The notes beneath the pieces were generated by a model, which worked only from the letters and a program-made list of their open reading frames with translations, made no database searches and was not told the DNA's origin. This document shows positions 1 to 64,000 of a stretch of 64,000 nt of DNA, piece after piece (positions within the stretch are counted from its first letter, which is position 1; every line of letters begins with the position of its first letter). This DNA is from Lasiosphaeris hirsuta. Its lineage: Eukaryota; Ascomycota; Sordariomycetes; Sordariales; Lasiosphaeriaceae. Where the stretch lies: contig JAUKUA010000010.1 in NCBI GenBank assembly GCA_030549175.1, forward strand, positions 62,001-126,000, given 5' to 3'. A program made the position numbers and the translations under genes.

Positions 1-76
1 GATCCTCCTAGCCATCCGTCGGTCCCGAATCTCCCTTCTAGCCGTCCGTCTCTAATGCCTTATAAATCAGCGGCTA
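1..76 (-). repeat. Partial LTR of the outer gypsy copy, cut by a nested insertion
   Basis: This stretch matches the middle of the LTR seen at about 627-705 (shared CTATAAATCAGCGGCTA type sequence). It stops exactly at GGCTA, where the complete element begins. The same LTR resumes at 9046 after a second GGCTA. The outer LTR therefore began before the window and was the target of the 77-9045 insertion. Confidence 0.85.
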
Positions 77-1464
77 TGTGACACAGGCCAGACACCGAAG
101 GTCTAGGGTGTGACAACCACAAGGTGAGGTACCAGGTGAGGAATCGAACTGTAGAGCTATAACCTCAGACACAACTTCAACCGGACAGCTGACTACCCCG
201 GTAATGGTGTTGGTCCGATTCAGAGCTTTCAAGCCTTCCGACTTAGGGAGATAATCCTTATAAGGCTTCGCACGACTCGATGGTCAAGTGACTTGGCACA
301 AGGTTAGATTCAGAGCTTTGGCACAGTGGATGAGGAAGTTAATCGTCGTAACCTAGAGTGGTAGTATACGCCGTAGAAAGGAGAGGTTCAGGGAGATGGA
401 ACGATGCCATAGAAGATAACAAACGATACTTCGTAGTTGTAAGTTAAGAGAAACAAATGGGTTCACGAGTTATATTACCCCTCAGCTTCACTGAAGTTTA
501 GCTGATAATCTTTCTAGGTTATTCCAAGAGAACTAGGGAGCTTCTTCCTCTTAAGGATCCATCGTAACGTACCGGTCCTACTTATGGAAGGCTATGTATA
601 AGATATAAGAATACTAAGATACCTAAAAGATCTTCCTAGCCGCCCGTCGGTCCTAAGTTTCCTTTCTAGCCGCCCGTCTCTCGCGCTCTATAAATCAGCG
701 GCTATAAGCTAAGTAAAGCCGGCCTATCATATATTGGTCCACGGGCGGTATTAGTACTTGTCTATACAGCTTTAACGGTATGGTGTTCATTGCTGTAGGT
801 GTTCCTTTACGTCCTTAGTACTTACGTTGGTCATAACACTATTAGGTTAATCTCCTAGTCGGCTGTTACAGTAACGGTTCCCTTCGTGACTTATATACGG
901 GGGTCGTGGTTACCTGTCGTTACTAAAGCTAGACTCCGGAGAACGTCGGGGTCTAGGTCTTCTAAGGGAATGTCAGCGATAACGGGGAGGTCTATGATTT
1001 GAAAAACTAATTGTAAGATCCTAGCTAACTATGTAGGCCTTAATTATAATATTAAGGTTAAGTAGTTCGTTTATAACAAATCTGAAGTTTAGTAACGTTA
1101 CTTAGCGTGGGTAAGATCTAGTGTATAGTTACTTTAGCTTGTGAATAGTTCTAGGTATCTCGTCGTAACCTATGGTCGTACTTAAGGATTTATTAACCTG
1201 TATATTTAGGCCGAGTGGGCTTTAAGCCACACGATGGGGTATGTCCCGAGGTTAAGTTACGTTGTAGTAACCTTCTTAGTAGAGGTCAAACTAACTAGTT
1301 TAGTATAATAGGTAGACTAATTAGTTTAGTTCCTAGTTCTATATTGATAGGTTCTTTGACTTTATTATTATGGGTTCATAATGTTATATAGTATGTACCG
1401 GTGGTATAGCTCGGTTAAGGAGGTTAGTAACCCTGTTAACCTAAGTAAGCCTACTAGTATAATA
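77..1464 (-). repeat. Left LTR (functional 3' LTR) of the 77-9045 element
   Basis: This is the same length as the right LTR (1388 bp). The first 400 bases keep many C and G, but the remainder is far more AT-shifted than the matching part of the right LTR. The terminal bases read as a RIP-altered version of the CCAGTGTGACA end. Confidence 0.85.
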
Positions 1465-4400
1465 TCATCTTCCCTCTTAGGAAGACTTACCTCGAGTCTT
1501 AAGGTTAATAACCCTAGGGTCTTTAAGCTTGTATAGGTACTTAACGTAGAAGTCTTAGAGTTCCTAAATGTTAGAAAAGTACTCGTATGGTTCCTAAGTC
1601 TAATCCTTTTCTTTAGAGTATCTATCCCATTTGACAAGATACTTTACTACCCTTTTCTTAGTACGGGAGTTCATGATTTCCTCTACTATAAATTCTTTAG
1701 GGTAAACATCTCTTACTTGTTCTAAGACTTGAATAAGGTTAGGAATTAGCTAAGAGCCGGTTCGGAAAAGCTTAATAAGAGAAACGTGAAAGGTAAGATA
1801 AATTTTCTAACGCTCCGGAAGTTCGAGTTTTACGGCTATAGGAGATATTACCTTAGAGATTTTAAATGGTCTAAGTAACTTCTTATCTAACTTTTTCAAA
1901 GGTTTTTTAGCCTTGATATTTCTAATGTCTAGTATTACTAATTACTTCTTAGTAAAGAAGGATACTTCCGTTCGCTTCTTATCTATATATTTCTTTATCC
2001 GTTCTTAAGATTCCTTAAGAGTTTCATAGAGGTTTTTATAGACCGTAGTTATCTAATATACTATGATTTTACTATGTGGGTTACGTGTAGATTCGTTAGG
2101 TATATTATTAATGGCCGGATGATATCCATAGTTAACATAGAAAGGAGAGTTACTAATAGAAGTTAATCTAGCGTTATTCCACGTAAATTTAGCTATAGGT
2201 AACAGGATGTCCCAGTTATTTATCTCATAGTTAATAAAGATTCTAAGATAAGCCTCGATATGTTAATTAAGACGTTCAGTCTAGCCATTTATTTCGGGGT
2301 AAAATGAGGTTAATATTCTTAGTTTGACTCTAATATGTTTAAGAAAGTTACGCCAAAGTCCTATGTTAAACCATAAGTTCCGATCAGAAATGATACCAAT
2401 GGGTATACCGTAATATTTTTAATATTTATAGGTAGAGAGAGGGATCAAGTCTTCTATTTTTTTAACGTCATCTTTTAAAGGAATAAAGTACGCTATTTTA
2501 GTAAAGATATTAATAATGACCTAGATAAAACTATATCCATTCGAAAGGGGAAGGTTTATTATAAAGTCTATTAAAATAAGCCTCTAAGAGAAATATTCTA
2601 ACTCGATAAGATAAAGTAGTCTAAAAGGAAGGTAACGTCTTAGCTTGTTACTTTGATACTTATAATAGGAGTATATAAACTTAGCGATGTTCTTTTTAAG
2701 GTTTTACCAGAATATATACTGTCTAATAAATTTAATGGTCTTATCTATGTCCATATGGCCTACTACTTTGGTATCGTGTTTAGAATAGATGATTTAAATC
2801 TTAAGTTTTTTATTGTTAAGGATCTAAATACGATTCTTTACGAATAGAATTCTATCTTCGTTAGTTGTGTCCTTTTTAGGAGAGACTAGTACCTTCTGAT
2901 ACGTTTCGTCTATAGAAGTAGTAACTTTGATTTGTTCGAAGAATTCTTCGTTCTATTTTGGTGTTGGAATGTTATAAAGACGTACTTTTAAGAGTATAAA
3001 CATAGGAACTTCGAAGTGTGAAAAATATTCCTTGTTTAAAATAGAGGTTATCGGTTAGTTTTCATCCCCCCCTTCTAGAAAGTACTCTTCGTACCGTAAG
3101 AGAGTATCTACCTTAATATTTTATATACCGGGACGGAAGTTGATGACGAAATCGAAGGTGACGAACTACTGAGCCTAACGGACTTGGCGGCGGTTAAGGA
3201 CCTTTACGGTCTAGAAGTATTTTAGATTATGGTAGTCCGAGAAGACTTCGATATAGTACTTAGCTTCCTTTAGATAGTATCTTTAATGTTAGAATGAATT
3301 AACTATCATAAGGAGTTTCTTATCGTAGATTTCGTAGTTAATTTCCGTAGAAATATACTTCCTAGAGTGAAAAGTTATAAGATAAATCTTACCGTCATCT
3401 TACTTTTGTGATATGACCGAGTTAAGTGTATAATTAGAGATATTCGGTTTGATTATAGGTAGTTTATTAAGGTCGAAATAAACTAGGATAGGTACTTTCG
3501 TAAAGATTGTCTTTAACGTTTGAAATGTTATATTTATCTAGTTTATTTACTTTTAAATTTTTTAGGTAAGATTCGTAGAGTTAGTAAGTAGTTTAGTAAT
3601 GTATAAATAGCCTACAATATAGTGTTTATAGAAGTTTGTAAATTTATTAAATTACTGAACTTTTTTTACCGACGTAGGTTGTTTCTATGAGAGGATACAT
3701 TTTATCTTATCTTTTAATATTATAATACCTTTGGTATTGATGATATAGCCTAGGTATTTAAGTTTCTTAGCGTCCTATATATATTTTGAGGGGTTAATTG
3801 TAAGGTTGTGTTTTTGGAGCCTTTTAAGTACTTCTATTATAATCTTATCGTGTTATTTCTTCGAATCGGCATAGATAAACAGGTCGTTGATGTAAGATAA
3901 GAGGCCTTGGTCGATAAGGTCTCGAAAGATATGATTTATTATACCTTAGAAGGTAGTAAAAGTATTAGTAAGGTTAAAGGATATTATATTAAATTTAAAG
4001 AGGCCGTAATAGGTTCGAAACGTTGTTTTCTACTTATGGCCTTCTTTTATCCGAATTAAGTTAAAACCTAACTTTAGATTTATCTTTATAAAAATAATAG
4101 ATCTAGCGAGGATATCTTAAAGTTTAGTAATTAGAGGTAACAAATAGTAGTTTTTAACGGTTCGTTTATTAATTCTTCGATAGTTAACTATAAGGTAGAG
4201 ATTCTCTAGATCTTTAGTAGCTACCTTTTTTATAGATACTTCCTTGTTTATAAAGAAGATAGGTAAGGAATAGGGTGATTTTAATTCTTATATCTTATCT
4301 TCTAAAAGTATTTAGTCTAGTCATTTACGAAAGATCTTTTTTTCTAGGCGTGATATAAGATAGATAGGTTTCTATAGAAGCTTCTTATCTTTTATTATGT

Positions 4401-7400
4401 CGATTACATAGTCCTATAGCTAGTAGTCTAAAAGCCGTTAGACTACTTTAAGAGACACTAAAGACGTAAAGGTCTTAAATCTTTCGGAGATTTTTAAGAT
4501 ATAAGACGTTATAACACTAATAATAGAACTCTTCTTTCTAAGAATTGTAAAGGAAGTATAGTTTTAACGATAGTAGTTAAATTCGAAGGCTATTTTCGAG
4601 GTATCATAGTCCCATAGGTAGTCCGGCTAGTACTGTTATAGTTACTAGTAGGATAAGAGGATATCGTATTTAGTATCGAGAGGTAAGATTTCGAACGTGA
4701 TACGAGAGAAGTATTTTACTTAGTATCGTAGAACGATTTCCTTAGTATAAGTTTTCTTTAAATCGAGGTTAATTACGGTGTTAAAAGCTTCTAAGGGTTT
4801 TAGTATCGTTTTAACTGTATAAGGGATATTCTATTTCTTAACGAGGTCTTAGCTTATAATCAGGCTAAAGGCTCTAAGGTCAAGGAGGGCTCGGATAGGA
4901 ATTTCCGTAGCTCCGTAGTAGACGATAGTTATAAGAACAATCTTATAAACGTTATGATACGGTTCGTAGCTTTGTTTGGCCTTTTTATAAGAGGGCCTCT
5001 CTTAGGTTTCGGTTTTATCTTATTACTTAGGAGAGAAGGTTTCTTTGAGCGGGGAAGTAAAACGGATACGTTTTGTAGAACTTACGGCGATTCGAGGTAC
5101 GGTTTTAGATACTACGAAGTTCTAAGTACTAGTCAAAAATCTGATGTACCTTTATTATCGGAAAGTTTAACTATATGGGAAAAAAGCTTAAGGTAATTTA
5201 CTTTTGTCATAAAAGAGATCTTAGCTTTCTTAATAGGCTAGTATATAGTTTCTTCGGTATCCTCGTCGTTAACTTGTCTTCTATACTTAGGCTTAACTCC
5301 GGAGATCTTTCTAAGAAGCTTTAGAATTTCTTTACTTCCTTCGGTTTTCTTACTATAATATTTAAGGGTGTTATAGTCTTACTTTTTATAACGATAATAT
5401 CTCTTATTTACCTTATATTTGTCGAGGTCGGTTTACTTTACTCTAGCTATAGCTTCTTTATAAGAGTTCTAATGTTTTAGTTAGGTAGGTACCAATGTTT
5501 TGTCCTTATGATCTTGTCGTTTTTACTTAGGGCCTTTCTTAGCCTTTTTCGTGGGTACTAGATCGGAGTAGGAGCTAGAGGTATTGGTGTCTTCCTTACT
5601 GTTATCCTTCTTTAAACGTTTCTTACTATTTGAAGTAAACTTTTCTTTTCCCGACTTAGCCTTACGGGTGATTTCGCGATTCTTTATACGGTCTTCATAA
5701 ATTAATCTGGCTATGATAACTACTTCTAAGAAGTCGGCGTCTTCGGTAGGGAGATGTCTTATGTATAAATAGATTATGTCTATTACGGCTTTGGAAATTA
5801 TGATCGTGACTAGTAACTATAAGGCTTAGCCGTTAAGGTTGATAATATAATTAAGTTCTTAAAACTTAGTTACGTACTCGTTCATATCTTTGTTATATGT
5901 TAGTACCTTTATAAACTTATAGTCCTTAGCTTTATACGTAGGGTTACGAAAACGTTCGACAATAGTAGTAACGTAGTTATTCTAATGATCTACTAAGCTA
6001 AGCTTTTTAATCTACGAACCCCTCTTCTAATGTCATTTAAGAGTAGTATCTTTTATAAGGGTACTAATAAAGTTAATCTTAGCTCTATCATTAAGGAAAC
6101 TTTACTTATAGACATTAAAATACTTTTTAACAAAGTGTTACCAAGTCTTAAAATGTCTCTTATCCTTCTCGTTATATTTTTTAGGTTTCGCTATAGTTAC
6201 GGCGGCACCTTATCCTCGGAAATCATAGATCGTGGTAACGTGTTTATGTATTATTATCTAGTTCATATAGATAAGGTTAAGAAAGATTACTATTAGGTCA
6301 AGTAAAGGCTGTAGTAATAAGCTTCGGGAGCCTAGACCCAGAGGTCCTAGGGGTCCCGGAGGCCCTAGTAAGCCTCCTAGTAATCCTAGAGAACTAGGGG
6401 GTCCTCCTAGGAGACTAAGTAGCCTAAGAGGTAGATTACCTTCTAAAGACAGACTCTGGCTATAGTTACTAAAGCTACTATAGCTACTTAGAGGTGGCAG
6501 TAAGGTAGTAGCCCGTAAGTAATTACTAAGGAGAGGGTTATCTCCTCTTAATCTCCTACTTCTTATCTTAACATCGGAATTCCATATGTTATCGAGCTAT
6601 CTTTAAGCTCTAGACGAGATCTCTCAGATCACTTTTCGTTAGAGGTTATAGTTAGAGAGAGGGTCTTCGTTATCGTCGAAATATCAAGTCTAGGTTAATT
6701 TTTTCAACGGTTATAACGTCTGTCAAAAGGGTTTAATAGATAGTAGCTTTTACGAACAGGTCATTACTCTTTAGATAATCTTATCCGTATCATAGGATCT
6801 TACTATACTGATTCGTATTACGAGCGTTTTTTTAACGAGATTTTTCGAGTAGTCCTTAAGCTAGTCGAACAGTTCTTATTTCTTTAGGGTTCATAAGGCT
6901 CCTAGCTAATAAAGAGCCATAAGTAAGTTAAGTTATCTCTAGGCTAAAGTAGACTAATACTAGATATTAACGTTGTAACAATCTTAGCAAGCTTATTTTT
7001 CTTCTTAGATTCGGAAAAGTTTCTTAACTTTAATAAGCTTACTAGTTTATTCTTATATTTATTACTCCGTCTATCGTACTTATTACTTCGTTTGTTTTTT
7101 CTACCCAAATATATCTTTACAAAGAGCTTTGGTTTAAGTAACGACGATAACGAGGGATTTTTAGTATTATATGTCCTAAGTAATAAAACGAGAAAGTTTC
7201 TTATTAACTTAGATACTAAAGGACGTATACGAGGCTTCGAGTTCTTATCGGGTAGCTTTAAGGACATACTAGTTATTTTAGACGTGTTAAACTATGTTTT
7301 TATAGTCCGAGAGTAATTCCAAGAACGTTAAGGTAAGAGAGTCGAGTCTTTCTTTGTTGGAAGTCATAGAGGTTACGAAAAGGTAAAGCTCTTAGTAAGC

Positions 7401-7657
7401 TTAGGCTACCTATTGATAAAGATTTACAAACTATTATGATAGTTTAGTGATAGATAGGAAGCTCGAAGGGATTATTAGGAATTTTCTGATGGTTATTATA
7501 GTTATCTCGGAAGGTTCTTAGATTATAAGATCGGTATTGGGGGTAAGCTTAATTACCTTTCCCGTAGTAACTATATACGACGTTCCATAGATTAGAAAGG
7601 TTGTTATTGTAAATGATTAAAAGATTTCGAATTTGATAAACGAGAAGAAAGATTATC
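1465..7657 (-). pseudogene. Decayed gag-pol of the 77-9045 gypsy element
   Basis: The minus strand carries the remnants of gag-pol. Near the left LTR (about 1560-1690) there is a chromodomain-like segment (RTKKR, KYLVKWDRY, EPYEYF). Integrase and RNase H lie further right. Reverse transcriptase covers about 3600-4250, with FKFN..SFNLTNTF-like sequence and the catalytic tyrosine-isoleucine-aspartate region near 3870-3900. Gag occupies about 5500-7300. The order gag, protease, RT, RNase H, integrase, chromodomain is that of Ty3/gypsy chromoviruses. No frame is intact, and the stops are mostly TAA and TAG where glutamine is expected. Small open frames in this interval are chance survivors. Confidence 0.8.
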
Positions 7658-9045
7658 TATGATATAAGCTAGATACCGAAGGTCTAAGATATAATAACCA
7701 TAAGGTAAGGTACTAGGTAAGGAATCGAACTATAGAGCTATAACCTTAGACATAACTTTAACTGAATAGCTAACTACCTTAATAATAGTATTAGTCTGAT
7801 TTAAAGCTTTTAAGCCTTCTAACTTAGGAAGATAATCCTTATAAGGCTTTGTACGACTCGATAGTTAAGTGACTTAGCACAAGGTTAGATTTAGAGCTTT
7901 GGCATAGTAGATAAGGGAGTTGATTATCGTAACCTAAAGTAGTAGTATGTACTATAGGAAGGAGAGGTTTAGGGAGATGGAACGATATCACAGAAGATAA
8001 CAAACGATACTTCATAATTATAAGTCAAGAGAAATAGAAAGGTTTACGAGTTATATTACTCCTTAGCTTTACTAAAGTTCAGCTGATAATCTTTTTAAGT
8101 TGTTCTAAGAAAACTGGGGAGCTTCTTCCTCTTAAGGATCTTTCGTAACGTACCGGTTCTACTTATGGAAGGTTATGTATAAGATATAAGAATACTAAGA
8201 TACCTAAAGGATCTTCCTAGCCGTCCGTCGGTCCCGAGTTTCCTTTCTAGCTACCTATCTCTCGCGCCTTATAAATCAGCGGTTACAAGCTAAGTGAAGC
8301 CGGCCTATCATACGTTGGTCCATAGACGGTATTAGTACTTGTCTATACAACTCTAGTGGTATAGTATCTATTGCTACAGGTGTTCCTTTACGTCCTTAGT
8401 ACTTATGTTGGTCATAGTATTATTAGGTTGATCCCCCGGTCAGCTGTCACAGTAACAGTTTCCTTCGTGACTCACACGTGGGGGTCGCGGCCACCTGTCG
8501 CCACTGAAGCTAGACTCCGGAGAACGTCGGGGTCTAGGTCTTCCAAGGGAATGTCAGCTATAGCGGGGAGGTCTATGATTCGAAAGACTAACTGTAGGAT
8601 TCTGGCTGACTGTGTAGGCCTTGATCATAATACTGAGGTTGAGTGGTTCGTCCATGACAAATCTGAAGTCTGGTAACGTTATCTAGCGTGGGCGAGATCT
8701 AGTGTATGGTTACTTTGGCTTGTGAATGGTTCTAGGCATCCCGTCGCGACCCGTGGTCGTGCCTAAGGATCCATTAACCTGCATACTTAGGCCGAGTAGG
8801 CTTTGAGCCACGTGATGGGGTGTGTCCCGAGGTTAAGCCACGTTGTGGTAACCTTCTTAGTGGAGGTTAAACTAACTGGTCCAGTATGATGGGTAGACCA
8901 ATTGGTTTAGTTCCTGGTTCCACATTGACAGGTTCTCTGACCCTGTTGTTGTGGGTTCATGATGTTGTGTGGTATGTGCCGGTGGTGTGGCTTGGTCAAG
9001 GAGGTCAGTGACCCTGTTGACCTAGGTAAGCCTACCAGTGTGACA
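7658..9045 (-). repeat. Right LTR (functional 5' LTR) of the 77-9045 element
   Basis: This is the pair of the left LTR. Its inner half (7658-8200) is strongly RIP-mutated. Its outer half (8400-9045) keeps an almost unmutated composition, including CGCGGCC and GTCGCGACC. The open frame at 8371-8676 exists only because this half escaped mutation. It lies antisense to the element's coding strand. Confidence 0.85.
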
Positions 9046-9749
9046 GGCTATAAGCTAAGTAAAGCTGGCTTATCACATGTTAATCCGTAGCCAGTATTAG
9101 TACTTATCCATACAGCTCTAGCGATATGGTATCTATCGCTATAGGTGTTTCTTTACGTCCTTAGTACTTTCGTTAGCTATAGTACTATTAGGTCGATCCT
9201 ATATTAGTTGTTATAACAACAGTTCTTTTTGTAACTTATATATGGGAGTCACGGCTACTTGTTACTACTAAAGCTAGACTCTGGAGAACATTAGGTTCTA
9301 AGTCTTTTAAAGAAATACCAGCGATAATAAGAAGGTCTATAATTCGAAAAACTAGCTGTAGATTCTTAGCTGACTGTATAAGCCCTAATCACGATACTAA
9401 GGTTAAGTAACTTATCTATAACAAATCTAAAGTTTAATAACATTACCTAGTACGGGTAAGATCCGTTATATAGCTACTCTAACTTATAAGTAGTTCTAAG
9501 TATTCTATCGTAACCCGTAGGTACTTTAGGAAAATCTACTGACCTACATACTAACTAAATAGGCTATTAACTACGTGTGAGATTATATCTCGAGGTTAAA
9601 CTATGTTATAACTTATCCTCTTTATAATAGTTCCCTTCTCTATGTTAATTCGTAAGTTAATAGGTATATATATAGTTCGTACTAGTAATATAGCTTAGTT
9701 AAGGAGGTTAGTAACCTTGTTGACCTTAGGTAAGCCTATTAGTATGACA
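9046..9749 (-). repeat. Remainder of the outer copy's left LTR
   Basis: It resumes the LTR interrupted at 76, beginning with the GGCTA duplication, and ends with the RIP-altered GCCTATTAGTATGACA terminus. The sequence after it matches the internal start of the nested element, so the outer copy has the same orientation (coding on the minus strand). Confidence 0.85.
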
Positions 9750-12700
9750 CTATCTCTTCTCTTAAGTAGATTTGTTCCAAATCCTTAGGTTAGCAACCTT
9801 AAGGTCCTTAGGCTTACATAGATGTTTAACATAGAAGTTCTAAAGTTCCTAGATGTTAAAGAAGTGTTCGTATGGTTCCTAGGTCTAATCTTTCTTATTG
9901 GGATATTCTTCCCATTTGATATAATATTTTACTACCTCTTTCTTAATACAGAAGTTTATAATCTCCTTTACTATAAATTCCTTAGAGTAAATATCTCCTA
10001 TTTACTCTAAGACCTAAATAGGGTTAAAGATCGGCTAAGAACCGGTTCGGAAAGGCTTAATGAGAGATATGTAAAAAGTAGGATGAATTTTCTAACGTTC
10101 TAAGACTTTAAGTTTTATAGCTATAGGAGATATTACCTTAGAAATCTTAAATAAGCTAAGTAACTTCTTTTTTAGATTTTTGGAAGGTCTCTTAGTCTTA
10201 ATATTCCATACGTTAAGTATTACTAATTACTCTTTTTTAAAGGAGGGTACTTCCGTTCGCTTCCGATTTACATACTTTTTTATCCGTTCTTAAGATTTCT
10301 TAAGGGTTTTGTAGAGGTTCTTATAGACCGTTGTTATCTAATAAGTTATGATTTCGCTGCGTAGGTCACGTATGGACTCGTCTAATAGATTATTTATGGC
10401 CGGATAATATCTGTAGTTAGCGTAGAAAAGAGAGCTACCAGTAAAAGTCGATCTAGCGTTATTCCACGTAAATTCGGCTATAGGTAATAAGATATTTTAA
10501 TTATTTATCTTATAATTAATGAAGACTCTGAGGTAAGTCTCGATATGTTAATTAAGACATTTAGTCTAGTTATCTATCTTAGGATAAAACGAGGTTAACA
10601 ATCTTAGTTTGACTTTGACGTGTTTAAGGAAGTTATACTAAAGGCTTATATTAAATCGTAAATCCTAATTAGAGATAATACTAATAGATATGCCATGATA
10701 TTTCTAACATTTACAGATAAAAAGAGAGATTAAGTCTTCTATCTTTTTAGTATTATCTTTTAAAGGGATAAAGTACGTCATTTTAATAAAAGTATTAATA
10801 ATGACTTAGATAAAATTATATCCGTTAAAGAGAGAAAGCTTCGTTATAAAGTCTATTAAAATAAACTTCTAAGAAGAATATTTTAACTTGATAAGATAGA
10901 ATAGTCTAAAAGGAAGGTAACGTCTTAGCTTGTTGCTTTAATACTTGTGATAGGAGTATATAAATTTAATGACGCCCTTCTTAAGGTTTCGTTAGTATAT
11001 ATACTATCTAATAAGTTTAACAGTCTTATCTATGTTTATATAACCTACTACTTTAGTATTATGTTTATAATAGATAATCTAGATCTTTAGTTTCTTATTG
11101 TCAAGGACTTAGATTCGATTCTTTATAAATAAGACTTTATCTTTGTTAGTTATATCTTTCCTAGGGATAACTAAGGCCTTTTAATACGCTTCGTCCGTTG
11201 TAATAGTAGTCTTAACTTACTTAAAGAATTCTTTGTTCTACTTAGATATTAAAATGTTATAAAGACGGGCTTTCGAAAGTATAAATGTCGGGGCCTTTAA
11301 ATAAGAAAAGTGTTCTTTATTTATAACTAAGGTTATCGGCTAGTTTTTATCCTCCTCTTTAGGAAGATACTTCTTACGCCGTAAGAAAGTATTAGCCTTG
11401 GTATTCTATATGTTAAGATAGAAATTAATGATAAAATCGAAGGTAGTAAGCTACTAAGCTTATCGGGCTTGGCGGCGGTTAAGAACCTTCATGGTTTAGA
11501 AATATTCTAGATGTCATACTGGTAGGCTCACCTAAGGTCAATAGGGTCACTAACCTCCTTGACCGAGCCATACACCAGCGGCACGAACTATACACACACC
11601 CATTGACCTACGAAGTATCTATCATGAATCACGTAGATAAGGGAACCATTACAGAGGATGGCCACAACGTGGCTCAACCTCGGGACATGATCCCACGTGT
11701 GGCTAAAGGCCTATTCAGCCGACACACAGGTCAGCGGATTCCCCGAAGTACCCACGGGTCACGACGGAATGCTTAGAACCACTCATAAGTTAAAGTAGCC
11801 GTACAACGGATCTTACCCGTACTAAGTAACGTTATCAGACTTTAGATTTGTCATGGACAAGCTATTCAACCTCAGTATCGTGGTCAGGGCCTGTATAGTC
11901 AGCCTAGACCCTATAGCTAGTCTCTTGAATCATAGACCTCTTCGCTATCACTGACATTCCTTTAGAAGACTTGGAACCCGACGTTCTCCGGAGTCTAGCT
12001 TTAGTGGTGATAGGTAGTCGCAACCCCCATGTATAAGTCACGAAGGGAACCGTTACTATGACAGCCGACCTAGGAATTAACCTAATAGTACTATAGTTAA
12101 CGTAAGTACCGAGGATGTGAAGGAACACCTACAGCGATAGACATCATGCCACTAAAGCTATATAAATAAGTACTAATACCAACCATAGACTAACGTGTGA
12201 TAGACCAGCCTCACTTAGCTTATAGCCGCTGATTTGTAGGGCACGAGAAACGGGTAGCTAAAAAGGAGATTCGGGACCGACGGACGGCTAGGAGGATCCT
12301 TTAGGTATTTTGGTATCTTTGTATCTTATACATAGCCTTCTATAAGTAGTACTGGTAGCATATGACGGATCCTCGAGAGGAAGAAGCTTCCCAGTTCTCT
12401 TTGGACAAGCCTAGAAAGATTATCAGCTAAACTTTAGTGAAGCTGAGAGGTAATACAACCTTATAAACCCTTCTGTTTCTCCTGACTTATAACTACGAAG
12501 TATTATATCTTATCTTCTGTTAGATCATTCTATCTTCCTAAACCTCCTTTTCCCTAGCTCTCTACCACTTTGTATTATAATAGTTAACTCCATTACCGTT
12601 CTGTTCTAAACCTTTGAATCGGACCTTGAGCTTATTAGCCTTGTGAAAATTAAGTCCCTGAGTTTATCGTGTGAAAGCTTTGAACTAGACTAATAGTAAT

Positions 12701-15418
12701 TGTCGGGATGGTTCGTTGAACGGTCGAGTCGAGAGTTAGGAAAAGGTTAAAGCTCTACAGTCTAATTCTTCATCTGATATCTCACCTTGTGGTTGTCACA
12801 CCCCAGACCTTCGTGGGCTGGCCTGTGTCACATAGATTATAATAGTTTAAAAAGACTTTAATACGGTATTTAATACCCTTGAGGTAATGTTTTTAATGTT
12901 AGAAATAGTTAACTATTACTAAGAGTTCTTTGTTATAAATCTCGTAATTAATTTCTACTAAGATTAATTTTCTTAAAACATTATAGAATATATCTTACTG
13001 TTATCTTATTTCTATGACATTATTCCTCCTAATATCTAATCTAAAGTGTTAGGTTTGATAATAGGTAGTTTATTAAGGTCGAAATAAACTAAAACAGGGG
13101 CTTTAGTAAAGGTTTTCTTTAACGCTTTAAATACTATATTTATCTAATTATTTTATGTTTAAGATTTCTAGGTTAAGTTAATAAAGTTAGTAAGAGGTTT
13201 AGTAATATGTAAGTAACCTCTAATGTAGTACCTATTGAAGTTTATAAATCTATTAAACTACTAAACTCCTTTTACCGATCTTAGCTGTTCTTATGAAAGG
13301 ATATATTTAATCTTATCCTTTGATATTACAATATCTTTAGTATTAATAATATAGCTTAGGTATTTTAGTTCCTTAATATCCTATATATACTTAGAGAGGT
13401 TAATAACGAGGTTATACTTTTAAAGTCGATTAAGGACCTTAACAACGAGTTTATTATACTTTTCTTTAGAACTTATATAAATAAGGAGGTCAGTAATATA
13501 AGATAGGAGGCCTTAGTCGATAAAGTTTCGAAAGATATAATTTATTATACCTTAGAAAGTAGTAAAAATATTAGTAAGGCCGAAGGATATTACGTTAAAC
13601 TTAAAAAGACTATAATAGGTTCGGAATGTTATTTTCTACTTATAGCCTTCTTTTATCCAAATCAAGTTAAAACCCGATTTTAAGTCTATCTTTATAAAAA
13701 TAGTAAATCTAGTAAAGACGTCTTAAAGTTTAGTAATAAGGGGTAACGGGTATCGGTTCTTTACGGTTTATTTATTAATCTTTTGATAGTCGACTATAAG
13801 ATAGAGATTCTCTAAGTCTCTAGTAGCTACCTTTTCTATTGATACTTCCTTATCTATAAAAAAGATAAGCGAAGAATAAGATAATTTCAATTTCTATATC
13901 TTACCTTCCTTAAGCATTTAGTCAAGCTATTTATAAAGGACTTTCTTTTCTAAAGGTGACATAGGATAAAGGGGTCCCTATAGAAACTTCTTATCTTTAA
14001 TAATATTAATCATATAGTCTTATGGCTAATAGTCTAGAAGCTACTAGGCTACTTTAAGAGACGTTAAAGGTATAAACATTCTAAATCTTTCGGAGATTTT
14101 TACAATGTAGGATTCGATAACATTAGTGGTTAAACTTTCATTTCTTAGCACTATAAGAGAAGTGTAGTTTTAGTAACAATTGTTTGAGACAAAGGTTACT
14201 TTCGTTATATTAAGATCTTATAAGTGATCCGGCTAGTATTATTATAGCTACTAGTATAGTAAAAGGATATTACATTTTATGTCGAGGAAAGAGATCTCGA
14301 ACGTAATATGAGAAAAGTGTTCCACTTAATGTAATAAGACGATTTACTTAGTATACTTTTTGCTTAATTTAAGGTTGATTATTCCGTAAAGGCTTCTTAA
14401 GGGTTTTAAGATCGTCTTAACTACGTGAGAGATATTTTATTTTTTAACGAGGTTTTTACTTATAACCGGGCCCGAGGTTTTAGGGTCTAGGAGCGTACGG
14501 ACAGAGATTTTCTTAGCTCCGTAGTAAATAATCATTATGAGGACTATCTTATGATTTTTATAATATAGTTCTTAGTTACGCTTAGCCTTCTTAGGAAAGA
14601 GCTTCTTGATGTCATTATAGGTATACTTCTTAGTAGAGGATACGGTATAACGAGGTGTAAGTTCCGATGTTATAGTATTCTGGACGTTAGTTAAAAATCC
14701 GACGTGTCTTTACTATTAGATAGTTTAATAATTCGAGGGAAAAGCTTAAGGTAGTTCTTTTTAGTTATTATAGAGATCCTAGCCTTTTTAGATAGTCGAG
14801 GTAAAGTATCTTTAAGTTCTTTATTTTTGTCTTTCTTTTCGTGTTTTATATTAGTCTTAGCTCTAGAGATTTTTCTAGGTAGTCTAGGAATATCCTTGCT
14901 ATCTTCAGTTTTCTTACTATAATATTCGAAAGTGTTATAGCCTTAATATCTACAGTAGTAATATCTTTTACTTACCTTATGTTTGTTAATGTCAGTTAGA
15001 TCTACCCCAGTAATAGCTTCCCTATAAGTTTGTTAGTATTTAGTTTAGATAGGTACCAACGTCTTAGTCTCTTAGTCTTACTACTTCCGCTTTAGTCCCT
15101 TCTTAGCCTTATTAATAGGTACTAAACTAGGACGAGAGTTAGAGGTATTAGTTTCTTTCTTATGATTATCTTTCTTCGAATGTTCCTTATTATTTGAAGT
15201 AGACTTTTCTTTTCTCTGTTTGGCTTTGTGATTAATTTCGTAGTTTTTCAATTTGTCTTTATAAATTAAACTAGCCGTAACGACAGCTTTAAGGAAGTTG
15301 GTATCATCGGGAGAGAGATATCCTGTATATAAATAGATTAAGTTTATTATGGCTTTGGAGACGGCGTTCGTAACTAGTGATTATAAGGCTTAGCCGTTAA
15401 GATTAATAATATAATTAT
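9750..15418 (-). pseudogene. Decayed internal region of the outer gypsy copy, truncated at its gag end
   Basis: This is collinear with 1465-5850 of the complete element: chromodomain end first, then integrase, RNase H and RT, read on the minus strand. It is interrupted by a solo LTR (11512-12832). Homology stops abruptly near 15418 (TAATATAATTAT then unrelated sequence), so the gag portion and the other LTR are missing. Frames are destroyed by RIP-type stops. The sequence alone does not show whether the loss was by deletion or by another insertion. Confidence 0.75.
11512..12832 (+). mobile_element. Solo LTR of the gypsy family inside the outer copy
   Basis: It is a single 1321-bp LTR reading TGTCATACTGG ... 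CCTGTGTCACA, opposite in orientation to its host copy. There is no internal region. It interrupts a segment that is continuous in the complete element (TATTTTAGATTATGG near 3220). TAGA flanks both sides (11508-11511 and 12833-12836), consistent with a target duplication whose fifth base has mutated. This is the expected product of LTR-LTR recombination. Its first about 450 bases are little mutated. Confidence 0.85.
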
Positions 15419-16200
15419 ATTCATATTGAGGTAGGGCCTATAAGACTCGTTATAACTCGTAACCTTATAAGATAATGTAATATTATGCGACTTGTAGTAA
15501 GAGTAATTAACGGGTATTATAATTCTAAAGATTGAGATAAAGTTAGTAGAGTCATAACGACGAACGGTAAAGAAACGAGGTTTCTTAGTGATACGATAGT
15601 TTGGTATGATAGAGGAAGAGAGGAATAATTTATCCCGTAGTCCTTTATAGAAAAAAAACCTAGGAAAAGGAGATACGTATCACATCTTACCTTGTGCTAA
15701 GAGGTTACGTAATATGAAATAAGTGATTAGATGGCGAAATACCTAATTATACGGAGATACTCTCATGCTCCCTTTACTCTCTAACAAAGTAATAAAGTAA
15801 GTAGAATAAGATATTCTCACATTCTCTTTACTCTTTAACAAAGTAACAGAGTAAATAGATCAATAAGATATAAGTTACTTAGTATGACTACCTACTAGAT
15901 AGATAAATAACCGAAGTATCAGATACCTTGGTACGTAAGGATTTCTATTCTTTACGTAAGTAATTTATATTCTGTTATATTCTAAAGTACAACTACTATA
16001 GTAATAGCAATCTATTTGACAGAGTGTAAAACCTCTTGTTTGGGACGCTTACCTTTATTACGATTAATCTCCCCTTGTACCATAATCGACCTAGGTATTC
16101 TATCTTATAATTTGTTATTTAACACTACGTACCCTAGTACTTAGTATATAGGTTATAACACTTTTCTATCTCGTTTAAGATTTCTCTCCTTAATAATAAA
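15419..16200. other. Unassigned AT-rich segment between two gypsy remnants
   Basis: This segment is not homologous to the gypsy element on either side. It contains an imperfect direct duplication of 54-57 bases (15759-15812 and 15813-15869, core TTTACTCT.TAACAAAGTAA). No open frame or known motif can be read. It may be the LTR or leader of a different element, but I cannot show its ends. Confidence 0.5.
15759..15869. repeat. Imperfect tandem duplication, 2 x about 55 bp
   Basis: The copies run CTCTCATGCTCCCTTTACTC... and TTCTCACATTCTCTTTACTC..., and both continue with TAACAAAGTAA, an AGTAA run and AATAAGAT. The differences are mostly C/T and G/A transitions. Confidence 0.7.
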
Positions 16201-19200
16201 TATAATATTATCCATTCATATTAATAACTTTAAAAGTATCAACTTAACTATCTTATAGACCTTAACTTATTAAGAGTTTCTTTTAACTTAAAATTTTATA
16301 AAAAATATTATATCTTATTCATAATATTAAATAAAATGAAAATAATAGTAGATATAGTAGCTACTTAAATTAATAAGATCTCTAAATGGTTTTAGAAATT
16401 CATATGCTTTATAAGTACTAAGATAATATAATAACTTTCGAAACATAAACTATAAAACTATAAAATTAAGATAAAAGATGAAGAAAAACTTTAATAGAAA
16501 TTAATTTATCTAATATCATAACATAAAAAGAAAATCTTTTATATATAGCTAAACTAAATATTAAAAAAAAGAAAAATATAGGAATGAAGGTTGTTATATT
16601 TCTTTCTAATCTTCTTTGTTATAAAAGATATTTCAATAGAAAAAGAGATGACTTAAGATCCGGAAAATTTCTAACTTATAGTTAACTTCTAAAAGATAAA
16701 TAAACAAATAATGAAAAACTGACATTTACTTCTCTTAATTACTAAACTTTGAGACGTCTTAAGAAGATCTATTATCTTGATAAACATAAACCTTAAAACG
16801 AGCTTTAACTTAGTTTAAATGAAGATTAGAAATAAATAAAAAATAACCTTTAAAACCTATTATAAACTCTTCAAGTTTAATATTATACCATTTAAACTTA
16901 TTAATATCTTAGTAACCTTCTAAGTTATAATTAACTACATTTTTTATAACCTTATCAACTAAAGATTTCTCTCTTATATTAATAACTTTCCAATCTATAT
17001 TAATATATATAAGATACTAAAACGACTCTAAGAAAATAATCTCGTAATTAATCTATTAAAATATTGTTAAGAAACTAATTATCTTAAATTCCTTAGCTAT
17101 ATTATTAATACGAAAGAAATCGAGATATTATAAGATAAGATAAAATATATTCTTAACTAAAAACTACTAAGATTAATTAAAGAGGTTTAATCCTTTTTTA
17201 GTTTATAAATTTTCATTAAAAGTTTCTTCAAAATTATTTCTACATCGTAAAACTATTAACTCATACTATAAAAAACATCTTAAAATAAATATAAAATAAA
17301 CATAACATATAAATATAATATTCGGAGTATTAAGAAATATCTTTAAATATATTTCTTTATATCATACTTTAGCCTTAATCATATTCTTATTATCAAAGTA
17401 AACTATTTTAACTATATACTTAAAGTTATCTTTTCTTAACTCTAAGATAATATCTAAATCTATCTCATAACGTTCTATTTATATAAGCTAATTTCTATCG
17501 AAATAAACTATAAAATCTACGATAAAGAACTTTTAATAATCGTCAACAGATTTTAAAAATGAAAGTATTACTTAAAAAGAATTAAATATTATATTGAAGT
17601 TTTTTTGAACTATTATAACTTGAAATATTTCTAAATCACTAAAGTTCTTAACTGTTACTAAGCTTAATATACCTAGTAACTTACTACCTTCGACTTTATT
17701 ATTAATTTCTATCTTAGTACCTAAAATATTAAAATAGATACTTTCTTATAGTACGAAGAATACCTTTTGAAAGGAAGGGATGAAAATTAACTGATAACCT
17801 CAGTTTTAAATAAAAACTACTTTTCGAATTCAAAAGGACCTTCACTCTTATTAACGAAAACCTAACTTTATAATATTTTGATACTAAAAAGAATAAGAAC
17901 TTCTTTTAGTAAGTCTAGGAAGTAATAATAACGAACGATTATTACTAAGAAACCCTAAGGAAACTTAAAAAAGACATAAAAAACTAAGATGGTATCCTCT
18001 TTAAGAAAGAAAGAATTTAAATCTTAAAAAAAATAATATTAAGGAAATAAATTTTCCGTTAGGAATATAACACTAAAATAATAAGCTACATAAGTATAAA
18101 CAAAACCGTTAAAATTATCAGGTGGAATATATAGTAGCTAAACCTTAAGAAAGACGTTACTTAATTTATATACTCTTATTATAATAAGTATTAAGGAAAT
18201 AAGCTAAGACGTCACTTTCCATTTAGCTTACTTTATCATATTAAGCTAAAATATTTTCTATAGAAACTTATCTTTATAAATTTCATTATAAACTTATCTT
18301 TTTTAAATAGGTATAGTTTTATCTAAGTTATAGTCGATACCTTCATAAAAGTAACATATTTTATACCTTTAAAAGATAATATTAAGAAGACCAAAGACTT
18401 AATATCTATCTTTACATAGGAATATTAATATCTCAATAAGATATCTATTAACATCATTTTAAATAAGAACTTTAAATTTAATATTAAACTATAGTATAAT
18501 TTTCTTAAATATATAAATATTAAGTTTTATATATCTATTTTATTTTATTCCTAGACTAATAACTAGACTAAGCGTCTTAATTAATATATCGAAGTATATC
18601 TTAAGGCCTTCATAAACTATAAAATAAATAACTAAGACATTCTCTTTATTATAGTAGAATTTATATAAAATAATACTTAGTTAACCTTTATTAGTAACTC
18701 CTTTTTTTAGGTTAACTTTAGATATTACCTAACTATTAATAACCTACTTAACAAATCTATATAAAACCTATATAGTAAGATTACAATATATTAGATAACA
18801 ACAGTCGATAAGAATCTTTATAATAACCTTAAGAAATCTCAAAATCAAATAAAGAAATAAGTAAATAAGAAACGAAAGGAAGTACCCATCTTTAAGAAAG
18901 AATAACTAATAATACTTAACATAAGAAATATTAAAACTAAAAGATCTCTAAAGAAACTAGATAAAAATTTACTTAGGCCCTTTAAAATCCTTAAGATAAT
19001 ATCTCTTATAATAGTTCGACTTAAACTTTTAAAACGTTAAAAGATCTATCTTACCTTTTACATATCCCTTATCAAACTATATCAAATCAGAGATATATAC
19101 CCTAAGAAATTCATAGTCGAGGAAATTATTAGCTTCCATACTAAAAAAAAGATAGTTAAGTACCTCGTTAAATAGAAAGAGTATCCCGAAAAGAAAGATT

Positions 19201-19338
19201 AGACTTAGAAACCTTATAAACACTTCTCTGATATTAAGAAACTTTAAAACTTTTATATTAAATACCTACGTAAGCCTAAGAACCCTAGGATCTTAGACTC
19301 AGAGCCTTAAGCTGAGCCTTTATAAAGAAAGAAGATAG
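16200..19338 (+). pseudogene. Decayed gypsy pol (RT to chromodomain), plus strand, 5' truncated
   Basis: This is collinear with 28980-32191 of the plus-strand copy. The RT region near 16650-16900, RNase H near 17400-17700, the integrase zinc and core regions near 18050-18800 and a chromodomain-like segment near 19120-19260 can all be aligned by eye. It is very heavily RIP-mutated, with almost every codon position shifted to A/T. Gag and the left LTR are absent. Confidence 0.7.
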
Positions 19339-20472
19339 TATTATATTAATAAACTTACCTAAGGTCAATGGAACAAATTACTTCTTTAACCTAAGTTTAC
19401 CATAATAGCTACAACGGTAACTACATCGTAGCTTAACCTATAGAACACGTATACACACTAAGGCCCGGATACAACCAAGACCTCCTAGTCTATACCTAAG
19501 TCAATAAGTTCTCTACCTAAGCTAGGATCTTAAACATTACTTATAAGTTAAACTAACCTACCCTAAGAGCCTAACTCGTCAGCTATAATATTACTAGACC
19601 TTAGGTCTAGAGCAAATAACTACATAACCTTAATATCGTAGTTGGAAGCTACATTAACTAACTAAAAAACTTACATAAGGTTTCAGTAGACTTCTAAGGA
19701 CAGGTCTCCTAGTTATCACAACAGTCCTAATGAACAGCCTAAACCCCCACATTCTCTAGAGTCTAGCTTTAGTAGTAACTGGTAGCTATACTAAGACTAA
19801 GGAGTCATAAAAGAAACCATTGTCATTCGACGTAAGTACTAAGGACGTGAAAGAACCTCCATAGTCGTAATTATCACACTTTCGAAATTAAGTACTAATA
19901 CTACCTATAGACACAACCTAAGAAAGGGTCAGTAACACTTGGTAAGAATATTGATTAGTAAGACGTAAGAGACAAGTGGTTAAGACCCTGAACTGGTAAA
20001 ACAGCTAAGGGAGGGTCTTTATATACTCCGGTACCTTTATATATTATACATAGACTCCATAAAAGAGGTAAAGGCCCTACGATAGATTCTTAAGAGAAAG
20101 AAGTTCCCTAGTCCTTTTTAGAAACAACCTTGAAAGATTATCAGCTGAAATTCAATAAAGCTGAGGGGTAATATAACCTAATGAACCCTTCTATTCCTTA
20201 TTAACTTATAACTACGAAATATCATTTACTATCTTCCTTGTGATCGTTCCATCTCTTTGTATCTACCTTCTCCCTCACAACTACCAAGACTTTAGGTTAC
20301 GAAGATTAACTCCCTCACTTCGTGTAAAAGCTCTGAGTCAGACTAATATCATTGCCACCCTGGAGTAGACGGTTAAGTCAATTTAGATCATAGCTCTATA
20401 GTTCGGTTATACCGAAGGTAACACACCTTGTGATTGCCATACCTCAGCCTTTGGTAGCTGACCTATGTCATA
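19339..20472 (+). repeat. Right LTR of the plus-strand truncated gypsy copy
   Basis: It begins TATTATATTAATAAACTTACC, directly after a purine-rich AAAGAAAGAAGATAG tract, and ends CCTATGTCATA. At 1134 bp it is shorter than the other LTRs of the family (1320-1390 bp), so it carries internal deletions or is a subfamily variant. Confidence 0.75.
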
Positions 20473-21879
20473 AGTACTAAGTGTAAAGACTATGGCTCTA
20501 CGTAGTAGGTTATGTTGTTGAAGTGTATAAAGGCTTAGTTATATTTTCTATGGAGTAAGGAAGCTATTATTAACAAGTATAATAATGAGCATAAGTACTT
20601 TGTTATGTAAAAGACCTTATTAACTTATTTAAGGGTTAGCTATAACTAGGAGCTTTATCTTTCTATTACTTTAAAGATAATCTAGTAATAGTTCTTTAGC
20701 TAGTATAACACTTTGTTAAAGTCAGTATTATAACTTCGGAATTAATCACTTGGTAACGAGGAAGTGTATAAGTTTGTATTCTGGCGGAAGATAGGGACTA
20801 GTAAGTATAGCTTCAAACCTGGTAACATAACATAACGTGATACAGTAGAGTTTTTACAGCGAGATACATAGAATCTATCAGATGGTATAGGATGTATAAA
20901 TTTAAGCTATGATATTCCGTATTTAGTTAATAGTAAAGTGTTACGTGGAAAAATGTAGATAGCTCAGATAGGTTAGTCCGTTATATGCAGCCCCTACGCT
21001 CAATTGAGCATAGGGGGTGTGCTGTTATATAATAGCAGCGTGCCCTCCAGACTAATTGCTAACGGGCCATCCTTTACAAATTATTTACACTACTATACAA
21101 TATGTCATGTCAGTGTTTATGTGAAGGACTACCAAAGTAACGCTTACGCAAGCGGTCCTTTTGACCGTAGCATAAAGATTCTAAAGAAGAAGGGGTTAAT
21201 TTTACAGTTGTAAGCTAGGCTTTATTATAATGCTCAAGTATAGGACTTATATTTACTAAGGTAAGGTATTTAACTTCTATATAATAACGCTAGATAGATA
21301 CTAACCTTAATATTACACTTATGAATGGAAGCTAGCTAGTCACTCCCATTACCGTACTAGCGAATTCATAGAGTTCTAAGGACTCTAAGAAATTTAGAGA
21401 TTCCGAAGTGATAGTGATAGACTAAAGTATACTTAAAGCGGTAAAGATAATTGCCGGCCTTTTAAACACCCGGAATCTTATACTTATAGTAAAGGATCTC
21501 TAAGTTAGATTTATAAATAAAATTAATAACGAAGAGATACTTTATTATTACAAATACCTTATAAGGAGCCTATAATAGTTACGGTATAGTTAAAGTTATT
21601 ACCTAGGATAAAAAGCTCATATGTTATAAGATAGAAAGTTAGTTCTATGGAATAGTTAATCCTTAAATTTAAAAATAATATAGATTGAAATAATTAATCT
21701 ATCTTTTTTTACACCTATTTGTATCCCGCTAAATCTAATATAAAATAATAACCTATACCTACCTTAACAATAATATGAATACTATTTCTATAACATATAT
21801 ATAGTTATATAACAGATGTAATTAAGATACCAGCCTTTAACTATACGTCTTATCCTTATCTTTACTAACGATAGAATTT
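20473..21879. other. Degraded unassigned region
   Basis: A plus-strand frame with many TAA/TAG interruptions can be followed from about 20500 to 20890 (it includes VYKFVFWRKIGTSKYSF), suggesting another RIP-broken protein of unknown family. A near-palindrome lies at 20991-21016. The short open frame 21004-21213 begins inside that palindrome and has no recognisable features. The rest shows nothing I can name. Confidence 0.4.
20991..21016. repeat. Short near-perfect palindrome
   Basis: CCCCTACGCTCAATTGAGCATAGGGG folds on itself with one mismatch. Weaker symmetry extends outward (TGCAG / TGTGCTG). It could be two abutting terminal inverted repeats of a small DNA transposon. Confidence 0.5.
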
Positions 21880-22957
21880 ACTATTTTTCTATAGTTATTT
21901 TATCTTTCTTACGTTATGAAAGAAGGAATCTATATAACCTAGTTACTACGTACATGATCTAAACCTATTTTTTGATACTATATTTAATAAGTACGATTTA
22001 TACAATCTTCCACTTTCTCTTTAGGATACTAAATAGCTACTTAATAATAACGTAAATACGTATATACCGTAAGTTATATAATTCTTTCCTAATCTCTAAG
22101 AGTCTATCTATATCTTACCAGTTCTAAAGATAGTATTTAATACCTAAAAAAGAAATTACAATACCATTTTAAACGCCAAAGCCTATGTCAACTATATAAA
22201 ATCGATTTTCCAACACCATGAAGAATGTTCTAAAAGCCTAGGTACAAAAGCTGGTATTGTTAATAGAGCTCTCGGTACCAGTAAGTATATAACCAAAGGA
22301 ATAATCAGATTTTACCATTATAAAGACGTTTTGACTTATAAAACCCTCACGGTTACGCCACCATAGTTAACACCTTTACTTGATATAGGCCGTAATATAT
22401 ATACCATCTACCGTACCAATATAATTGTTAAATACGTTAGTCTTTAGGTTTAGTTTTAACTTAGGATCTAGCTAGTCATTTGGCGGTAGGGATATAAAAG
22501 TCTTATGTAAGAACATAAGTTTAGGAGATATACTACCTATAATCTCCGATATAATACTCTGACTAATTTAGAACATGTACGTAGGATTTCGTTAACTTTC
22601 TACGTAGCCGAGGATCTAAAGAACGACTATGACTTTTTGTTTCGTAGTTTGATAATGGCTAGACCGTAGGCTAATATTCTACTATAGCTATGCCATAAGG
22701 TCTTTAAAGGTAGCCTTATCCATGCGAAATAGGTCCTAAAACAATTTATCTGAACCGTCAAGAAAAGATTAAGCGATCTTATAAGCTTCTTTAAGGCTAC
22801 TTAAATAGATAACAGTAGGCTTAGACTTCTTATTCTTATAATTCAGCCATATTGTACATATAGCTAGGGCAGCTACAGAGGCGAAAGCAAGGCTAGGCTT
22901 TAATCTAGCCATGTTATTAATTGTCAATTGAAATAGTAATATAGTAAAAAATACCAT
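21880..22957 (-). pseudogene. HARBI1-like (PIF/Harbinger) DDE transposase, RIP-broken
   Basis: Reading right to left from 22957 (or the internal Met, MARLKPS) one frame continues through TAA/TAG stops. It covers an N-terminal segment with a hydrophobic stretch, then FRMDKATFKDLMA (about 22720) and an HTH-like ISQSIISEIIGSI segment (about 22560). Next comes the first catalytic aspartate in GTVDGIYIT (about 22410), RNREGFISQNV, a TGTESS block and the second aspartate in YIVDIGFG (about 22180). Last is NLRYIRIYVIIK.LFSILKRK (about 22050), where the catalytic glutamate is now lysine. This order is diagnostic of Harbinger nucleases (DDE_Tnp_4). The element is dead; its TIRs were not identified. 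Confidence 0.8.
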
Positions 22958-23012
22958 ATAAAGTTATTATTGTATGGAATATGTAGCATTTGTTGTTGTT
23001 AGTACCTAGCTT

Positions 23013-23122
23013 ATCAGGACCGCGTGCTAAGACCGTGTGCTAGGACCGACGGTTCTAGTAAAATCGCTCCTTTTTAACGGTCTTAGGGACTGGCAGAATT
23101 TAGTTATCTTTGCGGTCCTGAT
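23013..23122. repeat. MITE-like segment with perfect 11-bp inverted ends
   Basis: ATCAGGACCGC (23013-23023) and its exact complement GCGGTCCTGAT (23112-23122) face each other across 110 bp. The interior repeats GACCG(C/T)GTGCTA, and related GGTCCTAGGGACCGCCGGTCC sequence lies at 23279-23297, just upstream of the kinase fragment. No convincing target duplication is seen. Confidence 0.45.
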
Positions 23123-23299
23123 TACTATTATAGGTGTGATCTGTACCTTACATTAGTGTGTATTTCAAGTGCTAGGGTCAAGAATCGATCGATATGGCTA
23201 AGGCGAAAAGCTGGTACTAAAACAGGCATAGTTGCATTGGAAAATTCTGGCTTTATATTTTTGAGCCACTTTTTGATGGTCCTAGGGACCGCCGGTCCT

Positions 23300-23542
23300 G
23301 GAGCCGATCAGGGCCTTACTGTGTTGGAAGGTTGTATTGAAGGACATGAGTCCTTGCGGCACAAAGCCGGCCTTCTTCACAGAGATATTTCTATTAACAA
23401 TCTTATGATTAATGAGGACGATGACAGCCCCTCCTGGCCTTCGTTCTTAATTGACCTAGACCTTGCCGTCAGAGAGCAACGAGATGACGCCTCTGGAGTA
23501 AAGGGCAAGACTAGTACGAGGGCATTTATAGTAATCGGGGTA
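23300..23542 (+). pseudogene. FunK1-type fungal protein kinase, 5' fragment of the split gene
   Basis: The fragment reads LEGCIEGHESL, then HRDISINNLM (catalytic loop, 23378 onward), NEDDDSPSWPSFLIDLDLA (metal-binding D at 23459) and KGKTSTRAFIVIGV, ending at the TA dinucleotide 23541-23542. This is the C-lobe of the fungus-specific FunK1 kinase family. The N-lobe with the nucleotide-binding loop is not recognisable; upstream sequence (23156-23300) stays open but does not resemble the family. The next expected residues, LLGEQ, are found in frame at 42115, 18.6 kb away, beyond a transposon. The kinase itself shows few RIP stops here. Confidence 0.85.
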
Positions 23543-23654
23543 AGTTAGGTAGGGGACTTTTGGAACACTCCTACCTTGGGAACAGCTGCTAAGTCAGACC
23601 CTGTACAATATCACAAACTTCAATTACCTACAACTTCGTTAGTTGGAAAGTTAC

Positions 23655-24479
23655 AATAATATAGTCTTCAACATTAGAATTGCCTGATTCTTCTCTTTCA
23701 GAATCACTAAGGTCCTTCCCACTAGCCTCTCTTTGTGAGGTAGGAACCCTTTTAATTTTAATAAAGTACGTGTTAGGGTCAACTTAGACCTTCTTCTCTT
23801 TTAGCCTCTTATACGTTCTAGGCTTTTTTCTATAGCCTCTAATTGATTCGTCGTATTGGCTAGTTAGAAAAACTACGATATCAAAGGCTTTTATGGCCTT
23901 GTGGAGGAAAAGCCAGTCATTGGCAGTCCGTTTCTAGCTGGCTAGAAAAACCTACCCCTGAACACGGAAATCTTTCGGCTGTTTAGGAGTAAACTACATA
24001 GGCCGGCCCTCCAAATATTTACTTAAAATAGTATTTTAAACTTCTTAAAGGTTTATAGAAACTGTGGAAGTTACTTAACTAACGTTACCATTAGAATTCT
24101 TAATAATGAGGCTCTTACTTAAGAACTTTTTAACTAATTTTAATATTAAATTTAGTTATTTCATAGACCTTAACTTACTAGTAATATTTTAAAAAAGTCT
24201 TCTTTTTAGTAATAGTACTTTTGTAAAAGTTAGAAATAATCTTATTATACCTAACTTTATATTAAGTCTTTAAAAGATTAAAAATAAATAAATTTAAAGA
24301 CTAGAGAATATAAGAAGTATAGGTTAATAAAAAGAATAATTATATATGATTTAAAAATATTAACTATATAAATTCTTTAGTAATATAACTACTGTAGCTA
24401 TTTAAAATAAAAAGATATTTTTTTAAAAGATTACCTAGCTAAGTCTTTAAAAGAAAGATATTACAGAACTAAGCGATAG
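23655..24479 (-). pseudogene. pogo-like transposase, C-terminal part (rest of DDE domain and tail)
   Basis: Continuing on the minus strand from 24479, the frame reads ITIA.FCNIFLLKT, then LFILNSYSSYITKEFI (about 24370-24410, the DGHxSHxTKEF block with D and H altered by C-to-T/G-to-A changes). Next come TYTSYIL.SLNLFIFNLLKT (PPHTSH.LQPLD block) and ITKKKTFLKYY. A long nearly open tail (about 23655-23945) reads NDWLFLHKAIKAFDIVVFL and RGYRKKPRTYKRLKEKK, basic and acid-rich. The tail is less RIP-mutated than the DDE part. It is no longer functional. Confidence 0.75.
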
Positions 24480-24504
24480 TAATATTAAAAGGTAGCCTTG
24501 GTAC
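24479..24504 (-). other. Left boundary of the array: nonanucleotide plus one hairpin arm
   Basis: On the minus strand this reads GTACCAAGGCTA, CCTTT, TAATATTAC, then pogo sequence TATCGC. Only the arm belonging to unit A is present; the partner arm is replaced by transposase sequence. The replicon/chromosome junction therefore lies within the nonanucleotide. Confidence 0.8.
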
Positions 24505-24755
24505 TAACTCCACGTCTTGAAGATATCCTCCATAAACAATATGTATATAATAAATAAGACGTAGTCCATAAAAAACATAAAACACGTTACCGTGTTTTAT
24601 ATTAACAATGCCGAACGTATTAATTAGACTATCGTAATTGTTTGACATAAGTTCCCCTTCTATTGTAGAGATATAAGACTTTTAAGATTTTCTTAATTTA
24701 TTTATTATATTAGATTCATCCTTTAATATATATACTTCACTAAAGAGATAGCCTA

Positions 24756-26106
24756 TGTCACACTGGTAAGCTCACCTAGGTCAACAGGATCACTAACCTC
24801 CTTGACTAAGCTACACTACCGGTACGAACTATACATACCATACATACACAAACTACCCATCGACCCACGGATCAACGTGGAGAAGGGGAAACTACCAAGG
24901 GAGATAGCCACAATATGGTTCAACCCCGAAACGTAATGGGAGATAGCCACAACGTAGTTCAACCCCGGATGCAAACGTGTAGCTAGGGACCTATTCGGTC
25001 GGTACACGGGTCAGCGGATCCCCACGTACGACCACGGGTCGCGACGGGATACCCAGAACCACTCATAAGCCGGAGTAGCCGTATAACAGATCTCGCCCGC
25101 TCTAGGTAACGTCATTAGACTTTAGATTTGTCATGGAAAAACTACTTAACTTTAACATTGTAATCAGGGCCTGTACAGTTAGCTAAGATCTTACAGCTGG
25201 TCTTTCGAATCATAGACCTCTCCGCTATTGCTGGCATTCCTTTGGAAGACCTAGAACCTAACGTTCTCCGGAGTTTAGCTTCAGTAGTAACAGGTAGCCG
25301 TGACCCCCGCGTGTAAGTCATGAAGGGAACCATTACTGTAACAGCTAATATAGGATCGACCTAACAGTACTATAGCTAACGTAAGTACTAAGGACGTAAA
25401 GGAACACCTATAACAATAGACACTATATTACTAGAACTGTATAGATAAGTACTAATACCGGCCGTAGACCGACGTATAATGGGTCGGCTTTACTTAGCTT
25501 ATAGCTACGGATTTATAGGGTGTGAAAGACGGGCGGCTAGAAAGGAGATTCGGAACCGACGGATGGTTAGAAGGATCCTTTAGATATTTTGGTATCTTTA
25601 TATCTTATATATAGCCTTTTATAAAAGAGTAGGTATGCTACGATAGATCTTCGAAAAGAAGTTTCCTAGTTCTCTTTAGACAAACCTAAAAAGATTATTA
25701 GCTAAACTTTAGTAAAGTTAAGAGGTAATATAACCTTATAATCCCTTCTATTTCTCTTAACTTATAACTACGAGATATTATATTTTATCGTCTGTTAGAT
25801 CATTTCATCTTCTTAAACCTCCTTCTCCCTAACTTTTTACCACTTTATATTGTAATAGTTAACATTTTGCTGTTTTATTCTAAAGCTCTAAATTAGACCT
25901 TATACTTATTAGCCTTATGAAGATTAACTTCTTAAGTTTGTCGTATGAAAGCTCTGAATTAGACTAATAGTAATTGTCGGGGTAGTTTGTTAAACGGTTA
26001 AGTCGAGAATTAGAAAAAGATTAAAGTTCTATAGTCTGATTCTTTATTTGATATATTACCTTATGGTTATTATATCTTAGACCTTCGGTAGCTAGTCTAT
26101 GTCACA
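24756..26106 (+). repeat. 5' LTR of the gypsy element in unit A
   Basis: 1351 bp. The first about 500 bases are moderately mutated and the rest more so. The minus-strand open frame at 25142-25333 is an antisense reading also visible in other LTR copies and is not regarded as a gene. Confidence 0.88.
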
Positions 26107-29100
26107 GATAATCTTTTTATTCCACGAACAAATTCGTTATTTACTACATGTCATTTATAATAACCAGTAACCCCTCGTCATACTTAGCCGTTATATAGGG
26201 TAGGGAAATCGAACCCTTTTCCAATATCGACCTTATAATCTAGAAACTCCCTAAGATGGAAATTAAGACTATCAAAAGGTTTCCTATACTCTTATCAAGT
26301 ACGTAAACTATAACGAAACTACTCTAATAGTTTATAAACCTCTATAACTAAGTTACTAAGGCATATAAGGAACTTTACTTTTTTATAGTTAATACATATG
26401 AAAATATAGAGAGGCTTAATTTATTCGTTTTAACGTTTACTACCCTCGTCACCGACTACTAGTCGATAGTCTAGTATGTTAAAACAAATTAATAAATCTT
26501 AGAAAGTATATAGTAAGAATTAGAAGCCTCTTATACTACCTTCGGCATTAAGGTTAACTAAAAATTAACTTAATTTACTACTTAGACGGCCTAACGTAAA
26601 AAATCTCTTAACCTCGTTATTACCCGTACTAAGATATTTCGTAAGGAAATTACTAAGTAAAAGTAATAATAAGTACGATAAGTATAAGAGTAGGAATTAT
26701 GGGCTAAGGAATAAAATGCCGAGCTTATCCGAGTTAAGGAACTCCTTCGAATCTAGGAAGAAAAACAAGCTCGTTAAGACTAACATAACATAAAGTTTAG
26801 CTACTAGTTTACTATAGCCTAAAGCTAGCTTAATTTATTTATAGTCTCATAATAACTAGGGATATCACGTATCTTAAAAGATTAAAAACTATTTGATCAG
26901 CTTAAGAACTATTTTAATAACTTTGTTAAGGAAGCCTTTTATATTGAGGTTGACTTAAGTAAGACTTTATAATAAGAAATAGATTATCTAAAGAGCTATG
27001 ATCCGTTTATAGAAAATACTTTTTATTAAATCCTTATAATAGACGTTATAACCGTCTAAAAAATCAGTTTTTATATAATACTTCGATTATAACGAGAATC
27101 TTGTCTTAGACCATAACCTCTAACAAAGGGCTACTTAAGAAATCTCCGTATGAGCCTAGAGGTAGGTTGATAGTATATAAAATTCTGATATTAAAATAAG
27201 AAGTAGAAACACTAGAGGAAATTTACCTTCCCGTTATATTAAGATAGAAACTTTACTATTCCTTGATAACAATAATAACTTAGACGACGATTTATATCGA
27301 GTAAGTTTACCCCCTAGACTATTAAGAGGCATACCAGAGCTATTAAGACCTCTAGGACCTTAGAGTCTAAGCTTTTAAAACTTATTATTATAACTTCTAC
27401 TTGACCCTATGGTAGTTTTTCTTGACCTTATTTATATAAATTAAGATTTAATTTATAATAATATAAATATAATCTGTAAATCCTGTGATTAAGGCGCCGC
27501 CGTAACTATGGCAAAATCCGAAAAATATAACAAGAAGAATAAAGATAAGTTTGAGATATGGTAACGTTTCGTTAAGGAGTATTTTAGTGTCCATAAATGA
27601 AGTTTCCTCGACGACAAGGTTAAAATTAACTTTGTTAGTACTTTTATAAAAAATATTACCCTCGAATAGTATTAAAAAAGAAGAACGTAGATCAAAAAGC
27701 TTAGCTTGGTAGATTAATAGAATAACTATGCTACCATTATAGTCAAACGTTTCTGTGACCTAGTACATAAAGCTAAGGACTATGAATCTATGAAGGCTCT
27801 GACTTACGATAAAGATGTAAATGAATATGTGACAAAGTTCTAAGAACTTAATTATATTATTAATCTTAGTAGCCAGGTATTATAATCGTTAGTTACGAAT
27901 ATTATCTCCGAAGTTATAATAGAACTAATCTATTTACGTATCGGATATCTTCCTTTTGACGATACTAACTTTCTCGAAGTAGTCATTATAGCCGGTTTGA
28001 TTTATAAAGACAAAATGAAAAACCGTAGAATTAATTATAAGGCTAAGTAGGGAAAAGGAGAGTCTACTTTAAATAATATGAAGTGTTTAAAGAAGGATAA
28101 TTATAAAGAAGAAACTAATATCTCTAGCTTCCGTCTCGGTCTAGTATCTGTTAAGAAGGTTAAATAAGGCCTAAAATGGAAGTAATAAGATTAAAAAGAC
28201 AAAGTATTGATACCTATCTAAATAAAGTACTAATAAACTTATAAAGAAGCTACTATTAAGATAGACAAAGCTGACATTAATAAGAATAAAGTAAGTAAGA
28301 GATGTTACTACTATAGACATTAAGGCTATAACATCCTTAAATGTTATATTAGGAAAACCGAGGATAGTAAGGATATTCCTTAGCTACCTAAGAAAATCTC
28401 TAGAGTTAAGACTAAACGTAGAAGAAGTGATGATAACGAGAAATAAGAAGATACCTCGTCCCGACCCCCTAAGAAGGTTAAGGTCTTTATAATAATAGAA
28501 AGGAATTACCCTAAGCTTTTCCCTTGAATTATTAAACTATCTAATAGTAAGGATCCGTTAGATTTTTAAGTAGTATCCCGAAACTCGTAATATCGGGACC
28601 TACGCCTCACTATGCCATAACCTTTATTAAGAAGTATGTTCATAATAACATTAAGGAGCCTTTTCTTAAGAAGGCTAAACAAAACTATAAACTGTATTAT
28701 AGAAGTCGAAAAATCGTTCCTATAATAATTATCTACTACAGAGCCGAGGAAATCTCTGTCTGGGTACTTCTTAACCTTAGAGCTTTAGGTCTGGTTATAA
28801 ATAAAGACTTTGTTAAAAAATGAAATATCTCTTATGTATATAAAACGATCTTAAAACCCTTAGAAGCCTTTAATAGAATAATCAACCTTAAATCGGGTAA
28901 GAAATATACTAAGGAAATCGTTCTATGGTACTAAGTAAAATACTTCTCTTGTATTATGTTTGAAATCTCTTCCTTTAATATAAAATGTAATATCCTTTTA
29001 CTATATTAGTAGCTATAATAATACTAACTAAATTATTTATGAGATCTTAACATTTTAAAAGTAGCCTTTGTCTTAGACTATTATTACTAAAACTGTACTT

Positions 29101-32100
29101 CTCTTATAGTATTAAGAAACAAAAGCTTAATTGTTAGTATTATTAAATCTTATATCGTAAAAATCTCTAAAAGATTTAGGATGTTTATACCTTTGGCGTT
29201 TCTTAAAGTAGCCTAGTAGCTTCTAAACCATCAGCTATAAGACCATATAATTAATATTATTAGAGACGAGAAGTTTCTATAGAAACCTCTCTACCTTATA
29301 TTACTCTTAGAAAAGAAAGTCTTTCGTAAATAACTTGACTAAATACTTAAGGAAGGTAAGATATAGGAATTAAAATCACTCTATTCTTTACTTATCTTCT
29401 TTATAAATAAGGAAGTATCTATAGAAAAGGTAGCTACTAGGGACTTAGAAAACCTCCGACCTATAGTCGACTATTAAAAGATTAATAAACGAACTGTGAA
29501 AAATTAATATCTATTACCTTTCATAACCGAGCTTTAAGATACCCTCGTTAGATTTGTTATTTTTATAAAAATAGATTTAAAATTAGACCTTAACTTAATT
29601 AAGATAAAAGAGGGACACGAGTAGAAAACGGCGTTCTAAACCTGTTATGGGCTCTTCGAGTTTAACATAATATCTTTTAGCCTTATTAATGTTTCCGTTA
29701 CTTTCTAAGGTATAATAAATCATATCTTTTAAGACCTTATCAACTAAGGCCTCTTGTTTTACATTAACGACCTTCTTATTTATACGAGTTTTAAAGAAGA
29801 ATACAATAAAATTGTTATTAAAGTTCTTAAACGGCTTTAAAAGTATAACCTCGCTATTAACCTCTCTAAGTATATATAAGATATTAAGGAACTAGAATAC
29901 CTAGGCTATATTATTAATACTAAAGGTATTGTAATGTCAAAGGATAAGGTTAAATGTATTCTTTTATAGAAATAGCTAAAACCGGTAAAAGGAGTTTAGT
30001 AATTTAATAGATTTACGAATTTCTATAAGTACTATATCAAAAGCTACTTATATATTACCAAACCTCTAACCGATTTTACTAACTTAACCGAGAAATCTTA
30101 AACATAGAATAATTAAATAAATATAATATTTAAAGTATTAAAAAAAGCCTGTATTAAAGCCCTTATTCTAGTTTATTTCGACCTTAATAAACTACCTATT
30201 ATTAAACTTAATACTTTAGACTACGTGTTAAGAGAGATAATGTTATAGAAGTAAGATGATGGTAAGATATATCTTATGGCGTTTTACTTAAGAAAACTAA
30301 TCCTTACGGAAATTAACTACGAGATCTATAACAAGAAACTCCTAACGATAGTTAACTACTTCTAACGTTAAAGATACTACCTCGAAGGTATAAAATACTA
30401 TATCAAAGTCTTCTCGGACTATTATAATTTAAAATACTTCTAGACTACAAAAGTCCTTAACTACCGCTAAGCCCACTAGACTTAATAAACTTACTACCTT
30501 CGACTTCGTCATTAATTTCTGTCCTGGCATATAGAATGTTAAGGTTAATACTTCCTCACGATGTAAAGAGTACCTTCTTAAAGGGAGAGATAAAAACTAG
30601 CTGATAACCTCGGTTTTAAATAAGGAACATTTCTCCTATTTAAAAACTTTAACGTTTATACTTTTAAAAGCTTACGTCTATAATATTTTAATACTAAAAT
30701 AAAACGAGGAATTTCTTAAGTAAATTAAAGCTATTATTCCTATAGATAAGATATATTAAAAGGCTTTAGTTTCCCTTAGAAAAGACGTAACTAACGAAGA
30801 CGGAATCTTATTTATAAAGAATCGTATCTAAGTTCTTAATAACAAAGAACTTAAGATCTAGATTATCTGTTTAAAATATAATACTAAAGTGGTAGGCTAT
30901 ATAGGTATAGATAAGACCGTTAAACTTATTAGACAGCATATATACTAGTAGAACCTTAAAAAGAACGCCACTAAGTTTATATGCTCTTGTCCTAAGTGTT
31001 AAAGTAATAAGCTAAGACGTTACCTTTCCTTTAAACTACTTTATCTTATTGAGTTAAAATACTTTCCTTAGAAGCTTATTTTATTAAACTTTATAACGGA
31101 CCTTCCTCTCTTTAATAAATGAAGTTTTATCTAGGTCATTATCGATATCTTTACTAAAATGATATACTTTATTCTTTTAAAGGATAATACTAAGAAGACT
31201 AAAGACTTGATTTCCTTCTTTATTTATGAATGTTAGAAATATTATAATATACCTACTAGTATTATTTCTAATCGGGATTTATAGTTTAATATAGGCCTTT
31301 AGTATAACTTTCTTAAATACATAGGAATCAAACTAAGGATATTAACCTCGTTCCATCCCGAAATAGATAGTTAGACTAAACGTCTTAATCAGTACATCAA
31401 GGCTTATTTTAAAGCCTTTGTTAATTATAAGATAAATAACTAGGATATTCTATTATCTATAGCTAAATTCACATAAAATAACGCTAGATCGACTTCTATT
31501 AGTAACTCTCTTTTCTATACTAACTACGGTTACTATCTAGTTTATAAACAATCTACTAGATAAGTCTATACGTAATCTACATAGCAAAATCATAGCTTAC
31601 TAGATAATGATGGTCTACGAGAATTTCTATAAAACTTTTTAAGAATCTCAAGAACGGATAAAGAAATACGTAGATCGGAAGTAAATAGAAGTACCTTCCT
31701 TTGAAGAAAAGTAATTAGTATTACTTAATGTATGGAATATTAAAACCAAGAGACCTTTCAAAAAGTTAGATAGAAAGTTATTTAGCTTATTTAAGATTTT
31801 TAAGATAGTATCTCCTATAGCCGTGAAACTTGAACTCCCGGAGCGTTAGAAAATTCATCTTACTTTTTATATATCTTTTATTAAACCTTTTTAAACTGGC
31901 TCTTAACTGATCTCTGACCTTATTTAGGTCTTGGAGTAAGTAGGAGATGTTTACTTTGAGGAATTTGTAATAGAGAAAATCATAAACTTCCGTACTAAAA
32001 AAGAGATAGTAGAATATTATGTCAAATGGAAGAAATACCTTAATAAGAAAGATTAGACTTGGGAACCATATAAGTACTTCTCTGATATCTAGGAACTTTA

Positions 32101-32191
32101 GAACTTCTACGTCAAATATCTATGTAAGCTTAAGGACCCTAGGGTTACTAACCTAGGGATTCGGGGCGAATTTACCAAAGAGGGGAGATAG
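26107..32191 (+). pseudogene. Decayed gag-pol of the gypsy element in unit A
   Basis: The plus strand reads, in order, gag (possible start ATG at 27508, MAKSEKYNKKNKD), then a zinc knuckle at about 28297-28344 with the first and last cysteines kept and the middle C and H now tyrosine. RT follows with LRPIVDY (29454-29474) and YIND at 29760-29771, where YIDD is expected. RNase H is at about 30170-30560 (LNTLDYVLRE, VFSDYYNLKYF). Integrase spans about 30880-31700 (ITDLP, SNRDL.F, FHPEIDS.TKRLNQ). Last is a chromodomain at 31958-32140 (EEFVIEKI, EYYVKWKKY, TWEPYKYF). The residue changes fit RIP transitions. Upstream of 27508 the region 26107-27480 also looks coding in places, so the gag start is uncertain. 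Confidence 0.85.
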
Positions 32192-33546
32192 TATTATATT
32201 AGTAAGCTTACCTAGGTAAATAAGGTTATTAACCTCCTTGACTAAGCTATATTACCGGTACGAATTATATATACCATACATATATAAACTACCTATCGAT
32301 CTACGGATTAACATAGAGAAGGGGAAATTACCAAAGGAGATAGTTACAATATAGTTCAACCCCGAAACGTAATAGGAAATAGCTATAACGTAGTTTAACC
32401 CCAGATGTAAACGTGTAGCTAGGGACCTATTCGGTTGGTATATAGGTTAGTAGATCTCTACGTATAACTATAGATTACGATATGATATCTAGAACTACTC
32501 ACAAGCTAAAGTAGTAGTATAACGGATCTTATCTACGCTAGGTAATGTTATTAAACTTTAGATTTGTTATGGATAAGCTACTTAACCTTAATATTGTAAT
32601 TAGGGCTTATATAGTCAGCTAAGATATTACAGCTAGTCTTTCAAATCATAGACCTCTCTACTATCGCTAGCATTCCTTTGGAAGACTTAAAACTCGATGT
32701 TCTTTAGAGTCTAGCTTTAGTAGTGACAAGTAGCCGCGACTCCCGTATATAAGTTATAAAGGAAACCGTTACTATGACAGCCAACATAAGATCGACCTAA
32801 TAGTACTATAGCTAACATAAGTACTAAGGACGTGAATGAACACTTACAACGATAGATACTATGCTACTAGAGCTGTATGGATAAGTACTAATACTGGCCG
32901 TGAACCGACGTATGATAGGCCAGCTTCACTTAGCTTATAGCTACGGATTTGTAGGGCACGAGAGACAGGCGGCTAGAAGGGAGATTCGGGACCGACCGGC
33001 GGCTATGAGGATCCTTTAGGTATTTTGATATCTTTGTATCTTATACATAGCCTTCTATAAAAGAGTAGGTATGTTGCGATGGATCCTCAAGAGGAAGAAG
33101 CTCCCTAGTTCTCTTTGGACAAACCTAGAAAGATTATTAATTAAACTTCATTGAAGTTAAAGGGTAATATAACCTTGTGAACCCTTCTGTTTCCCCTGAC
33201 TTGTAACTACGAAATATTATGTTTTATCGTCTGTTAGATCATTCCATCTCCCTGAACCTCTTTCTCCCTGGCTCTCTACTACTTTACATTACGACAGTTA
33301 ACTCCCTTACCATTCTATTCTAAAGCTCTAAATCGGACCTTGTACTTATTTGCCTTGCGAAGATCAACTCTCTAAGTTCGTCGTGTGAAAGCTTTGAACT
33401 AGACCAACAGTAATTGTTGGGGTAGTTCGCTGAACGGTTGAGTCGAGAGTTAGGAAAAGGTTAAAGCTCTACAGTCTGATTCTCCATTTGATATATCACC
33501 TTGTGGTTGTCACACCCCAGACCTTCGGTGGCTGGCCTGTGTCACA
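32192..33546 (+). repeat. 3' LTR of the gypsy element in unit A
   Basis: 1355 bp. The last about 350 bases (33200-33546) keep C/G-rich sequence, whereas the first part is heavily mutated. The pattern is complementary to that of the 5' LTR of the same element. Confidence 0.88.
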
Positions 33547-33559
33547 GCCTATCTCCAAA

Positions 33560-34180
33560 TCCATCAGGTCTGTTTATGACATAATCCGAATAACTAAAAT
33601 ATAAAATACCTAAACTAACAATCGTACCAAAAGGCCTAGAAGGAATAGTATAGTCCATAATATAGCCGGACAATGTTATAATACTTACTAAAAAAAACGC
33701 AACTTCCGTTTAGCTATAAAATCAATCTTTCTTACGTATCCTAGATACCTATTAAACACGGACATATTTAATATAGTAATAAACTTATTGGGATTCGAAG
33801 ATTACTTTATAGTACGTAAGAGTTATTAAGACGGTACCTTACATTTTTACGTAATCGAAGTCTTTCTTAAGACCAAAAATATAAAGAACGTCCGTTATTT
33901 CGATATTAACCGGTATTACTTATAAATCAACAAAACTTAAAGCCTTATCGTAACGTGGAAATATCTTTATAAAAAAGAAAATAGGTCGGAACATATCGGC
34001 GGTAACCTCGTCATCCTTAAAACGGTATGTGTTATAATATAAGATAACGTATAGAAAAATACCGCTAAGGTTAAGACAAAAAATAACCTTTTTAAATATT
34101 AAAAGTAGATATATTATAACGATTTATATACTTATATACTAACATTAAAGCTTTTATAAACGATATATTCAAGGTTAAAC
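33560..34180 (+). pseudogene. Rep-like HUH endonuclease of unit A (CRESS DNA replicon type), RIP-broken
   Basis: One plus-strand frame shows the three Rep endonuclease motifs in order. Motif I reads FLTYP (33728-33742). Motif II reads HFY (33842-33850, the second metal-ligand histidine altered to tyrosine). Motif III reads WKYLYKKE (33956-33979), containing the nicking tyrosine and Y-x-x-K. Spacings of 38 and 40 residues match geminivirus/genomovirus-type Reps. Rep nicks the origin nonanucleotide to start rolling-circle replication in the nucleus. Several TAA/TAG stops are present, so no protein can be made. A Walker A motif for the usual helicase domain was not found. The gypsy insertion lies about 60 bp upstream. 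Confidence 0.8.
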
Positions 34181-35399
34181 AAAGATAGTATATTTTATTA
34201 TAACTAGATAGCCTTTAAGAAATCTTAAAGGAAATAATAAAATAGGTAGATAAAAATCTCTATAACCTATGAAAATAAATACTTTCTTATAATAAAATAA
34301 TAAGACATATTACTTAGATATCTTTTATTAGATATTTTAAGTTTATTATTATTAAATATTACTAAGTTACTTAGAAAATGAATTTAAAACTTAGTAATTA
34401 TAAATTTAATTATTATTTTTATTTATGTTAATAAAATTATAAAAGATAATATAAATTCGAAGTTTAAATAATCATTATTATATATAAGAGTATTAAAATA
34501 ATATATATTAATATTATAAGTAAATTTCAAGATGCTAAACTTTTTTATATATATAAATAAAAGTTGCTAAATAAGAACTATCTTATATTTATATTTATAA
34601 TATAGACTTATAAAAATCTTATAATAAACTTAATATAGATTAGTTAAAAAGAAATTATATCTTTATAAAATAAGTATTACTAAAGATATTTATTTTAATA
34701 TAAGATAAATTAGAAAGATTTTTTTATAAATTAAAAATGATAAAGAATTTTTATATTTATTTAGTTATTTCACTTATATATCAGAAATATTAGATAAAAT
34801 ATAAAATATAATATTTAATATATAGTTATCCTATTAAATATTTTCTAAGTTATGAACTTTTATTATAATTTTCATTTTTTAACTAAGTTAAATAAAAAAA
34901 GATTAAGAATTTAATATTAACATATTATATAACTTATAAATAAAACTTTTATCTAACAAAATATATATCTTAACTTCTTTCTCTACCAACTAATATATTA
35001 GAAGATATATATCAATATAATATAACAAACTTTCAATAAAAAATAAATATATATAATTTAATGTTTACAAATTTTTACTAAATAATAATACTTAAGTAAA
35101 TAGAAATAACTAGATATTATTCTTTAACTTAATCTTATTAAAATTATAAGTTATAAATAAATTTTATATTAAAATGTTAACATAATAAGTCTAAGAATAA
35201 ATAATATTAAATTATAATTTTATATTATATATCTTAATTATATTCATATTAATGTTATATCCTGGTAATATCTCTAAACTAAGAACTAAGAAAACATAAG
35301 AATTTATATTAATATATATATCTTTCAAAAAGTATAAATCATCTTTATGACATAACTAGCATTTTATATACTTTATAATATTAATAATTACTCTAACTT

Positions 35400-35960
35400 T
35401 ATAAGCAAACTAATAACTAAGTATATTAAAGTAACATCTTTATTAAAGACCATTTAAAAACTCATAACCTATTATTAACGATATAAAAAAGATAATGAAA
35501 CGAAGTAACAGTTAATATAACTAGAAAAAACCTTAACCTAAGAAAGAAATAACTAAAAAGATATTTAATTTTATAATACTTTTACTACTTAAGCTTTTAT
35601 TAATTAACTAATTACTAATCATATAGTAAGTTAAGAAGATAATAGTAGTAATTTTAAAATGAAAATAATCTATATATTTGACTAAAAGAGAATACGTAAA
35701 ACGAACGTTTTGAAAATTAAACGTAAGAATCGTATATAAGTAAAAAGAGAGATATATATTAAAAAGTTAAAATAGTTATAATAATAATAACTATTACTAA
35801 ACTAACTAATATAAACTATATGATAAATAGTATCTGGTATATGTATTAATACGATGAAAACTGTACGGTACGATATATAGAACGATATAAGCAATGGTAA
35901 GGATGACAAAAACCTCCTCATCAGTAACATAGACAAGGTATGAAAACTAACAAAAAATTC
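35400..35960 (+). pseudogene. Second broken frame of unit A, unknown function
   Basis: This is the counterpart of the unit B frame at 40230-40801. It is more strongly AT-shifted, with a higher stop density. Recognition rests on its collinear position between Rep and origin. Confidence 0.45.
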
Positions 35961-36300
35961 CTAAGGGAACAGTTTATATATAAGAAGTTAATATAAGAGG
36001 AAAAAAAGAACAAGCAGAGGAGGCTAAATAACTAAAAGGTTAACTACTTAACTATAGTATGAGAGGTCTGGTTGATATTTTACCGGTCTAATAAGTTGTT
36101 TTATGTATATATTAATTAAAAAAATATCTTTTGGGAAACGTATATAGTAGCTACGTAATAATTATGTACGACCTCGTATCTTATAGATACTAGCTAACCA
36201 TGAGAACTTAATTACCTAAGTCTAAACAATTGTAATCTTCTAACATTGGATGTAACTATATAAGTATACTATCTATTAGATCGTATACCGTAAATATCTA

Positions 36301-36386
36301 AGGATATCTCCTATAACATACTATTAGGACAGAGGATATTAGGATATCAATACCAAGGCTATAATATTAAAAGGTAGCCTTAGTAC
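36301..36386 (-). promoter_or_regulatory. Replicon origin at the A/B junction: stem-loop with nonanucleotide and iterons
   Basis: Arms ATACCAAGGCTA (36350-36361) and TAGCCTTAGTAC (36375-36386) can pair in 10 of 12 positions; the two failures are transition-type. On the minus strand the loop is CCTTT followed by TAATATTA, and the ninth base is T here but C at both array ends. The nonanucleotide sits at the 3' side of the loop against the stem, as in geminivirus origins. The nick would fall between 36362 and 36363. GGATA/GGACA repeats precede it (36301-36346). The Rep frame lies on the opposite (complementary) sense, also as in that group. Confidence 0.8.
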
Positions 36387-36662
36387 TAACTCTACGTCTT
36401 GAAGATGTCTCTTACAAATAACATGTATATAATAAATAAGACATGGTCTATAAAAAAACATAAAATACGTTACCGTATCTTATATTAACAATACCGAACG
36501 TATCAGTTAAGCTGTTGTAATTATTCGATATAAGTTCCCCTTCTATCATAGAGATACTAAGCTTCTAAGATTTCCTCAATTCATTTATTATACCAGATTT
36601 ATCTTTCAATGTATATACTTAACCAGAGATAGCCTATCTCTAAACCCGTCTAGTCTATTTGT

Positions 36663-37270
36663 GACATAATCTAAATAACTAAAACGTAAGATACCTAAAC
36701 TAACGGTCGTATTAAAAGGTCTAGAAGGAATGGTATAGTATATAACGTAGCTAGACAATGTTATAATGCCTATTAGAAAAAAACGCGACTTCTACTTAGT
36801 TACTAAATTAGTTTTTCTTATATATCCTAGATACCTATTAGACATAGATACCTTCAACGTGGTAATAAACTCATTTAGATTTAAGGATTACTTTATAGTA
36901 CGTGAGAGTTATTAAGACGATATCCCGTACTTTTACATAATTGGGATCTTTCCTAAAACGAAAAATATAAAGAACGTCCTTTACTTTGATATTAGCCAGT
37001 ACTACCTATAGATCAGTAAAACTCGGAGCCTTATATTAACGTGGAAATATCTCCATAAAAAAGAAGACAGGTCCAAACATATCGGCGGCGACCTCGTCAT
37101 CCCGAAAATGGCACGTGCCGTAATGTAAGATAACGTATGGAAAGATGCCGTTAAAGCTAAAACAAAAGACGGCCTTTTTAAAACATTAAAAGTAGGTATA
37201 TTATAACAGTTTACATGTTCTTATATTAACATCAAAGCCTATGTAAACAATATGTTTAAGGCCGAAGGTA
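36663..37270 (+). pseudogene. Rep-like HUH endonuclease of unit B, RIP-broken
   Basis: This is the same frame as in unit A. It starts near PKLTVVLKGLEGM and continues RKKRDFYLVTKLVFLIYPRY, with motif I as FLIYP at 36814-36828. Motif II reads YFY (36928-36936, both histidine positions tyrosine). Motif III reads WKYLHKKED (37042-37068). Then follow HIGGDLVI and a W.DA..AKT..-type segment (about 37150-37190) that in CRESS Reps links the endonuclease to the helicase. The frame can be followed weakly to about 38200 without a recognisable P-loop. It is broken by TAA/TAG stops and therefore inactive. The copy differs from unit A by many transitions, so each was mutated independently. Confidence 0.82.
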
Positions 37271-38246
37271 AATAATATGTCTTTTATAATTAAACGGCTT
37301 TTAAGAAATTTTAAAAGAAATAATAAAATAGATAAAGAAAAACCTCCATAACCTACTATATAAGTACTCTTATAAAATAAGATATATTACTTAGGTATTC
37401 TTTATCGGATGTTTTAAGTCTATTATTATCAAAATGTAAGGTTTTTCTTTCCTCTCTTAGGAGAGCCTCTTTTTAAATTTTAAAATAAAATATTACTAAG
37501 CCGCTTAGGGGACGCCTTTCCCATGTTTAAGTACCTAAGATCCGAAAACAAATTTAGGACTTAGTGATTATAACTTTAATTACTAACATTTCTTTTAACG
37601 AGACAAAAGCTATTAGTCTTGTTTAAACTAATAAGGCTATAGAAAACGATATAGGTACAAAATTTAAGTAACTATTATTATATATAAAGATATTAAAACG
37701 GTATATTACTTAATAAAACTAAAAAATATTTTTAACGACATTTTACTAAGTGATAACGATATACGTTGATACTATAAATGGATTCTAAGATACTAACTCT
37801 CTTTTATATATATAAATAAGTATAAACTAAAAATAGAAGTTATTAAATAGGAGTTATTATATATTTATATTTATAATAAAGACCTAAAAGAATCTTATGA
37901 TAAAATTAATATAAATTAGTTAAAGAGAAATTATATCTTTATTTAAATTACTAGCCTTCTCTTTATAAAACGAGTATTACTAGGGATACTTACCTTAATA
38001 TAAGATAGATTAAAAAGGTTTTTATCTTACATCTAAGAAGATAAGAAATTTCTATAGTTATTTAATTATCTTCTTTTTAATATATAATAGTCCTAACTTA
38101 ATTAATCTTCATAGTTAATAAAGTAGTTTTTATAATATCTTTATTTCTTTATATAAGAATAATAATAGATATTTCTAATTATTACATATTAAAACGAGAT
38201 GACTTTATAAAAATATCTTTATCTTTTATCTTTGGTTTTACCTTTG

Positions 38247-39566
38247 TGTAACATAGGCCGGCTTACGAAGGTCTAGGGTGTGACAACTACAAGGTAAGAT
38301 ATCAAATGAAGAGTCAGTCTGTAGAGCTTTAACCTTTTCCTAACTCTCGACTTAACCGTTTAACGAACTACCCCGACAATTGCTGTTGGTCTAGTTCAGA
38401 GCTTTTACACGACGAACTTAAAGACTTGATCTTCACAAGGCTAATAAGTACAAGGTCCGATTCAGAGGTTTAGAACAGAACGGTAAGGGTTAACTGTCGT
38501 AATATAAAGTGGTAGAGAGCTAGGGAGAAGGAGGTTCAGGGAGATGGAATGATCTAACAAAGGATAAGACATAATACTTCGTAGTTATAAGTCAGGAGAA
38601 ACAAAAAGGTTTACAAGGTTATATTACCTCTTAGCTTTACTGAAGTTTAGCTAATAATCTTTCTAGGTTTGTCTAAAAAGAACTAGGGAGCTTCTTCCTC
38701 TCGAGGATCCGTCGTAACGTACCTGTCCTACTTATAGAAGGCTATGTATAAGATACAAGGATACAAAAATACCTAAAGGATCGTCCTAGCCGCCTGTCGG
38801 TCCCAAATCTCCTTTCTAGCCGCCCGTCTCTCACGTCCTACAAATCCGTAGTTACAAACTAAGTGAAGCCGGCTCATCATACGTTGATCCGCGGCCGGTA
38901 TTAGTACTTATCCATACAGCTCTAGCGGCATAGTATCCATCGCTGTAGGTGTTTCTTCACGTCCTTGGTACTTTCGTTAGCTATAGTATTGTTAGGTCGA
39001 TCCCATGTCAGCTGTCACAGTAACGGTTCCCTTCATGACTTATACGCGGGGGTCACGGCTACCTGTCACCACTGAAGCTAGACTCCGGAGAACGTCGGAT
39101 TCCAGGTCTTCTAACGGAATGCCAGTAATAGCGGGGAGGTCTATGATTCGAAAGACCAGCTGTAGGATCTGGGCTGACTATGTAGGCTCTGACCACGATG
39201 CTGAGGTTAAATGGCTTGTCCATGACAAATCTGAAGTCTGATAACGTTGCCTAGCACGGGTAAGATCCGTTGTACGGTTACTCTGGCTTGTGAGTGGTTC
39301 TGGGCATTCCGTCGTAACCCGTAGGTGCTTAGGAGAATCCGCTGACCTGTGTGTCGGCTGAATAGGCTATTAGCTACACGTGGGATCATGTCCCGAGGTT
39401 GAGCCACGTTGTGGCCATCCTCTGTGATAGTTCCCTTATCCTCATGATCTATGATAGATGTTCGTGGGTCAATGGGTGTGTATGTATGTGGTTCGTGCCA
39501 CTGGTGTAGGGCGAGGTCAAGGAGGTCAGTGACCCTGTTGACCTAGGTGAGCCTACCAGTGTGACA
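38247..39566 (-). mobile_element. Solo LTR of the gypsy family inside unit B
   Basis: It is a 1320-bp LTR from TGTAACATAGG to CAGTGTGACA, opposite in orientation to the element in unit A. The flanks CTTTG (38242-38246) and TCTTG (39567-39571) differ by two C/T changes and probably derive from one 5-bp duplication. The right part (38880-39566) is nearly unmutated, which is why open frames appear there on both strands. Confidence 0.82.
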
Positions 39567-40229
39567 TCTTGACATAATTAACAGCTATTCTACTTATATA
39601 TAAGAAACATTAAATAAAATATAAAACATAACATTTATATATTAAATATTATTTAAACTGTTATCTCTTATTACATCTTTCTTTTTTTAACTAAGCTAAA
39701 TAGAAAAGAGTTAAATTTCTAATGTTAATATATTACATAGTTTATAAATAAAACTTTTATCTAATTAAATACATATCTTAACTTCTTTCTATACTAGCTA
39801 ATATATAAGGGGGCATATATCTATGTAAGTTAATAATTCCTCGTTAAAAAATAAATATATATAATCTAAAGTTTATAACTTTTTACTAAATAATAATACC
39901 TAGATAGATAAGAAAGGCTAGATATTATCTTTTAATATAATCCCATTAGAATTATAAGTTGTAAATAAACTTTATATTAATATAAGAGATAGCTAAAACG
40001 TTAAAATTCTAATATAACAAGTTAAAAAATAAATAATATTAAACTGTAATTTCATCCTTTTCGTCTTAATCATATTTGTATTAGTATCGTTACTTTATAA
40101 TACCTTCGAATTAAAAACTAAGAGGACATAAGAATCTATACTAACATATATATCCCTAAAAAAACTATAAATAGTCCTTATTACATAAATATTATTTTAT
40201 ATATTTCATAGTACCAGTAATTATTTTAA

Positions 40230-40801
40230 CTTTATAAATAAATTAGTAATTAGATACGTTACAGTAACATCTCTATTAAGGGCCGTCTAAAAACCTCTAA
40301 CCTATTTTTACTAATATAAGAAAGATTAAGAAACGGTACGACGGTTAGCGTATCTAGAAGATACCTTAACTTAAGAAAGAAATAACTAAAGAAAATATTT
40401 AATTTTATAACACTTTTACTACCTAAGCTCTAATTAATTAGTTAATTACTCATCACATAGTAAGTTAAGAGAATGACAGTAACAGTTTCGGAACGAGAGT
40501 AACCCGTATATCTAACTAAAAGAAAATATATAATATGAGTATCTATAAAATCAAACCTAAAGATTATACATTAGTAGAAAGAAAGACATACGTTAGAAAG
40601 TTAAAACGGTTATAATAATATCGACAATTACTAAACTAGCTGATATAAACCACATGATAGATAGTATCTACTATATATATTAATACTGCTGATAAGGACG
40701 TCGTCGATATAACGAAAACCGTACGGTATGATATGCGGAACGATATAGGCGATGGTAAGGACGACGAAAATCTCCTCATCAGTAGCGTGGATAAGGCATA
40801 A
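40230..40801 (+). pseudogene. Second broken frame of unit B, unknown function
   Basis: A single plus-strand frame, interrupted only by TAA, TAG and one TGA, includes IFTNIRKIKKRYDG, NMSIYKIKPKDYTLVER, KTYVRKLKRL and, before the final TAA at 40799, DVVDITKTVRYDMRNDIG and DDENLLISSVDKA. The C-terminal part is acidic and the middle basic. The antisense reading is Ser/Leu-rich and looks like a shadow. I do not recognise the family; it does not resemble a capsid protein that I can identify. The same stretch is present in unit A at about 35400-35960. Confidence 0.5.
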
Positions 40802-40887
40802 GAATTAATAAAAAATTCCCAAGGGAACGGTTCATATATAATGAGTTGATATAAGAGGAAAAAAAGAACAAGGAGACGGAGGCTAAA

Positions 40888-40935
40888 TAGCCGAGCGGTT
40901 AACTACTTGACCATAGCGCGATAGGTTCGGTTGAT
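40888..40935 (+). other. tRNA-like A-box/B-box sequence in unit B
   Basis: TAGCCGAGCGGTTA (40888-40901) matches a pol III A box of Leu/Ser-type tRNAs. GGTTCGGTTGAT (40924-40935) resembles a B box at tRNA-like distance. A complete cloverleaf cannot be closed by eye. Unit A carries the RIP-mutated equivalent near 36026-36075. Confidence 0.3.
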
Positions 40936-41160
40936 ATTTTGCCAATGTGACAAGTCGTCCTATGTATACACCAATTGAAAAAATGCCTCACGGAAAACGT
41001 ACATAGTGGCTACGTAATAATTACGTACGACCCCGCACCGTATAGGCACCGGCCAACCACGAGGATTCAATCCCCCGGGTCTGGACGATCGTAATCTCCC
41101 AACATCGGATGTAAGTACATAAGTACGCCATCTGTCGAATCACACACCGTAAACATCCGA

Positions 41161-41228
41161 GGACATCTCCTGTGACACACTGCTAGGACAGAGGACATTA
41201 GGACATCAACACCAAGGCTGTAATATTA
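41161..41228 (-). promoter_or_regulatory. Right array boundary: four GGACA iterons, hairpin arm and TAATATTAC
   Basis: GGACA occurs at 41161, 41186, 41193 and 41201, directly before the arm ACACCAAGGCTG (41209-41220) and GTAATATTA (41220-41228, TAATATTAC on the minus strand). Rep proteins of geminivirus type bind short iterated motifs in this position. The partner arm is missing because pogo sequence begins here. Confidence 0.75.
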
Positions 41229-41980
41229 TTATTAAACTAACCGTTTTTAATAGATTTTCATCTCTAATCCTTAAATAACTATAGATCTTATAGATATTAT
41301 TATTATTAAAGTCTTCTATCCTTAAAAATAATGACTAAGTTTAAATATTAATTATTAGTAGAGATATATTTAATAATTAATATCTAAATTTAATTTCCTT
41401 TCTTCTTTTTTTAAAATTTCTTTCTTTCTTTTATGTTAATAACTAAACTATTATGTCTAATACTAAAAGTAATATTAGTTTGTTTATATTATATCGGTAC
41501 TAAGTTAGAATAGTCTTTATACATAGAAGCTTTAAATAATTAAACTAAGGTTAAATAATAGCCTTATATGTTTAATTAGTACTATTTACATACATTTTCT
41601 ATAGCTTAATAGTAAAAATAGATAGATTTCTAGTAAAAAACTGGCTAGTCTAATACTTTCTAAAGGTCTCGTCGTCTCTAAGTATTCTTCTAGTTAGTCT
41701 CCGAATTTAGGCGTGGGTTAGAGGATAACCAAGCAACCCCTAAAATAGAATCTATTCGGTTAAACGTTCTTCCATGGCTAGAGAGAGCTTTTGATTAATA
41801 ATCTAGGCCGCAGAGGCTGGCTCGGAACCATAAACCCGATTAAAGAGAGTAGTAGGAGGTATACTATGGTATTTCGCAGAGTTACGGAATAAGCTAGTTT
41901 TTATATACTCCGCCGGTACATTTTGTAAATCAAACTTCGTAAATCGCTTTATTATTCAATTCTAAATCGAATAAAGAAGA
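41228..41980 (-). pseudogene. pogo-like transposase, N-terminal part (HTH and CENP-B-type DNA-binding domains, start of DDE)
   Basis: The minus strand from about 41980 downward reads AKYHSIPPTTLFNRVYGSEPASA (psq-type helix-turn-helix), then LSLAMEERLTE..L..GLLGYPLTHA and RRILRDDETF..YTSQFF-type sequence ending TRNLSI (CENP-B/Tc5 HTH domain). The beginning of the DDE domain follows, ending NLVIIFKDRRL and KNG.FNNN at the insertion point. Stops are TAA/TAG or TGG-derived. The frame carries on without shift at 24479 on the other side of the inserted array if the shared TAATATTAC is counted once. Confidence 0.8.
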
Positions 41981-42112
41981 TAGGAAAAAGATTAGAGTAG
42001 AATTAATTGAGTTGTTCGCGATTGAAATATGTGAATCGGATGGCGGGTAGTGGGTCACTGGTGACAAATCCTGTTCCAAATCTAGGGTGTTCCAAAAGCA
42101 GACCCCCTGACT

Positions 42113-42490
42113 TACTTCTTGGCGAGCAATATACTTTCATGCACGACCTCGAGTCATTCTTCTAGGTGCTCTTCTAGATATGTATCCACTACGATGGGTC
42201 GGGAAAAGACATTAGACCGACCAAGTTTGACAGCTGGAATTACGAGAATAATGACAAGTTGGTTACGTCTAAAAAAGGCGAGATTGCTGATGAGGAAGAT
42301 TTTCTCAACAAAGCAGATAGAAACTTTACGCCCTACTACCGGCCATTGATCCCATGGGTGTATAGACTGTGGAGGTAGGTATTCCCAAACGGCAGAAGGT
42401 GGAAGAGGCTAGAGCCGGAGCTCTATTCCTTGATGAAGGAGATCCTTCGCGAAGCCCGTAAGGACCCAAACATGATGGCGGATAGACAGC
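42113..42490 (+). pseudogene. FunK1-type fungal protein kinase, 3' fragment of the split gene
   Basis: From 42115 the frame reads LLGEQYTFMHDLESFF, then VLF.ICIHYDGSGKDI, KFDSWNYENNDKLVTSKKGEIADEEDF, YYRPLIPWVYRL, VFPNGRRWKRLEPELYSLMKEILREARKDPN. This is the C-terminal lobe of FunK1 kinases, continuing exactly from the fragment ending at 23542. Three TAG codons stand where the family has tryptophan (W) or another residue; these are G-to-A changes of RIP type leaking into the flank. The open frame runs on to 42843, but nothing after about 42490 resembles the family. Confidence 0.87.
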
Positions 42491-43552
42491 ATTGTCATAG
42501 GATATACCAGTGTTTTATATTCGCCTGTGAGCATACACTTGGCCTTAGTAGCGCCGGTACCCCGCAGTATTGCTGCCAGGAAGCGGTCATCTGGTCAAAT
42601 CGATGCTCTTCTTCCCCCGGCAAAGCGGCCATGCAGGGCTTTATTGTGGAAAAGCGGCTCTCAAGTGTGATTGTTTCACGTAATCAGGTCCCCGATTTTT
42701 ACCTCGCTCTAGCAATCCTCCCCTCAAGGAAAGCCCATCATCACGGCATGTGGCTTTCCCTCGATTCGCGAATCTCCACAGCTCTCGCGCGTACCTTGAA
42801 CCCACCCTCCGGCCCACTGCTTGGATTGCGATCCGACAGGTAGAGATTTCCAGCCAACGCAGGTCTAGCTCTTGTCTCCTTCCGTGGTTCCTGACCTTTG
42901 TGTTGTATTAGCACCGATCAATCCCCGTCCGAAGCAATCCCGCGAGGCTCGCGAGAGCTACCTGCCGACCTGAAACGACCCCGATCACCTACACCTTCGC
43001 TCGCCTCAGGTCCTAAGCGAAGAGGACTGACGCCCGCCCGCGTCCGCGTTACCCTACAGCCTCTTCCTCCTTCCTCAACACTCTTTCAATACCCGCCTTT
43101 CCGCCGACACGCCCAAACTTCGACCGACATTAAACCTCTGCCTCCTCTCCGCTCCTCTTCTCACCTTTACCCTCTCCTCTCTCCCCCTCTACCTTCTTCC
43201 TCTACTCCTCTGTCTTCCCCCTTCTCCTACTTTATCCTCCTCTGTTTCTCTCTCTCTACTCCCCTTTACCTCTTATTTTCTATTTCGCGTTAATATTGGT
43301 CTAGTTTATATTTCTTGATTTTATCCTCTTTTCATTTTATAGTAGGTTTTTGTTTGCAGTTGAAAGCTTCTTTATCTTTATAAATGTTTAGACCGCTTGG
43401 ACTGTCGGCTTCTATATACATATATATGTGCGTGTGTGTGTAAAGCTTTTTCGTGGACCTACGTGGTAAATGAAATTGTTTGAAATCTTTTATTTTAAAA
43501 AAAATTCAAAAAATCCTTGAACAACTCTCTAAACCTAACCCAAAGCCCCTAG
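42491..43552. other. Spacer with pyrimidine-rich tract and (GT) microsatellite
   Basis: No gene can be supported. Positions 43070-43270 are a C/T-rich tract (the open frame 42898-43293 is Pro/Ser/Leu-rich low complexity). A TATATACATATATATGTG run and (GT)n lie at 43412-43440. Confidence 0.6.
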
Positions 43553-45195
43553 TTACATAACACACACAGAAGAAAAGGAGCTAAATATTCTTACTATCGT
43601 CCCAGCTTTCCACGGCCGACTTTTCTTCAACATATATACGTTTTGAGGCCTTTGACTCCCAGTCGTTCCAACGGCCGCGTCTGGAGACGCAGTGGTATCC
43701 CCGTCTTCTTGAGTCAGAGTCTGCGAAAGCCGCCTGCCCGGGAGGCTGGCAAGGCTGGACTGGGTCATGGACGCATACGAGCGTGATAAACTTGGCACTT
43801 GTCCATCACGTCCTGAAGTGTCCCAGCTGCGCTTCCGTGGTCGCCCCCTCGGTGGCTCATCCCAACTGTCGCAATCGTGCCCGTCTTCAATGATACCTCC
43901 GTCGTCGATGATATCCCCATCGTCTGGCGAGTAAACATCTCGGCCAATATCCTGGCGGCAGCCATGAGTCGACACGGATCTCTTCGTTGGGCTAACACTC
44001 CGGCTCTGGGACCGCGTAGACTCAAAAATCTGAGCCCTAGACCCGACATCCAGTCCTCTCAAGCTCTGCGTTTCGGTCTCGCCTTTTGCCTCGTCCCAAA
44101 GACGCACAGCGTAAGTGAGACTCGACCCGAAAAAGGGAATATGCTCGTCTGTGAACAAGGACCAGGCAAAACGTGCGAAGAGGCACGCGACGCTGATGCC
44201 GCGGATTGGCTGCGGCGAGCGGTTGTGGTACAGACCAATCAGCTCGGGTGAGCCCGACGGCAGCAGCACGTGTGTGACAAGTTTGGCAGACTGAGATACG
44301 TCTGTGCCGAATCGCTTGGGCACAAAGGTGAAGCGCCGGGCATCAAAGAGATGATGGAGGTCCTTACGAAGAATGAGCATGTTCTTGTCGTCGTTGATCG
44401 CTGAGATCTCCAATGGTCGCCGGCAGTATCTGCAACGGAATAATTGTCAGTTTCCGTCAGTTTAGCAATGGCAACACCACACCAAGGAAAGGGACATCAG
44501 GAGAGGTTCCATTACCTATCCATCCCATTCGAAACAAACCAAAGCCTTTCTTTAACCGGAACGAGGTGTGCATTCTCAAGGGCGTCCATATACTCAGACA
44601 CGCGGCAGGTCATGTCACGATCCAACGCCGCGGCAGGCCCCTTCAGAGTCGGACGCGGCGGGATGAACTCGGGCAACCAAAGGTTCCTCCACAGCGGCGG
44701 CAAGTTACCGTGCGGCGCGCCGTCCTCATCAAAGCCGCCGTGAGGGAAGCGCCAGTGATAAAACGAGGGGATGACGGGGTATTTGACTAAAACCGAGACG
44801 ATTATGGTTAGCCGAGCTGGCTTGACGGACTTTTAACAAAACGAGGACAAGAGGGGAGGAGGCATACATAACAATGGATCACATCCCTCGACGCAGAAAA
44901 AGAATTCGCGTCCACGCAGCAGCCCGTCCGGCGGGCGGTCGATTCGCCGGAGACCATCGTCCTCGGCTCCGTCTTTCTGCGTCAAGTATCCGTTGTCCCA
45001 GCCTATGTCGGCAACTATACAGCAAGACGTTAACGCAACGTCAAAGTCAAGCCCGCCGTCGCCGTCTGCGGCCATGAGCACGAGCAGGTGGGGAGCGGAG
45101 TTGGGGTAGGCTGGGTGCCGAAACCGGACCTCGCGCTGTGCTATCCCCAGACCGTGCGTTATAGCCGGCGGCGTAAAGGGCGGGAGGGTAGCCAT
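43553..45195 (-). CDS. HNH-nuclease-domain protein, three exons
   Basis: Join (minus strand) 45195-44868, 44786-44516, 44429-43553; 1476 nt, 491 residues. Intron 1 (44787-44867) has GTATGC, a GCTAAC branch site and TTTTAG. Intron 2 (44430-44515) has GTAATG and TTGCAG. The spliced frame gives a fungal HNH_2-type domain: LDFDVALTSCCIVA and PPDGLLRG in exon 1, HWRFPH, then AHLVP (H183) followed by ER.WF, KNMLILRKDLHHLFD (N216, H225/H226) and FTFVPKR. The three residues H, N and H fit the metal/nucleophile set. The C-terminal 200 residues are acidic and serine-rich, probably disordered. The biological role of this ascomycete family is not established. It lies 1.1 kb from the transposon island but shows no RIP stops. 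Confidence 0.85.
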
Positions 45196-46439
45196 CTAAT
45201 ATAATACGCGCAATCGAGTTGTTGAATTTGCTGTAAGCGCAAGTCGGGCGAGATAATCGGCCGCTTTGCAGTTTATTAATTTGGTTGTTTTGATGACTGT
45301 GCTCATGCTCAATCTTTCCCCAAACCTGCGCGTTGACCGCGGCGATGGACCCCGCAATCCATAAGCCAATCCTAACGCCGTGCACACGCGGGAGCTGTGG
45401 AGCTATCCCGCACAAACCACACACCACTCAGAGTGGCACATCTACATAGGGGGCGCTCTAGTATGGAGCGTCTGAATGCAGCGCTTCAGAGTGACACTAC
45501 TCAATAACGCCACATGCAAACGCGCTTGGAAGGCTCTTTGAAAGACCCTGCATGCAGTTGCTCCGATAAATAAAAAACCTTTTCCCACTTATCTACATAA
45601 TCCAATTTAGTTGATGGATTGAGTGTTTGACACACCTCATCATGTGGCTTCTCGCTCCCACTCTTCATATGGACCGGTGGTGTAAAGGATTTCTCCAAAG
45701 CGGGTTATTCTCAAATGCCTACCCCAGATTCAGGGCAAAAGGGGCTGCCCAACTGATACCATTCACAGTTGTACATGTTAATTAACCAAGCGTAAGTCAA
45801 ATCAGACTTAACCCCGGGATTTCCATTACTAAACTGAACAACTTGCTACTGTGGATTTTACGCTCTTTAGGCTCTAGAGTCTTCAGCTACCTCAGCTAGC
45901 CAAATAATCCCGAACACGAACCCCAAGCCTCGCCCCCTCCATTCAATTACCAAAGTTACGGGCAGAGGCTCTCCCCCTATCTCGATGTATGACAACAGCT
46001 ATGCCCAGAAGCCAAGCCGATGGTAATAACATCCAACACTTTGCTCAAAACGCCGCAACAAAACGAGACCAAACCTGGCCGCCCCCTGATCGGAATTGAG
46101 CCGACCAAGAAGCAAGACTTGCAGCTCATGCTCGTCAAAATGGCCCAAGAGCCACTGTACGAGCTGGCGTTGGCGTTCCCACGCGGGAGGGGGATTGGAA
46201 CTAACCCTTGATAGTTGTGACGTTCCGTGAGCTCTGCGGTAAGCATCTAGACAGACAAGAAAGAAATTCACTTTCCGAAACAGCTGATGTCATCATATCC
46301 CAGTCCGAATTTTTGTTCTTCTGTCACATGCACGTCAGGTACTGTGACCGCCAAGACATCGCATTATTCGACACAATTGTCTAGGTATGCCCATGGATCT
46401 CAACATCAGCCAGTGTCTCGCCAACGGGATCAAGAGATC
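45196..46439. other. Intergenic region without a supportable gene
   Basis: Short overlapping frames on both strands (for example 45977-46271 minus and 46020-46211 plus) are mutual shadows without recognisable domains. Positions 45196-45440 would hold the promoter of the HNH gene. Confidence 0.5.
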
Positions 46440-46580
46440 CCTGATACCTCTGGAGCATACCTGACATCAAAACGGTTGGGTTTCACCACCTTCCAGTTCC
46501 TCAGCCGGCGTACGCCTGTATCAGCCACACCTGGAGTCAGTGGGGTGAAGAGAAGATGGTAGCGGTCGAGGCTGGGTAGG
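46440..46580 (+). pseudogene. HET-domain relic
   Basis: A plus-strand frame reads DIKTVGFHHLPVPQPAYACISHTWSQWGEE, with the first HET motif (P.YA.ISHTW) at about 46507-46540. It is followed by a stop within 15 codons. Nothing of motifs 2 and 3 is found downstream. It probably represents the remains of a HET gene beside the two intact ones. Confidence 0.55.
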
Positions 46581-46951
46581 ATACCCCTGTTGCTGCTGCC
46601 ACGGTGTTCGCGCCGGTCGTTGTGAATATCTCGTGGTAGGAGAAGGCTGGGAACGACGGGATGAGGAATAAGATCATGACTCCGCTGGGGGAGTGGCTAC
46701 AGAGGCGCCCTGGGGGTTCTGGACATATGATATCAATATTTCAAGGCAGTTGGGAGGCGCCATGCTGAAGCGGACTGGCTATGATTGGGTGAAGAGGTAG
46801 GATGATGATTGGGTTCCGATAAGGGCTGTAAACTGGGTGGTTCTGTAGGGAGGAGGCTGCTATGTTGTTGTAGGGTCAATTGGTTTCTTTTCCCTATAAT
46901 TACGGAAAGATGCTGAAAATTTGCTTCCCGTTGCAGGTACCAACGACAGGG

Positions 46952-48895
46952 TCACCCGAATCTGCCCTCGAGATGGTTCCAGTCTGGACTGTCACCTCTC
47001 AATAACTCCCACATAGGATGGACGTCCTCACCCTCGCTCAGGTGGGAGTGGAGCCAGATACAGACCCCGACTCGGCGCCAATGTGGGAGCCCAAGGCCAT
47101 CGCTCTCGACCAAGATGAGACCGGTGTTGAAGGATTCGTCTCCGAAGTCACAGCGACCCATCAGTAGAACCGTCAACGGTATCTTTTCGCACCTCTGGGC
47201 CACCCAAGCCGCCAAGTCGTCGTGGTTATTTTCGTCGCTCAGACTAAAGACATTGACCTTATCCAGCTGTGGAGGCAACGGATCAAGGTGAGTGCCGCGG
47301 TCTAGGGCAAGTAGATGTGCTGAGTTGTGTGAGTTAACGTGCATCCTCCACATGGACTGCTTCAGCTTCTCGGTGTATTTCGGTCGATTCGTTCCGTGCC
47401 ACGCTGACTGTAGCGTCTTGAATGAACAAGCCTTCCCGGAGAGGTGAGCCCAGAGATGGTTACCTTTTTTCTCGGAGGAGAGTTGGCAGAGGTTGAAGTG
47501 GCGTATCATAATGTTGACCTCGAGCCGCCCTCCACTTGGCCATCCAAACATGTCTCCTCGGTCTAATATCCAGGGGACCACGGAGCTGGACTGCAAGCAC
47601 CAGCTCTTACCCGGCGCCGGTGCATCCAAATGCACAAACATTTGGCTGAGGACCGGATACAATCGCATGACCTTGGAGGTAAATTCGTCTTGGAGTTCTT
47701 TAAGAGTGTAATCGTGGGTTGACGTCGGGTCAGCAGCTCTCCCGACGCGGAAACTTGGGCCAAGGATCTGCATAATTCCGTAGACCCGGTCCAGGGGATT
47801 TCTGGGATTTCGATTCGAGGATATTGCCAGCAGTCCCATCGGGTTGTTATGCCAAAGAGCTCCGAGCCCGCTGTTGTGGAGTAGGCTCATCAGCTCTGAC
47901 AGGCTTGGGGTGCTGAGTGGCTTCCTGGTCATGTCGCTCCATACCAGAATGTTGTTTGCCCTTAGCAGAATATCATTGAGCTCCATGCATCTCCATCCTA
48001 TTTGTCTTCCTTCGGCACAAACTCTCGATTCTCGAGACAATAAGATGGCCTTGTGGCGTAGATAGCCCTCCTGAAGCGTCCAAAGAGATTTGAACCACGG
48101 GTCCTCGGTAAGTTCCTTCAGCGCCCGAGTTGCGACAACGGCCCATTGATGAACTTCGCAAGACAGACTGTATGGCTCCATATCCAAGCCGGAGCCACCG
48201 ACGTCAAAGTCTGACAGGATCCGGGTCATCTCTGTGTGAGAGAGATGGCTCAACCAGACGTACACATGCTCAGCCCTTTGAAAGATACGAGCCTGCCTGC
48301 CTATTTCCGCCCATTTGACGGGCGAATCACGTTGCTCGATGCAAGCAACATCGAGCCAGAGAAACTGGTATGCCCGCTGCTGTCGTTCGAGGAACCTGAG
48401 AAGTGGCCCGACCAGCCAGCTGGCGGGGGTTTTCTTCAGCGCCCTTGGACTTCGGAGATGATCAAACTCGTAGTGTCGGTCGGTGGTCCCCATCGTTTGG
48501 CGGATGGTGCGTCGGAATTCGTCCACGGTGAAGTGTTTTTCTGGGTCGATGCGGGGGACACTCCAGGGAACGCCTTGGATGGGTAAAGCTTTCACGTGTG
48601 GCTTGAGTTTAGGATTCCGCAACTCAAATTTGCCCCAGGTGTATGATATGGCGACATATCTCGGATTTCGAAATCCACCGTATATATTACCAGGACTCCA
48701 TTTATGCGATGTCATTGTTGGCACATGAAGCAAGCGTCTTGGCCAGTCAGAATCGTCGTCGAAGTCATCATCGTTATGATCAATTGGTGCGGGAGCAGCA
48801 GAAGCCAGACTGAGGTTGAAGTTGAAGGCGCAAAGCAGAAGCGTGACTATTGGCACAGCTAGCCAGGGAGAAAAAAGAAAGAAAGCGGCACTCAT
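46952..48895 (-). CDS. HET-domain (heterokaryon incompatibility) protein, 647 aa
   Basis: This is a single open frame. Residues 1-33 start hydrophobic (SPWLAVPIVTLLLCAF), like a signal anchor, followed by an acidic linker. HET motifs: RLLHVPTMTS then PRYVAISYTWG (residues 78-88), FLWLDVACIEQ (178-188), VYVWLSH, and WFKSLWTLQEG (267-277), then NPLDRVYGIMQIL. HET domains mediate non-self recognition and programmed cell death after fusion of unlike hyphae. The gene is divergent from, and paralogous to, the 49119-51494 gene, with 223 bp between start codons. The hydrophobic N-terminus is unusual for a HET protein and may be a membrane anchor or a mis-set start. Confidence 0.85.
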   Translation of the reverse strand: MSAAFFLFSPWLAVPIVTLLLCAFNFNLSLASAAPAPIDHNDDDFDDDSDWPRRLLHVPTMTSHKWSPGNIYGGFRNPRYVAISYTWGKFELRNPKLKPHVKALPIQGVPWSVPRIDPEKHFTVDEFRRTIRQTMGTTDRHYEFDHLRSPRALKKTPASWLVGPLLRFLERQQRAYQFLWLDVACIEQRDSPVKWAEIGRQARIFQRAEHVYVWLSHLSHTEMTRILSDFDVGGSGLDMEPYSLSCEVHQWAVVATRALKELTEDPWFKSLWTLQEGYLRHKAILLSRESRVCAEGRQIGWRCMELNDILLRANNILVWSDMTRKPLSTPSLSELMSLLHNSGLGALWHNNPMGLLAISSNRNPRNPLDRVYGIMQILGPSFRVGRAADPTSTHDYTLKELQDEFTSKVMRLYPVLSQMFVHLDAPAPGKSWCLQSSSVVPWILDRGDMFGWPSGGRLEVNIMIRHFNLCQLSSEKKGNHLWAHLSGKACSFKTLQSAWHGTNRPKYTEKLKQSMWRMHVNSHNSAHLLALDRGTHLDPLPPQLDKVNVFSLSDENNHDDLAAWVAQRCEKIPLTVLLMGRCDFGDESFNTGLILVESDGLGLPHWRRVGVCIWLHSHLSEGEDVHPMWELLRGDSPDWNHLEGRFG

Positions 48896-49118
48896 CGAAT
48901 TCGGCTGTGATAAAGTAGGTGCGGTGCATTTGTGGAATTTTGAAGAACTCGTTGAGCTGAGGAAGAGTGTAGAAAGTGGGAGACTGACGGTCCGTCTTCA
49001 GCTAGGTTCCGAAGCAGCACCTGGAGTGGTGAATCAGGTGATCATCAACCAACTCCAACATTTGCTAGGTACATAATAGGCCGCCCAGAGCCAAACCACG
49101 CATAAACCCCGCACGAAA
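48896..49118. promoter_or_regulatory. Shared intergenic region of the divergent HET pair
   Basis: 223 bp separate the two ATG codons (up to 328 bp if the right gene starts at 49224). It must hold both promoters. No individual binding site can be named. Confidence 0.5.
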
Positions 49119-51494
49119 ATGCCAAGGCCAAGGAGACTTTACTACGCTTTCCACTTGTCTTTTGCTGTATGGCCCCGAATGTACAAATTTATAGTTCCTC
49201 CGAGCGCCAGATCCCGAAGAATAATGGCAGATGACGGGCACCAGCTCCCTCGGTCCTACGAGCTCCTTTCGGATTCCGGGCCGCTCCCCAACCCCTATGG
49301 CGAACTCGATGACGATCTCTCAGACTCCAAAGACTCGGATAGCTTGAGCTTCAGTGATATCGGGCCGTATGGCGACGCTTCGGGCAATACATCGGGACCC
49401 GCTTCAATCCCGTACAACCCGTCGCACGTCAACCCCTGGGGCATACCTGTCACTGCAGGCTCATGGGCCCCATGGCCAGTAGTCCCGAACCGACGCTCCC
49501 CGCCTCCGCGAAATGCTGCTCCCGGGCTTGACGATGAGGTACTCGCCACGCTGCCGTCCCGCGTCTGGGCACACCTCGAGATTGCAGCTCAGTATGCCAA
49601 CGCCGCACTCGCCGATCTCGGCTTCCGCCAGGGCTGGGAGGGCGACACCCTCCGTCCCATGGAGTCAACCGTTTCTCCTGACGACCCATCGTTCCAAACG
49701 AGGCCTTGGCTATGGGAGAAGCTGTCAGAGCGCAGCCCGAGTCTAAAAGACCCCATGGGCGACTGGCCGGCCAGGCTGTTACACGTCCCCACCATGACGT
49801 CTCTCCCCTGGCAGGCGGGAAATGAGTACGGCGGGCAAAAAGAGCCGCCTTACGCCATCATTTCGTACACCTGGGGTCGATGGCGGCTGCCGAGCGACCA
49901 CGACCCGCCGCATCCTGCGCTCCAGGTCCACGGCATCACCTGGAAGGTCCCTCCCGTCAAAGATGCGCTTTTCAGTGTAGACGAGTTTGAGCGGGCGCTG
50001 CGCAAGGTGTCCAAGCAATCGTCGTGCGATCTGGTCTGGGTCGACATCGCGTGTATTAATCAGAACAACGGGTCGCCCGAGTCGGCGCGGGAGGTTGGTC
50101 GACAGGCCAAGATCTTTCGGACGGCCCATCAGGCGTTTATATGGCTTGTGAATCAGCGTGGCGAGGGAGAGGCGCCTGTCGAGACACTAATGCGGGACCT
50201 TCAGGAGTCGGCCAGACTTGCCAACTGGGCGCACCGCCGCTGGGCTTTTGACCACACGCCGTCCGGGTATGAGGACGAGCATCTTGTCGGCGGAAGTACG
50301 GACAGGAGCATCGGCAGTGCCGATGACAATGCACAGCGGGTTTCGGCGGCGTCAATGTCAATCGCCACGCTCACCGCCATCCCCTGGTTCACGTCTCTCT
50401 GGACGCTACAAGAAGGCTTTCTCCGGCCGACATCCCGTTTCATCAACCGGCATGGAGACTACGCCTTGTCCGGCGAGGGCACGCCGTTTTCCCTTCAAGA
50501 CCTGCTCACCTACTCTAGGCAATTTCATCAAATCCTTGCGGCGAGGACGAAACTTCGGCTAGACGAACCGTCCAGCCCTGGTGACAACAACCAGTTTCTA
50601 AAGATGGGTCTGATCCGTGTCATTGAGCGAGCGGGCTTGGAAGCCCTCGCGGACCGCGATCGGTTGTCCTTATACGCCTGCTCGTATTCGAGAAAGGCCA
50701 GCAACCCCCATGACCGCATCTACGGCATCATGCAGGTGTGGGATTTCCAACTGGGCAAGTCGGCTCCGCAAGCCGACCCGGCTCGATCTTGGACGGTGGG
50801 AGAGCTGGAGTTTGAGTTGGGAAAACGCCTGATTGAGGAGTTTCCCGTCGAGAGCCAGCTGATGGTTCACAGTGGCATGCATCCTACATGCCGGCGGCAG
50901 GGCTGGAGAGTTGCCCAATCGTCGGCGATCCCGCTGCATGGGCTCTTGCTATCTCCGACGGGGCGTCTAGACGGTATCCTGGACCGGCCATCGCACCTAG
51001 GGCTGAGGAAAGCGGACGGGGTGACGTATGTCTGGTTTCAGGGCATGAGTTGTGAGTTTGAGGACCTCCGTCTCGCGTGGGAGGCTGCGTACAACCGCGG
51101 CGATGAACAAACTCCATCCAGCCCCGTCAGGATCTCGCTCGACTTCAACCCCGTGCTCAACGCGAGGACCATGCAAACCAGATTCTCACTACAGGATGTT
51201 CCGCAACCTCAACAGCTGGAGCTTGCGGCTATCATGAGTGGCAAGATGAAAACACTGGGCCGTACCCTCTCAGTGTTGCTGCTAGGGGCCGTTACCCAGC
51301 AGTCCAACGGGGTCGGCCGGACGACGTGTATCGGTCTAATTGTCGCCGACGCACCCGACGAGGTTATCGGAGGGTGGAAAAAGCGGTTGGGTATTTGTCT
51401 GTGGGTAGTCCCACCTTCTGGCCACCACCATGAGAGTGCGGCCCTGTCTGGGCAATCGGAAGCCTGGCATCAGGTTGAATGCTTGGTTGGGTAG
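49119..51494 (+). CDS. HET-domain (heterokaryon incompatibility) protein, up to 791 aa
   Basis: This is a single open frame. The second ATG at 49224 (MADDGHQ) is an attractive alternative start because the preceding 35 residues are not conserved in the paralogue. The N-terminal 200 residues are Ser/Pro/Asp-rich. HET motifs: WPARLLHVPTMTS, PPYAIISYTWG (243-253), LVWVDIACINQNN (305-317), FIWLVNQ and WFTSLWTLQEG (423-433), then NPHDRIYGIMQVWDF. It shares these blocks and the WP.RLLHVPTMTS lead-in with the divergent gene, indicating a local duplication. No RIP signs are seen despite the duplication, which suggests divergence beyond the RIP threshold or selection. Confidence 0.87.
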   Translation: MPRPRRLYYAFHLSFAVWPRMYKFIVPPSARSRRIMADDGHQLPRSYELLSDSGPLPNPYGELDDDLSDSKDSDSLSFSDIGPYGDASGNTSGPASIPYNPSHVNPWGIPVTAGSWAPWPVVPNRRSPPPRNAAPGLDDEVLATLPSRVWAHLEIAAQYANAALADLGFRQGWEGDTLRPMESTVSPDDPSFQTRPWLWEKLSERSPSLKDPMGDWPARLLHVPTMTSLPWQAGNEYGGQKEPPYAIISYTWGRWRLPSDHDPPHPALQVHGITWKVPPVKDALFSVDEFERALRKVSKQSSCDLVWVDIACINQNNGSPESAREVGRQAKIFRTAHQAFIWLVNQRGEGEAPVETLMRDLQESARLANWAHRRWAFDHTPSGYEDEHLVGGSTDRSIGSADDNAQRVSAASMSIATLTAIPWFTSLWTLQEGFLRPTSRFINRHGDYALSGEGTPFSLQDLLTYSRQFHQILAARTKLRLDEPSSPGDNNQFLKMGLIRVIERAGLEALADRDRLSLYACSYSRKASNPHDRIYGIMQVWDFQLGKSAPQADPARSWTVGELEFELGKRLIEEFPVESQLMVHSGMHPTCRRQGWRVAQSSAIPLHGLLLSPTGRLDGILDRPSHLGLRKADGVTYVWFQGMSCEFEDLRLAWEAAYNRGDEQTPSSPVRISLDFNPVLNARTMQTRFSLQDVPQPQQLELAAIMSGKMKTLGRTLSVLLLGAVTQQSNGVGRTTCIGLIVADAPDEVIGGWKKRLGICLWVVPPSGHHHESAALSGQSEAWHQVECLVG

Positions 51495-53314
51495 GGTTCC
51501 GAATTAGTGTTGGGTAACACAAAAAGAGTCATGGATTCAGTGATGGATGGTTCTGGCCCGGAGAAAAATCCCTGGCCCCCTTTGGTAGGTCAGGCCACGC
51601 CAGAACCACGCTAAGCCATTTGCCAATCAGGAGGCGGCTACAACCTTCTGGGAGGCTCACCCCTTCCAACAATTAGTTATTCTGATCATATTTGCCTTCA
51701 TTTCCCCGCAGTTTCTCAGATACTCTTGATCTCCCTGTCCTGACGGGATTTCCTCCTCGATTTCAAGTCTTACCTTAACGCACCACTGCCACGTTATTAG
51801 GGGCTGTGTTGACACGATCCCGTACTCTCTTGTCTTTTGGAAAGCCGATGGGCCCGCCTAATAGAGCACATAACTGGCGCCATGCACATTGTTAGTCTCG
51901 CTTCGAGGGCGCAGTGCCTGCAGTGGGCAGCAAGTACACCTTTCAAGCATGGCCATGGGGCTTTGTTTGAATCTCATCGACTTCAACTTAAGTATGTTCA
52001 ATTTTCTTGTCCACATGCACACTTGTCGTCAACATCATGGAACTAGGTAGGTACTAGTGTTCACGTTCCCGGTGGACCACGATCACCCATGACGCCGCCA
52101 CCTCAGCCCCTGATCCCGAAGTCGTAAGGATAATTGTATTCTTTAAAGTTAGCCAATCTTTGGAGCTGACATGTAACCTCGGGTCATCTTGGATGGAGGT
52201 ACCTACCTAATTCATGTCTCTGAGTCAGTCAAGGACAAGAATTGCGTTTCCCATCCCCGCCCCCCCACCAAGCGTCTGCATAATACAAGGCTTATGAGAG
52301 AGTATCTTCGAAGGAGACTAAATTTTCAGCGACTTCACTACCCTTTTGGAACCTGCAATGAAATATAAGACTCATGGCATAAAGAGAGTTGGCAGAGTAT
52401 AGCTAGATCCAATTCCCTTGAAAAGATATTGGGAGGTTTGACAACGCGCTAACATTCTACCTTCTATTGTGACCAAGCTCGCCTAACCCCGTCTGCCTGG
52501 AAATCTTCCTACATTTCAGGGCTTAGCGTAGCAGCGTGACATGATATCATTTTGAGGACGTATCTGCATAATACCTATGGCCATCAAGAGGCTGTCTCGG
52601 GGTACGGCAGGCACCCCTCCACGCATAACCCCAACCCTGTGCAACCCCTTTGCTCGTGATAAAGACAAATAACGACCAAAACTATGCTATTTCCTATCAC
52701 CTATCCTCTTTACACTCTACCTCGCAGCCATATTGAAGGACGACCATACCTACTGCAACGCGGACGATGTCATAGTCCTCGCGTTCGGTAAAATGGAGGA
52801 ACAGGTACGGACCAAGCTCACGGCCAGACATCCTGTGCCAAGGAGGCACTCCTGCTAACCTATAACGGTTAACCGCTGTAGATGGTAGAGAGGAGATCTA
52901 AGAAATGGCTCGAACTATTCGGGAGCTTTAGGGGTAAGCAACTAGAAGAAAATACCGGCGGCGACAAACTCGGGAAGAAAATACTGCATGAATTGACAAC
53001 GATAAAGAAACCCTGGCTGGGGCCCCGGCAGACTGATATACATCAATCAATCACTACACCATTTCTGTGGCTAATCTCCAATTAACTACTATGATGTCAA
53101 GGTAAAATAACCGATGTGCTCGACTGTTAAGCTATTTTCAATCAACTAGGTTGATTCCAAATTCCTTGCTGCCGTGGTTACCGTTGAAAGCTTGGATAAT
53201 GTTGATGAGCTACACACGTACCTAACTCCTATCTATTTATGGCGTTAGAAGTGACGGGTAATCAACATCGTAGTAAGACAAAAGTAACCATGAAAATGAA
53301 CCCCTTTACCCATA
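51495..53314. other. Intergenic region, no supportable gene
   Basis: Only short frames occur (51837-52046 and 52882-53085 plus), without motifs, conserved ends or splice signals I can trust. Composition is normal and no repeats are evident. Confidence 0.5.
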
Positions 53315-53673
53315 TTATTTGCCCGTATAAGAAGAGTACGGCGCATTGGCACCATTAAGATTGTAGCCGTTCTGCATCTGGCCGATAGCTTGTGACATTG
53401 CCCAATCGTTGCCGGTTGGCGCGGGTGTGGCACCACTCGAGCCCCCACCGCCCCAGGCGCCTCCAGACGATCCGGGATAGGATGACGATGGCTTTCCTTG
53501 GGAACTCTGCTGAGCTGGACGCGCGGGCCCTGTATCGTCGTCATCTTGGGAGGACCCGGGTCAGTGTGGGGCGATAGGCAATCTGACTGGCAGAATGAAA
53601 TGGGCTTACCATCGTAAAGAGCAGCACAGCATGCGCCGAGGCAGCAGAGCGCTACCAGTTCAGCGCCGCACAT
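53315..53673 (-). CDS. Small two-exon protein, 97 aa, Cys-rich N-terminus
   Basis: Join (minus strand) 53673-53610 and 53544-53315; 294 nt. The intron 53545-53609 has GTAAGC, CACTGACC and AAG; the last is an uncommon but purine-matching end read here as CCAAG, so the acceptor is the weakest point. The product starts MCGAELVALCCLGACCAALYD (four or five cysteines in a hydrophobic stretch, a likely palmitoylation or membrane-association site). It continues with an aspartate run, a Ser/Gly/Pro-rich low-complexity middle (SSYPGSSGGAWGGGGSSG) and MQNGYNLNGANAPYSSYTGK. No known function. The unspliced frame (142 codons) is less plausible because its second half is a shadow of the Gly/Ser-rich exon. 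Confidence 0.6.
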
Positions 53674-55037
53674 GGTTGTAATGTTTTGAGCTGTGGTTTA
53701 GTTTGATCGTTCGTATTCTGTGCGGCATAAATAAACATGAAGAATGGAAAACGTTGACTGGTATTTAAAACCTCAGATTCTGGGACGCTGAAGTCACACC
53801 ATGTGTGCTGTCCGGGAATCCTCATTTCCTCAAGCGCTTCGAGCCTAAAGTGGCGTGACTTTACGGTGGTGTGCGATGTGGGGAGTAGGTTCCAGCCAAT
53901 CAACCCGTGATCCAGCCGAGTGCGTAGATATCTATCGCCACTGAGGCTACCCAAGAGCAGATAAAGATCACTCGACTTTCTCGCAAGCCATGGTCTGATG
54001 CTTCCAGCACCCGCCCACGTAACGAACAAAATTCCCTTTTCGGCAGCCGCAGCAAACCACCTGAGGCACGGCACCCTTTTTTTCAAAACCCGTGCATGAT
54101 AACAATGACCGAGGCAATCGTCTTAACGGCAGTGATGTAAGCCGTGGCAATGATGTTTAATTGCCTTCCCAAGACAGGGATCATTATACCTACCAAAGAG
54201 AAAGGAAGCCTCACTATAAGACAGGTTTCCACCTCTCCCCCAGTAGGTCTTTTCCGGTCTTTTTCCTTGATGGACAATGTGTATCCCTAACCACTCATCT
54301 TAAGCTCCCATGCCAGAACGGCTAGCATCATTTCCGCGATGCACCTAGCTCCAACTTTCTATCGCTCTTCGAAACCGTAAACTTCGGGGTCGCAAGTACG
54401 TCTTATACATATGAGAAAACCCGTAAGCCAGCTCGTGCAACTCGAACTCTGCGTGGCCAGTGGTAGAGCCAAGCGATGGAGGATAGACAAGGCCCTGGCC
54501 GATTCTCATGACGAGACACAGCTTCTCGGCAGATAGCCATCGCCCCCGAAACATCCAGGCCCTGGTATGAGCACGATGGCGATGGGAAATTACGACTTTT
54601 GTGTTAAGGATGAACTAGTCGATGAGGACGAGGTGGGATACCAACAGGTACTCCGAGGGATTACATTGGCACGCAAAGCCAATTACCAGGTGCCTTCTTC
54701 CTCCGGGCCACACCGGCCAACCACCCCTCACCCTCGCGCCGCCAGGGATCGAGCCACCGAGGTTCTCGGCACTCTCGACGGGTTCTTTTCATCGTCGCAG
54801 ATTCGATTGCTTAGATCGCCCAGCGATCAGTACCATAGCCAGACCCAATGTACTCTCAAAGCGAGTAGAGCTGGGAAAAACACAAACCCCTGGGAGCCGA
54901 CTACCTCGCTTCATCGTACAAGGTAGCCATCCAGTTTGGTTAGTGACTGGTGCGACAGGACCTGTTAAACCTGACCATGGCTCCCACGTCAAAGTGACGA
55001 CCGAGGGGGGCTTCCATCTTGGATACCCGAACTCGCA
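53674..55037. other. Intergenic region with unsupported short frames
   Basis: Overlapping frames at 53652-54086 (minus), 54567-54926 and 54622-55041 (plus) contain no recognisable domain. 54567-54800 has a short acidic start (VKDELVDEDEVGYQQVL) that might be an exon, but I cannot connect it. Confidence 0.35.
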
Positions 55038-55850
55038 GTGACCTCAAAAGCGACCACGCCATTCTGCAGTTTATCCGCCACAAGCTCTAGCTATACAACC
55101 ATTAACCCTAGGGACTCCGCCACGGGGATTCGGCCAATATCTACAGTAGTGAACGGGACGTACTTGGTGTTGAAAGGCTGCCCCCTTGGTCAGCTGCATG
55201 TCATCACTTACCCCTTCGAGCTGTTTCCCTGCCCTGATACAAGGCCTCTGACCGTCCCCGGTACTGTCACCTATCAGCCTACCGGCGAGCCATGGAAGCT
55301 AGCTTATTGGGGGACAATGCACCTCGATGTGGCGACCGAAGGCCAGACCGACCGGCTACGTCGACTTTCCAACAGCGACTTAGCAAGGATCATGGCTGAC
55401 TGCGCACAGTTTCAGTCTGGCGGCGGCGACTGTGGGGAAAGGCTTGCTATTGATTATGAAAATAGCTACCTCCCCCGATGGTGTCTTACCATTGACGTTA
55501 TCAGCGAGTTAGAACGTATAAGCGTCTTTCGCACCAGCCGCGGCTACCTCGGCCTCACTCTCTCGAACGTTGCACCTACCGACGAGGTCTTCTTGCTTTT
55601 GGGGTTCACCAATGCCCTTCATAGTCAGACCTAGTTCCAGCAGCAGTGAGGAAGTGGATGAGTATAGTGTGGTGAGGTGCCACGCACCTACAGGGTGGTG
55701 TTATGCCAATGGTGTCATGGTTGGTGGCCTGGCCAAGACATATAGGGAGATAGGGCATGAGACCACCCCACTGTTCTTGAAGCGATCGCGTTACGCTCAA
55801 GGGTTTTATAGGACTCCGTCATATTTTCCCACCCGGCTCCCATGATTCTA
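55038..55850 (+). pseudogene. C-terminal half of a HET-type gene, frameshifted
   Basis: The frame 55038-55634 ends RTSRGYLGLTLSNVAPTDEVFLLLGFTN, the typical HET C-terminal block (G.LGL.P....D.V..L.G). The expected continuation MPFIVRPS, then VRCHAPTGWCYANGVMVGGL, lies in the next frame from about 55597 to 55740, so a one- or two-base shift occurred near 55600-55610. The N-terminal HET domain is not recognisable upstream. Upstream segment LRRLSNSDLARIMADCAQF may belong to the same ancestral protein. Confidence 0.6.
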
Positions 55851-56030
55851 CCGCTGTCGGTATCCTTTTAAGGGTCCATCTTACTCCTGATCTACCTTTT
55901 GGCTCTTGGTGTGGTCTGAGTCATGGACGATATGTTCCTTAAGCTTCGCCACACCGGTAGAAAACTTATAGATCTAAGCAATGCCTTTCTTTTGGGTTGG
56001 TAGCTTATGTGTATCTTGTGTACCTTAATT

Positions 56031-56393
56031 TTAACAATCTCTAGATACAGGGCGTTCAGCCCTGGCAAGTTCCCTCATGCGTAACCGCGCTTCTAATTCG
56101 GCCCCAGCAGTGACCCTCATAAGTAACCGCTGTGCTAATTCAGCCACGCCAAGTTCCTTCATGCGTAACCGCTCTTTTAATTCAGCCAACTCCTCCTCTT
56201 TTATTTTTTCGCCACTCGTTGGCAAAGTTGACCGAAGGTCCCGTAGCTTCGTGTGGGCCTTAACGTAGTTGATTAGGATAGATTTCCCGCTCCCCGGCTT
56301 CCGAAAACCCAGAATAGATTGCCGTCTAGGGAGGCAAGCCATTCTTTTGAATCCCGTGTCCCATACCCAGTCGCAGCTCTCGGAGGTTGTCAT
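56031..56393 (-). pseudogene. P-loop NTPase (NACHT-type) relic with short repeats
   Basis: The 120-codon minus frame reads FKRMACLPRRQSILGFRKPGSGKSILINYV, a Walker A (GSGKS) in the context seen in fungal NACHT proteins. It is followed by a charged helical part with three diverged copies of an ELxxRLRMxELA-like unit (42-bp DNA repeats at 56064-56188). No Walker B or sensor follows before the stop. It is probably a fragment of an NLR-like gene, consistent with the neighbouring HET relics. Confidence 0.5.
56064..56188. repeat. Three tandem copies of a about 42-bp unit
   Basis: The units share GTAACCGC..T.CTAATTC(G/A)GCC and (A/C)AGTTCC.TCATGC. They encode the leucine/arginine-rich helical repeats of the P-loop relic. 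Confidence 0.7.
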
Positions 56394-56924
56394 GACGTTG
56401 TCGATCTGGGTCTCACGGCCTCAGCGTTCTTTGAAGTCTAGCATGTTCATGATCGCTAAAACAGAGAGAAAAAAAACCTTAGTCCACCTGATCCAGCTAT
56501 CTCATGAGAGCGACCTAATCGTCATGGTCCTGCTTCCTAACATTGGCCTCCGCCTCTGCATTTCGCACCACCTGTTGTGTCTGCTCTTCGAGAATCTCAC
56601 TCTTCAGCCTTACAATGTATCCAGAGCGCTGGCTGTGAAAGGCTACAAACCCCTCGTCCCGCCAAGGAGCGGAACTTGCACATACCGCTATAGTCCTGGC
56701 CCTGGGCAAAGAATGTGTTCTCAGTGTCTCTGCGGTTTTACGCCGACGACTCATCCGGGACCACCTAACAGTCATTACCGTTAGATGAATTGCATGGGGC
56801 CGGAATCGTAGCTGTATTCTATGTCGTGATGTGGCATTCACTGAACTTTAGCATCCCCCGCAGCTCTGCTAGCCAGTAGAGGCTCAAGCTGATTGAGATT
56901 AGTAAGGGGTTTCCGCCATTTGAT

Positions 56925-56960
56925 TTCTTCGTCTTGTTACTTTTCTTCGTCTTGTTACTT
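56925..56960. repeat. Two perfect tandem copies of an 18-bp unit
   Basis: TTCTTCGTCTTGTTACTT is repeated exactly at 56925-56942 and 56943-56960, followed by a partial third copy (TTCTTC). Confidence 0.85.
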
Positions 56961-57749
56961 TTCTTCCTGCAACTGCTCCGCACGGCTATGCATGAACAAA
57001 ACCAGCCAAGGTCATCTTCACTTTCAGGCGCATTTGGCGATGCATTTCCCGCCCGATGCAGCCAGGTTGACCCCTTAGCCCATAGATGAAGACGATATCG
57101 GCCAGCACAGCGGTGCTGGGGCTAGGTGCTGAGATTTCGGTGATGCCAAGATTACGAATGCTGCGGATGTCAAAAACACCGGTGTTGGGGTGCGTTGCCA
57201 TATCGGCCGAGGTGTGGTGTGGGCAGAATTGCCAATGTTGCTGCATTCAGGGAGCCTCGATCTATCGGTACCGAGCTTAAGTCGACGCAAAACTCGAGGA
57301 GGTTGTCAACAGGATTCCCTTTTGATCACGGTCGGTTTTCCCCGATGAAGCCCAGCGTGAAACGTATGTCGGGTCGTAATAAGTTCGCGCCCGAAAAAGG
57401 AGCGCAGTCGTTCTAATCTGTTCACGTACCTTGGCGTTGAAATTGTTTGTGTGACAGTGGCTTTCGTTCCCTCCACAAGGAGATGACGATAGTCAAAGAC
57501 ACGTAGCTGGCTCGCCATTTATGCTGTATGAGGCCTCGAAACATTGAGAACAGTCCACCGACTGATTAGTGGATGAACGCGAGCGTTGGGCACCGCCTTT
57601 TCACCTGCTCTGACGCTTTGAATAAGGGTCAAGGTGTACTGCATGCTGCGCCGCGCGGGGAAAGGTGCGTTCCTCGTTCCTCGGTATCGTTTCCTCTGTA
57701 TCAGTGCTAGTTAGTCCTTACTGGAAGGCGCGTCTGCTCCCAGTTCACA

Positions 57750-58049
57750 ATGTGGCTCCTTAACACGTCCACTTTCACCCTCAAATTCAACTTCGAGCCG
57801 AGCGAGTACGCGATCCTCTCTCACACATGGGAGAAAGAAGAAGTGACTTTCAGTAACATGAGGGATCTCGATGTGGCGAAGAAGGCCGGGCGGACTAAGA
57901 TCGAACAGACTTGCCACATAGATAGGGGGCATTGGAATCTCGGATATGTCTGGATCGGCACATGCTGCATCAACAAGAGCAGCAGCGCCGAGCTTTCGGA
58001 GGCTATCAATTCCATGTTTGCATGGTACCAGAGGGCAACAGTTCTCTAG
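57750..58049 (+). pseudogene. N-terminal HET-domain fragment
   Basis: MWLLNTSTFTLKF then YAILSHTWEKEEVTFSNM, KIEQTCHI, NLGYVWIGTCCINKSSSAELSEAINSMFAWYQRATV then TAG. This is the start of a HET domain of the MWLINT.TL type, through motif 2 (W.DTCCI.KSSSAELSEAINSMF). The expected glycine of SHTWG is glutamate and the D of W.DTC is glycine. Nothing of motif 3 follows. It is a truncated and decaying copy from a different HET subfamily than the divergent pair. Confidence 0.8.
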
Positions 58050-59244
58050 ACTAGGGCTCGCTCTAGTCCTGCGACCTACCGTGCTAAGGACAGGCCATTG
58101 CCGCGCTCCGGGTTCAGCCATCCCGACGTAGTCATCATGCTCGTCTAGTTAAGCTACCCGTGACTACTACCGCGGTCTTCCCGACGTATGACTTGGGAGG
58201 TTACTCAACAAGTTAGACCAAACCAACGAGGAGTACGGAAGATAGGCCACCGCGTCACCGTATCTTCCTCCCGTTGTTTCGTCACTTTTCCTCCATCAAC
58301 CAACCTCAAGGATGGCTCCCAGTGCAAAGCCGTTGTTTTCCCCACTCTGCGATGCGTAAGGGCGGCAGTCGACTTCTATCTTACCAGAGCCGTATTTTCC
58401 AGGGAGATAAAGGAGTTCCTAATCAAAATCTCAGCCTTAGGATGGGACCTGGCAAAGCCTTAAAAGCACCCCCTGACCAGCGGCACCAATCACTCCCAGG
58501 GGTCGTGACAGAATAAACTGTTGTGTAATAAACACTTGGCGACAACGGAAATGTAAATCCCATACAATTTCACTTGTCAAATTGTAACAATATTCAGGTG
58601 AACTTACACACGAAGATAATGTTGATACAACAGAAGGTGTTATGTAGAAGAGAGCTGCAATGTACAGAGCGCTGCAAGCGCTCTTTTATCTGTAATCCAA
58701 ACCCCTGACTGTCAGCCATGCTCCACGGAGCGGTCTAGCCACACCTAGCTTGGCACCTAAGTTGTGCGACACAAAAAGTAGACGTCGTTGTCATTGAACC
58801 TATGAAAGCAGGCCTCAAGAGATTATCCCGTCACCCGGCTCCAACCCCATTCCCCCTGTATATAACCATCTGGCGCGGCGTCTGATATAGGAAGGAATGT
58901 AATGATGCAAAGCCCAATGCCCCATCCCATCGCTGGCCGTCAAATGGTTCGACCTGTATCTGGGTACATTGAACCCGTAATTGTGTCACAAATCCCGCCC
59001 ACACTTCTGCACTCTCGCACACACGCACGACACAGTATAGGCGATAGATAGAAGGGGCGGCTCACCTATCCTATGAGTTCGCTGGGGGAGGATATTTTTT
59101 AATACGCTTCATTGGTTCACGGCAGTATCATGCTGACCCCAACTTATATCACTTTCGCTACTTCTAGATCATAAGTTCCCCTGGACCCATTCCTTTAGCC
59201 TCTTCCCAGCGCACTAAAGTAGACTTTCAAAGTGTCACTCTTCT
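58050..59244. other. Intergenic region, no supportable gene
   Basis: Short frames only (58188-58516). Nothing recognisable on either strand. The right part would be the 3' flank of the gene at 59245-61500. Confidence 0.5.
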
Positions 59245-59715
59245 CTACGAAAACCAGTAAGACTTGGCCCGAAGCCTCCTCTCCATAGCCTCGACCACTT
59301 CTGGGGGGTATAAGTCGTCGGGGTTAAACCTCCTCGGCGACCAAGTCTCAACACCACCCCACATGAACATGAAGCTATACCTAGCGACCTCGTTTCCCGC
59401 CCTAGCGCTATCCCACTTTCTCATGTCCTTTTCCACAATGGCAGCTCGCTCACGTAGTGCCTTGTCGAATTCGGAAACATAGGAATCGACTTGCGACATG
59501 TACCAATCCAAGCAAAGGGGTGGGGGGAGAAAGACGTCATTCAGATGGTTACCTTCCCTGGCAACCCAAATCCCGTCTGGTTGGCGATCATTGACTAACT
59601 CTACTTTCCAGCCGTCCATCCGCACATCGGACATATCCAGGCGAGCGTCGCACTGGTCCCACTCGGCTCCAAACTTGAATGTAGGAGCCGGGACGCGCAT
59701 TATCTGGCTGAGGTG
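59245..59715 (-). pseudogene. In-frame continuation downstream of the TAG
   Basis: Directly after TAG the same frame reads HLSQIMRVPAPTFKFGAEWDQCD, then DGWKVELVNDRQPDGIWVAREG, FLPPPLCLDWYMSQVDSYVSEFDKALRERAAI, RYSFMFMWGGVETWSPRRF and DDLYPPEVVEAMERRLRAKSYWFS. Codon usage and composition are coding-like throughout. It could be a separate gene starting at Met 59700, but 15 bases after the upstream stop is too tight for two fungal genes. I favour one ancestral frame of about 751 codons broken by a nonsense change. No intron with a suitable phase removes the TAG. Confidence 0.55.
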
Positions 59716-61500
59716 CTACCGAACCGGCGCCAAATGCTGTTCCTCCCAGGTTTCGATAGCGCGATTCGCTCGCTCCAGAGGGTTGATAAGGGCCAAGTAA
59801 ACGGGGCGCAGAAGCTGAAAGGTGCAGCGCGTGGAGAGGGCCATGTCCATGCCGGAATACTTAGTGTAGCCGTCGCGCTGGTAAACGGGTTCAAACGTTG
59901 GGCGAGTGGTGGCACACGTCTCTGGGGAGATGCACTCGGCAGCAAAGTCGGACATGGAGCGCAGAGCACCCATAATAGTCGAAAGGCGCGCCTTCAAATT
60001 GGGTACGTCTTCCGAAACCATCCAGCCAACTTTCTTGTTCGGGTCCAGGGCATCGGCAAAGTCGTCAAGGAAGATATTGGGAAGCTCGGATTTCGTACGG
60101 GCAGGCTCAAGCCAGTACTGCAGCCGGAGGAAGGATCGAAAACAATTGAGGGTACTGTGAGCAGCATAAACATATCGGGAGCGGGTCTGCGAGAAGACCG
60201 ACCGCCAAGTATCCTCGGCAAGCCGGGCTTGGGAGTGTAGGGTATCAGGACATCGCACGAAGCTAGTGTCCGCATCGAGACGATCGCTGTCGCACATGTC
60301 CATGATAAGGCTGGCGGTTTCGTCTAGAAAGCGGCCAAGTGGCATGCCGGTGGTCTTACTGGCAAGATACCTGTGCGGAGCGTCGAAACCGTCACCTTCT
60401 CTGTCCTCGATGGCAGGAATGGTGGTGCTGTTGAGGGCATTCGCCGTGTCCCACGGCAGCATGGCGGCAATATCTACGTAACCGGCATGGAGATTCGACA
60501 CCTCTTCCATGATGGGGTGGAGGTAGAAGTGGTACGAGGGTCGGCTAGGGCCGAAGGAGCAGAGGGTGCTGAATACCGCCGAGAAAAGCCACGAGGCCCA
60601 CGATTGCGTAGTTTCTCTGGCCGGCGGGAGCGGCGGTGCCAGTATCAAAGCCGAGACAGCCGGTGGGTGTAGGGATGGTGAGTCTGGGGGGTTTGTGGAG
60701 AGAAGGTCCACAAGTACCCGAAGGGAGATCAGAGCCCGCCGCCAGTGCGAGTTATAGACCACGATGGCCGGGGAGTCTGCGGGAAGGGTGCCATATTCGG
60801 CCCTGGCAGTTCCAAGGTCGATGAGACGGGTGAAGGGTGAAATGTGACGAGGCTCGCGCTGGTCCTCCTCACAGCGGTATGCTGCCACATCCCCGTCGCG
60901 GGAAAAGTGCAGAGCAAGGGTCCAGTCCGGCGACGGCAAGAAGCTGTTGTGGAAAGCAAGCTCGAGCGGCGGGACCACCGTTTCTAGCAGGGCGGCAGAG
61001 TGGGGTGGGCCCACGACGGTACTAGCATCAGAGCCGCCGTCGGATGTATATTCCGATGTATCCTCCTCTTGCCCCCTGTAGGCGCTGTCGCGACGAAATG
61101 CCGGCATGCACGGGACCTGGACGCGCGGGCGGAGCACAACTGAGGCAGCATCGTCCATCTCGTATTCGTAGGGCTCGGAAAAGTAGCGGCGGGTACGGAG
61201 GTCGGGTCGGGGCTGGGGCCGGGGCCGGAGCCGGGGCCCGCGGGGGAGGCAATCTCGCACATGGAGAGGCTCAATGGATGAAGACGGCGAGCTCGCACCG
61301 GAAGTGACGGGCGAGGGTAACGGCAAAGAGGGTGATGGCGACGGCAGCCCTGAAGAGGAGGAAGATGCGTCGTCATTGGGCTCGGGGGCACTGGCGGCTT
61401 GCAGGTCACGGTGCCTGGCAGCGATTGCTAGTCGGAGTTGGAGGTGGAGAAGGGCAGCCAATGCGCCGCAGAGGACCAGGTAGACCAAGGGGAGCGACAT
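59716..61500 (-). CDS. Unknown membrane-anchored protein, 594 aa to the in-frame TAG
   Basis: The start is placed at 61500 (MSLPLVYLVLCGALAALLHLQL), because residues 3-24 form one hydrophobic segment typical of an N-terminal signal anchor. The 60 residues further upstream (to 61680) look like 5' leader. Then follow a Ser/Pro-rich linker (about residues 40-80), a basic region, and a mostly helical C-terminal domain (for example LNCFRSFLRLQYWLEPARTKSE, PNLKARLSTIMGALRSMSDFAAE, LRPVYLALINPLERANRAIETWEEQHLAPVR). No family is recognised. The frame reaches TAG at 59716-59718 and then continues without shift for another 156 codons to 59245. The gene is either truncated by a CAG-to-TAG change or two products are made. 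Confidence 0.65.
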   Translation of the reverse strand: MSLPLVYLVLCGALAALLHLQLRLAIAARHRDLQAASAPEPNDDASSSSSGLPSPSPSLPLPSPVTSGASSPSSSIEPLHVRDCLPRGPRLRPRPQPRPDLRTRRYFSEPYEYEMDDAASVVLRPRVQVPCMPAFRRDSAYRGQEEDTSEYTSDGGSDASTVVGPPHSAALLETVVPPLELAFHNSFLPSPDWTLALHFSRDGDVAAYRCEEDQREPRHISPFTRLIDLGTARAEYGTLPADSPAIVVYNSHWRRALISLRVLVDLLSTNPPDSPSLHPPAVSALILAPPLPPARETTQSWASWLFSAVFSTLCSFGPSRPSYHFYLHPIMEEVSNLHAGYVDIAAMLPWDTANALNSTTIPAIEDREGDGFDAPHRYLASKTTGMPLGRFLDETASLIMDMCDSDRLDADTSFVRCPDTLHSQARLAEDTWRSVFSQTRSRYVYAAHSTLNCFRSFLRLQYWLEPARTKSELPNIFLDDFADALDPNKKVGWMVSEDVPNLKARLSTIMGALRSMSDFAAECISPETCATTRPTFEPVYQRDGYTKYSGMDMALSTRCTFQLLRPVYLALINPLERANRAIETWEEQHLAPVR

Positions 61501-61714
61501 GGCGGCAGCGAATGGTGTCGGTCTCCATGGGGTTACTGGGTGTGTGGCGCTCCAATTACACGTGTAGTGTAACAAAAAGGCGCTTTCAAAAGTGTGCACA
61601 ACGATCGACGCAGCGGTACTTGATGTTAATGAGATCCTGGTGGGTGAGGAAAGAAAAGGTCTGGTTAGGACGGACGTCAAGTTTGGGCTATTTGAAAAAC
61701 TGCCCTTTGTTTTT

Positions 61715-62315
61715 GAGGGCGCATCATTGCACTATAAGGAAGCGTCTTCTGCACACTATAACCCCATAAATAACCCTGAAATAACCCTGAAATAACCCTG
61801 AAAATGGCAGAAAGGGTACATTCAAGAATACTGCTGCACTTCAAGCAAGCCACACCACTGCCAACGTATGGAATGCCCGCAACTTGCAACGCCGGCCGGC
61901 ATGCCGATTGTAAGGCCGGCCCGCACCGATTGCCCACCACTTGCAAGGCCGGCCGCGTGCCAATTGAGCGATCCGACTGCCCACCATTTGCAGCTTTGCA
62001 AGCCAACGCTTTCACCTTCAACAGTGGTGGGCAGTTGGATCGCTCAATTGGCATACGGGCCGCCCTTGCAATTGCAGGGCAATTGAATCCCGCGATCGGC
62101 ACGCAGGCCGGCCTTACAAGTGGTGGGCAATTGAATCGCAGGCTTACAAGGCTGCAAGTGGTGGCCTTCCCCTATGCGTGTGCGGCCTTTGACAGCCTTG
62201 ACAGGCCTTGCCACTTGTGGCTGGAAGGCGGTGAGTGGGAAAAGGGGGGAGGGGGGGGTGGAGGATGTATATAGTGTGCAAAAGACGCTTCCTTATAGTG
62301 CAACGATGCGCCCTC
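61715..62315. mobile_element. 601-bp MITE with about 50-bp inverted ends and an internal fold-back
   Basis: The left end GAGGGCGCATCATTGCACTA (61715 onward) and the complement of the right end GAGGGCGCATCGTTGCACTA (to 62315) agree over about 50 bp (AAGGAAGCGTCTTxTGCACACTATA). Both sides carry the 8-bp duplication TTGTTTTT (61707-61714, 62316-62323). Inside, 11-bp direct repeats (61770-61802) and inverted copies of CAATTGAGCGATCC.ACTGCCCACCA centred near 62010 give a large hairpin. It has no coding capacity. TSD length suggests hAT-like, or MULE-like given the long TIRs. Confidence 0.85.
61770..61802 (+). repeat. Three tandem copies of an 11-bp unit
   Basis: ATAACCCTGAA is repeated three times without change inside the MITE, just after its left inverted end. 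Confidence 0.9.
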
Positions 62316-62684
62316 TTGTTTTTTTCTTTGTTTCCTCTCTTTTGTCTCGTCTCAAGAAATGGCCACATTTCAATTTGAACATCTCAAATCTGACATCCCG
62401 CACCCCCATTCATTCCGATATCATTCCACGGGCCGTTGTCAGTGCATTGTCTCAAATGCGACCCGTCGGAGGGGCTGCAAACCAAACAACACCCAAAACT
62501 CCACCTGGATGTGTGCGTCAGTGGCACCCCGGAGATATGTCTTGGGGGGGATATTTTGTTGCAAAGTCACTGCGGGTTGTCGCGCATGCTTTCATAGATG
62601 GACGCCTCCTCAGAAGCAAGAAGCCACACACCAGGGAGTAAGTAGGCTGGACACGCGACCTTCACATCTCTTACAGCCCATGCC

Positions 62685-63659
62685 ATGGCTGACAATCTCT
62701 CCGCGATCGGGAGCGCTACGTTACAAGGTTACGAGCAAAAAGGCTATGATCATCTTAGTCAACACGAGCAGGCCAAGTATCGCCAATTCGAGCGTCATTT
62801 CGTAGTCAGAATAGGGATTTGCCCGCCCAGCATACTCAGGGCTCTACAAACTACCTAGTCCTCAAACCCGAACCCGCTAGGTACCTGCCCGGCTCCCAGC
62901 ACAACCCTGGCTCTCGCGTAGCTGCATCTGCAAACTGGCAATCTGCCCCCCCCCCCCCCAACCATCGATGTCGACAGTCAGCACGCCAAGTGTGCTTGAA
63001 ATCATAGCCATGACAGGTGCTTAACGCGCCGAGGCCAGAGCACTTATCGAGCACTAGGAGGCACAGAATCGAGATCGAGACTGGCGAGGACTCACAGCCA
63101 CGACGATGCAAACTGGAGCCCCTCGCAGCCCCAGCTTCATGTTCACTTCCGCACACAATGTAGGCGCTGCACAATCTTTACCCTAGGCATACGGCATACA
63201 AATGCCATACCCCTTCGAATCAGGTACGAAGCATTTATTCTCATGCCGCCAACTCCAGCTAACGGCTCCTAGATAGGCTCTCCGCTACAAGCACGCGGAT
63301 CGCATGTACCGTACCGCCTTATAGAAGGTCGTGATTATGAAGGCGGTGACGGGTTTGACAACGTTTCAGCTGACACTAAAACCGAGTATCCCAAGGGCGT
63401 GACTCTTAATAAAAAGATGACTTACCTAAAACGCCGGGCGCATATGGTTGAGCGTCTCTATCTTGAGGCCTATGACGCCTCTACTCTTGCACTTGAGGAG
63501 GCAATCATAAAAGATCAAGAGAAGGCATACCACTCTGTCACTTTACTCAAACTACAGGAAAGGCTCAAGACATTGGAAACTGCTTCCGGCTACGTCCAGA
63601 AGTATCAACGTCAAGTCGGTGTAGTATCTCCACGCTACGCCCCACGGGTCATTTCCTAG
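62685..63659 (+). CDS. Candidate spliced gene of unknown function, incomplete model
   Basis: A possible first exon 62685-62801 reads MADNLSAIGSATLQGYEQ then KGYDHLSQHEQAKYRQFERHF. A possible last exon (from about 63325) reads EGRDYEGGDGFDNVSADTK, then GVTLNKKMTYLKRRAHMVERLYLEAY and a coiled-coil-like HSVTLLKLQERLKTLETASGYVQKYQR, ending at TAG 63657-63659. GCTAACGGCTCCTAG near 63258-63272 would be a good branch/acceptor, but the intervening exon structure cannot be fixed by eye. A run of 14 C lies at 62946-62959 in the proposed intron. Both ends look like real protein; the join is uncertain. No domain recognised. Confidence 0.35.
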
Positions 63660-64000
63660 CTCCTGAAGGGCCAATGCGGTTATCGAGAGACAGGGAGAAT
63701 GATGGCGGTCGGAAGGTCACTACTGCCTTGGAAAGGGATGGGCGTGGCGGAACCATGGCTTAGATAGTGTATGATCAGCACCACTAGCACCCACCGCCGG
63801 CTGACCGCTAGCGGTAGTCTTCTACCCTAGGGTGGTAATTAGAGGGTGTAAGAGATGTTTCTATGAGTTTCCACTCCAATTCGGAATACCATTTGTTAAA
63901 TCCTACAACGCTTATGCAAAATGACCTCAAATTGGCTAAGTTGAATGTGATTGTCAAGAGCGCCACCCTGGACGGGGAAGCCTTTTACCCTGCGCATAAG
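63660..64000. other. Right end of the window, nothing identified
   Basis: No frame, repeat or RNA could be supported. Confidence 0.5.

What the first reader, a model, noticed from the sequence alone, without database searches (positions are those of the whole stretch)
24479..41228. Fossil tandem array of a Rep-encoding circular ssDNA-type replicon in a fungal genome
Seen: two direct units (about 3.1 and 3.5 kb without later insertions), each with a plus-strand frame showing FL(T/I)YP, an H/Y-F-Y block and WKYL(Y/H)KKE at the 38/40-residue spacing of geminivirus/genomovirus-type Rep endonucleases. Known: rolling-circle replicons produce head-to-tail concatemers, and Rep-like genes have been found in fungal genomes. 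Inferred: a replicating circular replicon integrated as a dimer and was then inactivated by RIP. No capsid gene is recognisable, so this may be a plasmid- or transposon-like lineage.
Basis: partly seen in the sequence, partly recalled or inferred. Interest (0 to 1): 0.95.

Follow-up and report, generated by a model that had tools for sequence, protein, structure and literature searches.

The report
Fungal transposon using virus-like origin
In a fungal genome, about a dozen mutated copies of a small mobile element carry the replication enzyme of geminivirus-type viruses and sit at the short DNA word that such enzymes cut, which suggests that the enzyme moved the element by cutting and joining DNA at its own replication origin.

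Summary
In detail: 24480-41228 is two head-to-tail units of a Rep-encoding element, interrupted by LTR-type insertions and decayed by RIP-type transitions. The genome holds 8 five-prime and 12 three-prime ends of it. Gemini_AL1 is over its cut-off in 4 copies, window unit 1 included; Gemini_AL1_M in one. No helicase, capsid or transposase was found in the pieces searched. The new result is the ends. Of 7 insertions with both outer ends, 5 read exactly TAATATTAC, the geminivirus origin word, at both ends on the strand opposite rep; the other two differ by one transition per changed end. Stem halves flank the word and meet at the unit junction. Sixty-three uninterrupted paralogous sites, three of them for the whole window array, hold one related octamer between the same flanks where occupied sites hold two. 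One repeat family was hit at the same position in both orientations. This is site-specific insertion at the Rep cutting word: transposon-like, not passive integration. The two units are not closest relatives, so dimer insertion is not supported. A geminivirus-like transposon is known in Tuber; origin = end = target was not found in my literature searches.

The parts
24480..24487 (.). Left end octamer TAATATTA of unit 1; with G24479 it reads TAATATTAC on the minus strand
24494..24502 (+). Stem half AGCCTTGGT next to the left end
   Evidence: same in 6 of 7 outer five-prime ends (copy F reads AGCCTTAGT)
24480..24755 (+). Unit 1, first part
   Evidence: Matches 36362-36629
24756..33546 (+). LTR-type insertion in unit 1 (terminal direct repeats about 1.37 kb; flanked by GCCTA)
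   Evidence: by anatomy only, no protein domain test
33552..36361 (+). Unit 1, second part, with the broken rep
33704..33913 (+). Gemini_AL1 match in unit 1 (24.8 bits, over cut-off, one stop inside)
36352..36384 (.). Unit junction: stem ACCAAGGCT / AGCCTTAGT around octamer 36362-36369; folds as a hairpin on the minus strand
   Evidence: -6.5 kcal/mol, z -2.78, 3 of 200 shuffles as good
36362..38246 (+). Unit 2, first part, with the broken rep (P0001 match 36787-37113)
38247..39566 (-). Single LTR of the same family as the unit 1 insertion
39572..41228 (+). Unit 2, second part; no protein family found
41160..41205 (+). Four AGGACA, iteron-like, beside the stem
   Evidence: 20 of 2000 shuffles of the copy G end reach four; chosen after looking
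41211..41219 (+). Stem half ACCAAGGCT next to the right end
41221..41228 (.). Right end octamer TAATATTA; TAATATTAC on the minus strand at 41220-41228

Best explanation
Fossils of a roughly 3.5-kb mobile element that encodes a geminivirus-type Rep and moved by site-specific insertion at the word that Reps of this type cut. SHOWN: copies are bounded by TAATATTA; on the strand opposite rep the ends read TAATATTAC or one change from it; the two ends carry the halves of a stem that brackets the word where two ends meet; uninterrupted target sites hold one related octamer and occupied sites two, with no flanking DNA lost; one target family was hit at the same position in both orientations; Rep changed mainly at third codon positions between lineages before decay. 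INFERRED: Rep cut TAATATT^AC in a hairpin, made a circular or rolling-circle intermediate and joined it into a genomic TAATATTAC, so that origin, transposon end and target are one sequence. A second element inserted into the octamer at the end of a first one gave the tandem pair. RIP then broke the copies.
For: Rep. Ends: 6 of 7 outer five-prime and 10 of 11 outer three-prime octamers are exactly TAATATTA, and G precedes 7 of 7 outer five-prime ends. End motifs occur nowhere else in 44.4 Mb within 3 mismatches, reversed control 0. Empty sites: 28 Y, 27 G and 4 E paralogues, 3 for the whole window array and 1 for copy F hold one octamer. B and D in the same site, opposite orientation. Junction hairpin and iteron-like repeats. 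Third-position bias in Rep: transversions 1, 2, 12 for A1-G (binomial 2.9e-4). Ends are kept in copy J, 11% diverged by transversions. Geminivirus Reps cut TAATATT*AC in the loop of an origin hairpin (PMC7826260, passages).
Against: Only 7 of 63 empty sites have exactly TAATATTA, so exact-site choice is inferred. The base before the octamer of copy D (G) differs from its target family (A in 27 of 28). Copies F (left) and K (right) lack the exact octamer. No S3H helicase match lies in any copy (0 of 55 weak matches). TAATATTAC alone is not rare in this AT-rich window (6 found, 2.56 expected, 5 of 100 shuffles reach 6). The hairpin z-score is modest. No free circle, no intact copy and no relative in IMG/VR was found. 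The 3' half has no assigned function, so an unseen second protein could do the joining.
Confidence: 0.78

Rival explanations
1. A cut-and-paste transposon with terminal inverted repeats and an 8-bp target duplication, moved by an unseen DDE transposase, that carries rep as a passenger.
For: Ends are imperfect inverted repeats and each insertion doubles an octamer. The Tuber element has transposase ORFs beside rep (PMC3198968 section 8). The 3' half is unassigned and has a 207-aa open minus-strand frame in copy G.
Against: The octamer is the same word in insertions into at least five different target sequences and is the cutting word of the encoded type of enzyme. The inverted repeats do not start at the same distance from the octamer (6 and 1 bases). 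No transposase family in 38 of 38 stop-free pieces of at least 42 aa from rows G3, G5 and J, but RIP may hide one.
Confidence: 0.13
2. One reading: a replicating circle integrated once as a head-to-tail dimer and then decayed.
For: Head-to-tail units with one shared octamer; A1, A2 and I together form a group in 997 of 1000 replicates.
Against: Unit 1 is closer to copy I than to unit 2; ten further copies lie elsewhere at the same kind of site. Not strictly excluded for this one locus if copy I arose later from unit 1.
Confidence: 0.07
3. Passive endogenisation of a geminivirus/genomovirus-like virus by end joining, many times.
For: Virus-type Rep; Rep fossils occur in many fungi (PMC3198968).
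Against: Same ends at 7 of 7 two-ended insertions, one octamer in empty sites, repeat use of one target position.
Confidence: 0.02

Closest known systems
Geminivirus-like transposon of Tuber melanosporum (Liu et al. 2011, PMC3198968; abstract, passages and section 8 seen)
   Same: Repeated element in a fungal genome with a geminivirus-type rep; inverted repeats at the ends; no ordinary target duplication noticed.
   Different: Tuber: 37-bp TIRs, two transposase ORFs, 42 rep genes or remnants, most over 95% identical. Here: origin hairpin halves with the nonanucleotide as ends, empty sites showing the octamer target, no transposase found.
Endogenous geminiviral sequences of yams (Filloux et al. 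2015, PMC5014472; passages seen)
   Same: Tandem units with a hairpin and TAATATTAC; the authors speculate that Rep may have turned to transposition.
   Different: In the passages seen there are no empty sites and no nonanucleotide-bounded insertions.
Geminivirus / genomovirus replicons
   Same: Rep catalytic and central domains, TAATATTAC on the strand opposite rep, hairpin, iteron-like repeats.
   Different: No capsid or S3H helicase found; copies sit in chromosomes at a specific word.
Helitrons and IS91-type rolling-circle transposons (recalled)
   Same: HUH-type enzyme and end-specific insertion; IS91 targets resemble its origin (recalled).
   Different: No Helitron-type ends and no Rep-helicase fusion found; the Rep is of geminivirus type.

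Membership tests
Geminivirus-type Rep proteins | Gemini_AL1 catalytic domain | tested here: met
   4 places over cut-off, 0 of 14 control genomes; 3.2e-10 for a stop-free 125-aa piece
Geminivirus-type Rep proteins | Central domain Gemini_AL1_M | tested here: met
   One copy over cut-off (28.2 bits, three stops inside), 0 of 14 controls
Geminivirus-type Rep proteins | Superfamily 3 helicase domain | tested here: inconclusive
   0 of 55 weak PF00910 matches lie in a copy; RIP and possible introns limit the test
Geminivirus/genomovirus replicon | Origin hairpin with TAATATTAC on the strand opposite rep | tested here: met
   Junction fold; word at 24479-24487 and 41220-41228 on the minus strand; at the junction itself the last base is T
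Geminivirus/genomovirus (as viruses) | Capsid gene | tested here: inconclusive
   No capsid family in 38 of 38 pieces from three rows; decayed sequence
Tuber geminivirus-like transposon | rep plus transposase ORFs | tested here: inconclusive
   rep present; no transposase family found in the pieces
Tuber geminivirus-like transposon | 37-bp TIRs of the Tuber sequence | not testable with these tools
   Sequence is shown only in a figure
Helitron | 5'-TC and CTRR-3' ends (recalled) | tested here: not met
   Ends are TAATATTA
TA-duplicating (mariner-like) transposon | 2-bp TA target in the empty site | tested here: not met
   Empty sites hold eight bases between the flanks

The most novel reading that the evidence does not exclude
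A eukaryotic HUH transposon class in which one 9-nt word, the geminivirus-type origin nonanucleotide, is replication origin, transposon end and genomic target at once, so that rolling-circle replication and transposition are one reaction. RIP of older repeats may even make its landing sites: 62 of 63 empty-site octamers either are TAATATTA or differ from it only by changes that C-to-T and G-to-A mutation would remove.
Probability: 0.6. Interest if true: 0.85.

Novelty: new variant of a known kind. Interest (0 to 1): 0.74.

Why it matters
How Reps of ssDNA viruses and transposases are related rests largely on sequence likeness and scattered fossils. Here ends, empty sites and insertion in both orientations together record that an element with a geminivirus-type Rep inserts at the word such Reps cut. 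If the reading is right, a virus-type origin can serve as a transposon end, and surveys of other fungal genomes can test this directly.

Tried and rejected
Dimer integration: weakened by transversion distances and the RY bootstrap (copies J and K were left out of the tree). TA-duplication reading of the ends: rejected, because empty sites hold eight bases between the flanks. The long internal stretches of the C13 and C7 copies as a larger autonomous form: rejected, the C13 one is the LTR family of the window and the C7 one has its own 233-bp direct terminal repeats. A gene in the 3' half: a 207-aa open minus-strand frame in copy G and overlapping plus-strand frames, with no match in Pfam, PHROGs or NCBIfam and no clear codon periodicity against J; left open. 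Weak Pfam matches, all under cut-off and not believed: REP_ORF2-G2P and Phage_GPA on the Rep piece and DUF6703, RoxA-like_Cyt-c, PutA_N and Sec3-PIP2_bind. Viral relatives: none confirmed in IMG/VR by two protein scans and one hairpin pattern; one protein, P0001, 36% identical over 82% of the piece. Repeated words at the 5' end: six 5-mers seen three or more times against a shuffle mean of 2.9, AT-rich, not followed. No empty site was found for copy C.

Full report
What is there. The window is part of contig C2 of a 44.4-Mb assembly in 14 contigs. Two HET proteins and a Pkinase_fungal fragment in the window point to a fungus; that HET proteins are typical of filamentous ascomycetes is recalled. 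Between 24480 and 41228 lie two direct units. Unit 1 is split by an LTR-type insertion flanked by GCCTA, unit 2 by a single LTR of the same family. In the whole genome there are 8 five-prime and 12 three-prime end motifs within 3 mismatches, and 0 for the reversed patterns; one of each is the unit junction. I call the copies A1 and A2 (window), B, C, D, K (C2), E, F, J (C13), G (C7), H (C12) and I (C14). H, I, J and K have no five-prime end motif. GC is 20-31% in 11 of 15 rows, 39% in the two rows of G, 40% in J and 42% in K. TpA/ApT is 1.12-1.40 and (CpA+TpG)/(ApC+GpT) 0.38-0.72 in 14 of 15 rows; K is the exception with 0.82 and 1.07 (row G5 holds about 150 bases beyond the element). Depletion of CpA with gain of TpA is the RIP pattern as I recall it.

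Rep. Gemini_AL1 is over its cut-off at 4 places and in 0 of 14 control genomes. Gemini_AL1_M is over its cut-off just downstream in copy G, with three stops inside. A 125-aa stop-free stretch of copy G matches Gemini_AL1 at 3.2e-10 and six solved Rep sequences at about 2e-6. P0001, found with it at 1.4e-12, matches 7 places, among them both window units. None of the 55 weak PF00910 helicase matches lies in a copy. Transversions in the Rep region (388-1020) fall on codon positions 1, 2, 3 as 1, 2, 12 for A1-G; 1, 2, 10 for A1-B; 2, 2, 7 for A2-G; and 2, 2, 5 for A2-B. Binomial probabilities for the first three are 2.9e-4, 0.0016 and 0.039; the comparisons share lineages and are not independent. 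Rep was thus probably under selection while the lineages diverged.

Ends. The 7 outer five-prime ends read G-TAATATTA-AAAGGTAGCCTTGG; the octamer is exact in 6 (F reads TAATATTG) and G precedes it in 7 of 7. The 11 outer three-prime ends read ACCAAGGCT-(G/A)-TAATATTA with small changes in J and K; the octamer is exact in 10 (K reads TATTATTA), and the next base is C in 4, T in 6 and G in 1. TAATATTA is its own reverse complement. On the strand opposite rep, the insertions A, C, D, E and G (5 of 7 with both outer ends) read exactly TAATATTAC at both ends. B reads TAATATTAT at one end. F reads CAATATTAC at one and TAATATTAT at the other. At the junction of units 1 and 2 a single octamer lies between ACCAAGGCT and AGCCTTAGT, and the minus strand folds into an 11-pair hairpin with the octamer in a 13-base loop (-6.5 kcal/mol, z -2.78, 3 of 200 shuffles as good). 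Four AGGACA lie beside the stem in A2, F, G, H and K, that is 5 of 12 rows, and 0 to 3 in the others (20 of 2000 shuffles reach four, and the test was chosen after looking). Geminivirus Reps cut TAATATT*AC within such a loop (PMC7826260, passages).

Empty sites. I joined the flanks of 7 insertions around one octamer and searched the genome (only 40 candidates were scored in each). The flanks of B and D lie in one repeat family (Y), those of G and E in two others. I fetched 28 of 36 listed Y places, 27 of 27 G places and 4 of 4 E places. All 59 align through the site with eight bases between the same flanks. Octamers in Y: TAACGTTA 11, TAACATCA 5, TAATGTTA 3, TAACATTA 3, TAATATTA 2, TAACGTCA 2, two others 1 each. 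In G: TGATATTA 12, TGATATTG 5, TAATATTA 4, TGGTATTA 3, three others 1 each. In E: TAACGTTA 2, TAATATTA 1, TAATACTA 1. For the window array, 3 of 4 fetched places span the site (TAATGTTA, TAGTGTCA, TAGTGTTA), the first over 308 of 308 positions without a gap. For F, 1 of 1 (TAATACTA). For C none was found. Occupied sites thus have two octamers, empty sites one, and no flanking DNA is lost. B and D sit at the same position of Y in opposite orientation. By eye, the right flank of J belongs to the same family, and those of C and H resemble each other.

What the octamers say. Only 7 of 63 empty sites have exactly TAATATTA, yet B, D, G and E have it at both ends; the product of the family frequencies is about 2e-4 (arithmetic). 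Of the 63, 62 either equal TAATATTA or would become it by C-to-T and G-to-A changes alone; the exception is TGATATTC. So either insertion chose exact sites, often made by RIP, or the element brought or repaired the octamer, or RIP acted later on both. The base before the octamer leans towards a 9-base requirement or an element-borne base: in D it is G, while the family has A in 27 of 28. I cannot separate these.

The tandem. By transversions A1 is 1.42% from I and 3.11% from A2, while A2 is 1.9-2.4% from the other main copies (3' part); in the 5' part A1-A2 is 2.09% and A1 to the others 1.77-2.09%. RY-coded neighbour joining of 10 rows (J and K left out; 1710 columns, 112 variable) gives A1+I in 1000 of 1000 replicates, A1+A2 in 0 and A1+A2+I in 997. 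The units belong to one sub-lineage but are not two copies of one circle, unless I descends from unit 1. Insertion of one element into the octamer at the end of another explains head-to-tail order with one shared octamer.

How it most likely worked. Rep cut the hairpin at the nonanucleotide, released or copied a strand or circle, and joined it at a genomic TAATATTAC. Cutting at this word is known for the family; its use for insertion is inferred from ends and empty sites. The main rival is an unseen transposase with an octamer-specific duplication. Pfam found no transposase or capsid in 38 of 38 stop-free pieces of at least 42 aa from rows G3, G5 and J.

Known and new. Liu et al. 2011 described a geminivirus-like transposon in Tuber with 37-bp TIRs, no obvious TSD and transposase ORFs (section 8). 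Filloux et al. 2015 suggested that Rep of yam sequences may have turned to transposition (passage). Searches of the held open-access library listed no paper that, in its listing or in the passages I read of four papers, describes nonanucleotide-bounded insertions with empty sites. Preprints and most subscription papers are not held, and the Tuber TIR sequence could not be compared. I rate this a new variant of a known kind.

Noticed in passing
G000 contigs C2, C13, C14: 10 of 12 copies lie on three small contigs that make up 5.4% of the assembly (binomial 1.3e-11 if copies were independent). These may be accessory chromosomes; not tested.
   Followed up: partly
window 41469-41477 (-): A further TAATATTAC 241 bases right of the array, a possible unused target.
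   Followed up: no
G000 copies F, G and window 38247: Three copies carry LTR-type insertions at nearly the same element position, about 1.7-1.88 kb, from two different families.
   Followed up: no
L022:7456-8076 (-): A 207-aa open minus-strand frame in the 3' half of copy G, without any family match.
   Followed up: partly
window 46955-48997 (-) and 49080-51491 (+): Two divergent HET-domain (heterokaryon incompatibility) genes in the GC-richer part; an HNH_2 protein at 43556-44446 (-).
   Followed up: no
G000 target family Y, e.g. window 9308-9569: A repeat family with at least 36 listed places in the genome was hit at one position by B and D; what it encodes was not determined.
   Followed up: partly
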